Shown: positions 1 through 64,000 of the stretch, piece after piece | Position numbering within the stretch: position 1 is the stretch's first letter | Layout of the letters: the number at the start of each line of letters is the position of its first letter | NCBI GenBank assembly: GCA_948144175.1 | Contig: CANXME010002068.1 | Location: 2,356,001 to 2,420,000, forward strand | From: Closterium sp. NIES-65 | Lineage: Eukaryota; Streptophyta; Zygnematophyceae; Desmidiales; Closteriaceae | Length of the DNA: 64,000 nucleotides | Direction: 5' to 3' | Notes under the pieces: generated by a model | The model's input: the letters and a program-made list of their open reading frames with translations, nothing else | Told to the model about the DNA's origin: nothing | Databases searched by the model: none | Program-made: the position numbers and the translations under genes

Positions 1-238
1 TATAGGAAATTCTCAGCTTAATCCGGTCGACGGTCTGTACGATACGCTGCGCGACGTTCAAGGTACTCTTGTTATTTTGACTAAGTCATTCTTGATCCCT
101 CTCTCTACTATCTCGGACCCGAGGATAGGGGCTGGTCTTGTACCAGGCACCCAAGGACCCTTGGAGGTGACCCCGAGGAGAGGTTTTAAGTTTGATAAAG
201 TCTTAATAGCTTGAGTTTATTAGGCCCTTACACCAACA
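1..238 (+). repeat. 5' LTR of element A (3' end only)
   Basis: Matches the last 238 bases of the LTR ending at 7282 and ends in CCAACA directly before the PBS region. The upstream part lies outside the window. Confidence 0.93.
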
Positions 239-241
239 AGC

Positions 242-253
242 TGGTATCAGAGC
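242..253 (+). promoter_or_regulatory. Primer-binding site of element A
   Basis: TGGTATCAGAGC, the standard plant copia PBS complementary to the 3' end of initiator tRNA-Met, three bases after the LTR end. Confidence 0.92.
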
Positions 254-284
254 TGCGTTATAGTGATCCTCGATATAGGTAGCT

Positions 285-1100
285 ATGGCGGGCAACACCT
301 CGATGGGAGCTGGTGTATCTTCAGCCCAAGATCATAGCGGCAGCCATGATTCTGGTGTTTCAGCGCCAAGGGGAGCGCGAACAAACCAGGGCTCGCTGGT
401 CAAGGAGGTGCTGAAGAATTTCACCGTCGAGAAGTTCAATGGTGAGGGCTATGATGATTGGGCCTGGAAAATGCAACTATATTTCCGTCAGATTGGATTG
501 CTGAAACTAATGATTGGGGAGGAGCCTACACCGAGTGACCCCGCGCTGCAGGAAGATTGGGACGAGCGCTCCTCGGCTGGCTACTATTTGATGTCGCAGA
601 GTTTGGAGCTGAACCAGCGTCACCACGTCATGCACCTGCTGCCGGAGGTTGAGTACGGTCCGAAGGAGATTGGATTGCTGAAACTAATGATTGGGGAGGA
701 GCCTACACCGAGTGACCCCGCGCTGCAGGAAGATTGGGACGAGCGCTCCTCGGCTGGCTACTATTTGATGTCGCAGAGTTTGGAGCTGAACCAGCGTCAC
801 CACGTCATGCACCTGCTGCCGGAGGTTGAGTACGGTCCGAAGGAGTGGACCGTGTTGAAGGAGCTGCACGCCCCGACCTCTGTTGTTGCAACGTTGATGC
901 TGGAGAGGGAGCTGTCTGCGTTGCGGCTGAGCGAGGGAGAGCCGGTGCAACCTGTCCTGGACAAATTGCGCGACCTCTACGCAAAGTTGGCGACCGCGGG
1001 AATCACCTACCCGGAGCAGACCAAGTGCCTGAAGATGCTCTCGCTGCTGCCGGAATCGTGGCTTCAATTCACGAGCGGATTGAGCCTGCCGCAGAACTAG
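285..1100 (+). pseudogene. Gag N-terminal half of element A
   Basis: 271 codons from ATG to a TAG at 1098-1100. The text VEKFNGEGYDDWAWKMQLYF near residues 48-67 is the copia UBN2/DUF4219-type Gag start, and the LLPESW region near residue 260 is also typical. The next stretch (SSWTLEWVRTKILEEDFRR) continues in the same frame past the TAG, so the ancestral Gag-Pol was one frame and the TAG is a nonsense mutation. A 59-codon exact tandem duplication enlarges the capsid-like region. Codons look GC-biased like the rest of the window. Not functional as it stands. Confidence 0.88.
491..844 (+). repeat. 177-bp exact tandem duplication inside Gag A
   Basis: 491-667 and 668-844 read identically. The unit is 59 codons, so the frame is kept and residues starting IGLLKLMIGEE and ending EYGPKE occur twice. 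Identity points to a recent event. Confidence 0.95.
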
Positions 1101-4100
1101 AGCTCGTGGACACTCGAGTGGGTGCGGACAAAGATTCTGGAGGAAGACTTCCGTCGCCCCCAACTGAGGGGTGGAGACGACGGCAGCAGCGGCTATGGGA
1201 TGCAAGGAAGCCGACGTGGCAGAGGACGTGGCTTCGGTGGTGCTGGACGCGGTGCAAAAAAGGACGACGACTCCAACGACCAACAAGGAGGTACCGGTTG
1301 GGGTCGCGGTGCGAAATCTGGACATGGGGGCAAGTCAGGTGCTGGTGGCAAAATGAAAGGGAGGTGCTGGTATTGTGAGAAGGAGGGGCACCCCTGGTTT
1401 TTGTGCTATAAGAAACCCGATGGATGGACCCCCCAGAATCGTCACCAGGATGTCGGCGCGCGGAGGAACCATAAAAACAGCGCGAGCATGGTCGCCGATT
1501 CGTCCGACAACAACCCGAAGCGCAGTAGCGGTGCGGAAAAGATGAAGCAGCGCACCGCGGGCCAGTTCTTCCATATTGGAGAGCAAGGAGAGCAGGGGGA
1601 GCAAGAAGACGCCTCTGCCAAGGTTGGAGCAGAGCTGCACCCCCTGGATTATTGGGTGTTGGACATGGGCACTACTTGGACGATGACGCCGCACAAGGAC
1701 CTGCTGGACCACGTACGCGCTGCACCGATCAACGAGGTGTGCTCCACCTCTGGACACGCGCTGAAGGTGGCTGGTGCGGGACGAGCTGCATTTAAGGGAG
1801 CGGATGGCAAGCCGGTGGTGCTGCACGACGTTCTCCTCGTTCCTGAACTCAAGGCCAACCTCATCTCCCTCCGTAAGCTTGGCAAGGCTTGGGTGAGCAC
1901 TAGCACGGATGGGGCACGCATTTACAAGGGGCAGCTGGGCAATCGGGTGCTTTGGGATCTGCACGAGAGCACGGACGTGTACAGATCCATATGGCAGCTG
2001 CCGGCGTTGGCGTGGCATGGTGGGGGGCAGGCTGGAGAGGGGTCTGCATCCCAGGGGGAGTGCAATGCCGTTGGAGGGGTTGGTGTAAAAGTGTCGGCCA
2101 GATCTGGGGAGACAGATTGGGCAACGGCATACCGACGCTTGGGGCATGTGGCAATGCCCTTGTTGAAGCAGTTGGAGAAAGATGGAGCCGTTAAGGGTCT
2201 GAAGCTGAACGGACAGCCACCTGATGAGAATTGTGAAATCTGTTTGCTCTCAAAGTTTACCCGTTTCCCCTTCCATAGTGTGGCTGGCAGGAGCAAGAAG
2301 CCGTTGGAGCTGGTCCACATGGACTTGGTGGGGCCGCTGCCGGTTCAGGGACACAAGGGGGAGCGGTACTTTCTGACCATAGTGGATGACTGGAGCAGGC
2401 TTATGTGGGCATATCCGCTGAAGCAGAAGGACCATGCCGCCTCTACGATACGGGAAGATTGGCTGCCATTTGTGGAGAAGCAAGCGGAGTGTGTGGTGAA
2501 GCGGATTAGGACAGATCGGGGTGGTGAGTTCCTTGGAGCTGAGATGACGGCCTGGCTCAAGAAGCAGGGCATCTAGAGGGAGCTGACCACGGCTTAAACC
2601 CCACAGTCTAGCGGTGTAGCAGAACGGGCGAACCGGACAATTGTGGAGATAGCTAGGGCGCTGCTCATAGAATCTGGGCTAGGCAACTTGATGTGGCCCC
2701 ATGCTGTTCGGCACGCTACCGTCGCTAGGAACAGGGTACTCACCAAGGTTGGGGATGACTCGTGGGTGCCGTTGGAGAGGTGGCTTGGGAGGAAGCCGCC
2801 GGTGGACATGCTGAGGGTGTTCGGTTGCATGGCAGTCGCTCACGTCCCCAAGACCTACCGCAGTAAGTTGTGGGCAAGTGCAATCTGGTGTGTGCATTTG
2901 GGGCTGGCTGCTGAGAGCAAGGGATGGCTGCTGTGGGAACCTTCTAAGGGTGTGTTGTTTGACAGCAGGGATGTGAAGTTTGTTGAGGGCATGATGTATG
3001 GGAGGTGGGAGAAACAGCCGGAGGCCAGGGTGTCCCAGCAGATGGAGCAGATCACCATGCAGCTGGACCTGACTCCTAGTGTGTGGGAGGAAGGAAAGGA
3101 GGCAGCTGCAGAGGGCGGTGATGGAGAGAAGGTGCAGGAGGCACCTGCTGGTGGAGGTGATGGTGTGGAGACTAGCGGTAGCACTAGTGGAGCTGCTGGA
3201 TTTGAGGGGGGAGAGCAGCAGCAGGGAAAAACTAAGAAGCCGAAGGGTGTTGTTATGAAGGGAAGGGAGACACCCGTCTCCAGGCCAGGACGTACCCGTA
3301 TGGCTACTAAGAAGCTGACTGCAGGAGCTGATGTCGCAGAGCAGCAGCTTGGGACAGAGGAGGCATTGCTGATTCTACCGCATGGCTATGATCCGGATGA
3401 GGAGGATGAACCTGCCTACTGTTTTCTTGCCCCTACACCAGAGGAACCAGCTAGCATGGAGGAGGCATTAGCTGGACCAGATAGGGAGAAGTGGCTGGTT
3501 TCCAGGGATGCTGAGTACCAGAGCCTGCTAGAGAATGGGACATGGGAGCTGGTGGTGCTGCCTGAGGGGAAGAAAGCCATACAGTGCAAGTGGGTGCTAA
3601 GGATCAAGACCGATGACAAGGGACAGGTCACCATCTACAAGAGCAGGCTGGTGGCGAAGGGGTTTATGCAGAAGGAGAAGCGGGACTTCAATGAGATCTT
3701 TGCTCCCACTGCCAAACCCCGTACCCTCTGTGTCTTGTTGGCAGATTCAACTGTTAGTGGGAAATTCATCATTCAGATGGATATATCTACGACATTCTTC
3801 AATGGGATTTTAGAGGAGGACGTGTACATGACGCAACCGCCTGGGTATGAGGATGGTACGGGCAGGGTGTGCAAGCTGAAAAGGTCCATCTACGGCTTGA
3901 AGGAGGCGCCACACTGCTGGTACCAGAAGCTGGCAGCTGTTTTAGAGGAGATGGGATTCAGGACCAGCACCTGTGATGAGAGCCTCTTTCTCAAGGGGGA
4001 GGGGAAGAAGCTGGTGCTGTTTCTGGTCTATGTGGACGATATTCTTCTCTTTAGTAGCAGCATGAAGGAGATCCAGAAGGTGCAGCAGCAGCTGATGGAG

Positions 4101-4849
4101 AACTTCAAGTGCAAGAACCTTGGGGAGGTAAAGTACTATCTCGGGATGCATGGGGAGAGGGATTTGGATCACAGGTGGTTGAAGCTGCACCAGGAGAAGT
4201 TCATCAAGGAGCTGGGGGAGAAGTACGGGATTGAGAATGAGCGCAAGGTTGCAACTCCCCTGCCAGCAGAATTCAAGCTTGTGAAAGCTGCAGAGGATGA
4301 AGGGGTTGAAGCCAAGGAGCAGCAGCAATTTCAGTCCTTGGTGGGCAGCCTCTTGTATGCAGCAGTTCACACAAGGCCCGACATCTCTTTCTCGGTTGGG
4401 CAGCTGGCCAGGGTGGTGCAGAATCCATCAGAGGAGCAGGTGGATGCAGCTGAGCGTGTGGTGAAGTATCTGAACTCTCACCAAAGCATTGGAGTTCAAT
4501 ACTCCGCATCTGCACAGGTGAAGCAAAAAGGGGTTGAGGTGCTGAAAGAGAAGGGGGAGAGGCTTGGAGAAGGCAAGCTCTTTCTCACTTGCTTTACCGA
4601 TGCTACGTGGACCTCTGAGAAGGAGGATTCCTCATCTGTGGGAGGAAATCTACGTAGTTGGAGGAGGACCTATAAGTTGGAGGTCAAAGAAGCAGACGGA
4701 GACAGCACTCTCTTCTGTGGAATCAGAGTACATGGCGATGTTTCATGGGGTGAAGGAGGTCATTTGGCTAAGGAGGCTGTTAGGGAGATTGTCCAGGAGC
4801 AAAAGGTTGCTACGCCGCTGTTTTGTGATAGCAAGGGAGCTCTTGGGAT
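1101..4849 (+). pseudogene. Gag C-terminus and Pol of element A, broken
   Basis: In the same frame as Gag: zinc knuckle CWYCEKEGHPWFLC (CX2CX4HX4C, about 1365-1406); protease site degenerated to LDMGTT, so the catalytic D-S/T-G is lost; GAG-pre-integrase and integrase with HMDLVGPLP and RTDRGGEF; then stops at 2574-2576 and 2595-2597 inside integrase; then VAERANRTIVE carrying the catalytic Glu. RT follows with QMDISTTF and YVDD (about 4030-4041). RNase H starts at LTCFTDATW, but a frame change near 4640 and a return near 4765 break it. At DSKGALG the sequence runs into a reversed LTR. Clearly a dead copy. Confidence 0.9.
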
Positions 4850-5942
4850 TGTTGGTGTAAGGGCTTAATAAATTCAAGCTATTAAGACTTTATCACACTT
4901 AAAAACCTCTCCTCGGGGTCACCTCCAAGGGTCCTTGGGTGCCTGGTACAAGACCAGCCCCTATCCTCGGGTCCGAGTTTGTAGAGAGAGGGATCAAGAG
5001 GGACTTCGTCAAAACAGCAAGAGTACCTTGAACGTCGCGCAGCGTATCGTGCAGACCGTCGACCGGATTAAGCTGAGAATTTCCTATATCGAAGCTCACT
5101 CTAAGAGCTTTAAAATAAGCCAAGTTGCCTCGCGAAAAGTTTTGCTATTACGAAGTTATGGCTCGGACAGCGTTAGCCTAGCGTTGGAGTGCTAGCGTAC
5201 TAGCGTTGACTCGGGTAGCATTCCGCCGTTGCACTGCGTAGAAAGGAAATTCCAGCGAGGAAGGAATTTGCTTGAATCAATTTCACTATATTCAGGTACA
5301 AACAGAGAAGGAATAAATAGCTCTAGCTAGCAAGGACCTTGGGAATCAACCTGGGAACAACCAAGGATGATCCCAAATAATTCCAAGCAACAGAACCAAC
5401 CTGGCTGGACAAAATAGCAGGTGGTAGGTTGGTGAACAACCTCTGATTCTGTTTTTCCAACCTGGGAAAACAACAACCAGGTTCAGGTCCTAAAAACAGA
5501 ACCTGTTTTGTCTTTGCCCAACCAGCCAAATGCTGGTTCCGCTGGTTTCCCCTGGCCCTGTAGCATGCAGATACAGACAAACAACATCCAACCTTCACCT
5601 AAATTGTACCCCTATAGTGCCTGCCCTGCTACACTATAGTGAACCAAACAAAACAGTACAATTTCGAGTTGGATAGAACTGAATCTGCGCAATCAAGTAA
5701 GCCGAACCGCAAAGCTTCCATCTTGGGTTCCTTTGCGAGCTCGTCCTTTCTGCTTGTACTGTTCATAGTGCGTACATTGTTATGCCGAAGCGCACATTGT
5801 ACGAGTACCTGCAAATGCTTCAAGCAAAATTGCGAAAGCAAACAAACACACGAACATACCATTCACGCGCAAATGCATTCGCACACACATACTCGTACAA
5901 ACAGACGGCAGGATGTCGTGCAATGTGAATTTGCACCCAACA
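4850..5942 (-). repeat. Solo LTR of family A, reversed, inside A's RNase H
   Basis: This 1093-bp stretch is the reverse complement of the LTR at 6189-7282, from TGTTGG to CCAACA. The flanks are GGGAT (4845-4849) and AAGAT (5943-5947), a plausible but imperfect 5-bp target duplication. The coding sense resumes directly after it. It is either a solo LTR left by a nested insertion or a recombination product. Confidence 0.9.
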
Positions 5943-6146
5943 AAGATGGCCAGGAACGCTGTGCTTCATGGGCTGAACAATCACATGCGTATCAAGTGGC
6001 ACTGGTTGCGTAAGGAGGTGAAGAGGGGGACGGTGAATCCGATCTACATCAAGACTCACCAGCAGCCAGCAGACTTCCTCACCAAGAGGCTTGCGGATGA
6101 GCCTCATTGGCGTTGTGTGCGGATGAGTGGAATGAGCATGAACTAG
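5943..6146 (+). pseudogene. RNase H C-terminal tail of element A
   Basis: After the reversed LTR the frame reads MARNAVLHGLNNHMRIKWHW and then THQQPADFLTKRL, the usual end of copia RNase H, followed by TAG at 6144-6146. It joins the segment ending at 4849. Confidence 0.88.
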
Positions 6147-6174
6147 TATGGAATGATGGGGATGCAGCCGGCAG

Positions 6175-6188
6175 GCTGAGGGGGAGTG
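6175..6188 (+). promoter_or_regulatory. Polypurine tract of element A
   Basis: GCTGAGGGGGAGTG directly before the 3' LTR start TGTTGGG, the place and composition expected for plus-strand priming. Confidence 0.88.
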
Positions 6189-7282
6189 TGTTGGGTGCAA
6201 ATTCACATTGCACGACATCCTGCCATCTGTTTGTGTGAGTATGCGTGTGCGAATGCATTCGGTTGTGAATGGAATGTTGGTGTGTTTGTTTGCTTTCGCA
6301 ATTTTCGCTTGAAGCATTTGCAGGTACTCGCGCATTATGCGATTTGGCACAACATTGTACGCGCTATGAACAGTACAAGCAGAAAAGTTGAGCTCGCAAA
6401 GGAACCCAAGATGGAAGCTTTGCGGTTCGGTTGAATTGATTGTGCAGATTCAGTTCTATCCAACTCGAAATTAACTGTTTTGTTTGGTTGACTATAGTGT
6501 AGCAGGGCAGGCACTATAGGGGTACAATTTAGGTAAAGGTTGGATGTTGTTTGTCTGTATCTGCATGCTACAGGGCCAGGGGAAACCAGTGGAACCAGCA
6601 TTTGGCTGGTTGGGCAAAGACAAATCAGGTTCTGTTGTTTAGGACCCGAACCTGGTTGTTGTTTTCCCAGGTTGGAAAAACAGAACCAGAGGTTGTTTAC
6701 CAACCTACCACCTGCTGTTTTGTCCAGCCAGGTTGGTTCTGTTGCTTGGAATTATTTGGGATCATCCTTGGTTGTTCCCAGGTTGATTCCCAAGGTCCTT
6801 GCTTGCTAAAACTATATATTCCTTCTCTGTTTGTACCTGAATATAGTCAATTTTGATTCAAGCGAATTCCTCCCTTCCTGGAATTTCGTTTCTACGCGGT
6901 GCGACGGTGGAATGCTACCCGAGTCAACGCTAGTACGCTAGCACTCCAACGCTAGGCAAACGCTGTCCGAGCCATAACTTCGTAATGGCAGAACTTTTCG
7001 CGAGGCAACTTGGCTTATTTTAAAGCTCTTGGAGTGAGCTTCGATATAGGAAATTCTCAGCTTTATCCGGTCAACGGTCTGTACGATACGCTGCGTGACG
7101 TTCAAGGTACTCCTGTTATTTTGACTAAGTCATTCTTGATCCCTCTCTCTACAATCTAGGACCCGAAGATAGGGGCTGGTCTTGTACCAGGCACCCAATG
7201 ACCCTTCGAGGTGACCCCGAGGAGAGATTTTAAGTTTGATAAAGTCTTAATAGCTTGAGTTTACTAGGCCCTTACACCAACA
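6189..7282 (+). repeat. 3' LTR of element A
   Basis: 1094 bp, TGTTGG...CCAACA. Its end matches 1-238, and its reverse complement matches 4850-5942. Copia B sequence starts at 7283. Confidence 0.93.
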
Positions 7283-8169
7283 GTAGTGGGGCGAAGAGGA
7301 TGAGGGCGGAGGTTAGAGAGCAAAGTGGCATGGAGAAGAGCATAGCTCCAAAGAGAGTGAGAAGGCAGCGAATAATTTCCATGAGAGTGCGATTGTGTCT
7401 CTCAGCAGCCCCATTCTGCTCTAAGGAGTGAGGAAGAGTGGAGGTCTTGCGAATGCCAAGAGATTCACAGTAAGAGGAGAGGGAGTGATCAAAGAATTCG
7501 CCACCACCATCGGAATGGGAAGCGGGCGACAGGACGCTTAAAACGTAGACGAGCCTGCTCAACCCAGCGAATGATGAGGGAGGGAGCGTCAGATTTGGCA
7601 CGGAGGGGATAGACAGTTGCAAAGCATGAGTGGTCATCAACCAAAAGCAGAAAATATCGATGACTCTGATGAGAGGCAGTAGGTGAGGGACCCCTGAGGT
7701 CCATGTGAACAAGGTCAGGGGGTTGGGGAGAGGCAGAGGGAGAAGAGGGATGAAGTGACTGGGAGAGTTTGGCCTGGACACATGGGATGCATGGAGGAGC
7801 AAGAGAGGGGGGAAGGGAGGGGAGGCCATGAAGAAGCTTAGAAGAGACCATATTGCGAAGAAGGGGAAAGTTGGGGTGGCCAAGTCGATGATGAAGGAGA
7901 AGGGTAGGTTGAGTAAGAGAGCGACAGTCGCAAGAGGGAACGGCAGGGGCAGAAGAGGAAGAGGCATGATGGGCAGAATGGGGAAGAGAGACACGAAGAG
8001 TGTAAAGGCGAGTGATTGGAGAAAGAGTGAAGCGTGCAAGATGGCGGTTGCGGTGATAGAGATTACAGTAGATGTCACATTCAGGAAAGATGGCTCGCAC
8101 ACAAAGACGTTGAAGAGCAGAGAGAGAAAGAAGGTTGTGGCGGCAGGAAGGAATATAGAGGCCAGTCAC
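7283..8169 (-). pseudogene. Integrase of element B, frameshifted and truncated
   Basis: Reading leftwards: LLLHHRLGHPN and CIPCVQAK give the HHCC zinc-binding domain; LVHMDLRGPSP carries the first catalytic Asp; YFLLLVDDHS follows. A frameshift lies near 7490, after which SDGGGEFF (second Asp) and LEQNGAAERHNRTL (Glu) appear in another frame. The sequence stops at element A (7282). Degenerate copy. Confidence 0.85.
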
Positions 8170-9368
8170 AGCACCAAAAGGGGCAGGTAGGACAGGGAAG
8201 AGAAGAGGTAGCGGTGCAAGGCATGGTCATGGTATCCCCTGCCCCTTGAATGGAGAGGGGACGGGGAAAAGAGCGATGTACACCAGCATCACGAAAGACA
8301 GAGTCAGTAGCACCACTGTCAAGAACAAACTCAAGAGTGCGAGGGAGGGAAAGAGCAGCAGCTGTGGGACCAAGACACCGAGAATCATTGCCATTAACAG
8401 AAGGAGCGAACATCATGGCAAAACAAGGGTCCATAAGGGGAGAAGCCCCCAGAATGCTATCCTGACTAGGCATAGTCACACTGAGAGCAGATGCCTGAGC
8501 ACACGTACCAGAGTCGGTGGCCGCAAGGACCGCCTGGGCAGAGGACTGGCGACGCCGACGAGAGAGTTGGAGCCAGTTGGGAGGGCGACCAGTGTTGCCA
8601 GCGAGGAACCAGTCATCGGTGAGCTTCTGGAAGCAGGAGGAGGTGGGATGATTGGTACGACCGCAGGGCTGACCCTTGCGGGGCCCCTGGCGCATGATGT
8701 AGGTGCAGGGAGGAAAGGTGTTGCGAGGGCGAGAGGAAGCAGCGGCAGCAGTGGTGGTGGAGAGAGGAGGAGGGACAGAAGAGGATGTGACTGAAAGCGC
8801 TCGTTGAGATAGCTGAGAAGTTCCTTGGCATAGCAGATGTGCAAGCACTGAGGGAGAAGAGTTGGAGGGAGGCAGGCAAGGATGACCTGACAGGCACGTG
8901 CATTGGCAACTTGCCAGTCAGCGAGAAGATCAGAGTGAGATGGAGCAGAGGAAAGGGGCGTAGACGCAGAGCGGAGAGAAGGGGCAGCGAGGTGCTCAGT
9001 GAGGCGCTTGCGGGTGCTCTCGAGGGACTCAGCAAGAATACGAGCTAAGTCGCGGGCAGCAGCATTGTCAGGAGCAGCTGTGGCGGTGGCTTGCGCCGTA
9101 GTCACAAGCCGCTCAGTTTCAGCAATGGCAGCACGGAGGCCATCAGCAAAGGGTCAGAGGAGGAAGAGGTGGGTGCAGAGGGAGAGGTAGAAATGGCACC
9201 AGAACCACTCTGCTGAGTGACAAACCAGAGGTTAAAGCCACTCACGAGGGTGCCATACAGCGTGCGCTTAAGACAGTTCAGCCAACTGGGGAAGTTGACT
9301 GCACTGCCATTGGGCGCAAGCTGAAGGACCAGCAGAGGGAGGGAGGGGAGGGCGAGAGAGGTCGCCAT
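8170..9368 (-). pseudogene. Gag and protease of element B, frameshifted
   Basis: Starts MATSLALPSL at 9368 with SWLNCLKRTLYG, a copia-like Gag start. At least three frames are needed to follow Gag. A finger of the form C-x13-C-x4-H-x4-C lies at 8633-8707 (CTYIMRQG...CGRTNH...C). The protease motif LEFVLDSGATDS lies near 8300. This finger type is shared with the E/F/H/I clade but not with A. Confidence 0.8.
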
Positions 9369-9435
9369 GAGGAGGAGGAAACAGCTACAGAGCAGATGTG
9401 GGGAGAGGTATAAGAGGCGGAGGAATAAGGGCGGG

Positions 9436-9777
9436 GTAGTCTGCTGCTAAGCCGCTGAGGGGAGAAACAAGAGGAGTGAAAGTGGCGGAGTAGTCTGCTG
9501 GTGAGCTGAAGCGGGGAGAAACCAGAGGAGGAGGGAAAATGGCGGAGTAGTCTGCTGCTGCGCCGATGAGGGAAGAAACCAGAGGAGGAGGGAAATTGGA
9601 GGAGTAGTCTGCTACTGCGCCGATGACGGGAGAAACCAGAGGAGGAGGGAAAATGGCGGAGTAGTCTGCTGCTGCGTCGATGAGGGGAGAAACCAGAGGA
9701 GGAGGGATAGCGGCGGAGAAGTCTGCTGCTGTGCCGCTGAAGGGAGAAACAAGAGGAGGAGGGAGAATTGTGAAGAG
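9436..9777 (-). repeat. 57-bp minisatellite in leader of element B, six units
   Basis: Units start near 9436, 9490, 9547, 9604, 9661 and 9718 with the core GTAGTCTGCTG; the first interval is 54 bp and the others 57. On the minus strand one frame reads a 19-residue period (PPPLVSPLIGAAADYSAIF and variants) without stops, but it lies upstream of the Gag start, so coding is unproven. Confidence 0.85.
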
Positions 9778-10514
9778 TGTGCAGTTGAGCAGTTGAGAGG
9801 AGCATGTTGAGGAGGAGGGAAGGTGTGGAGGAACAACAGCTACACAGCACAATCAGCTACCAGCTGCAGCAGATAAAGAGAGAAAAGAGGTGGAGGAGGG
9901 GTGAGATAGTGGAGAGGGAACTAGTGGGAGAGAGGAGAGGAGGAGGGTGAAGGGGCGGATTGTGGGAAGGGCAGGGCGCGCCACAAGGAGCTGCGAGCCG
10001 CAGCAGATGGGGAGAGAAAATAGGAGGAGGAAAAGGTGAGGTAGTGGGGGAAGCACAAAGGAGAGACGGAAGGAGGAGGAGGGTGAGGGAAGGGGCGGAT
10101 TAAGGAAGGGCAGAGCGCGCCGCAAGGAAGGGCAGGCGTGCACGCTGCTGGACGGTGCTTAGCGTGCGCGGCGGCGGGAGCGCAATGCGCGCGCGACGAG
10201 ACAGAGTGGGGGGGGGGGGGGGGCGGCTGAGCGCGCTACGGGCGGAAATCGGCGGGCTACCATCCGAAACGCGAGGAGGAGGAAGCGGGATGAAGAGAGA
10301 AGGTGCGGGCGGATAATCTGAACGGTAGGGAGACGCGCTTCGGACTAGATTAGGGCACTCGAGCGAGTATAACGAAGAGAACCGCATGGATGCTAAGAGT
10401 GAGAAGAAAGAAACGAGAGGAAAGAAAAAAAAAATGTATAGCTAGGTAGCGCGGAAACGGAAGGGCCGGAGATTATCTAAGCAATACGGATAAATATGAA
10501 ACGCCTAGGACTAC
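9778..10514 (-). other. Leader of element B
   Basis: About 740 bp between the PBS and the minisatellite, purine-rich on the plus strand, with a G-run near 10207-10222. I see no protein motif or RNA gene here. Confidence 0.6.
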
Positions 10515-10527
10515 GCTCTGCATACCA
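10515..10527 (-). promoter_or_regulatory. Primer-binding site of element B
   Basis: The minus strand reads TGGTATGCAGAGC directly after the LTR end TTAACA, a one-base-longer version of the plant copia PBS. Confidence 0.8.
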
Positions 10528-10778
10528 TGTTAAGATGAGAGGAGCCATGGATGGCGAGATAGTTAGGTAGGGTCAAAAAGTTGCACTAGGAATAAAATGT
10601 CGAGATACAAAAGAGAGAGGGTTGGAAACCCTAATTGAACCTAGGGTATGTTCGGTTTGTACTAAGAACTATAAAATGAACCTAAAATAAACTTGAATGC
10701 GCAACTCTCTCTAAGCTCGGAGAAATAATATAAGAACACCAAAATAAATACCAGAGCCAGCTCAAGCCTACTCCAACA
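10528..10778 (-). repeat. 5' LTR of element B
   Basis: 251 bp; the minus strand reads TGTTGGAGTAGG...ATCTTAACA. Placed by the adjoining PBS and by the abrupt start of element C coding sequence after it. The partner LTR is outside the window. Confidence 0.78.
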
Positions 10779-11920
10779 CCCAGTCGAGCCTCTGGCGGCC
10801 AGTCTACAGTCTCCCCCAGGCGCCTCGCGAGTGGCACGACAGACTGAGGATGACACTTGCGGCTCTTGGGTTTGCTCCTTCGACTGCTGGCCCGTCGATG
10901 TTTGTGCGCACTGACACTTCGCTGCCGCCGTTCTACATCCTCGTGTACGTCGACGACTTGGTATTTGCCACTGCTCACACTGAGAAACTCGCCCACGTGA
11001 AGTCCGAGCTGCAGAAGAGACACACGTGCACAGACCTAGGAGAGCTGCGCAGCTATCTTGGCTTGCAGATCACCCAGGACAGAGCACGGTGCACCATTAC
11101 CCTGACTCAGTCACACATGGTGCAGCAGGTCCTTCAGCGCTTCCGCTTCACATACTCCTCGCCACAGTCCAATCCTCTGCCTACCGGTCACTCTCTCTCA
11201 GCTCTGACTTAAGATAAGTCCCTAAGCCCGTATCTAGAGCTTTTGGGCTGCCTCATGCACCTGATAGCCTGCTCTTGACCTGACCTTGCTTACCCTCTCA
11301 GCATCCTAACACGCTACGTTGCGCCCGAGAGACAACGACCAGAGCACTAGGAGGCCGCAAAGAGGGTGTTACGCTACTTGTGCAGTACGTTGGGCATGAG
11401 GCTCGTGCTTGGAGGATGGAGTCTAGTTGTTCTCACTAGCCACGCAGACGCGTCTCGGGTTGACAACTTGGCTACGAAGCGGTCGTCATAGGGTTACAAT
11501 TTCAGCCTTGGCTCCGGTTCTGTTTCTTGGCGGTCTACCCGCTCGTCTTCCGTTCTCAGTACCAATTGTAAGGCTGAGATCTACGCAGGGGCCATAGCTG
11601 CACTGGAGTTAGACTGGCTCACCTACCTGCTGACCGAATAGGGAGGGCGGCCTATTTCTCCTCCAGTTCTGTACGTAGACAACAAGGCCATGATTGCCTT
11701 GTGTCAGGAGCACAAACTGGAGCACAGGACGAAGCACATCGCTCTGCGTTACTTCGTTCCTCAAGATTTGCAGCGGCATGGTCAGCTTCGTCTTGCTTAC
11801 GTGGCCACTCAGGCCAAAACCACTCATATATTCACCAAGGCACTCCAGCCTCGTGGTCATTAGCGTTTCTGTATTGTTTTAGGCCTTGTGTCTACTTTTC
11901 CTCACTTGCTCACTTCTTGA
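10779..11920 (+). pseudogene. RT-RNase H of element C
   Basis: Starts within the 'GTQWSLRRPVYG' region of RT. Carries LVYVDDLVFATA (near 10946), LGLQITQDRA, LTQSHMVQQVLQRF, then RNase H motifs LYVDNKAMIALC and YVATQAKTTHIFTKAL, ending with TGA at 11918-11920. In-frame stops include TGA at 11277 (CGA in relatives) and TAG at 11489 (CAG in relatives). Same clade as E-J. Confidence 0.88.
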
Positions 11921-12149
11921 CTTTGCTTGTACTGTGATCTATATGCTTATACTTGTATGCTTACCATTGCTAGGTTTTGATCACTGTACTGCTTGTTCTG
12001 CTATATATAACTCTGCATGTGAACTAGCCTTGTGGCCATTTGCTTGTGCTCAGAATGTATGGTGACTCCGTGATCCACCCTGAGCTTGCTTTGCTTTTCT
12101 TGACTTGTCTTGTGACCTCTTGTTCTCCCCCACTTTGCCTATGGGTGTG

Positions 12150-12280
12150 TGTGCAACTCATATGCTACATATTGTGTAGGCTGTAGTGGGTTAGCCTGTA
12201 AGGGGTACAACCCAATTAGGGTTTACTAGTTGTACTTCTGCTTGCTGCTAGTTTATCCATGCTCGTTCATTCTACTGATA
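12150..12280 (+). repeat. 3' LTR of element C
   Basis: Begins TGTGCAACTC after TATGGGTGTG and contains the 'GTAGGCTGTAGTGGG...GGGGTAC' core shared by the short LTRs. The right end, near TTCATTCTACTGA, is uncertain by a few bases. Confidence 0.65.
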
Positions 12281-12425
12281 AGTTGAGTTCCTAAAGAGAG
12301 GGTATTTGTGAGCTTATGGGGTTTTCTTGGTTGGGGACTCTCTCGGGACCTTCCTTCTCGTCCTCCTCTTTCCTCCACCTGGTTTCTTGCTACTCTAATT
12401 TTTTTGTGTGCTTCTTCTTAAACAA
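12281..12425 (+). other. Unassigned flank
   Basis: 145 bp between the LTR of C and element NA1. I recognise nothing in it. Confidence 0.5.
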
Positions 12426-12557
12426 TGTCAGAATGTTATGTTTGTCTAGCCCTCAGTGGGGTACTCAATAGTGAGTACAGCCCAATTTAGGGTTTGCTAT
12501 ATGTACTCAACTGCTTGCTAGTGAAACTCACTTCCACTCTTTCCTCATTTCTTCACA
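12426..12557 (+). repeat. 5' LTR of NA1
   Basis: 132 bp, TGTCAGAATG...CTTCACA, followed at once by the PBS. Matches 13860-13991. Confidence 0.9.
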
Positions 12558-12606
12558 TGGTATAGAGCTGGTTCCCTCCTGGGACTGTTCCTTCTTAGGA
12601 CCCACC
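12558..12606 (+). promoter_or_regulatory. PBS and leader box of NA1
   Basis: TGGTATAGAGC, then an imperfect TCCC/GGGA stem, then GGACCCACC at 12598-12606, a variant of the GGGCCCACC box seen in the other leaders. Confidence 0.75.
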
Positions 12607-13859
12607 ACTTCGCTAAACTTTTTTTTTCTGCCCTGCCCTTAGCGCGTTTCGCGCTCTGCCCTGCTGCCCGTTGCGGCCCTTCGTGGCCCCTTCGTGACCC
12701 CTTCGTGGCCCCTTCGCGACCCCGTCGCGGCCCCGTCACGGCCTCGCCCCGGCCCTGCCCCGTCGCCCGGCCCTGCCCCGTCGCCCTGTCGCCCCACCCC
12801 CCCCCCCCCCCCCCCCCGTCGCGGCCCCCCCTTCGCGGCCCCGTCGCGGCCCTACGTCGCGGCCCCCCGTCGCGGCCCTGCCCCGTCGCCCGCCGCGGCC
12901 CTGTCGAGGCCCTGCCCCGGCCCTGCCCCGACCCTGCCCCGACCCCGCCCCGGCCATGCTCCGTCGCCTGTCGCGGCACACCGGGGACCCGTGCACCGCC
13001 CCCCCCTCTTTTCCCGTCGCCTGTCGAGGCGACCTGAGGGGGCCGCGACCTTGGGGGGGGGGGGGGGGGGGGGGGGGGCGAGCGTCGCCCCTTCTACCGC
13101 CTGTTTTGGCGCCCTGGGAGGCCGCGCGTTGCCCCCCCCGCCCCCGTAACCTCCCTACCCGCCATCCCGCCCTGCCCTGTGTTAAGGTTTGGGGGTGGCG
13201 AGTAGGGGGTGGCGGGTGTGTGGTCTCCCTTGCTCCTCCTCCTCCTCTGTCTCCCACTGTTGCAGCTGCCGCTGAGGGGGGTGGGTGTGTGGGAGTCGAC
13301 GGAGTGGTGCTAGGGGGTGGGGTGTGAGTGAACCTAGGGTGCAGCAGGGGGTGTGTGAAAGGGGGGTGGGATAGTTTGTGGAGGTTGAAGGGGGGTGGCC
13401 GCCGTGAAGCCCGCAGCTCCAGTCGCTCGTGAGACCGTTGCGCCAGTCGCCCGTGAGCCCGTTGCGCCAGTCGCCCGTGAGCCAGTTGCTCCAGTCGCCC
13501 GTGAGTCCGTTGCTCCTGCCGCTCAGAGTTAGTCGCGGAGCCAGTTACTCCAGTAGCCCGTGTGCCAGTTGCTCCAGTTGCCAGTGTGCTAGTTGCTCTA
13601 GTTGCCCGTGTGCCAGTTGCTCCAGTTGCGCCGTGTGCCAGCAGCTACAGCTGCCGCCCACTACCTCCTCTCCTCTCATAGTCCCTCCTCCTCCACACTT
13701 GCCCTCGGTGATAGCCTCTAGCTTTGCTTACATTTGTGAACTTTAAACTCTTGCTTCTTATACTTGTGCTCAGATTGTGTGGTGACATTGTGATCCACCC
13801 TGAGCTTGTGTTTTGCTTGCTAGTTGTGCTGATTGCACCCCACTTTGGCTATGGGGGTA

Positions 13860-13991
13860 TGTCAGAATGTTATGTTTGTCTAGCCTGCAGTGGGGTACTC
13901 AATAGTGAGTACAACCCAATTTAGGGTTTGCTATATGTACTCAACTGCTTGCTAGTGAAACTCACTTCCACTCTTTCCTCATTTCTTCACA
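13860..13991 (+). repeat. 3' LTR of NA1
   Basis: 132 bp after the polypurine stretch TATGGGGGTA. Nearly identical to 12426-12557. Confidence 0.9.
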
Positions 13992-14157
13992 AACCATTGT
14001 GATTGAGTTAGGTTTCTATGGCAGCTTACCCCCTAATGCGTCGAAATTCAAAACTCGAGAAATACTTCACCTTTTCGTTCGAATCAATTTAAAAATTGTT
14101 GCTACGGTCTAGGGATACAACATATATAAATCTGGTTAAGTTTTAACGGTTCAAGTT
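13992..14157 (+). other. Unassigned AT-richer flank before gypsy D
   Basis: Less GC-rich than its surroundings. It leads into the gypsy RNase H text but shows no motif itself. Confidence 0.45.
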
Positions 14158-14932
14158 TTGTCGACAGCGTACTCCAAGATCGCAGCGCCACCGACGAACT
14201 TACTGAAAAATGATACGCCCTATAAATGGGATACTGCTCAACAGCAAGCCATGGAGCAGCTACAGACAGCACTAACTGCTGCCCCAGTACTCATCGTACT
14301 GGATCCAGACAGGGAATACGTGGTGGAAGCAGACGCTAGTGACCAGGTAGTCAGAGCAGCACTATTGCAGGATCACAGATGCGGTTTGCAACCCATTGCC
14401 TACCTCGGTAAGAAGCTACACGGAGCTGAACTAAACTATCCCATCTATGACAAGGAAGCCTAAGCAATGGTCACAGCCTTCACGGCGTGGAGATGTTATC
14501 TAGAGGGAGCCAAGACTACAGTCTACACAGACCACTGAAGTCACAGCCTACACTCTTATGACGACAGGTGCGGTGGGTGGAATTCCTGAAAACTCACTTC
14601 CACTACAACATCGTCTACAATCCCAGTTACACAACAAAGCATACACATTGAGCCGCCCCGGCCATGTATCAGGCATCCATCTTGACATGATGAACCCTCT
14701 ACTCATGGTTCTATTCCAACATGGGTACTCTATGGACGCAGAGATCGCTACAGCACGTTATAAAAAAAAAAAAAAAAAAAAATTTACAGTGGTAGAAAGA
14801 CTTAGCGGTAAGGAAAGGTTCAGGAAAGTTTTGGGTACCGAACTATGCCCCACTCCGAAGAATCTTACTAGAGGAGTTTCACAAAGTAGAGTACGCGGAA
14901 CATTTTGGGAGCAACAAAACGCTAGCGGAAAT
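14158..14932 (+). pseudogene. Ty3/gypsy element D, RT end and RNase H
   Basis: Reads YSKIAAPPTNLLK, YKWDTAQQQAMEQLQ, APVLIVLDPDREYVVEADASD and LGKKLHGAELNYPIYDKEA, the gypsy RT-RNase H join. A stop at 14461 is followed by AMVTAFTAWRCYLEGAKTTVYTDH in the same frame, and WVEFLKTHFHYNIVYNPS in another. An A21 run lies at 14762-14782. TRIM1 interrupts the copy at 14932. Confidence 0.85.
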
Positions 14933-15172
14933 TGTTAGAATAAGCTAAGAGTTAGTAGGTTTAGGAGCCATGGTTTAGGAGCCTTGGTAGTTGAGTTCGA
15001 GGGTGAGGAGAGTGTCGAAAGAGTTGTAAAGGAGAATAGAGGTTTCACTACAGACTCAAGGGTACAAATATGAAAGAAGTGAAGCAAGGTGCACCACCTA
15101 ACAAGCAAGATAACTACACTAAGTCTACATTGCAGGCAGTTATAAAGTGATGTATACAATAACATTCTAACA
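14933..15172 (-). repeat. 3' LTR of TRIM1
   Basis: 240 bp; the plus strand reads TGTTAGAATAAGC...CATTCTAACA. Partner of 16451-16690. Confidence 0.92.
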
Positions 15173-15299
15173 CACCCCCTAACTGCCTGCAGTGAAGAAC
15201 CAAGTGCAGAAACACCCCCGGAAGGGGTACACCAAGCAGAGTCCAGCAGACGGAGAGGGAAGTGAGGAGGAGGAGGGACTATGAGAGGAGAGGAGGTGG

Positions 15300-15560
15300 T
15301 GGGCGGCAGCTGAAGCTGCTGGCACACTGCACAACTGGAGCAACTGGCACACTGGCAACTGGAGCAACTGGCACACTGGCAACTGGAGCAACTGCCACAC
15401 GGGCAACTGGAGTAACTGAATCCGCGGCTAGACGAGCGGCAGGAGTAACTGACTCACGGGCGACTGGAGCAACGGGCTCACGGGCGACTGGAGCGACGGG
15501 CTCACGGGCGACTGGCCCAACGGTCTCACGGGCGACTGGAGCTGGTGACTTCACGGCGGC
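15300..15560 (-). repeat. 21-24-bp minisatellite in TRIM1
   Basis: Plus-strand units of the type CAACTGGAGCAACTGGCACA and GGCGACTGGAGCAACGGGCT. The reverse complement matches the minisatellite of NA1. Confidence 0.8.
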
Positions 15561-15714
15561 CACCTCCACTCAACCTCCCTCACCTGTCCCACACCCCTTT
15601 CACACCCCTTGCCGCACCCCTTCCCACACTCATCACCCTCACACCCGCCACCCCCATGCCTCCCACACTCACCACCCCCACACCCGCCACCCCCATACCC
15701 ACCCTCCCACGGCT

Positions 15715-16000
15715 GCACCGGGTCCAGGAGCGGCTGCTGCACTGGCGGCTGCTGCACGGGCCAGGGGCGGCTGCTGCAGGGGCGGCCGCTTTAGGGGCGG
15801 CTGCTGTAGGGGTAGCGGCTCCAGGGGCGGCTGCTGCACTGGCGGCTGCTCCAGGGGCGGCTGCTTCAGGTGAGGGCTGCTCCAGGGGCGGCTACTGCAG
15901 GTGCGGGCTGCTCCAGGGGCGGCTGCTGTAGTTGCGGGCTGCTCCAGGGGCGGCTGCTGCAGGTGTGGGCTGCTCCAGGGGCGGTTGCTGCAGGTGAAAA
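15715..16000 (-). repeat. GC minisatellite in TRIM1 leader
   Basis: Repeats of GGGGCGGCTGCTGCAGG and close variants, the same sort of repeat as at 32400-32935 in element G. Confidence 0.82.
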
Positions 16001-16437
16001 GTAGGAGGGAGGGGAGGGCAAGGGCGCGGCTCCCAGGGCGCCCTGACGGGCGACGAGCTAGGGGGCCGCGCGGGCCCCCGAGAGCGCCTCGACGGGCGAC
16101 GGGAAGGGACCGCGCGCGGGCCCCCAAGACGCTGCGACGAGGCGACGGGAAGGGCCGGCTCGCGGGCCCCGAAAGCGCCGCGACGAGGCGACGGAAGAGG
16201 CCTGCGTGCGGGCCCCCAAAACGCCGCGACGAGGCGACGGTCGAAGCCGGCGCGCGGGCCCCCAAGACGCCGCGACGAGATAGGAACCCGCCGCGCGCCT
16301 CGGGGCGCACGGCGGGCAGAAAATCGCCACGCGCCCTGAGCGCGTGGCGGGAAGAAAAATAGGAGGTCGCGCGCCACGGGGCGCGCGACACACAGTAGGG
16401 CAGCGGAAGCAGGTGGGCCCACAAGCCAGGAGCATTT

Positions 16438-16450
16438 AGCTCTGATAGCA
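16438..16450 (-). promoter_or_regulatory. Primer-binding site of TRIM1
   Basis: The minus strand reads TGCTATCAGAGCT next to the LTR. Confidence 0.85.
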
Positions 16451-16690
16451 TGCTAGAATAAGCTAAGAGTTAGTAGGTTTAGGAGCCATGGTTTAGGAGC
16501 CTTGGTAGTTGAGTTCGAGGGTGAGGAGAGTGTCAAAAGAGTTGTAAAGGAGAATAGAGGTTTCACTATAGGTTCAAGGGTACAAATATGAAAGAAGTGA
16601 AGCAAGGTGCACCACCTAACAAGCAAGATAACTACACTAAGTCTACATTGCAGGCAGTTATAAAGTGATGTATACAATAACATTCTGACA
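16451..16690 (-). repeat. 5' LTR of TRIM1
   Basis: 240 bp with only a few differences from 14933-15172. Followed by the GAAAT target copy. Confidence 0.92.
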
Positions 16691-16695
16691 GAAAT

Positions 16696-17323
16696 AGCGA
16701 AGGAATTGCTACTGGCCTCGGATGGCAGCACACGTGCAGCAATTGGTCACCTCATGCGACACGTGCCAGCGGATAAAGATGAGCAAGCAGAATAAAGTAG
16801 GGTTATTTCGCTCGTTACACGTACCAGAGCAGTCATGGCAAGTCGTTAGCCTCTACTTCATCACCAAGCTTCCTTCAACTTCACGAGGGCATGATGCTAT
16901 ACTCGTGGTGATCGACAAGTCCTCTAAAATGAGACGCTTTATCCCGACCAATGCCACGGCTACAGTTGGCTCTTCTTAGACCGCATCATCACTATCCACG
17001 GCATCTCCGCTACACTTATCTCAGACAGAGACCCAAAATTCACTGCTAAGTTCTGGAAGGAACTCCTTTGTTTGTTGGGGACAAAGCTTTCGATGTCTTC
17101 GGCGTACCACCCCCAGACTGACGAACAGACTGAACGACTCAATCAGCTGGTTGAAAAGTTACTGCGCACAGTTTGCAAAGACGACATCAGTTACTGGGAT
17201 CTACAGTTACCGACGCTTGAGTTCGATAACAACAACGCTTTATATGCGGCCACAGTGAAATCTCCTTTCTTCCTGTGCTACGGACGGGAGGTGATCACCA
17301 CTTACACCAAGTGGCTGATATAA
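16696..17323 (+). pseudogene. Ty3/gypsy element D, integrase fragment
   Basis: Continues D after TRIM1: SCDTCQRIK (zinc-binding end), then WQVVSLYFITKLPST, where relatives have a catalytic Asp in 'MDFI' but this copy has Tyr. A stop and frameshift near 16978 lead to LISDRDPKFTAKFW (second Asp) and SSAYHPQTDEQTERLNQ (Glu). The text ends near 17323, where a hairpin repeat begins. Two-frame, catalytically broken. Confidence 0.85.
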
Positions 17324-17329
17324 GCGTGG

Positions 17330-17439
17330 TAACTTATATTTGTGTAAGGAGGTGATGTGCGCTAATATCCGGAGCAACGTGCTTTTGGCCGATCCTCGAT
17401 TCTAAGCACACCCCCTATAAAACCCTGATTTGTTATACG
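17330..17439 (+). repeat. Hairpin repeat HR, copy 1, left part
   Basis: Aligns with 56210-56310 of copy 3: a GTGCTT...AAGCAC stem around 17379-17408 is followed by a C-run. Element E is inserted at ATACG (17435-17439). The left boundary is approximate. Confidence 0.65.
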
Positions 17440-17567
17440 TGTAAGAATAGTAGAACAGGAATGAATGACTAAGTGAACGTTTGGTACAAATACAAACCCT
17501 AGAGAGCTGTACCCCATATGTGCTACCCCACTATAGCCTACAACAGCTATGTCATATATATCTGACA
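17440..17567 (-). repeat. 3' LTR of element E
   Basis: 128 bp; the plus strand reads TGTAAGAATAG...ATATCTGACA. Next to the PPT at 17568-17576. Confidence 0.95.
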
Positions 17568-17674
17568 CACCCCCATAGGCAAAGTGGGGGAGAACAAGGG
17601 GTCACAAGACCAGTCAAGCAAAGTAAAACAAAGCAAGCTCAGGGTGGATCACAAAGTCACCACACAGTCCGAGC
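17568..17674 (-). promoter_or_regulatory. PPT hairpin and 3' stem-loop of element E
   Basis: The minus strand reads CCCCCA-CTTTGCCTA-TGGGGG then TG and the LTR, so the polypurine tract is the 3' arm of a 6-bp stem. Upstream (17637-17674) GCTCGG...GTGG...CCAC...CTGAGC can form a two-step stem. Both are conserved in relatives. Confidence 0.7.
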
Positions 17675-17778
17675 ACAAGAGCAGGGCCAGAGGCCAGTTC
17701 ACATGCAGGAGTACAGACATATATATATAAAACTCGACAAGCAAGAGCAGGTATATATATGTCACAGTACAAGTAAAG

Positions 17779-18887
17779 TCAAGAGGAGAGCAAGTGAGGC
17801 AAGACAGGCACAAGGCCCAGCTGGGTGCAGAAGCGCTGATGGTCACAAGGCGCGAGTGCCTTGGTGAACACATCAGCAGTGTTGGCCTCAGAGGCCACGT
17901 AAGCAAGCCGCAACTGTCCACGCTGCTGTAGCTCACGAGCAAGGAAGTAACGAAGAGCAATGTGCTTCGTTCTGTGCTCCAGACGCTGCTCTCGACACAA
18001 GGCCAGCATGGCCTTGTTGTCTACGTACAGCACTGGAGGAGAACGAGGCGGCTCTCCAAGGTCAGTCAGCAGGTAGGTGAGCCAGCGAAGCTCCTGTGCA
18101 GCCATGGCCCCGGCGTAGATCTCAGCCTCACAACTGGAGCTGAGAACCGAAGACGAACGAGTAGCCCGCCACGAGACAGAGCCGGAACCAAGACTGAATG
18201 TGTAACCCTGTGACGACCGCTGCGTAGCCTGGTCGTCAACCCAAGAAGCGTCAGCGTGGCCTGTAAGGACCACTGACTCCGCCCTCCAAGCACTAGCCCC
18301 ATGCCCGACGTACTGCACAGGTAGCGCAATACCCTCTTCGCTGCAGCCATGTGCTCTGGTCGGTGCCTCCCAGGAGCAACATAGCGTGCAAGAATGCTCA
18401 GAGGGTATGCAAGGTCAGGTCGTGTGCAGGTCATCAGGTACATGAGGCAGCCAACAAGCTCTGGGTACGAGCCACTCGACTCTACGGACTCATCCGAAGG
18501 CAGAGCTGAGAGCGAGTGACGAGTAGACAGAGGAGTGGCCTGAGGCGAGGAGTATGTGAAGCCGAAGCGCCGAAGGACCTGCTGCACCATGTGTGACTGA
18601 GTCAAGGTAATGGTGCGGCGTGCTCTGTCCCGAGTGATCTGCAAGCCAAGGTAGCTGCGCAGTTCACCCAGGTCTGTGCACGTGTGTCTCTTCAGCAGCT
18701 CGGACTTCACGTAGGCGAGTCCAGCAGTGTCCGCTGTGGCAAAGACCAAGTCGTCGACGTACACGAGGATGTAGAACGGCGGCAGTGAAGTGTCGGTGCG
18801 CAGAAACAGCGACGGGTCAGCAGTAGAAGGAGCAAACCCAAGAGCCGCAAGCGTAGTCCTCAGTGTGTCGTGCCACTCACGCGGTGC
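17779..18887 (-). pseudogene. RT end and RNase H of element E
   Basis: Continuation of Gag-Pol in the same frame past the TAG: YVDDLVFATADT, LRSYLGLQITRDRAR, TQSHMVQQVLRRFGF, LMYLMTCTRPDLAYP. A frameshift near 18270-18290 moves to a frame with LTGHADASWVDD, SSSCEAEIYAGAMAAQELRW, LYVDNKAMLALC and FTKALAPCDHQRF, the RNase H core, ending at 17779. Everything needed is present; just two lesions stand between this and a full polyprotein. Confidence 0.93.
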
Positions 18888-21800
18888 CTAGCGGAGACCG
18901 TAGACTGGCCGTCGGAGGCTCCACTGGGTGCCAGGAGGAAAAGTCCTAGTGAAGCCAGGTGGACGGCGCAGCCAGATCTCCTCGTGCAGGCTACCCTGCA
19001 GGAACGCAGTGCTGAAGTCGAGAGAGTGAAGCTCGTAGTCGCGCTGAGCGGCTATGTGCAGCAGCACCTGAAGAGTGGTCATCTTCGGGGTGGGAGAGAA
19101 GGTCTGAAAGTAGTCAACTCCCTGCCGCTGACTGAAGCCACGAGCAACGTACCGCGCCTTGAAGATAGGTGGAGAGCCCGGCGGCCGCTTCACCCTGAAG
19201 ATCCACATGCCACTGACGATGTTCGCCCCAGGAGGGGGAACTGCGTCAACGTAGGTGCCTGTGGACTTCCAGGAAGCCATCTCTGCATCTATAGCTGCCT
19301 GCCACTGAGAGGAGTAGGGACCCTCTACGGCCTCCGCGTAAGAGCGCGGAGTCGGGATGTCTAGTGCATCCGGGTCTCCCTCAGGAGCAAGCAGTACAGA
19401 CGCGAGATGAGGTGAAGCAGCCGCCAGACACTCTAACTCCTCCTGCCTGTCCTCTAGGACGTCCGTGCCAAGGGCACACTCACCCCCGACGGACGGAGGA
19501 CAGACAGACGTAGACTTAGCAACAAGACTAGCAGCGTAGTCTAGACGACAGCGAGCAGCAAAGTCAAAGAGCTCAGCGACAAGAGCAGACGCAGCAGTGG
19601 ACTCAAAAGAGGGGTCAGTGACGACAGTAGCAAGCAGACGCGTGACAGTAGGACTGGCAGCACGAAGGGAGTCCGACTCAGAGTCGGCAAGCGCAGGAAG
19701 AGAGGACTCAGGAGGAGAAGGCAAAGGGGCACGCAGAGGAGCAGTGGACGGACGCAGAGACATCCGGTGCGTGCCAGGGACAGGAGGAGGACGCTGACGC
19801 GAACCGCGACCACTAGCGCGAGCAGCACGAACAGGCGACGCGGGACGAGACGCAGGCTCACGACGCTTAGCAAGACCTCCAGTAGGACCAGTGTAAGGAG
19901 AGGGAGCAGGCAGTGGAGAGGAAGGCTCCAACAGTGACTGCGACTGGACGGGCTGTGGACACTCTACCGGAGGAGAAAGACCAAGAACCTGCTGCAGGAG
20001 CGGAACGAAGTACGGCCGATGCCGCGCAGCAGCTCCAGACTCAGCAGGGACAGCACCAGCACCCCCAGCGACAGCACCAGCGCCACCAACACCTCCAGCG
20101 GCAGGACCTCCAGCAGCACCAGCAGCGAAACCACCGCCAGGACAGACAGCAGTAGTCTCAGCACCAACACCCTCAGCAGCTCCAGCTCCAGCTCCGGGAC
20201 CGGCAGCACCAGCACCCTCGACGGTCGAAGAAGCTCCAGCTCCAGCAGCACGCCTCAAGCGGCGAGCAAACCACTCGCGCAGCTCCTGTGGAGAGAGGGG
20301 CTCCCGGCGAGACGCAGCAGCAGGAGAAACCCCAGGCTCAGCAGCTCCAGACGCAGCACCCCCAGGCTCAGCAGCTCCAGACTCAGCACCCCCAGGCTCA
20401 GCAGCTCCAGACTCAGCACCCCCAGGCTCAGCAGCTCCCGACCCAGCACCACCTAGCTCAACAGCTCCAGGCACAGCACCCCCCGGCTCAGCACCCCCAG
20501 GCTCAGCACCCTCCGCAGTAGCACCCCCAGGCCCAGCACCCCCAGGCTCAGCACCCCCAGTAGCAGCACCTCCAGAGTCACCAGTAACCTCGACCGGGTC
20601 AACTGCGTCTACCTGGGACACACCTGAGGGGGCAGGAACCTGAGGGGGGAGGGGGTCTACCAGGGGGGGAACCGGCACAAGGAAGTCCGGCGGAGGGGGT
20701 AGGGAAGGAGTGCGGTAGGGGAAGAGGCGGTAGAAGGGGACTGACTCGTCGAACGTGACGTCCTGGGAGGACAGAACACGACGAGAGGAGGGGTGGTAAA
20801 ACTGCCACCCTGGAGCGTCTGTGGGGAAGCCAAGGAAGACACAGGGAGCAGCACGAGGGGACAGCTTGTCCGCAGACAAGTCGCGGACAAACGCCCGAGA
20901 TCCCCAGACACGGAACGCCGACGCATCGCCAACCTTCCCCGTCCACAGCAAGACTGGGGACATCGCGGGCCGAGAGACCCGGGGGTGAAGGTTGAGCTGA
21001 TGCGCCGCGTACCTCACCGCAAACGGCCACAGAAAATGGGGGGCAGCCGCATGCATCATGGACGTACGAGCGACATCCATGACCATGCCAATGCGGCGCT
21101 CAGCAATCCCATTTTGCTGTGGAGATTCCGGAAGCGTGAAGGTCTGGCGGATCCCCCGTGCACGACAGTAGTCTCGCAGAAGGCGCGAGGAGAACTCTCC
21201 GCCTCTGTCCGAGTGCAGACGCAGAACACGAAAGTCCGAGCCGAAGCTCTTCCTGAGCTGGAGACGAGCCTCGCGGATCCAGTCGATCAGCACCTCAGTG
21301 ACAGCACCCTTGCTGCGCAAGGGGAGGACTGTGGTGTAACGCGAGTAGTCGTCAACCACCAACAGAAAGTAGCGCTCGTGACCCTGCCCACGGACGGGGG
21401 CTGAGCCCCTCACGTCCATGTGAAGCGTCTGCAGAGGAGCCTCTGTCGGGGGGAACTGGGAGGAGTGAGGAGCAGCCCGGAGGCGCCCCTCGACACAGGG
21501 GACACAGGAAGGTCCTGGCCCGGAGGGAAGGGGAGGGAGAGACTGGGGAAGACCAGAGACAAGGACACGGGAAGCCATGCTCCGAAGACGGGGCAAGGAG
21601 GGGTGGCCAAGACGGTGGTGCCACAGGAGAGTCTCGTGAGACAGGAGGCGACAAGAACAGGGGGCAGACTCAGGACCTGACCGGGACGCAGCAGCAAGCA
21701 CCTGACCTGACGCAGCTACCTGAACAGACGCAGGGACAGGAGGAGACGTAGTGGTCAGGGTGTAGAGGCTCGACCCTGGCCGACGCGAGAACGTGGCCAG

Positions 21801-23636
21801 GTGTCGGCCTGTGCGTGCGTCCGTGCAGTGGGTCACCCGCTGACTCGCAGGAGTGAACTGGTGAACCCCCGTATCCTGCAGGTCCGCACCACTCACCAAG
21901 TTCGTAGAGAACGAGGGAAGGTACAGACCAGACAGGGTGCCCGAAGGGGCAGCCGGACACGGGAGGACAGTGGAGAAGTGAGAGAGGACAGGACCCCTAG
22001 AGGGGTCAGCCAGGGAGACCGCAACGGGCCGGCCAAGCGGCGTGAGGGTAGTGCGGTCTCGAAAGAAGGAGCGAGAAGCCCCGGAGTCAAGTGTGAAAGT
22101 GAGGGAGGATGGAGGCGACGCAGTACCTGAGAGCGCAGTCTCACCAGCACTTGAGAGCGCAGACGCACTGGCACCTAGAGCAGCAGCCTCACAAGCACCT
22201 AGCGCAGCAGTACCAATGCCCGGGTCGGGCGGGAAACACCGGTAACAGTCACCCTCCTCACTAATAGTCACAGCATACATAGCAGCAAGGATAGCATCAA
22301 AATCAAGATCAAAGATCGCTACACCAGCCCTAAGAAGCTCATCCCAGCGAGGGATCTCACTAGCCCCGGGGAACTGCTGACGCCAAGCGTCCGTCAGGCG
22401 GCCAAAGCAGCGCTGGGTGGAGTGGGCACCCCCACACTCCTCACCCGCGCGGTCGCCAGAGCGAAGGACGTAGGTACAAGGACCAGTACCCCCACCCCTC
22501 TGACGCCGAGTGTACCACTCACGGAGCTGCTGGGGCGGAGGGACGTCACGCGAACGCTGCTGCTGCTGCTGCTGCGAGCGCTGGCCACCACCACCGCCGC
22601 TTCGCTGCTGGGTACCGCCTCGACCAGCTCCACCTCCTCCGCCACCACCGCCTCCTCCGCCGCCGCCTCCCCCACCGTCACCGCCACCACTGCCGCCACC
22701 ACCACCGCCGCCGCCACCACCGCCGCCTCCTCCGCCGCTGCCACTACTACCACCACCACCCCCGCCACCACTCCCGCCGCCACCCCCACTCCCTCCGCCG
22801 CCTCCACCGCCACCTCCACCGTTCCCTCCAACTCCACCAGCTCCCTTGCCCCCCTTGCCCTTGCCAGAGCGGCGTCTCCCACTAGGGTCAGACGCCGCGC
22901 CAACCGACTCGAGACCAAGCAGGTCGGCAGCAGCAGCAGAGGCAACAGAGGGCAGGAGGGGGGAAGGAGAGCACCCCTCAAAGATGGGGGTGCGAGGGTC
23001 ACCACGAGAAGCTCCGACAGCGACGATGCTCTTCTCCGCCGCGAGAAGGGCCTTCTCGAGGACGTCGACGGTGAGGGTGGTGGGACAGACTGCGAGAAAG
23101 TGGTCCCTGACTACGCAAAGAGAGTCAGGGAGGCGCGCGACTACGTAGTAGAGAGTGATGTACATGGGGGGGGGGTTCTTAGCGCAGAACTCAGCAGGAA
23201 GGGCGGCGCGGTAGCGAGTGTCACTAGTGAGGAGGTGCGTAATGAGGTCAGCGTCAGTGGGAAAGGCAGAGAGGTCAGGAAAGAGGTAGGGAAGCATGAG
23301 ACGGCTCAGTGCAGCAGTGGCAGGGGAGGAGTAGCGCGCAACTACAGCGTCGTACAAGGTCTGAGCACTCTTGTACTGACTAAAGTACGCGCGCTCAGAG
23401 GTAGGGAGGTGGCGACGCACAGCAAGACGTGCAGCAGCATCGCGGGTGGCCCACTGAGAGCGCACAGTGGGATCAGCATCAGCAGCAGGGGCAGGAGAGG
23501 CGCCAGAAGTGAGGTCAAAGAGAGAGAGGCCGTCTGCCCTATCGCACTGTAAAAACAACTGCAAGTCGTCTACCCAGACCTCAAAGTCAATGGCGCGACC
23601 CTCAGCGTCAAAAGCTAGGACACTAGGGGTAGCCAT
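18888..23636 (-). CDS. Gag-Pol polyprotein of element E, ended by TAG in RT
   Basis: 1582 codons from MATPSVLAFD. I chose this start because relatives begin the same way (MASPTVLSFD, MASPQVLVFD); 14 further codons lie upstream in frame. Order: Gag 1-250; poly-glycine 265-340; finger C387-x13-C401-x3-H405-x4-C410; protease DSGA at 517-520; HHCC region with H673/H678 and C711/C714; integrase D741, D810, E846; Gly-Ala-Glu-Pro linker about 1020-1110; serine-rich region; RT from about 1470 (FKARYVARGFSQRQG). The TAG at 18888-18890 replaces the Gln codon of YGLRQAP, so it is a single CAG-to-TAG change. The RT active site lies beyond it. Confidence 0.93.
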   Translation of the reverse strand: MATPSVLAFDAEGRAIDFEVWVDDLQLFLQCDRADGLSLFDLTSGASPAPAADADPTVRSQWATRDAAARLAVRRHLPTSERAYFSQYKSAQTLYDAVVARYSSPATAALSRLMLPYLFPDLSAFPTDADLITHLLTSDTRYRAALPAEFCAKNPPPMYITLYYVVARLPDSLCVVRDHFLAVCPTTLTVDVLEKALLAAEKSIVAVGASRGDPRTPIFEGCSPSPLLPSVASAAAADLLGLESVGAASDPSGRRRSGKGKGGKGAGGVGGNGGGGGGGGGGSGGGGGSGGGGGGGSSGSGGGGGGGGGGGGGGGSGGGDGGGGGGGGGGGGGGGGAGRGGTQQRSGGGGGQRSQQQQQQRSRDVPPPQQLREWYTRRQRGGGTGPCTYVLRSGDRAGEECGGAHSTQRCFGRLTDAWRQQFPGASEIPRWDELLRAGVAIFDLDFDAILAAMYAVTISEEGDCYRCFPPDPGIGTAALGACEAAALGASASALSSAGETALSGTASPPSSLTFTLDSGASRSFFRDRTTLTPLGRPVAVSLADPSRGPVLSHFSTVLPCPAAPSGTLSGLYLPSFSTNLVSGADLQDTGVHQFTPASQRVTHCTDARTGRHLATFSRRPGSSLYTLTTTSPPVPASVQVAASGQVLAAASRSGPESAPCSCRLLSHETLLWHHRLGHPSLPRLRSMASRVLVSGLPQSLPPLPSGPGPSCVPCVEGRLRAAPHSSQFPPTEAPLQTLHMDVRGSAPVRGQGHERYFLLVVDDYSRYTTVLPLRSKGAVTEVLIDWIREARLQLRKSFGSDFRVLRLHSDRGGEFSSRLLRDYCRARGIRQTFTLPESPQQNGIAERRIGMVMDVARTSMMHAAAPHFLWPFAVRYAAHQLNLHPRVSRPAMSPVLLWTGKVGDASAFRVWGSRAFVRDLSADKLSPRAAPCVFLGFPTDAPGWQFYHPSSRRVLSSQDVTFDESVPFYRLFPYRTPSLPPPPDFLVPVPPLVDPLPPQVPAPSGVSQVDAVDPVEVTGDSGGAATGGAEPGGAGPGGATAEGAEPGGAEPGGAVPGAVELGGAGSGAAEPGGAESGAAEPGGAESGAAEPGGAASGAAEPGVSPAAASRREPLSPQELREWFARRLRRAAGAGASSTVEGAGAAGPGAGAGAAEGVGAETTAVCPGGGFAAGAAGGPAAGGVGGAGAVAGGAGAVPAESGAAARHRPYFVPLLQQVLGLSPPVECPQPVQSQSLLEPSSPLPAPSPYTGPTGGLAKRREPASRPASPVRAARASGRGSRQRPPPVPGTHRMSLRPSTAPLRAPLPSPPESSLPALADSESDSLRAASPTVTRLLATVVTDPSFESTAASALVAELFDFAARCRLDYAASLVAKSTSVCPPSVGGECALGTDVLEDRQEELECLAAASPHLASVLLAPEGDPDALDIPTPRSYAEAVEGPYSSQWQAAIDAEMASWKSTGTYVDAVPPPGANIVSGMWIFRVKRPPGSPPIFKARYVARGFSQRQGVDYFQTFSPTPKMTTLQVLLHIAAQRDYELHSLDFSTAFLQGSLHEEIWLRRPPGFTRTFPPGTQWSLRRPVYGLR
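20331..20580 (-). repeat. 15-bp coding repeat for the GGAEP-type linker in E
   Basis: The plus strand repeats CCAGGCTCAGCACCC with variants; the minus strand encodes Gly-Gly-Ala-Glu-Pro pentapeptides. The same linker is present in G, H, I and J. Confidence 0.85.
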
Positions 23637-23989
23637 GACGACGACAGCGAAGCAGTGTAAGCGGTAGGGGAAGAGCACGCAGTGACAGCGGTACTGTGCT
23701 CACCGGGCAGGGCAGGTCGGGCAGCTCTGCAGAAGGGCGGCTCGGCGACTCAGCGACTCGGCTACTGGGCGGCTCGGCTCCCGGGCGGCTCGGAGACAGG
23801 GCGGCTCGGGTGCACTGCTGCTCGGTGGTCCGGCGGCTCGGCTGCTGCAGGTGGGCGGCTCGGCTGCTGCAGGTGGGCGACTCGGCTGCTGCAGGTGGGC
23901 GGCTCGGCTGCTGCAGGTGGGCGACTCGGCTGCTGCAGTTGGGCGACGCGAGAGGAAGGGGCGGCGGGGCCGGGTTGCAGGGACGGCGA

Positions 23990-24560
23990 AGGGCCGTAGT
24001 AGCGGCGGCCGTAGGGCCGCAGGTAGGAGGCGGCAGGGCCGCGCAAGGGCGGGGTGGCCGCGTCTGAGTGGGCGGCGGGGCCGCGGCTGAGGAGGCGGCG
24101 GGGCCGCGTCGGAGCGAGCAGCAGGGCCGCTGCTGAGCAAGCGGCGGGGCCGCGTCTGAGCAGGCGGCGGGGCCGCGTCGTAGCGGGCGGCGGGGCCGCG
24201 GCTGAGCAGGCGGCGGGGCCGCGTCGTAGTGGGCGGCGGGGCCGCGGCTGAGCAGGCGGCGGGGCCGCGTCTGAGTGGGCGGCGGGGCCGCGTCTGAGCA
24301 GGCGGCGGGGCCGCGTCGGAGCGAGCAGCGGGGCCGCGGCTGAGTAGGCGGCGGGGCCGCGTCTGAGTGGGCGGCGGGGCCGCGTCTGAGCAGGCGGCGG
24401 GGCCGCGTCGGAGCGGGCGGCGGGGCCGCGTCTGAAGGGGCGGGCGGGGCCGCGTCCGAAGTGGGCGGCGGGGCCGCGTCTGAAATGGCGGCGGGGCCGC
24501 GTTCGAAAGGGGCGGCGGGGCCGCGTCTGAAAGGGCGGCGGGGCCGCGAGGGAAGGGCGA
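23990..24560 (-). repeat. GC minisatellite in leader of element E
   Basis: Units of about 20-22 bp built on GGCGGGGCCGCGTCTGAG. No plausible gene; long open frames here are a by-product of composition. Confidence 0.82.
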
Positions 24561-24596
24561 CACGGAGGGTCGCTCGAGAGAGAGAAAAAAAAGGTT

Positions 24597-24663
24597 AGCG
24601 CGCCTCGGGGCGCGCTTCGGTGGGCCCTAGGCGAAGTTCCCACAGGGAACCCGCTCTATACCA
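24597..24663 (-). promoter_or_regulatory. PBS, leader hairpin, box and GC hairpin of element E
   Basis: From the LTR inwards on the minus strand: TGGTATAGAGC (24653-24663), hairpin GTTCCC-TGT-GGGAAC (24636-24650), GGGCCCACC (24619-24627), then AGCGCGCC-CCGA-GGCGCGCT (24597-24616). The order recurs in relatives with different stem sequences. Confidence 0.75.
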
Positions 24664-24791
24664 TGTGAGAATAGTAGAACAGGAATGAATGACTAAGTGA
24701 ACGTTTGGTACAAATACAAACCCTAGAGAGCTGTACCCCATATGTGCTACCCCACTATAGCCTACAACAGCTATGTCATATATATCTGACA
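24664..24791 (-). repeat. 5' LTR of element E
   Basis: 128 bp; differs from the 3' LTR only at the fourth base of the plus-strand text. Followed by ATACG. Confidence 0.95.
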
Positions 24792-24796
24792 ATACG

Positions 24797-25197
24797 CGCA
24801 TGTATAATATATTTTTTTGTCATGATTAAAACGGTAACGATTCTCCATTCTGCAGCAAGTCCACTTTTATTTTTACTTTGTTCGACTCCCTCGAGGGTGG
24901 GCGATTCGTTCAGAAAAAGCGGAACGACGTGAAGATGATTGACAGGCTCTCGATAACAACTGCGAGTTTGCGATGCTAGCGAGCGATTTCCTACGAATGG
25001 CTCGTATGCTAACGCGGGGCGAGCTCGACACATTCCTCTGCGAAGTGACGTGTCTTTGACACTGTGCACCGGCGGAAAATTGCCTCGCGTGATTCTTATT
25101 CAGGACGCAGTAACGTATCGATTCGATTGAAATTGCAATTCTGAGTTGCACACTTTGATGCGCTTCTAAATCTTGCTCAATTAGAAGCACACACCGC
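24797..25197 (+). repeat. Hairpin repeat HR, copy 1, right part
   Basis: Resumes after element E. From 24839 it is about 95% identical by eye to 34295-34650. Contains GCGCTTCTAA...TTAGAAGCAC (25160-25190), then breaks off into a TRIM fragment. Confidence 0.8.
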
Positions 25198-25426
25198 GGA
25201 GTGTGGGCCCACAAGACGCCGCGACGAGATAGGAGCCCGCCGCGCGCCTCGGGGCGCACGGCGGGCAGAAAACCGCCACGCGCCCCGAGCGCGTGGCGGG
25301 AAGAAAAAACAGAGGTCGCGCAACACGGGGCGCGCGACACACAGTAGGGCAGCGGAAGCAGGTGAGCCCAGAAGCCAGGAACGTTTAGCTCTGATAGCAT
25401 GTTAGAGTAAGCTAAGAGCTAGTAGG
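25198..25426 (-). mobile_element. TRIM1-type fragment: leader, PBS and LTR start
   Basis: Matches 16260-16477 of TRIM1: three GC hairpins (25236-25265, 25274-25298, 25316-25337), PBS (25389-25399) and the first 27 bases of the LTR (25400-25426), where element F is inserted. The rest is missing. Confidence 0.85.
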
Positions 25427-25561
25427 TGTCAAACATTATATATGTTGTTGTGTTTGTTTAGGCAACAGTGGGTTAGTCTATAGGGGGTACACAATTCTAG
25501 GGTTAGGTACTTGTACTGTTTTCACTGCTAGTTCATTCATTCCTAATCAGTTATTCCAACA
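25427..25561 (+). repeat. 5' LTR of element F
   Basis: 135 bp, TGTCAAACATT...TATTCCAACA, next to the PBS. No 3' LTR partner in the window. Confidence 0.85.
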
Positions 25562-25609
25562 TGGTATAGAGCAGGTCCTTCCTAGGACCGAATTTTTTAA
25601 GGGCCCACC
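25562..25609 (+). promoter_or_regulatory. PBS, leader hairpin and box of element F
   Basis: TGGTATAGAGC, stem GGTCCT/AGGACC with TCCT loop (25574-25589), GGGCCCACC (25601-25609). The stem sequence differs from that of E but is fully paired. Confidence 0.75.
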
Positions 25610-26387
25610 ACTACCTACCTACCTACCTACCTACCTGCGCCCTAGGGCGCCTCGGTTTTTTCACGGCCACCTAAGGCCCCGACGGCTCGCCCCTAGAGGC
25701 CCCGAACGGCCCACGCGCTCGCCCCTAGCGCCCACCCTTCCGGCCCCGCGATCGCCCCTAGAGGCCCCGTCGGCCCCGCACTTACCTCCCTAGAGGCCCA
25801 GAACGGCCTCGTCGGCCCCGCGCTCACCTCCCTAGAGGTCCCCTACGGCCCCGTCGGCCCCGCGCTCACCTCCCTAGAGGCCCCGAACGGCCCCATCGGC
25901 CCCTAGAGGCCCCCTTGACGGCCCCGCGCTTACCTCCCTAGCGGCCCCGAACGGCCCCGTCGGCCCCTAAAAGGCCCCGTTAAGGCCCCGCGCTCACCTT
26001 CCTAGCGGCCCCGAACGGCCCCGTCGGCCCTTAGAGGCCTCGTTAAGGCCCAGAACGGCCCCGCGCTCACCTCCCTAAGGCCCCAAACGGCCCCGTCGTC
26101 CCCGCGCCCACCGTCCCTAGAGGCCCCAACCGGCCCCGCACCCACCGCCCCTAAAGGCCCCGAGCGGCCCGTTACCGCCACAGCCCGGGACCGAACCGAG
26201 CCGCGCGACCGAACCGAGCCGCGCGACCCGAGCCGAGCCGCGCGACCCGAGCCGAGCCGCGCGAACCCAGCCGAGCCGCGCGACCCGACCCGAACCGAGC
26301 CGCCCCACCCGAGCCGCGCCGCCCTGCCCGAACCGAGCCGCCCTAACTGCTTCTACTACTGCTACTGCGGCTACTTCTACTGCTCCT
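25610..26387 (+). other. Leader of element F with short CG-rich repeats
   Basis: A (CTAC)n run near 25612-25635, then about 450 bp of CGGCCCCGAACGGCCCCGTC-type units and ACCGAGCCGCGCGACC units up to the Gag start. No gene seen. Confidence 0.75.
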
Positions 26388-27500
26388 ATGGCTAGCCCAC
26401 AGGTTCTAGTTTTCGATGCTGAGGGTCGCCCAGTGAAGTTTGACACATGGCTAGATGACCTGCACCTCTACCTACAGCTCACAGCCAAGGACGACATCTC
26501 ACTGTACGACCACGCCCTATGCCATGTCACTGCCCCTGCTGCTACTGCTGACACCACTGCTCGCTCACAGTGGCAGGCTCCTGATGACCACGCTCGCTTC
26601 GCTATTCGCAACTCCCTGCCGATAGACGAACGCGGGCACTTTGGCCAGCACAAGACTGCACAGGCACTGTACACAGCTGTCGTTGCTCGCTACTCCTCAC
26701 CTGCCTCTGCCGCGCTAGGCCGTCTCTCCCTCCCCTACCTGTTTCCCGACCTGGCCTCGTTCCACACAGTCGCTGACCTCATCACGCACCTCCGTACTAG
26801 TGAGGCCCGCTTCCGTGCCGCCATGCCCGCTGAGTTCCTTGCCACGCACCCCCCCCCCCACTCTGGCTCACTCTCTACCACCTAGTCACCCGCCTCCCTG
26901 ACACACTGCGTGCTGTCAGGGACTACTTCCTCGCTCGCTGCCCCACTGAGCTCACCATTGCCCTCCTCGAGAAGGAACTACTTGCAGCTTAGACTAGCAT
27001 AGTCGCTGTAGGTGCCTCTCGTGGCGACCCCCGTACCCCGTTCTTTGAGGGGTGTTCTTCTTCCCCCCTTCTTCCCTCTATCGCCTCTGCTGCGGCTGTC
27101 GACCTCCTTGGTGCTGAGAAGGTCGGTACTACGTCTGCTACGAGCGTGCGCCGCAGCGGCAAGGGCAAAGGGGGCAAGGGCGGTGGCGGTGACGGCGGGG
27201 GAGGTGGTGGTGGGGGTGGTGGAGGCGGTGGGGGTGGTGGCGCGACTGGAGGGGCTAGTGGCAGCGGTGGGGGTGGTGGCGGCAGCGGCGGGGGAGGTGG
27301 CAGGGGCGGAGGCGGTGGTTGGGGTGGCGGGGGACGAGGCGGCGGCAGGGGTTGGGGTGGTCGAGGAGGTGGCGGCGGCGGTGGTGGTTGTGGAGGCGCT
27401 GGCGTTGGCCAGGGCCAGCAGCACACTCCGTCGCCCCAGGAGGTCCGTGAGTGGTACTCTCTGCACGGGGGGGGGGGGGGGGGGGGGGGGTGGCCTTAGC
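26388..27500 (+). pseudogene. Gag of element F, frameshifted
   Basis: Starts MASPQVLVFDAEGRPVKFD and runs well to about residue 153. A frameshift at the C-run near 26847 leads to VTRLPDTLRAVRDYF in another frame, and a stop follows near 26990. The poly-glycine segment (27180-27400) is intact, but a G-run at 27467-27490 shifts the frame before the finger. Homopolymer slippage explains two of the lesions. Confidence 0.85.
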
Positions 27501-28829
27501 TGCACGTACGTCATTCGCTCTGGTGATCGCACTAGTCAGCACTGTGGACGACCGCACGCCACACAGCGTTGCTTCGCTCGTCTCGACGACGCTTGGCGTG
27601 TACAGTTCCCTCAGGCCACTGAGCTGCCCCACTGGATTGATCTCCTGAAGAAGGGGATTGATATCTATGCTCTAGACTTTGATGCTATTCTATCTGCTAT
27701 GTATGTGATGTCTACTAGTGGAGAGGGTGCTGAGTACCTGTGTGTCCCGCCCAACCCGGGCATTAGGACTAGTGCGTCTGCCGCTCCAGGTACTCGCGTG
27801 TCGGCTACCCCAGGTGCTGGTGAGGCAGCTGCTCTAGGTGCTTGTGCGTCTGCCCCCCTTGGTACTGAGTCGACTGCAGCACTGCACACCTTCACACTGG
27901 ACTCAGGTGCTTCTCGCTGTTTCTTTCGTGACCGCACTGCCCTTGAGCCGCTTGCTCGGCCAGTTGCTGTCTCCCTTGCTGACCCCTCTGGGGGTCCGGT
28001 CATTGCGACCTCTTCCACTGTCCTTCCCTGTCCTGCAATCCCGTCGGGCACACTGTCAGGTCTCCACCTCCCCTCGTTCTCTACGAACCTGGTGGCAGGA
28101 TGTGCGCTCCAGGACGGGGGTGTTCACCAGTTCACCCCTGCCTACGAGCGTGTGACACACTGTACGTGTGCTCGTACGGGCCGTCACTTGGCTACGAGCG
28201 TGTGACACACTGACTACTGAGTCCCCTCAGGTTGCTGCGTCTGCGTCTGCGTCCGCGTCAGGTCAGGTGTCGGCCCCCTGCTCGTGTCGCTCTCTTGCGC
28301 ACGAGACTGTCCTCTGGCACCACCGCCTTGGCCACCCGTCTGTGCAGCGGCTTCGTGCCATGCACTCCCGGTACCTTGTCTCTGGCCTGCCCAGGGTCCT
28401 TCCTCCCCTTCCACCCTCACCTGCCCCTACCTGTCTCCCCTGTGTCGAGGGACGGCAGCGCGCCGCTCCTCACTCCTCGTTTCCCCCGACGACTGCTCCC
28501 TTGCAGACGCTCCACATGGACGTGTGGGGCCAAGCCCGCGTCCGTGGTCACGGTCAGGAGAGGTACTTCCGTATAGTTGTTGACGACTACTCGCGCTACA
28601 CCTCGGTCTTCCCCTTGCGCACCAAGGGTGAGGTCCCTGATGTCTTGATCCCTTGGATCCGCAGAGCCCGTCTCCAGCTCAGCGAGCGTTTTCACTCGGA
28701 CTTTCCTGTCCTGCGCTTGCACTCTGACAGAGGTGGTGAGTTCTCCTCCGACCTCTTGGCGGCCTACTGTGCTGAGCACGCCATTGAGCAGTCGTTCACG
28801 CTTCCGGCCTCTCCACAGCAGAATGGGTG
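27501..28829 (+). pseudogene. Finger, protease and integrase N-part of element F
   Basis: The finger C-x13-C-x3-H-x4-C lies at 27501-27572. LHTFTLDSGASRCFF gives the protease. A short duplication of GGCTACGAGCGTGTGACAC near 28140-28210 breaks the frame; the next frame holds LWHHRLGHPS, CLPCVEGRQ, LHMDVWG and RLHSDRGGEFSS, up to LPASPQQNG. The catalytic Glu of integrase and all of RT are missing. Confidence 0.87.
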
Positions 28830-29480
28830 ATCTGCAAGCCAAGGTAGCTGCGCAGTTCCCCCAGGTCTGTGCACACTCTTCTGCAGCTCGGACTTCATGT
28901 GGGCAAGTCCAGCAGTGTCAGCAGTGGCAAAGACCAAGTCGTCGACGTACACGAGGATGTAGAACGGCGGCAGAGAAATGTCGGTGCGTAGAAACAGCGA
29001 CGGGTCGGCTGTAGAAGGAGCAAACCCAAGAGCCCCAAATGTAGTCCTTAGTGTCCCGTGCCACTCATGGGGCGCTTGGCGAAGACCGTAGACTGGCCAC
29101 CGGAGGCTCCACTGGGTACCAGGAGGAAACGACCCAGTGAAGCCAGGTGGGCGACGCAGCCAGATCTCCTCGTGCAGGCTGCCTTGTAGGAAAGCTGTGC
29201 TGAAGTCAAGAGAGTGAAGCTCGTAGTCGCGCTGAGTGGCTATGTGCAGCAGCACCCGAAGAGTGGTCATCTTCAGGGTGGGAGAGAAGGTCTGAAAGTA
29301 GTCAACTCCTTGCCGCTGACTGAAGCCTCTAGCCACGTAAAGCGCCTTGAAGACAGGCGGAGAACCCGGCAGCCGCTTCACCCTGAAAATCCATATGCCA
29401 CTGACGATGTTCGCCCCAAGTGGTGGAACCTCGTCAACGTGGGTGCTTGTGGACTTCCAGGAAGCCATCTCTGCGTCCAT
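28830..29480 (-). pseudogene. RT of element G, truncated
   Basis: MDAEMASWKSTSTHVDE, FKALYVARGFSQRQG, LDFSTAFLQGSLHEEIW and LVYVDDLVFATADT are in one frame. A small deletion near 28880 shifts the frame just before the break, after which the element joins F. Confidence 0.87.
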
Positions 29481-30933
29481 GGCCGACTGCCACTGAGAGG
29501 AGTAGGGACCCTCGATCGCCTCAGCGTACGATCAAGGAGTCGGGATGTCTGGTGCATCCGGGTCTCCCTCAGGGGCAATCAGCGTGGACACGAGATGTGG
29601 CAAAGCAGCAGCAAAGCACTAGAACTCCTCCTGCGTGTCCTCAAAGACGTCCGTGCTAAGAGAACACTCACCCCCGACGAACGGAGGACAGACAGACTCA
29701 GACTCAGCAAGGAGACTAGCCGCGTAGTCCAGACGACAGCGAGCAGTGAAGTCAACAAGCTCAGCAACTAGGGCAGACACAGCAGTGGACTCAAAGGAAG
29801 GGTCAGTGACAACAGTAGCCAGGGGACGCGTGACAGAAGGACTAGCAGCACGAAGAGAGTCAGACTCCGAGTCAGCAAGAGTAGGAAGAGAGGACTCAGG
29901 AGGAGACGGCAACGGGACACGCAGAGGAGCAGTGGAAGGACGCAGCGCCATCCTGTGTGTGCCAGGGACCGTAGGAGGACGCGGACGCGTAGTACGACCA
30001 CTACTGCGAGCGGCACGAACAGGCGACGCAGGACAAGACGCAGGCTCACGACGCTCACCAAGACCTCCAGTAGGACTAGTGTAGGGAGAAGGAGCAGGTA
30101 GAGGGGAGGCGGGCTGTAACTGTGACAGCGACTGGACAGGCTGTGGACACTCTAAGGGAGGAGCAGGAAGAGTAGAGGGAGACCAAAAACCTGCTCCAAG
30201 AGCGGAACAAAGTACGGCCTCGGCAGCTCATCGCCTCCAGAACTAGCAAGGACAGCACCAGTACTCCCAGCGACAGCACCAGCGCCACCAGCACCTCCAG
30301 CTCCAACAGCGCCAACTCCAGCACCCTCAGAAGCACAAGCGCCAGCCGCACCTCCATCGCCAACACCCCCAGCAGCTCCAGCTTCAGCAGCTCCAGCTCC
30401 AGCAGCACCAGCTCAAGTAGGACCGTCAGCTCCAGCAGCCTCAGCGGCACCCCCAGACGCACCAGCACCAAAAGAAACACCAGCGCCAACACCCCCAGCA
30501 GCTCCAGCTCCAGCAGCACCAGCACCGCCACCAGCTCCAGCAGGACCAACTCCAGCAGCCCAGCAGCACCCCAAGTCCCAGCAGCACCAGGACCGCCAGT
30601 ACAAGCACCTCCGGGACCAGCAGCAACAGTAGCACCTCCAGCTCCAGCAGCACGTCTCCAGCGGCGGGCAAACCACTCGCGCAGCTCCTGTGGAAAGAGT
30701 GGCTCCCGCCTTGACGAAGCACCGCCGGCGGCCACACGAGCAGACCCAGCGCCCCCAGGCTCCGCACCCCCAGACCCAGCACCCCCAGGCTCAGCACCCC
30801 AAGACTCAGCACCCCCAGTCTCAGCACCCCCAGACTCAGCACCTCCAGACCCGGCACCCGCAGGCTCAGCACCTCTAGCAGCACTAGAGTCAACAGCTAC
30901 CTCGACAGGCTCGACTGCGTCTACCTGGGACAC
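29481..30933 (-). pseudogene. Integrase-RT linker of element G
   Basis: Low-complexity coding remnant: serine/leucine-rich part with YAASLLAESESVCPP, then alanine-rich text, then Gly-Ala-Glu-Pro repeats (30735-30900). Several frames are needed. Confidence 0.7.
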
Positions 30934-32242
30934 ACCCTACGGGGCAGGACCCTGAGGGGGGAGGCGGTCTACCGGGGGAGGACCTGGCGCAAGGAAGAGC
31001 GGCGGCGGGGGGAGGGGCGTAGTGCGGTAGGGGAAGAGACGGTAGTAAGGCACCGACTCGTCAAAGGTGAAGTCTTGGGAGGACAGAACACGGCGCGAGG
31101 TGGGGTGGTAAAACTACCACCCAACCGCGTCAGGGGGGAAGCCAAGGAAGACGCAGGGAACAGCACGGGAGGACAGCTTGTCCGCAGACAAGTCGCGGAC
31201 AAACGCCCGAGATCCCCAGACCCGAAACGCAGACGCATCGCCAACCTTCCCCGTCCACCGCAAGGTATCTGGCAAAGAGACCCGGGGCTGAAGGTTGAGC
31301 TGATGCGCCGCGTACTAAATCGCAAACGGCCACAGAAAATGGTGAGTAGCCGCATGCATCATGGACGTACGAGCGACGTCCATGACCGTGCCAATGCGGC
31401 GCTCAGCAATCCCATTTTGCTATGGAGAGGCCGGAAGCGTGAAGGTCTGGCGGATGCCCTGTGCACGACAGAAGGCTCCCAGACGGGCAGAGGAAAACTC
31501 CCCGCCTCTGTCTGAGTGCAGACGCAGAACAGGAAAGTCCGGGCCGAAACTCTCCCTGGGCTGGAGACAAGCTGCGCGGATCCAGTCGATCAACACCTCA
31601 GTGACGTCACCCTTGCTGCGCAAGGGGAAGACTGTGGTGTAACGCGAGTAGTCGTCAACCACCAGCAGGAAGTACCGCTCATGCCCCTGCCCACGGACGC
31701 GGGCGGGACCCACTGGTCCATGTGGAGGGTCTGTAGCGGAGCCTCTCTCGGAGGAAACTCGGAGGAGTGAGGGGCGGCGCGATGTCGCCCCTCGACGCAG
31801 GGGACGCACGTAGGGCCAGGCCCAGGAGGTAGGGGAGGGAGAGACCGAGGGAGACCAGAGACAAGGACATGGGAGGCCATGCCTCGGAGACGAGGCACGG
31901 AGGGGTGACCAAGGAGGTGGTGCCAGAGGAGAGTCTGGTGGGACAGTAGACGACACGAGCAGGGAGCAGACTCAGGACCAGACCTGGACGCTGCAGCAAA
32001 CACCTGACTTGACGCAGCTAGCTGGGCAGACTCAGCAGCTGGAGGAGACTCAGTAGTAAGGGTGTACAGGCTCGACCCACTCGCGGACGGCGCTGAGGCT
32101 GCACCTGGCCACTACAAGTAGCTGCCGAACCACTCACTCCAGGACGAATCCCACTACGCCCACCCCGACAACCCCAACTAGCATACCAATCATGAAGCTT
32201 TTGGGGGGTGAGGGACTCACGCGGGCGAGGCTGGAGCTGCAT
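30934..32242 (-). pseudogene. Integrase and remnant Gag of element G
   Basis: CSCRLLSHQTLLWHH, CVPCVEGRHR, RYFLLVVDDYSRYTT, RLHSDRGGEFSS and the GDASAFRVWG region are recognisable. At 32018-32242 a Gag piece (LTPQKLHDWYA) is joined directly to sequence just before the HHCC region, so more than 1 kb of Gag and protease has been deleted. Confidence 0.78.
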
Positions 32243-32399
32243 CTGGCCACGCCGGGAGCAGTAGTAGCAGTAGAAAGAGCAGCAGCAGTAAGAGCAGCAG
32301 TAACAGCAGTACGGGCAGGGCAGTGCTCACCAGTGGCGAGAAGGGCATGCGTACGACGGCGGCAACGGCGATGCCGCTACCACTGTAGAGCGAGAGCTC

Positions 32400-32935
32400 C
32401 GCGGCAGCTGCAATGGCGGCTGCTCCAGGGGCGGCTGCTGCAGTGGCGGCTGCTCCAGGGGCGGCTGCTGCAGTGGCGGCTGCTCCAGGGGCGAGTGCTG
32501 CAGTGGCGGCTGCTCCAGGGGCGGCTGCTGCAGTGGCGGCTGCTCTAGGGGCGGCTGCAGCAGTGGCGGCTTCTCCAGGGGCGACTGCTGCAGTGGCAGC
32601 TGCTCAAGGGGCGGCTTCTGCAGTGGCGGCTGCTCCAAGGGCGACTGCTGCAGTGGCGGCTGCTCCAGGGGTGGCTACTGCAGTGGCGGCTGCTCCAGGG
32701 GCGGCTACTGCAGTGGCGGCTGCTATAGTGGCCGCTGCTCGAGGGGCGGCTGCTGCAGTGGCGGCTGCTCCAGGGGCAGCTGCTACAATGGCGGCTACTG
32801 CAGCGGCGGCTGCTCCACGGGCGGCTGCTGCAGTGGCGGCTGCTCTAGGGGCGGCTGCTGCAGTGGCGGCTGCTGCAGTGGCGGCTGCTCCAGGGGCGGC
32901 TGCTTCTGCTGGGCGGCTCGGCGGCTCGGGTGCCT
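32400..32935 (-). repeat. 30-bp minisatellite in leader of element G
   Basis: About 17 units of GGCGGCTGCTCCAGGGGCGG followed by CTGCTGCAGT. The plus strand has an open alanine-rich frame, an artefact of a repeat length divisible by three. Confidence 0.9.
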
Positions 32936-32939
32936 GCTA

Positions 32940-33798
32940 GGGGTGGCGACGGGGCCGGGTAGGGGCGGCGACGGGGCCGCTAGGGGCGGCGACGGGGCCG
33001 CCTAGGGAGGGGAGTGGCGACGTGGCCGCTAGGGGCGGCGATGTGGCCGCTTTGGGGCGGCGACGGGGCCGCGTAGGGAGGGGAGCGGCGACGGGGCCGC
33101 TAGGAGCGGCGACGGGGCCGTGTAGGGGCGGCGGCAAGGCCGCGTAGGGGCGGCAACGGGGCCGCGCAGGAATGTCAGCGGCGACGGGGCCGCTAGGGGC
33201 GGCGACAGTGCCGCTAGGGGCGGTGACGGGGCCGCGTAGGGGCGGCGACAGGGCCGCGTAGGGGCGGGGACGGGGCCGCGTAGGGAGGTGAGCGGCTACG
33301 GGGCCGCTAGGGGCGGCGACGGGGCCGCGTAGGGGCGGCGACGGGGCCGCGTAGGGGCGGCAACGGGGCGGCGTAGGGAGATTAGTGGCGACGGGACCGC
33401 TAGGGGCGGCGACGGGGCCACGTAGGAGCGGCTACGTAGCCGCGTAGGGAGGGGAGCGGCTACGGGGCCGCTAGGGGCGGCGACGGGGCCGTGCAGGGGC
33501 GGCTACGGGGCCGCTAGGGGCGGCTACGGGGCCGCGTAGGTGTGGCAACGGGGCCGCGTAGGGGCGGCTACGGGGCCGCTAGGGGCGGCTACGGGGCCGC
33601 GTAGGGGCGGCAACGGGGCCGCGTAGGTAGGGAGGCGGCAACGGGGCCGCTAGGGGCGGCGACAGGGCCGCTAGGGGCGGCGACGGGGCCGCGTAGGGGC
33701 GGTGACGGGACCGCTAGGGGCCGCGAGGGGCCTGGAAGGGCGGCTACGGGGCCGCTGAGGGTGGCGCGAGGGGCCTTGAGAGGGGCCTCTAAGAGAGG
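32940..33798 (-). repeat. About 20-bp GC minisatellite in leader of element G
   Basis: Units around GGCGACGGGGCCGCGTAGGG and GGCTACGGGGCCGCTAGGGG over some 850 bp. No other content seen. Confidence 0.88.
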
Positions 33799-34042
33799 TG
33801 TCCGAATTTATATGTAACTGCTTGTAGCTGTAGTTTAGTGTAGTTATTATAAACTGTTGGTGGTGCACCTTCTTTGCATGCTCTGTTTACTATTTGTACC
33901 CTAGTGCTATAGTGAACACACACCTTTCCAATTCTCTCGACACTCTCACCTTGGCACAAACTCCTCGTCTTCCTCTTGGCCTAGGCTACTAAGCCTAGGC
34001 CCGCCTTAAATCTCAACTACCACTCATGCTCGTATTCTAACA
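33799..34042 (+). repeat. Solo LTR of the 240-bp family (TSD AGAGG)
   Basis: 244 bp, TGTCCGAATTTATATG...GTATTCTAACA, with a perfect target duplication AGAGG (33794-33798 and 34043-34047). Similar to TRIM1's LTR and to 38189-38430. Confidence 0.92.
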
Positions 34043-34122
34043 AGAGGTCGACAGAAGGGCAGCTCACAAGGCGCGCCTCGAGCAGGACCGACTGTCGCTC
34101 CGGTCAGAAAAAAAGTTTCAGT

Positions 34123-34168
34123 GGTGGGCCCAAGGAAGCGTTCCCACTAGGGAACCTGCTCTATACCA
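34123..34168 (-). promoter_or_regulatory. PBS, leader hairpin and box of element G
   Basis: Minus strand: TGGTATAGAGC (34158-34168), stem GTTCCC/GGGAAC with a four-base loop (34140-34155), GGGCCCACC (34123-34131). Confidence 0.75.
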
Positions 34169-34294
34169 TGTTAAGAAATGAGGAATGAATGAACTAGCAA
34201 GCAGGTGGGTACAAGTAGGAAAACCTAGAAGTGTTGTACTCCATATTGTCTACCCCACTAAAGCCTACACTGACTATAGCATATGAGTTTGACA
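34169..34294 (-). repeat. 5' LTR of element G
   Basis: 126 bp; the plus strand reads TGTTAAGAAATG...GAGTTTGACA, next to the PBS. It interrupts hairpin repeat copy 2. Confidence 0.87.
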
Positions 34295-34711
34295 GATTCT
34301 CCATTCTACAGCAAGTCCACTTTTGTTTTTACTTTGTTTGACTCTCTCGAGGGTGGGCGATTCGTTCAGAAAAAAACGGAACGACGTGAAGATGATTGAC
34401 AGGCTCTCGATAACAACTGTGAGTGTGCGATGCTAGCGAGCGACTTCGTACGAATGGCTCGTATGCTAACGCAGGGCGAGCTCGACACATTCCTCTGCGA
34501 AGTGACGTCTCCTTGACACTGTGCGCCGGCGGAAAATTGCCTCGCGTGATTCTTATTCAGGACGCTGTAACGTATCGATTCGATTGAAATTGCAATGCTG
34601 TGTTGCACACTTTGATGCGCTTCTAAATCTTGCTCAATTAGAAGCACACACCCCTAAAAAACACCCTTTTATTGTAAGTGCACCTGCGCTTGTATCCGGG
34701 GTATTACGGTA
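34295..34711 (+). repeat. Hairpin repeat HR, copy 2 (right part)
   Basis: Close match to 24839-25190, then its own right end with the terminal motif GGGGTATTACGGTA (34698-34711), matching the right end of copy 3. The left part is missing because element G is inserted here. Confidence 0.8.
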
Positions 34712-35122
34712 ATTGCTCTTCGCTTTCATTGTATTCTCATTCTTTAATCACCTTTCCTTTATAGAAGTCTTAGCGCACTCTGATAGTCAAGTGGTGTGAT
34801 GTGTTATCTATTACCAACAGTTACAGCGAACGACACTTCTGGAAGATCAAACCTCTTAACAAAAATCATGCCACGTGGCTTCTAGATGAGTCCTTTCGTC
34901 CACATTGGGAGCCATGTCAGCGCGAGCTGGTGCCCTCCCCATCACCCGCCCGCCACCTCTCCCCATTTTCCCGCCTCAACATTGCCCATCACTCGCATTC
35001 CATTTCATTTCATGCGCGCTTGGGCTTTACGGCACCTGACCATCCAGTGCTTGCTCAAGTAAACCCCCATAGCTTCACGCTGCTCTCTCTCAACCGCGCT
35101 TCACCTACCGTGCCTGCCACAC
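34712..35122 (+). other. Upstream region of CPN20
   Basis: Single-copy-looking sequence without transposon motifs. It should hold the promoter and 5' UTR. I see no convincing TATA box; a perfect G-box palindrome is listed separately. Confidence 0.6.
34870..34879 (+). promoter_or_regulatory. G-box palindrome upstream of CPN20
   Basis: GCCACGTGGC, a perfect 10-bp palindrome with the CACGTG core, about 245 bp before the ATG. Such sites bind bZIP/bHLH factors of light-regulated plant genes; function here is inferred. Confidence 0.45.
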
Positions 35123-37554
35123 ATGGCTGCATCCGTCTCCATGCTTGCCGCTAGGCCATGCGCCAGCCTTTCCCTGCCTTCAGATTGCGTGTCGGCGCCG
35201 GTTCGAGCGGCGGATTTCGCCAGCTTCAGCGGGCTTAAGGCCGTGCAGCCCGTCGCCGCCGTCGCACAATCCGTCGCACACCGCCCGTCGCCTTCGGGTC
35301 GCAGCGCAGTCGTTGTGCGCGCGGGAGTTGCCGTTCCACCTTCGGTATGTGGTTGCTCTCCGCTTTGCCCGGCGATTCTTTTCCTCGTCCTCTCGCCGTC
35401 CACTCGAGTCCCGACTCTGCGTCCGATGATCCGTCTCTACAGCATTATCGTGAACCCATTTTTTGCTATCGTATTACTCCTTCCTCCTTCCCCCGTTCGC
35501 TTCCCTTCCCCGGCCCCTTTCACAACCACCCATCCCCCATCCCCCACCCCCCCCACATCCCTCTTTCGCCCCTCTTTCCCCCCATCCTTCTGGCTCCTTG
35601 TCACCCATCTCTTCGAAACCGTGCTCCGCTCGTCCGCGCATGCTGCGGCGCGCGGCAGATCTCGTCGCTGGCGCCGGTAGGCGACCGCGTGTTGGTGCGC
35701 CTGGAGCAGGTGGAGGAGCGCACGGCTGGCGGGCTGCTGCTGCCGTCGTCGTCGCAGAGCAAGCCGCAGGGCGGCAAGGTCGTAGCAGTGGGCGACGGGC
35801 GAACCATCGGCGACAAAACTGTTCCCGTTGGTCTTGAGGTGCGAATGCAGGCGCTCTTTATTGCCTTACCCTGCCCCTTTTCGCAGAACGTGAAAATGTG
35901 CGGCGAAGTGGCGTGTGTGCATGCGCGCTGCTGCTGCTCCTCGGGCACTTTGTACCCCCCTGCCGCGTCCTGCACTGCCCGTTTCCCCGATCTGTACCTT
36001 CGCATTTCCACCATGCGCGTATAACGGAGCGAATGGTGTTTCATACGCCAGGTCCGCGTGCGCTGTAGAAATCACGCGCTCATTAGCTGGGAGCGCCCCG
36101 TGTGAGGTACTTCACATGACCCACTCATCCGTGTCTCAACCGCCCGTGCGTGGTGGCAGGCGGGCGCGCGCGTGGTGTACAGCAAGTACGCGGGCACGGA
36201 GGTGGACTACGAGGGCGCGCCGCACGTGCTGCTGCGCGAGGACGACGTGGTTGGCACGCTCGACGGCGACGACGTCGCGCAGCTCAAGCCGCTCGCCGAC
36301 CGCGTGCTCATCAAGGTGCGCCCGCGTGCTCATCAAGGTGCGCCCGCGTGCTCATCAAGGTGCGCCCGCGTGCTCATCAAGGTGCGCCCGCGTGCTCATC
36401 AAGGTGCGCGCCGAGGTGTCTCGCACGGGCTGGCCGAGGTCGCCTCGCTAGGGGCTGGTACGGGCTCACACGGGTGGTGACGAGTGGCCTGACTTTGCGG
36501 GCTTTGGGCAGGTTGATGTGCGGAGACAGGTGGTTGTAAGTGGCGGGGTGTGGTCTGATGTGAAGCGGGGATGGGCTGAGAGATAAAAAAGACCAAAGGA
36601 AGCGGGGTTGAAGGATAGACTAATCCTTCCGTTCCATCCGTGATCCCCTCCCCCCCCTGCTCTCCCCGGTTTGCTGGCGCGCAGGTGCAAGAGGCGGAGC
36701 AGGTGACGGCGGGCGGGGTGCTGCTGACGGAGAGCGCCAAGGAGAAGCCCGTCATCGGCACGGTGAGTGCGCCCTGCAGAGAACTCTTTGCAAGGCAAAA
36801 GAAAGACGAGGCATGAAAGCGGGTGAAGAAGAAAAATTGGGATGTAGGTGTTGACACGCTGGGGTGGCTGAGGGCTTTGCTCACTGGTGGGGACACTCTG
36901 GACAACCCCACACATACGCCTGCTGCTGGCAGGCCCCTCACTGATGTTGCTTGTGCGTTGACGTGATAGTGGCCAGGGGGGGAAGGGGAGGTAAGGGGAG
37001 AGGGAGAGGAGTGGGGGTTGGGTGTGAGTGTTTGGGCTGCTTGTGATGCACGTGGGAATAAGCCGGGGGGATGGAATTGTGACGAGTATGTGTGAATTTT
37101 GTGGGCCTGGGCATGCAGTGCGCGTGTGTGTGGTGCATTCCATGACCGGGGCAGCAGCTGAATGTGGCGCCTGCACTTGTGCTGCAGCTGCTCTGTAGAC
37201 TCGAGAGGGTTGTTGCAAAATGGTTTAAGGATGCGAGTCAATGGAAGGGCAGTACAAATGTGGGGAGCGGACGAGATACATGGACTGCTGACAATCCCTG
37301 TTGTCACCCAATGATTCTCAACGGCACCCAGCGTGCGCTTTTCTTCCCCGTGGTGTGCCTTGGTTTGTGCCACACACCAGGTGGTGGCAGTGGGGCCAGG
37401 GGCGGTGAAGGAGGACGGGTCGAGGCGGGCGGTGGAGGTGGCGGTGGGTAGCACGGTGCTGTACAGCAAGTATGCAGCCAGCGAGTTCAAGGCCAAGGAC
37501 GGCTCTCCGCACGTCGTGCTCAGGGAGGCTGATGTCATGGCCGTGCTCTCATAG
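35123..37554 (+). CDS. CPN20: Plastid 20-kDa double-domain co-chaperonin
   Basis: Five exons: 35123-35344, 35659-35838, 36160-36315, 36685-36762, 37381-37554; all introns are GT-AG and phase 0; product 269 aa. Exon 1 (residues 1-74) is rich in Ala, Ser, Val and Arg and acts as a plausible stroma-targeting peptide. Two GroES-like domains follow: LAPVGDRVLVRLEQ with mobile loop GGLLLP (98-103), VVYSKYAGTEV; then LKPLADRVLIK, GGVLLT (196-201), GSTVLYSKYA and the C-terminus VMAVLS. The family caps the chloroplast Cpn60 chamber during protein folding. The length is close to plant CPN20 precursors. The donor of intron 3 lies in a 22-bp tandem repeat. It is the only host gene seen. Confidence 0.96.
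36301..36410 (+). repeat. 22-bp x5 tandem repeat across the exon 3 splice donor
   Basis: Units start at 36301, 36323, 36345, 36367 and 36389. Each holds the exon end ATCAAG and the donor GTGCGC, giving five candidate splice sites at 36315/36316 and every 22 bases after. Only the first and fourth keep the reading frame of exon 4. Confidence 0.95.
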
Positions 37555-37779
37555 CCATGTGCTGTCGTATTCTACTAGCTGACTACCACTGCATCTTTTC
37601 CAATGAATGGCACCGAAGTCTTACTAGTACTTGCAGCAAATATGTAAGCATGCATTTTTTAGGTGTGAGCAATGTTCAATATCAGATATTGTAGTACGTA
37701 CACACCACATTTTGTTGATATGATAATTTTAAGCACATAGAGTGCTACGTATCTCGAAAGCGAAGCTGCTTGTAACGCA
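37555..37779 (+). other. 3' flank of CPN20
   Basis: AT-richer sequence that should hold the 3' UTR and polyadenylation site. No other gene seen. A minus-strand LTR starts at 37780. Confidence 0.6.
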
Positions 37780-37861
37780 TGTCGAGAAAGAGAGTACATA
37801 CATCAGTTGTACAAGTACTAACCCTAATTGATTGTATGGGCTATCTTACCCCACTACAGCC
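37780..37861 (-). repeat. 3' LTR of a minus-strand copia, left part
   Basis: The plus strand reads TGTCGAGAAAG... with TACCCCACTACAGCC, the usual LTR core. It is interrupted by element H after CAGCC and resumes at 45115. Confidence 0.7.
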
Positions 37862-38003
37862 TGTCAAAACATATGCATGTTATTATCTAGGCTATATTGG
37901 GGCTAGTGTTAGGGGGTACACAAATTATCTCGACCCTTTAGTTTTGTACCCCAACCTTGACCTACGGTAATCACACACCTTTTTCTTGCCTAAGTTTCTG
38001 AGA
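37862..38003 (+). repeat. 5' LTR of element H
   Basis: 142 bp, TGTCAAAACATATG...GTTTCTGAGA. The end is GA rather than CA; the PBS starts at the next base. Confidence 0.85.
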
Positions 38004-38050
38004 TGGTATCTAGAGCAGTAGGTCTTTAGGACCTAAGATTAGGGCCCACC
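38004..38050 (+). promoter_or_regulatory. PBS, leader hairpin and box of element H
   Basis: TGGTATCTAGAGC (38004-38016), stem TAGGTC/GACCTA (38019-38035), GGGCCCACC (38042-38050). Confidence 0.75.
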
Positions 38051-38188
38051 GATTACCGTGTTACCTTACCTGCCTGCCTGCCTTGCCTACTGCTCGCTCT
38101 CACCTCGACTGCACGCGCGCGCACCTTTTTTTTTTTTTCGCGCGCGTCAGTTAAGCAGCCTGCGCAGCCCGTTTTTGGCCCCGCGCGC

Positions 38189-38430
38189 TGTCAGAATTTA
38201 TATGTAACTGCATGTAGCTGTAGTTTAGTGTAGTTATTATAAACGGTTGGTGGTGCACCTTCTTTGCATGCTCTGTTTACTATATGTACCCTAGCACTAT
38301 TGTGAACATTCACCACCTTTTCAAATCTCTCGACACTTTTTCCTTCAACCCCTTCAACTCGAACTCGATCACTAAACCTTCTCCTAAGCTACTATGGCTC
38401 CTCAGCCAAACTCACGTTAGTATTTTGACA
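38189..38430 (+). repeat. Solo LTR of the 240-bp family (TSD CGCGC)
   Basis: 242 bp, TGTCAGAATTTATATG...TATTTTGACA, in the leader of H, with a perfect duplication CGCGC (38184-38188 and 38431-38435). Confidence 0.92.
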
Positions 38431-38435
38431 CGCGC

Positions 38436-39073
38436 CACGTCAGCCGCCCGCGCAGCCTGCTGCCAGGGCTCTCGTTATCAGACCAAATTGGTCTGATGGT
38501 CTGATTTTCAGACGTAGATTTTCGCTTCCATCTGATCTCTAAGATGATGCTTTTTATTTCGTCTGATCCGTAAGATGACTGATTTTAGTTCATCTGATAT
38601 TTCAGAGCAAGCTCTATAGTTTGAATTTTCAGAGAACGAGTTGTTTTTCGTCTGATACCGATCCCCCTCCCCCCAACCCTCCCTTTCCCCCCCGATCTCT
38701 CGCTACTCTACCAGCTCAGCCCCCCCTTCTATGCCCTCGCTCCTCTTCCAGGCCTAGTCCTGTCCAACCCTTCTCCCCCTTTCCCCAACCTGAGGTCTCT
38801 CCAGGTCTCGCTCCTAGCCTAGCCCGCTTTCGTGCCCCTCGTAATGTCTCGCAGCCCAGCCCCCCCTTCCCTACGCGTCCCTCCACCTCCACCCACCCTG
38901 ATCCCTCGCGTCGCAGCCCCTCATTGTCATGTGCGTGCCCCTCAATAGCCACACAGCTGTCTGTCAGCTAGCGAGCTGTGAGCACCGCGCCAGGGGCGCG
39001 TTCATTAACAAAACAAGCGTGATTATGTTAGACAAGTGTGTTAGCTAAATCAGACTGTGCAAATTGAATCGTA
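38436..39073 (+). other. Leader remnant and foreign-looking stretch in place of Gag N-terminus
   Basis: After CAGCCTGCTG, from about 38460, the sequence turns AT-richer with repeated TCTGAT motifs and a TCAGACC/GGTCTGA palindrome (near 38482-38500), then C-rich text, and joins Gag at about codon 88 (near 39074). It does not resemble other leaders. Origin unknown. Confidence 0.55.
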
Positions 39074-40011
39074 TGAAGACACCCAAGGCACTGTACGACG
39101 CTGTAGTTGCCCGCTATTCTTCCCCGGCCACTGCAGCCCTCGGTCGACTTATGCTACCCTACCTGTTCCCTGACCTGGCCTCGTTTACCACCGCTGAGGA
39201 CTTCATCTCTCACCTACGCGCTAGTGACACTCGCCTTCGTGCCGCCCTTCTAGCCGAGTTCCTCGCAGAGAACCACCCCCCGATGTACTTTACTCTCTAC
39301 TTCCTCATCACCCGCCTCCCTGACACTCTTCGCTCAGTCAGGGACCACTTCCTCACCCTTGACCCCCATTCTCTCACTGTTGACGACCTCGAGAAGCACC
39401 TCCTAGCAGCCGAGAAGAACATTCTAGCTGTAGGTGCTGCTCGTGGTACTCCCCGCACTCCCCTATTTGAGGGGTGCTCCCCCTCCCCTCTTACCCCCTC
39501 CTACGCCTCTGCAGCTGCTGCTGTCGACCTCCTTGGTGCTGAGAAGGTCGCAGCTGCTTCCGCTCCGAGTGGGAAGGGCAGTGGCTTCAGGGGAGGCAAG
39601 GGTGGCAGGGGTGGCGGACGTAGCGGTGGAGGGGGCGCTAGCGGAGGCGGCGGGGGCGGTGGAGGTAGTGGCGGTGGTCGTGGGGGTGGAGGTAGTGGTG
39701 GGGGCGGTGGTGGTGCTGGGAGCAGTGGCGGTGGCGGCGGCGGTGGTGGCGAAGGGGGGAGTGGTGGTGGCGGCGGTGGTGGGGGCTTGGGTGAGGCCGG
39801 TGGTGGCCAGGGACAGCAACAGCAGCAGCCGCAGCAGCATCAGCGCCAGACCCCCACTTCCCAGCAGCTTCATGACTGGTATGCGAGGCGTGGGGCGTCT
39901 GGGGGTCCTGGTCGCTGCCCCTATATCATTCGCGCAGGTCCCCGCGCTGGTTGCCAGTGCACCGGCTTTCACACCGAGTACCGCTGCTTCGCTTGGCTTA
40001 GCGACGCCTGA
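39074..40011 (+). pseudogene. Gag of element H, N-terminus missing
   Basis: Frame reads KTPKALYDAVVARYSSPATA and LTRLPDTL-type text through the poly-glycine segment (39585-39800), glutamine-rich stretch and finger C-x13-C-x3-H-x4-C (39915-39986). It ends at TGA 40009-40011, where relatives have TGG, so this is a nonsense mutation. The first 88 or so residues found in E, F and I are absent. Confidence 0.87.
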
Positions 40012-42724
40012 CGCGTCAAGTTTCCTGATGCTACTGAGTTCCCCAATTGGGCAGACCTGCTTAGGTGTGATGTACCTATCTTTGCTCTTGACTATGATGC
40101 TATACTTGCTGCCATGTATGCATTGACTGTTAGTGCTGAGGGTGACTGCTACTTGTGTGTGCCGCCTGACCCCGGTATAGCCCCAGGAATAGCGCCTGCG
40201 GCTCTAGGTGCTTGTGAGTCTGCTCCCCTTCGTACTGCGTTTGCACAGGCCCCGCACACCTTTACACTTGACTCTGGTGCTTCCCGCCGTTTCTTTCGCG
40301 ACAGCACCCCAGTCACTCCCCTCCCTGCACCTGTCCCTGTCTCACTGGCTGACCCCTCTGGGGGCCCAGTGCTTGCACGGTCTTCCACTATGCTTCCGTG
40401 TCCGGCGGTCCCGTCTAGTGAGCTGTCTAGTCTCCACCTCCCCTTGTTCTCTACGAACTTGGTGAGCAACGCCGTCCTTCAGGATCATTGGGTTGACACC
40501 TTTACTCCTGGAGGGCAGCGTGTGGCAATCTGCACGTGCTCCCGGACCGGCCGACACCTAGCCACATTCACACGTGCGCTTGGGTCCAGTATGTACACCC
40601 TCACCACTACGTCGCGCTACGTCCCTTTGTCTCCCCAGCTGTACGCGTCTGCTCAGGTAGCTACCCAGTGTGAGTGTCGCCGCCTGTCGCACGACACTCT
40701 CCTGTGGCACCACCACCTTGGTCACCCCTCCATGCCTCGCCTTCGTAGCATGCACTCTCGCTTCCTGGTCTCTGGCCTTCCCAGGTCTCTGCCTGCCCTC
40801 CCTCCCTCGCCTGCGCCGCCCTGCATTCCCTGCGTCGAGGGGCGGCAGTGTGCCGCTCCTCACTCCTCCTCGTTCCCTTCCACAGAGGCTCCCCTGTAGA
40901 CTCTCCACCTGGACGTGTGGGGCCCAGCCCGCGTCTGTCGACAGGGCCACGAGCGGTACTTCCTGCTGGTCGTCGACGACTACTCGCGTTACACCACGGT
41001 CTTCCCCTTGCAGCGCAAGGGGGAGGTCCCTGATGTTTTGATCCCCTGGATTTGCGCTATTCGTCTCCAGCTCCGATGGTGGTTCCACTCGGACTTTCTT
41101 GTCATGCGTCTGCACTCTGACAGAGGTGGTGAGTTCTCTTGCGACCTCTTGGCAGCATTCTATGTGGAGCATGGCATCCGTCAGACGTTCACGCTTCCGG
41201 CCTCTCGGCAGCAGAATGGGGTTGCTGAGCACCACATTGGCTTAGTCATGGAGGTCGCTCGTACCTCCATGATCCATGCGGCTGCCCCCCATTTTCTGTG
41301 GCCGTTTGCGGTCCGGTACGCAGCGCATCAGCTCAACCTTTGGCCCTGTGTCTCCTTGCCGGAGACCTCGCCCACACTGCTGTGGACGGGGAAGGTTGGC
41401 GATGCGTCACGTTTCCGGGTCTGGGGTGCTCGTGCGTTTGTCCGCGATACCACCGCGGACAAGCTCTCCGCTCGCGCCATTTTTCTGCCTCTTCCTTGGC
41501 TTTGTCCCTGACGCGCCTGGCTGGCAGTTTTACGACCCCGCCTCGCGTCGTGTCTTTGCGTCTCAGGACGTCACCTTTGATGAGTCCGTCCCCTTTTACC
41601 GTCTCTTTCCCTACCGCACTGCCCCTCGCCCCCCGCTGCCGCTCTTTCTCGCCCAAGGTCCTCCCCAGGTAGACCCCCTACCCGCGCCAGGTCTTGCTCC
41701 TTCAGGTGTTTCTCAGGTAGACCCTCCCATGCCTGCGCCTGTTGAGGTCACTGGTGACTCAGGTCCTGCTGGGGGTGGTGCTGTCTTTGGGGGTGCTGGG
41801 CCTGGGGGTGCGGAGCCTGGGGTTGCGGAGCTTGGGGGTACTGAGCCTGGGGGTGCGGAGCTTGGGGGTGCTGAGCCTGGGGGCGCTGAGCCTGAGCGTA
41901 AGGAGCCTGGAGGTGCTGAGCCGGCGCGTGAGAAGCCTGGAGGTCCTGAGCCTGGGGGTGCTGTGTCTGGAGGTGCTGAGCCCGAGTGTGAGGAGCTTGG
42001 GGGTACTAAGTCTAGGGGTGCGACGCCTGAGGGTTCTGAGTCTGCTGCTGCGCGGTCTCCTTGGAGTAGCCGCCTTCGTCCGCGTGTGCCTCTCACCTCA
42101 CAGCAGCTGCACAACTGGTATGGTCGCCGTCAGGGTCGCGCTTCTGGAGCTCGGGGCTCTGCCGTTGGAGGTACTTCGTCTGACGTCACTGGAGCTGGGA
42201 GTGGTGCTGGTCCCGAAGGTGCTCGTACTGGAAGTATTGGAGCTCCTGGGGCTGGAGGTGCTGCTGAGCCTGAGGGTGCTACTGCTGGAGACCCTGGGTC
42301 TGGGGGTGTTGCTGCTGGAGACACTAAGACTGGAGACCCTAGGACTGGAGGTGCTGCTTTTGGGAGTGCTGCTGCTGGTGGAGCTGGTCCTGGAGGAGCT
42401 GGCCCTGAGGTTTCTGGAGCTGTTGGAGTTGCTGGAGCTACAGGGGGTACTGGAGCTGCTGGTGCTGGTGGCACTGCGCAACCGCGCCTGTTCTTCACTC
42501 CACCGTCTCAATCGTCTCAGCCACCGCCTGACTCTGTGCTTCGCCAGGTTCTTAGTCTCCCTTCGTCCACTGGTCTTCCGTTACAGCCCGGCTCACCGCT
42601 GCCTGCTCCTTCTCCTTACGCTGAGCAGACACGGGGTCTTACCGAGCGTCGTGAGCCTGTGTTGCGTCCTGTCTCACCTGTGTGTTCTGGTCGTTCCGGT
42701 CGTCGTGTTCCTCATCCGCGTTAG
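40012..42724 (+). pseudogene. Protease, integrase and linker of element H
   Basis: FTLDSGASRRFF, LLWHHHLGHPS, CIPCVEGRQ; TAG at 40897-40899 where relatives have CAG; LDVWGPARV, RLHSDRGGEFS, QQNGVAEHHIG (catalytic Asp, Asp, Glu present). A frameshift near 41490 moves the text to LGFVPDAPGWQFY and VTFDESVPFYRLF, then Gly-Ala-Glu-Pro repeats (41800-42030). Beyond 42500 the frame decays. Confidence 0.88.
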
Positions 42725-44706
42725 CCGGCTGTCCCCGGCACCCACCTCGTAGTCCGTCGTCCTTCCTCTCCTCCGCAGTGTGTTCCTCTGCCGTCTCCTC
42801 CTGCGTCTTCTCTGCCTGGCGTTGCGGACCCTGAGTCTGACCGGTTTCGTGCTGAGCACCCTACTGACAGGCGTCTGCTAACCACTGTTGTCACTGACCC
42901 GTCGTTTGAGTCTGCTGCTGCGTCTGCCTTTGTCGCTGAGCTGGTTGACTTTGCTGCTGCCTGTCGTCTAGACTACGCTGCTAGTCTTGTTGCTGAGTCT
43001 GAGTCTGTCTGTCCTCTGTCCGTCGGGGGTGAGTTTGCTCTTAGTACAGACGTCCTTGAGGACAGACAGGAGGACCTTGAGTGTCTTGCGGCCGCTGTGC
43101 CTCATCTCGTGGCCATACTGCTTGCCCCTGAGGGAGACCCGGATGCACCAGACATCACGACTCCACGCTCTTACGATGAGGCGATCGCGGGTGAGTACTC
43201 CTCTTAGTGGCAGACAGCCATGGACGCAGAGATGGCATCCTGGAAGTCCACAGGCACGTACGTCGACGAGGTTCCCCCTCCTGGGGCGAACATCGTCGAC
43301 GGCATGTGGATTTTCAGGGTGAAGCGGCCGCCAGGTTCTCCGCCTGTCTTCAAGGCTCGTTACATTGCTTGAGGCTTCAGTCAGCGAGAGGGAGTTGACT
43401 TCTTCCAGACTTTCTCCCCCACCCCAAAGATGACCACTCTTTGGGTGCTGCTGCACATTGCCGCTCAGCGTGACTACGAGCTTCACTCGCTTGACTTCGG
43501 AACAACTTTCTTATAGGGCAGCCTGCACGAGGAGATCTGGCTGCGCCGCCCACCCGGCTTCACTGGGTCGTTCCCTCCTGGTACGCAGTGGAGCCTCCGG
43601 CGGCCGGTCTACGGTCTCCGCCAGGCGCCACGTGAGTGGCACGACCCACTGAGGACGACGCTTGCGACTCTTGGGTTTAATCCTTCGACTGCTGACCCGT
43701 CGCTGTTTCTACGCACCGACACTTTGCTGCCGCCATTATACATCCTCGTGTACGTCGACGACTTGGTCTTTGCCACTGCTGACACTGAGGCTCTCGCCCT
43801 GGTGAAGTCGGAGCTGCAGAAGAGACCCACGTGCACAGACTTGGGTGAGCTGCGCAGCTACCTTGGCTTGCAGATCACCCGGGACGGAGCATGCCGCACC
43901 ATCATACTAACTCAGTCACACATGGTGCAGCAGGTCCTTCAGCACTTCGGCTTCACCTGGTCCTCAGCAGAGCACACTCCTCTGGCTACAGGTCACTCGC
44001 TCTCAGCTCCACCTTTGAACGAGTCTGTAGAGCCGAGTCGTCCTTACCCAGAGCTAGTGGGCTGCCTCATGTACCTGATGACCTGCACTCGTCCTGACCT
44101 GGCGTACCCTCTCGGCCTTCTGGCTCGCTATGTGGCTCCTGGTCGGCACCGAAAAGTGCACATGGATGCGGCTAAGAGGGTACTGCGCTACTTGTGCAGT
44201 ACATCGGGCATGGGGCTCATGCTTGGAGGGCGGAGCTCAGTTGTCCTCACTGGACACTTAGACGCTTCTTGGGTTGACGACCACGCGGCACAGCGGTTAC
44301 ACTTTCAGCCTTGGCTCCGATTATGTTTCGTGGCGGTCTACACGCTCATCTTCTGTTCTCAGCTCTAGTTGTGAGGCTGAGATCTACTCCACAGCCATGG
44401 CTACACAGGAGTTACGCTGGCTCACCTACCTGCTGACTGACTTGGGAGAGCGGCCTCGTTCTGTACGTAGACAACAAGGCCGCTATTGCCTTGTGTCAGG
44501 AGCACAGACTTGAGCGCAGAACGAAGCACATCGCTCTGCGTTACTTCCTGGCTCGAGAGTTGCAGCAGCGGGGTGAGCTTCGCCTTGTTCACGTGGCCAC
44601 TCGGGCCAACACTGTTGATATATTCACCAAGGCACTTTCGTCTGGTGACCATCAGCGCTTTTGTACTCTGTTGGGCCTTGTGCCTATGTTTCCTCACTTG
44701 CTGTAG
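42725..44706 (+). pseudogene. RT and RNase H of element H
   Basis: Recognisable from CRLDYAASLVAESESV (42970). RT: MDAEMASWKST, TAG at 43205 (Gln in relatives), TGA at 43370 (Arg CGA in relatives), TAG at 43514 (Gln), LVYVDDLVFATADT, LGLQITRDGA. RNase H is split over three frames: VVLTGHLDASWVDD, SSSCEAEIYSTAMA, and LRLVHVATRANTVDIFTKAL, ending at 44706. Non-functional. Confidence 0.88.
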
Positions 44707-44719
44707 TCTCTGCTTGTAG

Positions 44720-44766
44720 TGTGATATATATATATGTATATTTATATATATATATATATATACCTG
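44720..44766 (+). repeat. (TA)n microsatellite in 3' UTR of element H
   Basis: Alternating TA with a few interruptions; similar short TATATA tracts occur at this place in E and J. Confidence 0.85.
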
Positions 44767-44857
44767 CATGCTTGCTCTTGCTAGGTAGAGATCACTGTAC
44801 TGTTCTTGTTGCTTATATACCTCTGCTTGTGGATTGGCCTTGTGGCTGTTTGCTTGT

Positions 44858-45109
44858 GCTCAGTGTGAGTGGTGACGTTGTGATCCACGTAGAGCTGTGT
44901 TTTGTTTCTTCTCTTGACTGGTCTTGTGACCATTGCTTGCTCTGGCTATCCCCCATTTCGCCTATGGGGGTGTGTCAAAACATATGCAAGTTATTATCTG
45001 GGCTATATTGGGGCTAACCTTAGGGGGTACACAAATCATCTCGACACTCTAGTTTTGTACCCCAACCTTGACCTAATCACACACCTTTTTCTTGCCTAAG
45101 TTTCTAAGA
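44858..45109 (+). repeat. 3' end and 3' LTR of element H
   Basis: Stem-loop with GCTC/GAGC and GTGG/CCAC (44858-44895), PPT hairpin CCCCCA/TGGGGG before 44973, then the 137-bp LTR (44973-45109) ending TTTCTAAGA and the target copy CAGCC. Confidence 0.88.
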
Positions 45110-45114
45110 CAGCC

Positions 45115-45289
45115 TAGACAACAAACATAAATGTACCGGTAGTTTGACACAGCCTTACACGCGAAATGGGGGACAGAACGAACAACAAGTGGTCATAATA
45201 CCAGTCAAAAGAAGCAACAATCAAAGCTCAGTGTGGGTCACAAAGTCACCACACAGTCCGAATACAAGCGAGCGGCCACCAGACCAGGC
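45115..45289 (-). mobile_element. Old minus-strand copia: LTR end and 3' UTR
   Basis: 45115-45149 completes the LTR begun at 37780 (plus strand ...GTAGTTTGACA). 45150-45289 reads as the reverse of a clade 3' end (CACAAAGTCACCACACAGTCC). A solo LTR is inserted at CAGGC (45285-45289); coding sequence is not preserved. Confidence 0.72.
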
Positions 45290-45473
45290 TGTTGAATTAT
45301 ATTTCCATATCCTGTTATAACTGCCTACAGCTTGCGAGTGTATTATTTAGATATTGGGTTCAACTGGTGGTGGTGTACCCTTTCTCCTTTCCTCTCCTTC
45401 CTATTTGTAATCCCAACTCCATAATGAAACTCTCTTTTGGCCAATCTCCTCTCCCTCTCGATACCATCCTAAG
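45290..45473 (+). repeat. Solo LTR of the 240-bp family, left part
   Basis: TGTTGAATTATATTTCC... to ATCCTAAG. It continues at 52661-52695 (to ATCTTAACA) and is flanked by CAGGC at 45285-45289 and 52696-52700, a perfect target duplication. A MITE and element I sit inside it. Confidence 0.88.
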
Positions 45474-45477
45474 CAGG

Positions 45478-45604
45478 TGTCAAACTTATACTCTACAGTT
45501 TGTTTAGGCTGTAGTGGGGTAGTTACTATGGGGTACAGTAAGTTTAGGTTTTCCTACTTGTACCCACCACTTTTCTAGTGCACACACACTTGTTCATTCT
45601 GACA
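45478..45604 (+). repeat. 5' LTR of element I
   Basis: 127 bp, TGTCAAACTTATACTC...CATTCTGACA, next to the PBS. Confidence 0.9.
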
Positions 45605-45659
45605 TGGTATTACGAGCCTAGGTTAGGAACCTAGGACCGCTTAGTCCTAAGGGCCCACC
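45605..45659 (+). promoter_or_regulatory. PBS, leader hairpin and box of element I
   Basis: TGGTATTACGAGCC, stem CCTAGGTT/AACCTAGG with AGG loop (45617-45635), GGGCCCACC (45651-45659). Confidence 0.76.
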
Positions 45660-46235
45660 GTTCCGCTAGAAGCGCCCTCGTGCGCCCTACCTTCTTCGTG
45701 CCCTCGTGCGCCTCTCTGTTAGTGCGCCCTCGCGCGCCCTCCCTCTCACGCTGCCTATGCGCAGCCCGCTAGCCACCCGCGCGCGGCCCGTTTTTTTAGC
45801 GCACGCAGCCCGCTAGCCGCCCGCGCACGGCCCGTTTCCTGCGCGCGTAGCGTGCTAGCCGCCCACGCGACCAGCACCGCCAGCGCGCGGCCCGTGCCGT
45901 CCTCGTGCGGCCACGCGCGCAGCCCTTGCGCCGCAGCTGCTCGCGCGCCGGCCGCTGCAGCTAGCGCGTAGCTCGCTGCCCGCGCGCAACTGCAGCCCAC
46001 GCGCAGCCGCGGCCCGTGCGCAACAGCAGCCTGCGCGCAGGCCCGCCGCCATGCCGCCCTGCCTATCCGAGCCGCGCCGCGTCGCCCTGTCCGAGCCGCG
46101 CTGCGCCGTCCTGCCCGAGCCGCGCCGCGCTGCCCTGCCCGACTCGAGCCGCGCTGCCCTACTGCTACTGCTGTTCCTGCTGTTCCTACTGCTACTGATC
46201 CTACTGCTTCTGCTGCTACTGGTACTGCTGCCACT
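45660..46235 (+). other. Leader of element I
   Basis: GC-rich, with CGCGCAGCCCGCTAGCCGCC-type repeats (45720-46050) and then CTG/CTACTG triplet-like repeats before the Gag ATG. No gene seen. Confidence 0.7.
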
Positions 46236-47594
46236 ATGGCTAGTCCCACCGTTCTCTCTTTCGATGCTGAGGGCCGTCCGATTCACTTTGATGCTTGGCT
46301 CGATGACTTGCACCTGTTCCTACAGATCACTGCTAAGGACGATGTCTCGGTGTATGATCACGCGTCCGGAACCGCTCTAGCACCTGCTGAGACTGCTGAC
46401 AGTACAGCTCACTCCCAGTGGCAGACTCGTGACGCTCACGCTCGCCTAGACAGTCGCAGTCATTTGCCGTTAGATGAGCGCGCGCATTTTGGCCAGCACA
46501 AGACTGCTAAGGCACTGTACGATGCAGTAGTTGTGCACTACTCCTCCCCTGCCTCTGCTACGATCGGCCGTCTCTCGCTGCCTTATCTTTTCCCCGATCT
46601 GGCCGCCTTTCCCACAGTCGCTGACCTCATTACTCACCTCCGCACTAGTGACACTCGCTACCGAGCCGCCCTTCCTGCTGAGTTTCTTGCCAAGAATCCT
46701 TCCCCGATGTGCCTCGTTCTCTACCACCTAGTCACCCGTCTCCCTGACTCTCTTCGCGCAGTCAGGGACCACTTTCTCGCCCCCTGCCCCACCGAGCTCA
46801 CCGTTGACCTGTTCGAGAAGCACCTGCTTGCAGCTGAGGCTAGCATAGTCCCTGTAGGTGCCTCTCGTGGCGACCCCCGCACGCCCTTCTTTGACGGGTG
46901 TTCCCCTCCCCCCCTTCTCCCCTCGGCCGCCTCTACTGCTGCTGTCGACTACCTTGGTGCTGAGGAAGTCAGGGATGCGTCTGCTCCTAGTGGGAGGCGC
47001 AAGGGCGGCAGGGGCAAGGGGGGCAAGGGTGGTGGCGGTGACAGCGGGGGAGGTGGAGGTGGAGGCGGTGGGGGCGGTGGGGGTGGTGGCAGTGGTGGGG
47101 GTGGTGGCGGGGCTGGGGGGGTCAGCGGCAGTGTCGGGGGTGGTGGCGGCAGTAGTGGTGGAGGAGGCAGGGGTGGAGGCGGTGGTGGTGGCGGCAGTGG
47201 GCGTGGTGGCGGCGGTTGGGGTGGTGATCGGGGTGGACCAGCGCAGCGTGGAGGTTCGGGTGGTGTCCAGCGCCAGCAGCAGCGTCTCGGAGAGACCCCG
47301 TCGCCCCAGCAGCTTCGTGAGTGGTACTCTCAGCATGGGGGGTTTGGGGGTGGAGGTACCTGCCCGTATGTCATCTGCACAGGTAACCGCGCTGGTCAGA
47401 CGTGTGGGAGGCCCCACACGCAGCAGCGCTGCTTCTCCTGTCTCGACGACGCCTGGCGTGCACAATTCCCTGACACCTCTGAGCTGCCCCGCTGGGCTGA
47501 TCTGCTTAAAAAGAACATTGATATCTTTGCTCTTGACTTTGATGTTATCCTTGGTGCTATGTATGCATTGACGATTAGTGTTGAGGGTGACTAA
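46236..47594 (+). pseudogene. Gag of element I
   Basis: 452 codons: MASPTVLSFDAEGRPIHFD, VTRLPDSLRAVRDHF, poly-glycine 265-330, finger at 47361-47432 (C-x13-C-x3-H-x4-C), LDDAWRAQFPD, ending at a TAA (47592-47594) where relatives continue with a Tyr-containing stretch (CYRCFPPDPG). Apart from this stop it is the second-best Gag in the window. Confidence 0.9.
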
Positions 47595-50483
47595 TACGTG
47601 CGTGTCCCGCCCGACCCGGGCATTGAGACCAGTGAGGCTGCCACTCTAGGTGCTAGTGCGTCTGCTGCCCGAGGTCCCAATGAGGTTGCTGCTCTAGGTG
47701 CTGGTGAGTCTACTACTTCAGGTGCTCGTGAGTCTGCGCCTTCAGGGACTGCGTCTACTGAGGCACTGCACACCTTCACACTGGACTCAGGTGCTTCGCG
47801 TTGTTTCTTTCAAGACCGCACTGCCCTAGCGCACCTCCCTAGGCTTGTTGCCGTCTCCCTGGCTGACCCCTCCGGGGGTCCGGTCCTTGCGACCTCCACC
47901 ACTGCCCTCCCTTGTCCTGCTGTCCCGTCCGGCACGCTGTCGGGTCTTTACCTCCCCTCGTTCTCTACGAACTTGGTGGCGGGTTCCGCGCTCCAGGACG
48001 CGGGTTTTCACCAGTTCACCCCTGCCTATGAGCGGGTGACACACTGCACGTGTGCTCAGACAGGTCGTCACCAGGCTACCTTCACTCGGCAGCCGGGGTC
48101 ACACCTGTTTACAGTGACCACTGAGTCCCCTCAGGTAGCTGCGTCTGTGTCAGCGTCAGGTCAGTTGTCCGCCCCCTGCTCGAGTCGCACCTTATCGCAC
48201 CGGACGGTCCTCTGGCACCACCGCCTTGGTAACCCTTCGATGCAGCGCCTTCATGGCATGCACTCCCGGTACCTTGTCTCTGGTCTCCCCAGGTCACTGC
48301 CTCCCCTCCCACCGTCCCCTGCCCCTCCGTGCCTTCCCTGTGTCGAGGGGCGGCAGCACGCCGCGCCCCACTCCTCTGAGTTTCCCCCGATGGAGGCTCC
48401 TCTACAGACCCTTCACATGGACGTGTGGGGCCCAGCCCTCGTCCGTGGACAGGGCGGAGAGCGCTACTTTTTGCTACTAGTTGACGACTACACACGTTAC
48501 ACCACAGTCTTCCCCTTGTGCACCAAGGGTGAGGTCCCTGATGTTTTGATCCCTTGGATCCGCGCTACCCGTCTCCAGCTGGAGAGGCGCTTTCGCACGG
48601 ACCTTCCCGTCCTGCGACTGCACTCTGACAGAGGTGGTGAGTTTTCCTCAGACCTCTTGCGAGCCTACTGTCAGAGGGAGGGCATTGAGCAGACGTTCAC
48701 GCTTCCGGCCTCTCCACAACAGATTGGGGTTGCTGAGCGCCGCATTGGCTTGGTCATGGAGGTCGCTCGTACCTCGTTGATCCATGCGGCTGCCCCCCAT
48801 TTTCTGTGGCCGTTTGCGGTCCGGTACGCCGCGCATCAGCTCAACCTCTGGCCCCGTGTCTCCGTTCCGGAGACCTCGCCGACACTGTGTTGAATGGGAG
48901 AGGTTGGCGATGCGTCGGTGTTCCGGGTCTGGGGATCTCGTGCCTTTGTCCGCGATACGTCCGCGGACAAGCTCTCCTCCTGCGCCATTCCTTGTGTCTT
49001 CCTTGGCTTTGTCCCTGACGCGCCCGGCTGGCAGATTTACCACCCCACCTCGCGCCGTGTCTTCCCCTCTCAAGACGTCACGTTTGACGTGTCGGTCCCC
49101 TTTTACCGTCTCTTCCCCTACCGCACAGCCCCGCTCCCCCCTCCGCCGCTCTTCCTCATGCTTGGTGCTACTTCGGTAGACCCCCTACCTCCCCAGGGTC
49201 CTGCTCCATCAGGTGTTTCCTAGGTAGACCCGGTCGAGCCTATCGAGGTAGCTGTCGACTCTGGTCCTGCGAGAGTTACTAAGCCTGAGCATGCTGAGCC
49301 TGGAGGTGCTGAGACTGGGGGTGCGGAGACTGGGGGTGCCGAGTCTGGGGGTGCTGAGACTGGGGGTGCTGAGCCTGGGGTTGCGGAGCCTGGGGGTGCT
49401 GTGCCTGGGGGTGCTGAGCCTGGAGGTCCTGAGCCTGGGGGTACTGCGCCTGGGGGCGCTCTCTCGTACCAACAGCTACGTGAGTGGTACTCTCAGCACT
49501 GTCGCCGCCGGCGTGGTACTGTGGGAGCTGGGGGTGCTACTGGAGCTGGAGCTGAGAGCGCTGGAGCTACTGGTGCTGGTGTGGCTGCCGACCCTGGGGT
49601 TGGCGCTGGAGGTGCTGCAGCCACTGGTCCTGGAGGTGCTCGTAATGGCGGTACTGGAGCTGCTGGGACAGGAGGTGCTGCTGGAGGTGCTGGAGCTAGT
49701 GGTGCTGCAGGGACTGGCGGTGGAGGCGCTGCCGCTCGTCCTACTGGAGGTGCTGGAGCTGACGGTGCTGCTGGTGCGGGTGCTCCTGGGGGAACTAGAG
49801 TTGGCGCTCCTAGAGGTGCTGGAGGTGCTGCAGGAGTTGGAGCCGCCGCTGGGGGTGCTGGTGCTGTCTCTCCTGGTTCTGGAGGCGCTGCGCGATCGCA
49901 GCCGTACTTCGTTTCGCTCCTTCAGCAGTTTCTTGGTCTCCTGCCTTCTACTGGTCCTGCTCCTTCCTTAGAGTGTCCAGCGCCTCTCCAGTCGCAGTCA
50001 CTGTTACAGCCTGCCTCGTCCGACCGGAGGTCTTACTGAGCGTCGTGAGCCTGATTCTCGTCCTGCATCGCCTGATCTCCTCCTGCCTCACCTGTTCGTA
50101 CTGCTCGCACTGGTGGTCGTGTTCCACGTCAGCGTCCTCCTGCTGTCCCAGGCACGCACCAGATGGCGCTTCGTCCTTCCACTGCTCCACAACGTGTCCC
50201 TCTGCCGTCTCCTCCTGCGTCCTCTCTTCCTACCCTTGCTGACCCAGAGTCCGACTCCCTTCGTGCTGCTAGTCCCACTGTCACGCGTCTCCTGGCCACT
50301 GTTGTCACTGACCCTTCTTTTGAGTCCACTACTGCGTCTGCCTTAGTTGCTGAGCTTGTGGACTTTGCTGCTCACTGTCGTCTAGACTACGCCGCGAGTC
50401 TTGTTGCTGAGTCTGAGTCTGTCTGTCCTCCGTCCGTCGGGGGTGAGTGTGCTCTTAGCACGGACGTCCTTGAGGACATGTAG
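47595..50483 (+). pseudogene. Protease, integrase and linker of element I
   Basis: LHTFTLDSGASRCFF, LWHHRLGNPS, CLPCVEGRQ, LHMDVWGPALV, RLHSDRGGEFSS; QQIGVAERRIG has Ile where relatives have Asn; frame loss near 48889, then GDASVFRVWGSRAFVRD; TAG at 49221 (Gln in relatives); Gly-Ala-Glu-Pro repeats 49270-49460; TAG at 50481 (Gln in relatives). Confidence 0.88.
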
Positions 50484-52129
50484 GTGGACTTTGAGTGCTT
50501 TGTAGCCCCTGTACCTCATCTCGTGTCCATGCTGATTGCACCTGAGGGAGACCTGGATGCACCAGACATCCCAACCCCGCGCTCTTATGCAGAGACGATA
50601 GAGGGTCCCTACTCCTCTTAGTGGCACTCAGCCATGGACGCAGAGATGGCATCCTGGAAGTCCACAGACACCTACGTTGACGAGGTTCCCCCTCATGGGG
50701 CGAACATCGTTAGTGGCATGTGGATTTTCAGAGTGAAGCGGCCGCCGGGTTCTCCGCCTATCTTCAAGGCGTGTTACGTTGCTCGAGGCTTTAGTCAGCG
50801 ACAGGGAGTTGACTTCTTCCATACCTTCTCCCCGACCCCAAAGATGACCACTCTTCGGGTTCTGCTGCACATAGCCGCTCAGCGCGACTACGAGCTTCAC
50901 TCTGTTGACTTCTGCACTACTTTCCTACAGGGCAGCCTGCACGAGGAGATCTGGCTACGCCGCCCACCTGGCTTCACTGGGTCGTTTCCCCCTGGTACCC
51001 AGTGGAGCCTCCGGCGGCCAGTCTACGGTCTCCGCCAAGCGCCCCGTGAGTGGCACGACACACTGAGGCCTACCCTTGCGGCTCTTGGATTTGCTCCTTC
51101 TACTGCTAACCCGTCGCTATTTCTGCGCTCTGACACTTCGTTGCCGCCGTTCTGCATCCTCGTGTACGTCGACGACTTGGTCTTTGCCACTGCTGACACT
51201 GAGGGACTCGCCCACGTGAAGTCAGAGCTGCGGAAGAGACACACATGCACAGACCTGGGTGAACTGCGCAGCTATCTTGGCTTGCAGATCACCCGGGAAA
51301 GAGCACGGCGCACCATTACCTTGACTCAGTCACACATGGTGCAGCAGGTCCTTCAGCGCTTCAACTTCACGTACTCTTCACCTCTGGCCACTCCTCTGTC
51401 TACTAGCCACACGCTCTCAGCTCTGCCTTCGAATGAGTCCGTAGAGCCGAGTGGCCCGTACTCAGAGCTTGTTGGTTGGCTCATGTACCTGATGACTTTC
51501 ACTCGACCTGACGTGGCATACCCTCTTAGCATCTTGGCACGCTATGTTGCTCCTGGGAGACACTGACCAGAGCACATAGCTGCAGCGAAGAGGGTGTTGC
51601 GCTACGTGTGCAGTACGTCGGGCATGGGGCTAGTGCTTGGAGGACGGGCTCGAGTTGTCCTCACTGGTTACGCAGACGCTTCTTGGGTTGACAATTTGGC
51701 TACGCAGCGGTCGTCAAAGGGTTACACCTTCAGCCTTGGCTCCGAATCTGTTTCGTGGCGGTCTACCCGCTCGTCTTCTGCTCAAGCTGTGAGGCTGAGA
51801 TCTACGCAGAGGCCATGGCTGCACAAGAGTTACGGTGGCTCACCTACCTGCAAACCGGCTTGGGAGAGGCGCCTCGTTCTCCTCCAGTTCTGTACGTCGA
51901 CAACAAGGCCATGCTGGCCTTGTGTTAGGAGCATAGAACGAAGCACATTGCCCTTCGCTACTTTCTTGCTCGAGATTTGCAGCAGCGCGGTCAGCTTCGT
52001 CTTGCTTACGTGGCCTGTCGGGCCAACACTTCTGATATCTTCACCAAGGCACTTAAGCCTTGTGATCATCAGCGTTTTTGTACTGTTTTAGGCCTTGTGC
52101 CAACCTTGCCTCACTTGCTCACTTCTTGA
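50484..52129 (+). pseudogene. RT and RNase H of element I
   Basis: TAG at 50619 (Gln in relatives), then an open RT from MDAEMASWKSTDTYVDE to VAPGRH with LDF replaced by VDFCTTFLQGSLHEE and an intact YVDDLVFATADT. TGA at 51564 (CGA Arg in relatives). RNase H: VVLTGYADASWVDN, LYVDNKAMLALC, TAG at 51926, FTKALKPCDHQRF, end at 52129. Confidence 0.9.
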
Positions 52130-52256
52130 GTTTGCTTGTACTGTGTTCTATATGTCTATATGTGCATGCTTTCACTTGCTAGGTTTTGATCACTGTCATG
52201 TTTGTTCTGTGCTATTTAACTATGCATGTTAACTGGCCTTATGGTCGTCTGCTTGT

Positions 52257-52488
52257 GCTCAGAATGCGTGGTGACGTTGTGATCCACCTTGAGCTTGCTT
52301 TGCTTTTCTTGACTGGTCTTGTGACCCCCCTTTGCTCTCCCCCACTTTGCCTATGGGGGTGTGTTAAACTTATTCTCTACAGTTTGTTCAGGCTGTAGTG
52401 GGGTAGTTACTATGGGGTACAGTAAGTTTAGCTTTTCCTACTTGTACCCACCACTTTTCTAGTGCACACACACTTGTTCATTCTGAGA
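52257..52488 (+). repeat. 3' end and 3' LTR of element I
   Basis: Stem-loop GCTCAG...GTGG...CCAC...TTGAGC (52257-52294), PPT hairpin just before 52362, LTR TGTTAAACTTATTC...CATTCTGAGA. Confidence 0.88.
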
Positions 52489-52493
52489 GCAAG

Positions 52494-52652
52494 GTCGTCG
52501 CTAGCAGGCAATTTTTGCCTGTTTGGCTTATAAACATACATGTTTTTTTTTTTAATTATCTGATGGGCCAGTCAGCATCAAACAATTTTTTTTTTTGCTC
52601 GGGGGACCCATCTCATGCATCAGACTCCCCTCAGACCCTAGCGACGACCCTG
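52494..52652 (+). mobile_element. hAT-type MITE (163 bp, split by element I)
   Basis: Left end CAGG at 45474-45477, interrupted by element I, resumes at 52494 with GTCGTCGCTAG; right end CTAGCGACGACCCTG (52638-52652). This gives 15-bp perfect TIRs (CAGGGTCGTCGCTAG) and an 8-bp duplication ATCCTAAG (45466-45473 and 52653-52660), diagnostic of hAT. The inside is AT-rich with T-runs and has no coding capacity. Confidence 0.9.
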
Positions 52653-52660
52653 ATCCTAAG

Positions 52661-52695
52661 CCTCAGTCTTAAGCCCTAACTACCAAATCTTAACA
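52661..52695 (+). repeat. Solo LTR of the 240-bp family, right part
   Basis: Ends CCAAATCTTAACA; target copy CAGGC follows at 52696-52700. Joins the part ending at 45473. Confidence 0.85.
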
Positions 52696-52700
52696 CAGGC

Positions 52701-52846
52701 CTCTGGATAGGTTTTGAGCTGCTCTTCCGCGTAAGACCAACATCCCGCTTTCACATTATTATGTAATGGTACATCGAAGAAACTATGAAAATAAGGGTGC
52801 ATAAGTGAAATTTTAATTTTATGGAAGGCCAACATCCCGCTCGAGT
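52701..52846. other. Unassigned stretch with a small insertion
   Basis: CCAACATCCCGCT occurs at 52737-52749 and again at 52829-52841 around a 79-bp AT-rich segment, as if a short sequence was inserted with a 13-bp duplication. Not recognised otherwise. Confidence 0.45.
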
Positions 52847-53088
52847 TGTTGGTGTTGGCCATCTACTTGTGCTCAGAATGCGTGGTGACGTTGTGTTCCA
52901 CCCTAGGCTTGCTTTGCTGTTCTTGACTGGTCTTGTGACCCCTTGCTCTCCCCCACTTTGCCTATGGGGTGTGTCTAATTTATATGCGATAGTCTGTTTA
53001 GGCTGTAGTGGGCTTGTTCCTATACTTTTAGGTTTTCCTACTTGTACCCACCCCTTTTCTAGTTCATTCACTCTTGTTCATTTTGACA
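52847..53088 (+). mobile_element. Copia 3'-end fragment
   Basis: The clade's 3' region (GTGCTCAGAATGCGTGGTGA near 52870), PPT hairpin and a 117-bp LTR (52972-53088, TGTCTAATTT...CATTTTGACA). The element's body is missing. Confidence 0.82.
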
Positions 53089-53852
53089 CTCGTTGCGTGA
53101 CAGATGTCCAGGTCCCGTCGTTCGCACGTGACAGCCCTGCCGGAGTAGAGTCCGCTTCCACCACTCCAACGCCGGTCCGCGTAACTGTGACACTGCAAAA
53201 CTAATGCGAGTGACATCGCCAGCAATTTGCGCATCATCAAAACACACCTCCACGCCGAAACGGCCATGCACACACAGTGACGGTTTTTTCGCTGAGGTTG
53301 AAGGGGGGTAGTTTCGTTGGTTTTATCTTGACAGTTGTTGAGACCGTTGCTGCTGCATGCACAGAGGGCGCCACCGAGGTCATCACCGGAGTTGTCGCTG
53401 GTGCATGTCGTGGTTGAGTTGGTGACTGTTGCCTCGGCGTTGCTTGTTCCTATTGTTGCTGCCTTGGCGCCTCTTGTCACGCCGCCGACTCGTCTTCAGC
53501 ATCCTGGTCGGCATCCAGCTTGTCAAATATGTTCTCGTTGAGTGAGGAGCTGCTACTTGCTTCATCCACGACGGGCGACTCCTAACGCGCTTCACCTTGC
53601 GTCTGGCATAGCTCGGCGTTTTCCTCCGTCAGGCGCTCCAACTCGCCAGACATAGTGTGCATGCTGGATTGCATCGCCCGAAAGTCCTGCACGAATGCGT
53701 CAAACTCTGCTTGGGTCATGTTTCGGAGACTCATCCTAGTGGGCAGCGGGTTAACAACGATTTTTATGGCTTTGATGAAGGCGCAAACGCTATTAGTCGG
53801 AGCGAGATAATCGTATCTATCTCTCAGCCGACCGTGTTGCAACCCACCAAGC
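53089..53852 (-). pseudogene. Ty3/gypsy Gag, fragment
   Basis: Minus strand: from about 53730 MTQAEFDAFVQDFRAM with a coiled-coil-like ELERLTEENAEL, and further left RISFAVSQLRGPALEWWKR, the retrotransposon gag signature. At least one frameshift lies between. Cut on both sides by copia-type insertions. It need not be the same element as D, which is on the other strand. Confidence 0.8.
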
Positions 53853-53997
53853 TGTCAGAATGTTATTATCTAGCCTGTAGTGGGGTGCTCTATAGCGAGT
53901 ACAACCCATCTAGGGTTTGCTATATGTATCCTCATTGCTGCTAGTGAAACACCTCTTCTTCATTCTCATTTCTTCTCATGCTATCAGAGCATCTACG

Positions 53998-55511
53998 TGT
54001 CAGAATATTATCTTATTGTTCTAGCCTGTAGTGGGGTGCTCTATAGCGAGTACAACCCTTCTAGGGTTTGCTATTTGTATCCTCATTCTTGCTAGTTCAA
54101 TCCTCTCTCTTTCTTTCTTCTAACTTTGACATGCTATCAGAGCAGGTCGATCCCCTTGGATCGATCCTGTGGGTGTGTCCCCACCTTGCTTCCGCTGCTA
54201 ATTTTTCCTCCCGCCGTGCGCCCCGAGGCGCGGCGGTTTTCTGCCCGCCGTGCGCCCCGAGGCGCGCGGCGGTTCATTGCCCGCTGTGCGCCCCGAGGCG
54301 CGCGGCGGGCTTCTCCCCTTCGTCGCGGCCCCGCCCCGGCCCGTCGCCGCCCGTGCGCCTGCCCGGCTCGGCCCCGCTCTACGTCGCGGCCCTGCCCCGG
54401 CCCGTCGCCGCCCGTGCGCCTGCCCGGCTCGGCCCCGCTCTACGTCGCGGCCCCGCCCCGGCCCGTCGCCGCCCGTGCGCCTCCCCGGCTCGGCCCCGCC
54501 CTACCTTCGCGGCCCCGCCCAACGTTGCGGCCCCGCCCTATGTCGCGGCCCCGCCCTACGTCGCGGCCCCGCCCTATGTCGCGGCCCCGCCCCGACCGTC
54601 GCGGCCCCGCCCCTCGTCGCGGCCCCGGCCCCGACCCCCCCCCCCCCCCCCCCCCTTTTTCTCCCCTCCCCCCAATTCCCGTCGTCCGTCGTGGCGACCT
54701 GAGGGGGCCGCTTGCGGCCCCCTCAGGTCGCCACGACGGACGACGGGAGGGGCGAGCTGTGGGGTGGCGGGTATGGGGGTGGTCGGTGTGCCTTCCTCCC
54801 TTTCTCCTCCTCCTCCTTCGTCTCCCACTGCTGCAGCTGTCGCTGAGGGGGGTGGTTGTGTGGGAGACTGGGTTTAGGGTTTAAGGGGGGTGCGTGGGAG
54901 TAGAGCTAGTGGTGTAGCAGTGGGTGTGTATCAGGGGGGTGGGACTGTGTGTGGGAGGATGAGCGGAGGTTGCCAGTTTGTCGTCAGCAGCACCTGTAGT
55001 CCGGGGCGCTGTCCCGGTAGCCCAGTCGTAGCCAGCTGTGCCAGCCGCCCGTGGGTCCGTTGCCCGTCCGCCGCTATTTGAGCCGCGTGGCCTGTTACTC
55101 CTGTAGTCCGGGCGCTGTCCGGTAGCCGCTGTGCCAGTCTGCCTCCTGTTGCCCGTGTGTCTGCAGCTTCAGCCGTCGCCTCCTGTCTCCTCTCCCCTCA
55201 CTCTCCCTCCTCCTCCTCACTTGCCCGTTGTGACTACCACTAGCTTTGCTTATAATTGTACACTCTAAACTATTTCTTCTTGAACTTGTGCTCAGAATGT
55301 GTGGTGACATTGTGATCCACCCTGAGCTTGTTTTTGCTTTGCCTGCTCTGCTGATTACACCCCACTTTGGCTATGGGGGTGTGTCAGAATATTATCTTAT
55401 TGTTCTAGCCTGTAGTGGGGTGCTCTATAGCGAGTACAACCCTTCTAGGGTTTGCTATTTGTATCCTCATTCTTGCTAGTTCAACCCTCTTTCTTCCTTC
55501 TAATTTTGACA
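53998..55511 (+). mobile_element. Non-autonomous element NA3
   Basis: LTRs 53998-54131 and 55382-55511, perfect duplication CTACG (53993-53997 and 55512-55516). PBS TGCTATCAGAGC (54132-54143); leader hairpin TCGATCC/GGATCGA (54147-54164); three GC hairpins (54211-54236, 54245-54272, 54280-54309); GC repeats; a 72-bp palindrome; interior similar to TRIM1 and NA1; 3' stem-loop (55290-55326) and PPT hairpin. No protein. Inserted a few bases after the PBS of NA2. Confidence 0.92.
54677..54748. repeat. 72-bp near-perfect palindrome in NA3
   Basis: Arms of 35 bases (54677-54711 and 54714-54748) are exact reverse complements around a two-base centre TT. The arms contain GGCGACCTGAGGGGGCCGC, present once in NA1. 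Confidence 0.95.
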
Positions 55512-55790
55512 CTACGGTCCTGGCCTGTGGGCCCACCCAAGTGCTTTCGTCGCCCGTCGCCAACGGCCCCGTCGCCGACCCTAGCGGCCCCGTCGCCGCT
55601 CCTATCGGCCCCGTCGCCGCCGCCACCGGCCCTGTCGTCGCCGCCAGCGGCCCCGTCGCCGCCTCCAGCGGCCCCGTCGCCGCCACTTCCGGCCTCGGCC
55701 CTGCCCCGGCCATGCCCCGTTGCCAGCCGCGGCGCACCGTGGGCACGTGCACCGCCCCCCCCCCCCCTTTTCCCGTCGCTTGTCGAGGCG

Positions 55791-56179
55791 ACTGGCACAG
55801 CTGGCTACGACTGGGCTACCGCAGCAACGCCCCGGACTACTGGTGATGCTGACGACACGACGACAACCTCCGTTCAACCAACCTCCTCCAGCTGCCCCAC
55901 ACCTCTTGACACACACCCCCTGCTCAAACCCCAGCTCCACTCCCATAGCACCCCCCTTACACCCCAAACCGTAGGCTCACACACATCCACCTCCCTCAAA
56001 CCCTAGCTCCACTCCCACAGCACCCTCCTTAAACCCTAAACCCCAGGCTCCCACACATCCAGCTGGCTACGACTGGGAAAGTGGAGGGTAACCTAGGAAA
56101 GTAGCTCTGATACCAAGTGTTATGAGTTGTATGAAAGAAGAGTGCGCAGAATGCAATATCGCGGAAGTGATTACAACTA
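55791..56179 (-). mobile_element. Non-autonomous element NA4, minus-strand fragment
   Basis: The reverse complement of 55795-55890 matches the interior of NA3 (GTCGTCAGCA..., AGTCCGGGGCG, CAGTCGTAGCCAGCTG). PBS on the minus strand TGGTATCAGAGC (56104-56115) and an LTR start at 56118 (plus strand TGTTATGAGTTG), cut by HR copy 3. A duplicated C-rich block of about 65 bp lies at 55915-56060. Confidence 0.68.
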
Positions 56180-56693
56180 CCGTATGGCCCCGGATATATG
56201 CGTCGTCCGATTTAAGGCGCCGGCGCCTCTATCTGGAGCAAGGCGCTTATGGTCGTTCCTTGATTATAAGCGCCCCCCCCTAGAAAACGTTTACTTATTA
56301 TACGCGCACGTGCAATTTTAATTTATATTCTTGCTTAAAACGGTAACGAAATTCATTTCTGCAGCGAGTCAGATTTCGATTTCGCTTGGTTTGACTCGCG
56401 AAGTCCTGACTGGCTGCCGTCTAGTCATGATCTGCTGGCATGACGTGTCTTTGCTTGTGTGTGCACCCAGAATATCGCTTGCGCGAGATTTTTGTGTTGT
56501 GACGCTAAAGCATTTCGACTCGGTTGAAATGGCAAGAGGAAAATGTACAATTTGGTGCTCTAACTATATAATTTTGTATTTGTCATTATATAAGCGACGG
56601 CGCTTATGGCCGTTACTCGATTACAAGCGACCCCCCTCAAAAAAATGAATTTATTATAAGCACATATGCACCTATATTTGGGGTAATACGGTA
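56178..56693 (+). repeat. Hairpin repeat HR, copy 3 (complete)
   Basis: 516 bp with imperfect terminal inverted repeats TACCGTATGGCCCC / GGGGTAATACGGTA (12 of 14). Near each end lies a direct repeat of about 110 bp containing GCGCTTAT, a C-run and TTATTATA. The left one forms a perfect 9-bp stem GGCGCTTAT/ATAAGCGCC (56242-56274). No coding capacity. Superfamily unknown. Confidence 0.8.
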
Positions 56694-56696
56694 CTA

Positions 56697-56872
56697 TGTC
56701 AGAATGTTATGCTCTAGCCTGTAGTGGGGTGCTCTATAGCGAGTTCAACCCTTCTAGGGTTTGCTATTTGTATCCTCATTCCTGCTAGTGAACCCCTTTT
56801 TTGCCTAAACTGTTTCTTGCCTAGCTAGGGCTTTCCTAGCTATGGCTCCTACTTCTGCCTACTATTTTCACA
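56697..56872 (+). repeat. Outer 5' LTR of J
   Basis: 176 bp, TGTCAGAATGTTATGC...CTATTTTCACA, followed by PBS TGGTATTAGAGC (56873-56884). Its last 88 bases match 63737-63824. Confidence 0.87.
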
Positions 56873-56945
56873 TGGTATTAGAGCGATATGCTCCTGGCCT
56901 GTGGGCCCCACCTCACTGCTTCCGCTGCTATTGCTACTCCCTGTC

Positions 56946-57094
56946 CGCCGCGCGCCCCGTGGTGCGCGGCGTCGAAATTAGGGTTTTCAGCCCGCCGTGC
57001 GCCCCGAGGCGCGCGGCGGTTTTTTTTGCCCGCCGTGCGCCCCGAGGCGCGCGGCGGTTTTCTGCCCGCCATGCGCCCCGAGGGGCACGACGGG
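56946..57094 (+). promoter_or_regulatory. Four GC hairpins in the outer leader of J
   Basis: 56946-56971, 56991-57019, 57029-57057 and 57065-57094. Stems of 10-13 bp around a CCGT or CCGA loop; the fourth is decayed. Same arrangement as in TRIM1, NA3 and 25236-25337. Confidence 0.75.
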
Positions 57095-57118
57095 TTTCTG
57101 CCCCGTCACTCAGCGCGT

Positions 57119-57292
57119 TGTCAGATTTATATGACATAGCTATTGTAGGCTATAGTGGGGTAGCACATATGGGGTACAACTTTCTAGGGGTTTGTATTTG
57201 TACCCAACTTTCACTTAGTCATTCATTCCTCGTTCTAGTTTTCTCATGGTATCGAGCAGGTTCCCTCGTGGGAACTGTTCCTAGGGCCCACC
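57119..57292 (+). repeat. Inner 5' LTR, PBS, hairpin and box of J
   Basis: LTR 57119-57246 (128 bp, like element E's LTR), PBS TGGTATCGAGC (57247-57257), stem GTTCCC/GGGAAC (57260-57275), GGGCCCACC (57284-57292). Confidence 0.87.
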
Positions 57293-58362
57293 GATTCGAC
57301 TTTTTTTTTCCTGCCCGGAGCGTGCTCAGCCCCTGCCCGAGTCGCGCTCGCCTCTCTCGACCCTGTCACGCTGCCTTAGCGGCCCCGTCGCGTCGCGCTA
57401 GCGGCCCCGTCGCGTCGCCCTCGCGGCCCCATCCCGTCGCGCCGCCCTAGCGGCTGCGTCGCGCCGCCCTCGCGGCCCCGATCCACCGCCCTAGCGGCCC
57501 CGTCGCCTACTCCTGCGGCCCCGGCGCTCCCCTTCCCGGCCCTGACGCCGCCCTTCCTGATCCGACCCCACCTCTGCTAGCCCCGTCGCCTAGCCCTACG
57601 GCCCCGGCGCCGCCCTTCCCGGCCCCGATCCGCCGCCCTGCGGCCCCGTCACCTACCCCGCAGCCCCCGCGCCGCCCTTTCCCGGCCTCGATGCCGCCCT
57701 TCCCGACCCGGCCCATCCTCTGCTGGCCTCGTCGCCTACCCCGCGGCCCCGGCGCCGCCCTTTTCCGGCCCCGACGCCGCCCTTCCCGACCCGGCCCCGC
57801 CTCTGCTGGCCCCGTCGCCTACCCCTGCGGCCCCGAGCCGCCCTTCTCGGCCCCGGCGCTGCCCTTCCCGGCCCCGGCCCAGCCTCTGCTGGCCCCGTCG
57901 CCTACCCCTGCGACCCCGAGACGCCCTTCTCGGCCCCGGCGCTGCCCTTCCCGGCCCCGGCCCAGCCGTTGCTGGCCCCGTCGCCCGCCCTTCCCGGCCC
58001 CGGCCCCGCCTTCACGCGGCCCTGCCGTCACCACCGAGCCGCCAGCGCCACCCGAGCTGCCCGAGCCGCCGCACCACCTGAGCCGCCCGAGCCGCCGGGG
58101 CGCCGCACGTCGAGCTGCAGTTGCAGCCGAGCCGCCGTACCGCTAAGCCGCCCGAGCCGCCCGAGCCGCCGAGTCGCCGAGCCGCAGTTGCCGCCGAGCT
58201 GCCCGAGTTGCCCGAGCCGCCGAGTCGCCGAGCCGCCGAGCTGCAGTTCCTGCGGAGCCGCCGAGCCACCGAGCCGCCCAAGTCGCCCTGTCCGGTAAGA
58301 GCAGCGCCTCTACCACTGTACTGCCCTTACCCCATTGTTCGCGCTACTAGTCTACTACTGAC
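57293..58362 (+). other. Leader of element J
   Basis: About 1.07 kb of GGCCCCGTCGCC and CGGCCCCGGCGCCGCCCTTC repeats, then CGAGCCGCCCGAGCCGCCG repeats, up to the Gag ATG. No gene seen. Confidence 0.8.
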
Positions 58363-59383
58363 ATGGCTACCCCTAGTGTCCTCGCTTTTGACGCTGAGGG
58401 TCGGGCCATTGACTTTGACGTCTGGGTAGATGACCTGCAGCTTTTCTTACAGTGCGATAGGGCGGATGGTCTCTCCCTCTTTGACCTCACCTCTGGTGCC
58501 TCTCCTGCCCCTGCTGCTGATGCTGACGCCACTGTTCGCTCACAGTGGGCCACACGCGATGCTGCTGCACGTCTTGCTGTGCGTCGCCACCTGCCTACCT
58601 CTGAGCGCGCGCACTTTAGTCAGTACAAGAGTGCTCAGACCTTGTACGACGCTGTAGTTGCACGCTACTCCTACCCTGCCACTGCTGCACTGAGCCGCCT
58701 CATGCTACCGTACCTCTTCCCTGACCTTGCTGCCTTTCCCACAGTAGCTGACCTCATTCCGCACCTCCGCACTAGTGACACTCGCTACCGCGCTGCGCTT
58801 CCTGCTGAGTTCTGCGCCAAGAACCCCCCCCCCCATGTACATCACCCTCTACTACATAGTCACCCGGCTCCCTGACTCTCTTCGCGTAGTCCGGGACCAC
58901 TTCCTCTCAGTTTGCCCCACCACTCTCACCGTTGACCTCGAGAAGGCCCTCCTAGCAGCAGAGAAGAGCATAGTCGCTGTAGGAGCCTCTCGTGGTGACC
59001 CTCGCACCCCCATCTTTGAGGGGTGTTCCCCCTCCCCCCTATTGCCCTCTGTTGCCTCTGCTGCTGCAGCCGACCTCGTTGAGCTTGAGTCGGTCAGTGC
59101 GTCTGCGTCCTCAGGTGCTGGTGAGTCTGCGCTCTCAGGTACCGCGTCGGCTTCGGCCTCCCTCACCTTCACCCTTGACTCGGGGGCTTCTCGCTCCTTC
59201 TTTCAAGACCGCACCACACTCACACCGCTTGGTCAGCCAGTTGCAGTCTCTCTGGCAGACCCCTCTGGGGGTCCTGACCTTGCTCACTTCTCCACTGTCC
59301 TCCCGTGTCCGGCGGCTCCCTCTTTGCACCCTGTCTGGTCTCTACCTCCCCTCGTTCTCTACGAACTTGGTGAGTGGTGCTGA
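58363..59383 (+). pseudogene. Gag and protease of element J, internally deleted
   Basis: MATPSVLAFDAEGRAIDFD as in E. A frameshift at the C-run near 58826 moves to PPMYITLYYIVTRLPDSL. After AADLVELESVSAS the text jumps to GESALSGTASASASLTFTLDSGASRSFF, so the poly-glycine part, the finger and about 200 further residues are deleted. A frameshift near 59320 follows. Confidence 0.88.
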
Positions 59384-61976
59384 CCTACAGGATGGGGGAG
59401 TTCACCAGTTCACTTCTGCGAGCCAACGGGTGACCCACTGCACAGACGCTCGGACGGGCCGACACATGGCCACGTTTACACGTCAGCCAGAGTCGAGCCT
59501 GTACACACTGACCACTGCGTCTCCTCCTGTCCCTGCATCTGGTCAGGTAGCTGCGTTGGGTCAGGTGTTTGCTGCAGCGTCCAGGTCTGGTCCCGAGTCT
59601 GCCCCCTGCTCGTGTCGCCTCCTGTCTCACGAGACTCTCCTGTGGCACCACCGCCTTGGTCACCCCTCCCTGCTTCGTCTCTGAGGCATGGCCTCCCGTG
59701 TCCTTGTCTCTGGTCTTCCCCGGTCCCTCCCTCCCCTTCCTCTCGGGCTTGGCCCTACCTGCGTCCCCTGTGTCGAGGGGCGGCAGCAGGCTACCCCTCA
59801 CTCCTCCCAGTTTCCTGCAACAGAGGCTCCGTAGCAGACGCTTCACATGGACGTGTGGGGCCCGGCCCGCGTCCGAGGACAGGGTCACGAGCGCTACTTC
59901 CTGCTGGTAGTTGACGACTACTCGCGTTACACCACAGTCTTCCCCTTGCGCAGCAAGGGTGATGTCACTGAGGTGTTGATCGACTGGATCCGCGCAGCTC
60001 GTCTCCAGCTCAGGCAGAGCTTCGGCTCGGACTTTCCAGTTCTGCGTCTGCACTTTGACAGAGGCGGAGAGTTCTCCTCTGGTCTTCTGCGAGCCTACTG
60101 TCGTGCACGGGGCATCCGCCAGACCTTTACATTTCCGAAATCTCCACAGCAAAATGGGATTGCTGAGCGCCGCATTGGCATGGTCATGGACGTCGCTCGT
60201 ACGTCCATGATGCATGCGGCTGCCCCCCATTTTCTGTGGCCGTTTGCGGTTCGGTACGCAGCACATCAGATCAACCTCCACCCCAGGGTCTCCATGCCGG
60301 AGACCACCCCAGCTTTGCTGTGGACGGGAAAGGTTGGCGATGCGTCTGCGTTCCGTGTCAGGGGATCTCGGGCGTTTGTCCACGACTTGTCTGCGGACAA
60401 GCTGTCCCTTCGTGCTGCTCCTTGCGTCTTACTTGGCTTCCCCCCTGACGCGCCAGGGTGGCAGTTCTACCACCCCACCTCTCGTCGTGTTCTGTCCTCC
60501 CAGGACGTCACGTTTGACGAGTCGGTCCCCTACTATCGCCTCATCCCCTACCGCACACCGTCCCTCCCCCTACCACCGCTCTTCCTTGTGCCAGGTCCCC
60601 TCCTGGTAGACCCCCTCCCCCCTCAAAATCCTGCCCCTTCAGGTGTGTCCCAGGTAGACGCAGTCGAGCCTGTCAAGGTTACTGGTGACTCTGGTGCTGC
60701 TGGGGGTGCTGAGCCTGGGAGTGCTGACTCTGGGGGTGCGGAGCGTGTGGGTGCTACGCCTGAGGGTGCTGAGCCTACAGGTGCTACTATTGGGGTTGCT
60801 GAGTCTGGGGGTGCTGAGACTGGGGGTGCTGAGCCTGGGGGTGCTGAGCCAAAGGGGTATTACGCCTGGGGGTGCTGAGCCTGGGGGTGCTACGTCTGGA
60901 GGTGCTGAGCGTGGGGGTGCCACGTCTAAAGGTGGTGAGCCTGGGGGTGAGGAGCCTGCGGGAGCTGGGCCTGCTCGTGTGGCGCCTGGCGGTGCTAGGC
61001 CTGGAGGTTCTCCGGGTGCTTCGTCTCGGCGGGAGCCACTCTCTCCACAGGAGCTGCGCGAGTGGTTTGCCCGGCGCTGGAGGCGTGCTGCTGGAGCTGG
61101 AGTTTCTTCGGCTGCTGAGGTGCTGGTGCTGCGGGTCCCGGAGGTGCTCGTACTGGGAGTACTGGAGTTGGTGGGCCTGCAGGTACGACTAGAGCTGGAG
61201 CTGCTGAGGGTGTTGGCGCTGAGGCTACTGCTGTCGGTCCTGGAGGCGGTCCTACTGGGGGTGCTACTGGTGCTACTGGAGGTACTGGAGTTGGAGGTGC
61301 TGTTGGCGCTGGTGCTATTGCTGGGGGTACTGGTGCTGTCCCTGCTGTGTCTGGAGTCGCCGCGCAGCCTCGGCTGTACTTTGTTCCGCTCCTTCAGCAG
61401 GTTCTTGGTCTCCCGCCTTCTACTGGTCCTCCTCCTCCCTTACAGTGTCCACAGCCTATCCCATCCCGGTTACAGTTACAGCCGGCCTCCCCACTGCCTG
61501 CTCCTTCTCCCTACACTGGTCCTACTGGAGGTCTTACTGAGCGTCGTGAGCCTGCGTCTCGCCCTGCGTCGCCTGTCCGTGCTGCTCGCACTAGTGGTCG
61601 CGGTTCGCGTCACCGTCCTCCTCCTGTCCTTGGCACGCACCGAATGTCTCTGCGTCCGTCCACTGCTCCTCTGCGTGCCCCTTTGCCTTCTCCTCCTGAG
61701 TCCTCTCTTCCAGCTCCTGCCGACCCGGAGTCGGACTCTCTTCGTGCTGCCAGTCCTACTGTCACGCGTCTCCTTGCTACTGTCGTCACTAACCCTTCCT
61801 TTGATTCCACTGCTGCATATGCCCTAGTTGCTGAGCTCGTCGACTTTGCTGCTCGCTGTCGTCTAGACTACGCTGCTAGTCTTGTTGCTGAGTGTGCGTC
61901 TGTCTGTCCTCCGTCCGTCGAGGGTGAGTGTGCCCTTGGCACGGACGTCCTTGAGGACAGGCAAGAGGAGTTCTAG
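59384..61976 (+). pseudogene. Integrase and linker of element J
   Basis: LLWHHRLGHPSL; TGA at 59682 (CGA in relatives); CVPCVEGRQ; TAG at 59833; then an open frame with LHMDVWGPARV, RLHFDRGGEFSS, QQNGIAERRIG and GWQFYHPTSRRV; Gly-Ala-Glu-Pro repeats 60690-60960 with a frame change at 60850; serine-rich region and CRLDYAASLVAE; TAG at 61974. Confidence 0.88.
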
Positions 61977-62003
61977 TGTCTGGCTGCTGCTTCACCTCAT
62001 CTC

Positions 62004-63593
62004 GTGTCCGTACTGCTTACCCGTGAGGGAGACCCGTATGCACTTGACATCCCGACTCCGCGCTCTTACGCGGAGGCGATAGAGGGTCCCTACTCCTCTC
62101 AGTGGCAGGCAGCTATGGACGCAGAGATGGCTTCCTGGAAGTCCACAGGCACATACGTTGACGAGGTTCCCCCGCCTGGGGCGAACATCGTCAGTGGTAT
62201 GAGGATCTTCAAGGCGCGGTACGCGGCTCGTGGCTTTAGTCAGCGGCAGGGAGTTGACTACTTTCAAACCTTCTCTCCCACCCCAAAGATGACCACTCTT
62301 CGGGTGCTACTGCACATAGCCGCTCAGCGCGACTACGAGCTTCACTCTCTTGACTTCAGCACTGCTTTCTTGCAGGGTAGCCTGCATGAGGAGATCTGGC
62401 TGCGCCGCCCACCTGGCTTCACTGGGACTTTTCCTCCTGGCACCCAGTGGAGCCTCCAGCGGCCAGTCTACGGTCTCCGCCAGGCATTGCGTGAGTGGCA
62501 CGACACACTGAGGACTACGCTTGCGGCTCTTGGGTTTGCTCCCTCTACTGCCGACCCGTCGCTGTTTCTGCGCACCGACACTTCTTTGCCGCCGTTCTAC
62601 ATCCTCGTGTACGTCGACGACTTGGTCTTTGCCACTGCTGACACTGGTGGACTCGTCCACGTGAAGTCCGAGCTGCAGAAGAGACACACATGCACAGACC
62701 TGGGTGAATTGCAAAGCTACCTTGGCTTGCAGATCACCCGTGACAGAGCACGCCGCACCATTACCCTGACTCAGTCACACATGGTGCAGCAGGTCCTTCA
62801 GCGCTTCGGCTTCACGTACTCCTCGCCTCAGGCCACTCCTCTGCCTACTCGCCACTCGCTCTCAGCTCTGCCTTCGGATCAGTCCGTAGAGTCGAGTGGC
62901 CCGTACCCAGAGCTTGTTGGCTGCCTCATGTACCTGATGACCTGCACACGACCTGACCTTGCATACCCTCTTAGCATCTTGGCACGCTATGTTGCTCCTG
63001 GGAGACACCGACCAGAGCACATGGCTGCAGCTAAGAGGGTGTTGCGCTACTTGTGCTATACGTCGGGCATGGGGCTAGTGCTTGGAGGGCAGAGTCCAGT
63101 AGTCCTCACTGGGCACGCAGACGCTTCTTGGGCTGGTGACCAGGCTATGCAGCGGTCGTCACAGGGTTACACCTTCAGCCCCGGTTCAGGCTTTGTTTTG
63201 TGGCGGGCTACTCGCTCGTCTTCTGTTCTTGGCTCCACTTGTGAGGCTGAGATCTACGCCGGGGCCATGGCTGCAAAAGAGCTTCACTGGCTCACCTACC
63301 TGCTGACTGACCTCGGAGAGCCGCCTCGTTCTCCTCCAGTGCTGTACGTAGACAACAAGGCCATGCTGGCCTTGTGTCGAGAGCAGAGACTGGAGCACAG
63401 AACGAAGCACGTTGCTCTTCGCTACTTCCTTGCCCGTGCGCTCCAGCAGCGTGGTCATCTACGTCTTGCGTACGTGGCCTCTGAGGCCAACACTGCTCAT
63501 ATCTTTACCAAGGCACTTGCGCCTTGTGATCATCAGCGCTTCTGTACTCAGCTGGGTCTTGTGCCTGCCTTGCCTCACTTGCACACCTCTTGA
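62004..63593 (+). pseudogene. RT and RNase H of element J
   Basis: A 529-codon open frame through to the natural end LPHLHTS. RT has a small in-frame deletion: IVSGMRIFKARYAARGF lacks about 14 residues present in E (FRVKRPPGSPPIF). LDFSTAFLQGSLHEE, LVYVDDLVFATADT, LGLQITRDRAR are intact; RNase H has LTGHADASW, STCEAEIYAGAMA, LYVDNKAMLALC and FTKALAPCDHQRF. Longest uninterrupted RT-RNase H here. Confidence 0.93.
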
Positions 63594-63736
63594 CCTTGCT
63601 TGTACCGTTACGTATATATATACGCCTGCTCTTGCTTGTCTAGCCTTTTATATATATGTGTACTCCTACATGTGAACTCGCCTTGTGGCCTTGACCTTGT
63701 GCTCGGAATGTGTGGTGACGTTGTGATCCACCCTGG

Positions 63737-63824
63737 CTAGTGAACCCCTTCTTTGCCTAAACTGTTTCTTGCCTAGCTAGGGCTTTCCTAGCTATGGCTC
63801 CTACTTCTGCCTCCTTTTTTCACA
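63737..63824 (+). repeat. Partial 3' LTR of the outer J element
   Basis: Matches the last 88 bases of 56697-56872. The PPT and LTR start are lost at a junction CCCTGG/CTAGTG. Confidence 0.85.
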
Positions 63825-63885
63825 TACTGAGCAAACAACGAGGCCTAGGGATAATATAGCAAAGCTAGCTAGGCCGAGGTCGCGG

Positions 63886-64000
63886 ATGATAAGAAACGAA
63901 GAATGAATGCATTGAGCAGAATGAGGAGTACAAGTAGTAAACCCTAAAGTATTGTACCCCATATGAATTGCCCCACTACAGCCTACACAGACTATAGCAT
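63886..64000. repeat. LTR cut by the window end
   Basis: TGATAAGAAACGAAGAATG... with TACCCCATATG and CCCCACTACAGCCTAC, similar to the LTR at 34169-34294. No PBS lies left of it, so it is the 3' LTR of a minus-strand element to the right, or a solo LTR. Confidence 0.7.

Follow-up and report, generated by a model that had tools for sequence, protein, structure and literature searches.

The window, meaning the whole 64,000-nucleotide stretch of the Closterium sp. NIES-65 genome analysed here (874 Mb in total), contains nested Ty1/copia elements with RVT_2, rve and gag_pre-integrase domains. In a domain search, an open reading frame inside the element called E (18888-23699, minus strand) carried rve, gag_pre-integrase and SH3 domains ahead of RVT_2 (2.9e-22); the best RVT_2 match (3.6e-63) lay in another element, at 2598-4868. 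An RVT_2-family reverse transcriptase is thus preceded by integrase, the Ty1/copia order. Six elements (E, H, I, NA1, NA3 and B) have both LTRs inside the window. These LTRs are about 130-240 bp long, start with TGT and finish with CA or GA, and in all six the 5' LTR adjoins the first base of the PBS (TGGTAT or TGCTAT) and a purine tract, GGGGGT, lies at most two bases from the 3' LTR. The 5-bp TSDs are identical in E, B, H and NA3, and near-identical in NA1 and I. The LTR pair, the TSD, the PBS at the 5' LTR and the purine tract before the 3' LTR are those of a Ty1/copia element. The two LTRs of E (24664-24791, the 5' LTR, and 17440-17567; TSD CGTAT) are 99.2% identical, so E moved recently; identity is 97.5% in B (16451-16690 and 14933-15172) and 90.1% in H (37862-38003 and 44973-45109), and the LTRs of I end at 45604 and about 52488. 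The short elements NA1 (LTRs of about 133 bp at 12425-12557 and 13859-13991), NA3 and B have 1.2-1.3 kb between their LTRs and the same layout as the long ones.

Leaders in the window

In E, F, G, H, I and J the leader runs from the PBS through a short hairpin to a nine-nucleotide box, GGGCCCACC. On the minus strand, E has the PBS TGGTATAGAGC abutting its 5' LTR (24653-24663; one base short of a perfect initiator tRNA-Met complement), the hairpin GTTCCC/GGGAAC (24636-24650) and the box, complementary to nt 26-34 of that tRNA (24619-24627). The same stem is found in G, also on the minus strand (PBS 34158-34168, hairpin 34140-34155, box 34123-34131), and in J on the plus strand (PBS variant TGGTATCGAGC at 57247-57257, hairpin 57260-57275, box 57284-57292). 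The remaining hairpins on the plus strand differ: GGTCCT/AGGACC in F (PBS 25562-25572, hairpin 25574-25589, box 25601-25609, with tRNA complementarity extending through ACCAC), TAGGTC/GACCTA in H (PBS variant TGGTATCTAGAGC at 38004-38016, hairpin 38019-38035, box 38042-38050) and CCTAGGTT/AACCTAGG in I (PBS variant TGGTATTACGAGC at 45605-45617, hairpin 45617-45635, aligning to the antisense T arm, box 45651-45659, then a D-arm-like antisense remnant). NA1 has a PBS, an imperfect hairpin and a near-box, GGACCCACC, with one mismatch (12558-12606, plus strand). The NA3 leader (54132-54198, plus strand; hairpin 54147-54164) lacks GGGCCCACC, its GGGCCC being lost, and is antisense to linear nt 12-75 of tRNAiMet (74.6% over 71 columns, E-value 7.5e-5). 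The leader of B (16391-16450, minus strand; PBS TGCTATCAGAGC) is antisense to linear nt 3-41 (82% over 39, E-value 7.5e-5).

An earlier note had placed seven stems after the PBS and described the box as exact in E, F, G, H, I and J and near-exact in NA1; every stem was read exactly where and as described (7/7), and the box assignments were confirmed. Two further exact boxes had escaped it, at 16412-16420 (minus strand, in B) and 55529-55537 (plus strand), which brings the window total to eight, against a shuffle mean of 1.51 (largest 6, 100 shuffles). The exact box is thus present in long coding elements (E, H and I) as well as in the short element B. Within 53985-55537, NA3 (TSD CTACG) appears inserted in the leader of another such element, between PBS and box; the segment at 55512-55537 (plus strand), which holds the exact box at 55529-55537, looks like the 3' part of this split leader.

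Other repeats accompany these leaders. A B-like fragment just upstream of the LTR of F (25205-25427, 92.8% identical to 16256-16478) also matches antisense tRNAiMet at 25340-25377. GC-rich tandem repeats lie downstream of the boxes of E, F, G and J (24047-24548, 25763-26138, 32401-33755 and 57461-58011, respectively), with units from about 22 bp upward that are different in each element. Directly after the box, E-like leaders carry a second GC-rich inverted repeat, GCGCGCCCCGAGGCGCG (about 24598-24616 on the minus strand, and also in sampled leaders L033, L036 and L107).

The box and the initiator tRNA-Met

In reverse complement, the box is identical to GGUGGGCCC, a segment (nt 26-34) of the initiator tRNA-Met encoded by this genome. 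The segment covers the 5' strand of the anticodon stem together with two bases of the loop and the anticodon's first base. The PBS (TGGTAT..AGAGC), for its part, is complementary to this tRNA's 3' end. A genome search for initiator tRNA genes, which have GGTGGGCCC at the anticodon stem, gave 29 sites matching the anticodon-arm pattern; tRNA-Met(CAT) was called at all ten of these loci that were retrieved, and these contain GGTGGGCCCATAACCC. Among the 67 nine-base windows of the tRNA, the box target ranks first in predicted duplex stability (-20.1 kcal/mol). As in Ty1, the primer tRNA is matched outside its 3' end by a complementary downstream box. Judged by its sequence, the unvarying box beside the hairpin is another segment with complementarity to the primer, and this accounts for the box better than a local RNA fold does.

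The linkage of box and PBS holds genome-wide. A search for TGGTAT followed after 30-60 bases by GGGCCCACC gave 26,439 places, and its reversed control 4; the box alone occurs 46,540 times (reversed control, 5,750), and the PBS alone, in the form CATGGTATMGAGC that lacks one base, 23,177 times (control, 2). All counts come from one genome, and the site samples below were listed in contig order rather than drawn at random. The exact box was present in 87 of 100 listed CATGGTATMGAGC places. Ninety of these were retrieved as leaders, of which 77 carried the exact box 22-59 nt downstream and 84 a box with at most one mismatch; the other ten places all carry the box according to the combined PBS and box search. 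One of the exact-box misses, L143, has GGGCCCAC at a greater distance. Of 84 sampled leaders, 83 had a box beginning 35-42 nt downstream, counted from the PBS start.

Across 27 leader clusters, built by a simple word-sharing rule, the nine box columns hold 1.54-2.0 bits. The downstream edge is sharp: the next two columns, often AC and also compatible with the tRNA, hold 0.67 and 0.85 bits, the four after them 0.02-0.17, beginning with 0.09 and 0.17, and 0.1 is reached within three bases. The upstream edge is less so, with an A at -1 and a T at -6 each conserved in 25 of 27 clusters; the A at -1 does not pair with A35 of the tRNA, which counts against a two-part tRNA-binding site. Among 70 retrieved sites with a perfect PBS, the box was present in six, all with CA directly before the PBS, and absent in 64, 15 of which also have CA there. 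Many elements on the same primer tRNA thus lack the box, which is therefore not generally required. These 70 were part of 100 listed sites, and seven of the remaining 30 carry the box, so 6/70 underestimates its share; at least 13 of the 100 have it.

Complementarity to the tRNA extends beyond the box in some families. When 30 leaders were compared with the antisense tRNA, B, NA3 and I aligned well beyond the box (p = 0.002, the floor for 500 shuffles), I over the T arm, the anticodon stem and part of the D arm. E, J and NA1 were borderline (p about 0.06), since little outside the box region matches. Genome-wide, the PBS end followed by an antisense D-arm word, CTTCCGCTGC, was found at 3,759 places (control, 0). 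The middle of these sequences, unused in their selection, fitted the antisense tRNA in 35 of 41 cases, with fewer than 5% of 50 shuffles doing as well; the 41 were hand-picked from 100 listed, with near-duplicates dropped by eye. Many sequences of this class read CCTGTGGGCCCACC, which corresponds to the two strands of the anticodon stem in antisense, without the seven bases of the loop, a skip that CCC repeats at nt 32-34 and 39-41 would permit. The GTTCCC hairpin is joined to the D-arm word in one listed sequence and in L118 and L170, which links the two leader classes. Most of the listed NA3-type sequences are without GGGCCC yet multicopy, a further observation against a two-part site.

Because the antisense match includes the D and T arms in some families, an antisense copy of the tRNA appears to be the source of the leader. 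Most likely, reverse transcriptase copied through the whole tRNA primer and left antisense tRNA behind the LTR. In the simplest history this read-through would occur in plus-strand synthesis; the parts useful for gripping the primer would have been kept while the remainder drifted and decayed. In HIV-1, plus-strand synthesis stops mainly at m1A58 (PMC13191261).

Predicted dimers, the PBS and the hairpin

Dimers of leader and tRNA were predicted by folding that takes no account of tRNA modifications or tertiary structure. Of the eight exact-box leaders in the window, seven have the box fully paired with nt 26-34; in G other pairing outcompetes the box, and none of its nine bases is so paired. 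With the box masked, predicted association is weaker by 6.7-11.6 kcal/mol in six leaders; because masking alone is a weak control, shuffled boxes were added. The association gain tops at least 195 of 200 shuffled boxes in six of the eight leaders, with none equal or better in B, F and H, three each for J and the split leader at 55512, and five in I. For E and G the gain is unexceptional, being equalled or exceeded by 28 and 40 of the 200 shuffles, respectively. The MFE dimers (about -57 to -61) have the T arm partly invaded and are favoured over a neat form with both hairpins kept (about -47 to -51, a rough sum).

The PBS itself is weakened in most sampled box-bearing leaders. Only 12 of 100 box-bearing leaders have a perfect 12-mer PBS, and 71 lack one of the two bases opposite tRNA nt 69/70, a loss that costs about 5.6-7.0 kcal/mol; the imperfect variants tried gave -12.9 to -16.1 kcal/mol, against -19.9 for the perfect PBS. 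At this same spot the PBS of most sampled box-bearing leaders is one base short or has extra bases, in the window at 24653-24663, 38004-38016, 45605-45617 and 57247-57257. The PBS is normally rewritten from the tRNA in each cycle; the imperfect form persists even in the recently moved E. The box would compensate for the weakened PBS. A further-reaching proposal, which we offer tentatively and regard as rather doubtful, is that the elements captured an antisense copy of the whole primer tRNA, and that the anticodon-stem segment rather than the PBS became the main anchor. The anticodon stem would then set the choice of primer and the PBS only the start point, leaving the PBS free to weaken because the box alone is predicted to bind as strongly as a perfect PBS. 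Another group of sites (L011, L043, L045, L049 and L077) has an LTR end that is often gggattctgaca, the PBS TGGTATCAGAGC and then a stretch like GGTCTCGGGTTCGAATCCCGG, which resembles the sense-strand T arm of a tRNA (B box).

Between PBS and box, a Watson-Crick stem of at least 5 bp starting at most 4 nt from the PBS end was found in 66 of 77 distinct leaders (73 selected by the box and four added by hand), against 2.5% of shuffles. This position-locked test was used because stem searches free of position were rarely significant for single leaders. Among leaders chosen by the PBS alone, 80 of 90 had such a stem, as did 18 of 27 cluster representatives and about 3% of shuffles; these 18 are not independent, as 11 share the stem GTTCCC/GGGAAC and three more have part of it. 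Two leaders, L042 (judged by eye) and L146, keep the box without such a hairpin. At least six hairpin sequence types occur. With the register counted from the loop, 22 hand-picked leaders show four Watson-Crick pair types at pairs 1 and 4-6 and three at pairs 2 and 3. A paired change (GGTCCTA/TAGGACC against GGTCCTT/AAGGACC) separates otherwise identical leaders, and NA3-like leaders, by reading of the sequences, have lost one pair on both sides.

The hairpin of changing sequence that the earlier note proposed is therefore real, and the covariation it saw is weaker than stated: a few clean paired substitutions or paired indels distinguish families, but most differences, by our reading, are register shifts in which the stem has re-formed around a shared AGGT...GGAC-like core. 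The consensus fold it suggested looking for did not emerge, as RNAalifold predicted zero pairs on a MAFFT alignment of the same 22 leaders; in our opinion this is because arms in different registers were not aligned. The hairpin sits at the position of the T-arm complement, to which the I family still aligns. It is a recurrent structure, secondary to the box and less conserved. Of the roles suggested at the time, primer placement is best supported, since the box complements the primer tRNA, a match that had been missed; packaging and dimerisation are without direct support.

Interpretation and relation to known systems

From sequence and predicted pairing, we think it probable that the leader of this Ty1/copia-type group is a bipartite binding site for initiator tRNA-Met, tripartite in some families. 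The PBS abutting the LTR would pair with the 3' end of the tRNA and set the start of DNA synthesis; the GGGCCCACC box would open the anticodon stem and grip nt 26-34; and in part of the families CTTCCGCTGC would pair with the D arm. The hairpin probably keeps the stretch between PBS and box folded, holding both at a fitting distance. Pairing of box and tRNA would take place in the particle, where it may help tRNA recruitment or initiation.

The antisense origin could also stand by itself, the leader being a relic of primer read-through whose box was kept by descent or re-copied each cycle and has no present role. Such an origin is suggested by the way the antisense match extends over T and D arms in several families, and columns upstream of the box are partly conserved as well. 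We nevertheless consider the absence of any present role unlikely: columns from +11 on hold 0.02-0.52 bits between clusters, against 1.54-2.0 in the box, and re-copying would restore the PBS first, yet one PBS base is missing at 23,177 places, and also in E with its 99.2% identical LTRs. A role at the DNA level, with the box as a downstream promoter element bound by a TCP transcription factor, is very unlikely. Sites like GTGGGCCCAC are targets of plant TCP factors; the motif GGGCCCAC agrees with the TCP consensus, and many D-arm families read GTGGGCCCAC, but this would leave unaccounted for the adjoining antisense to the D and T arms, the fixed position after the PBS and the families that read GGGCCCGCC.

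Alternatively, the self-complementary GGGCCC within the box could pair two genomic RNAs as a dimerisation or packaging signal, the hairpin forming part of a kissing structure. Ty1 has kissing loops near its PBS and a palindromic dimerisation site has been proposed for Ty3 (PMC5454406, PMC11381356). However, the ACC that follows the palindrome is nearly as conserved (1.54-1.77 bits), and in monomer folds of the eight box leaders the palindrome never lies whole in a hairpin loop, which makes this reading highly improbable here. Hardly credible, in our judgement, is a second priming site at which the 5' half of tRNAiMet, cut in the anticodon loop, would prime at the box: the box does complement the exact 3' end of a half tRNA cut after nt 34, and the plant lineages Osser, Bryco and part of Gymco-II are reported to prime from a half tRNA-Met (PMC6317226), but in all six two-LTR elements the LTRs end directly before TGGTAT or TGCTAT and not at the box.

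If the leader is a bipartite primer site, one genome supplies tens of thousands of its natural variants, with a near-invariant contact, a variable hairpin, imperfect PBSs and more or less antisense tRNA. They make it testable how bipartite primer sites arise (by capture of antisense tRNA through read-through) and what a PBS must match. The box can also serve annotation as the motif of a group in which the PBS often falls short of a perfect match over 12 bases.

Primer contacts beyond the PBS are known elsewhere. In HIV-1, tRNALys3 contacts the genome outside the PBS, a subject touched on in PMC13191261; this is a likeness in principle, with a different virus, tRNA and sites. Copia primes from a half tRNA and Ty5 from a 3' end generated when the tRNA is cut in its anticodon loop. 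The anticodon region (Ty5) or a half tRNA (copia, Osser, Bryco) is involved there too; in those systems, however, the complement is the priming site, whereas here the LTR abuts a 3'-end PBS (TGGTAT or TGCTAT) rather than an anticodon-region complement, and the anticodon-stem complement begins 35-42 nt after the PBS start. The available part of a survey of 13,863 plant elements (PMC6317226) gives PBS types and no second contact, and in the open-licence literature we found no report of a 3'-end PBS at the LTR combined with a downstream anticodon-stem contact.

In the yeast elements Ty1 and Ty3, genomic RNA is described as contacting the primer tRNA at additional places. In Ty3, the PBS is bipartite and two separated element segments bind one tRNAiMet (PMC5371799, PMC11381356), as proposed here, but the second Ty3 segment lies at the opposite end of the RNA. 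In Ty1, the PBS and boxes 0, 1 and 2.1 contact tRNAiMet, the boxes complementing the T and D hairpins (PMC5454406). Shared with Ty1 are the element type, the presumed primer tRNA and the combination of a PBS with short segments farther downstream that complement other regions of the tRNA. By contrast, the main box here is one 9-nt block against the anticodon stem rather than boxes against the T and D hairpins, a D-arm segment is found in a subset only, a hairpin occupies the T-arm position and the PBS is imperfect in most sampled copies. The leader is best read as a variant of the extended tRNA contact of Ty1 and Ty3, one that would use the anticodon stem.
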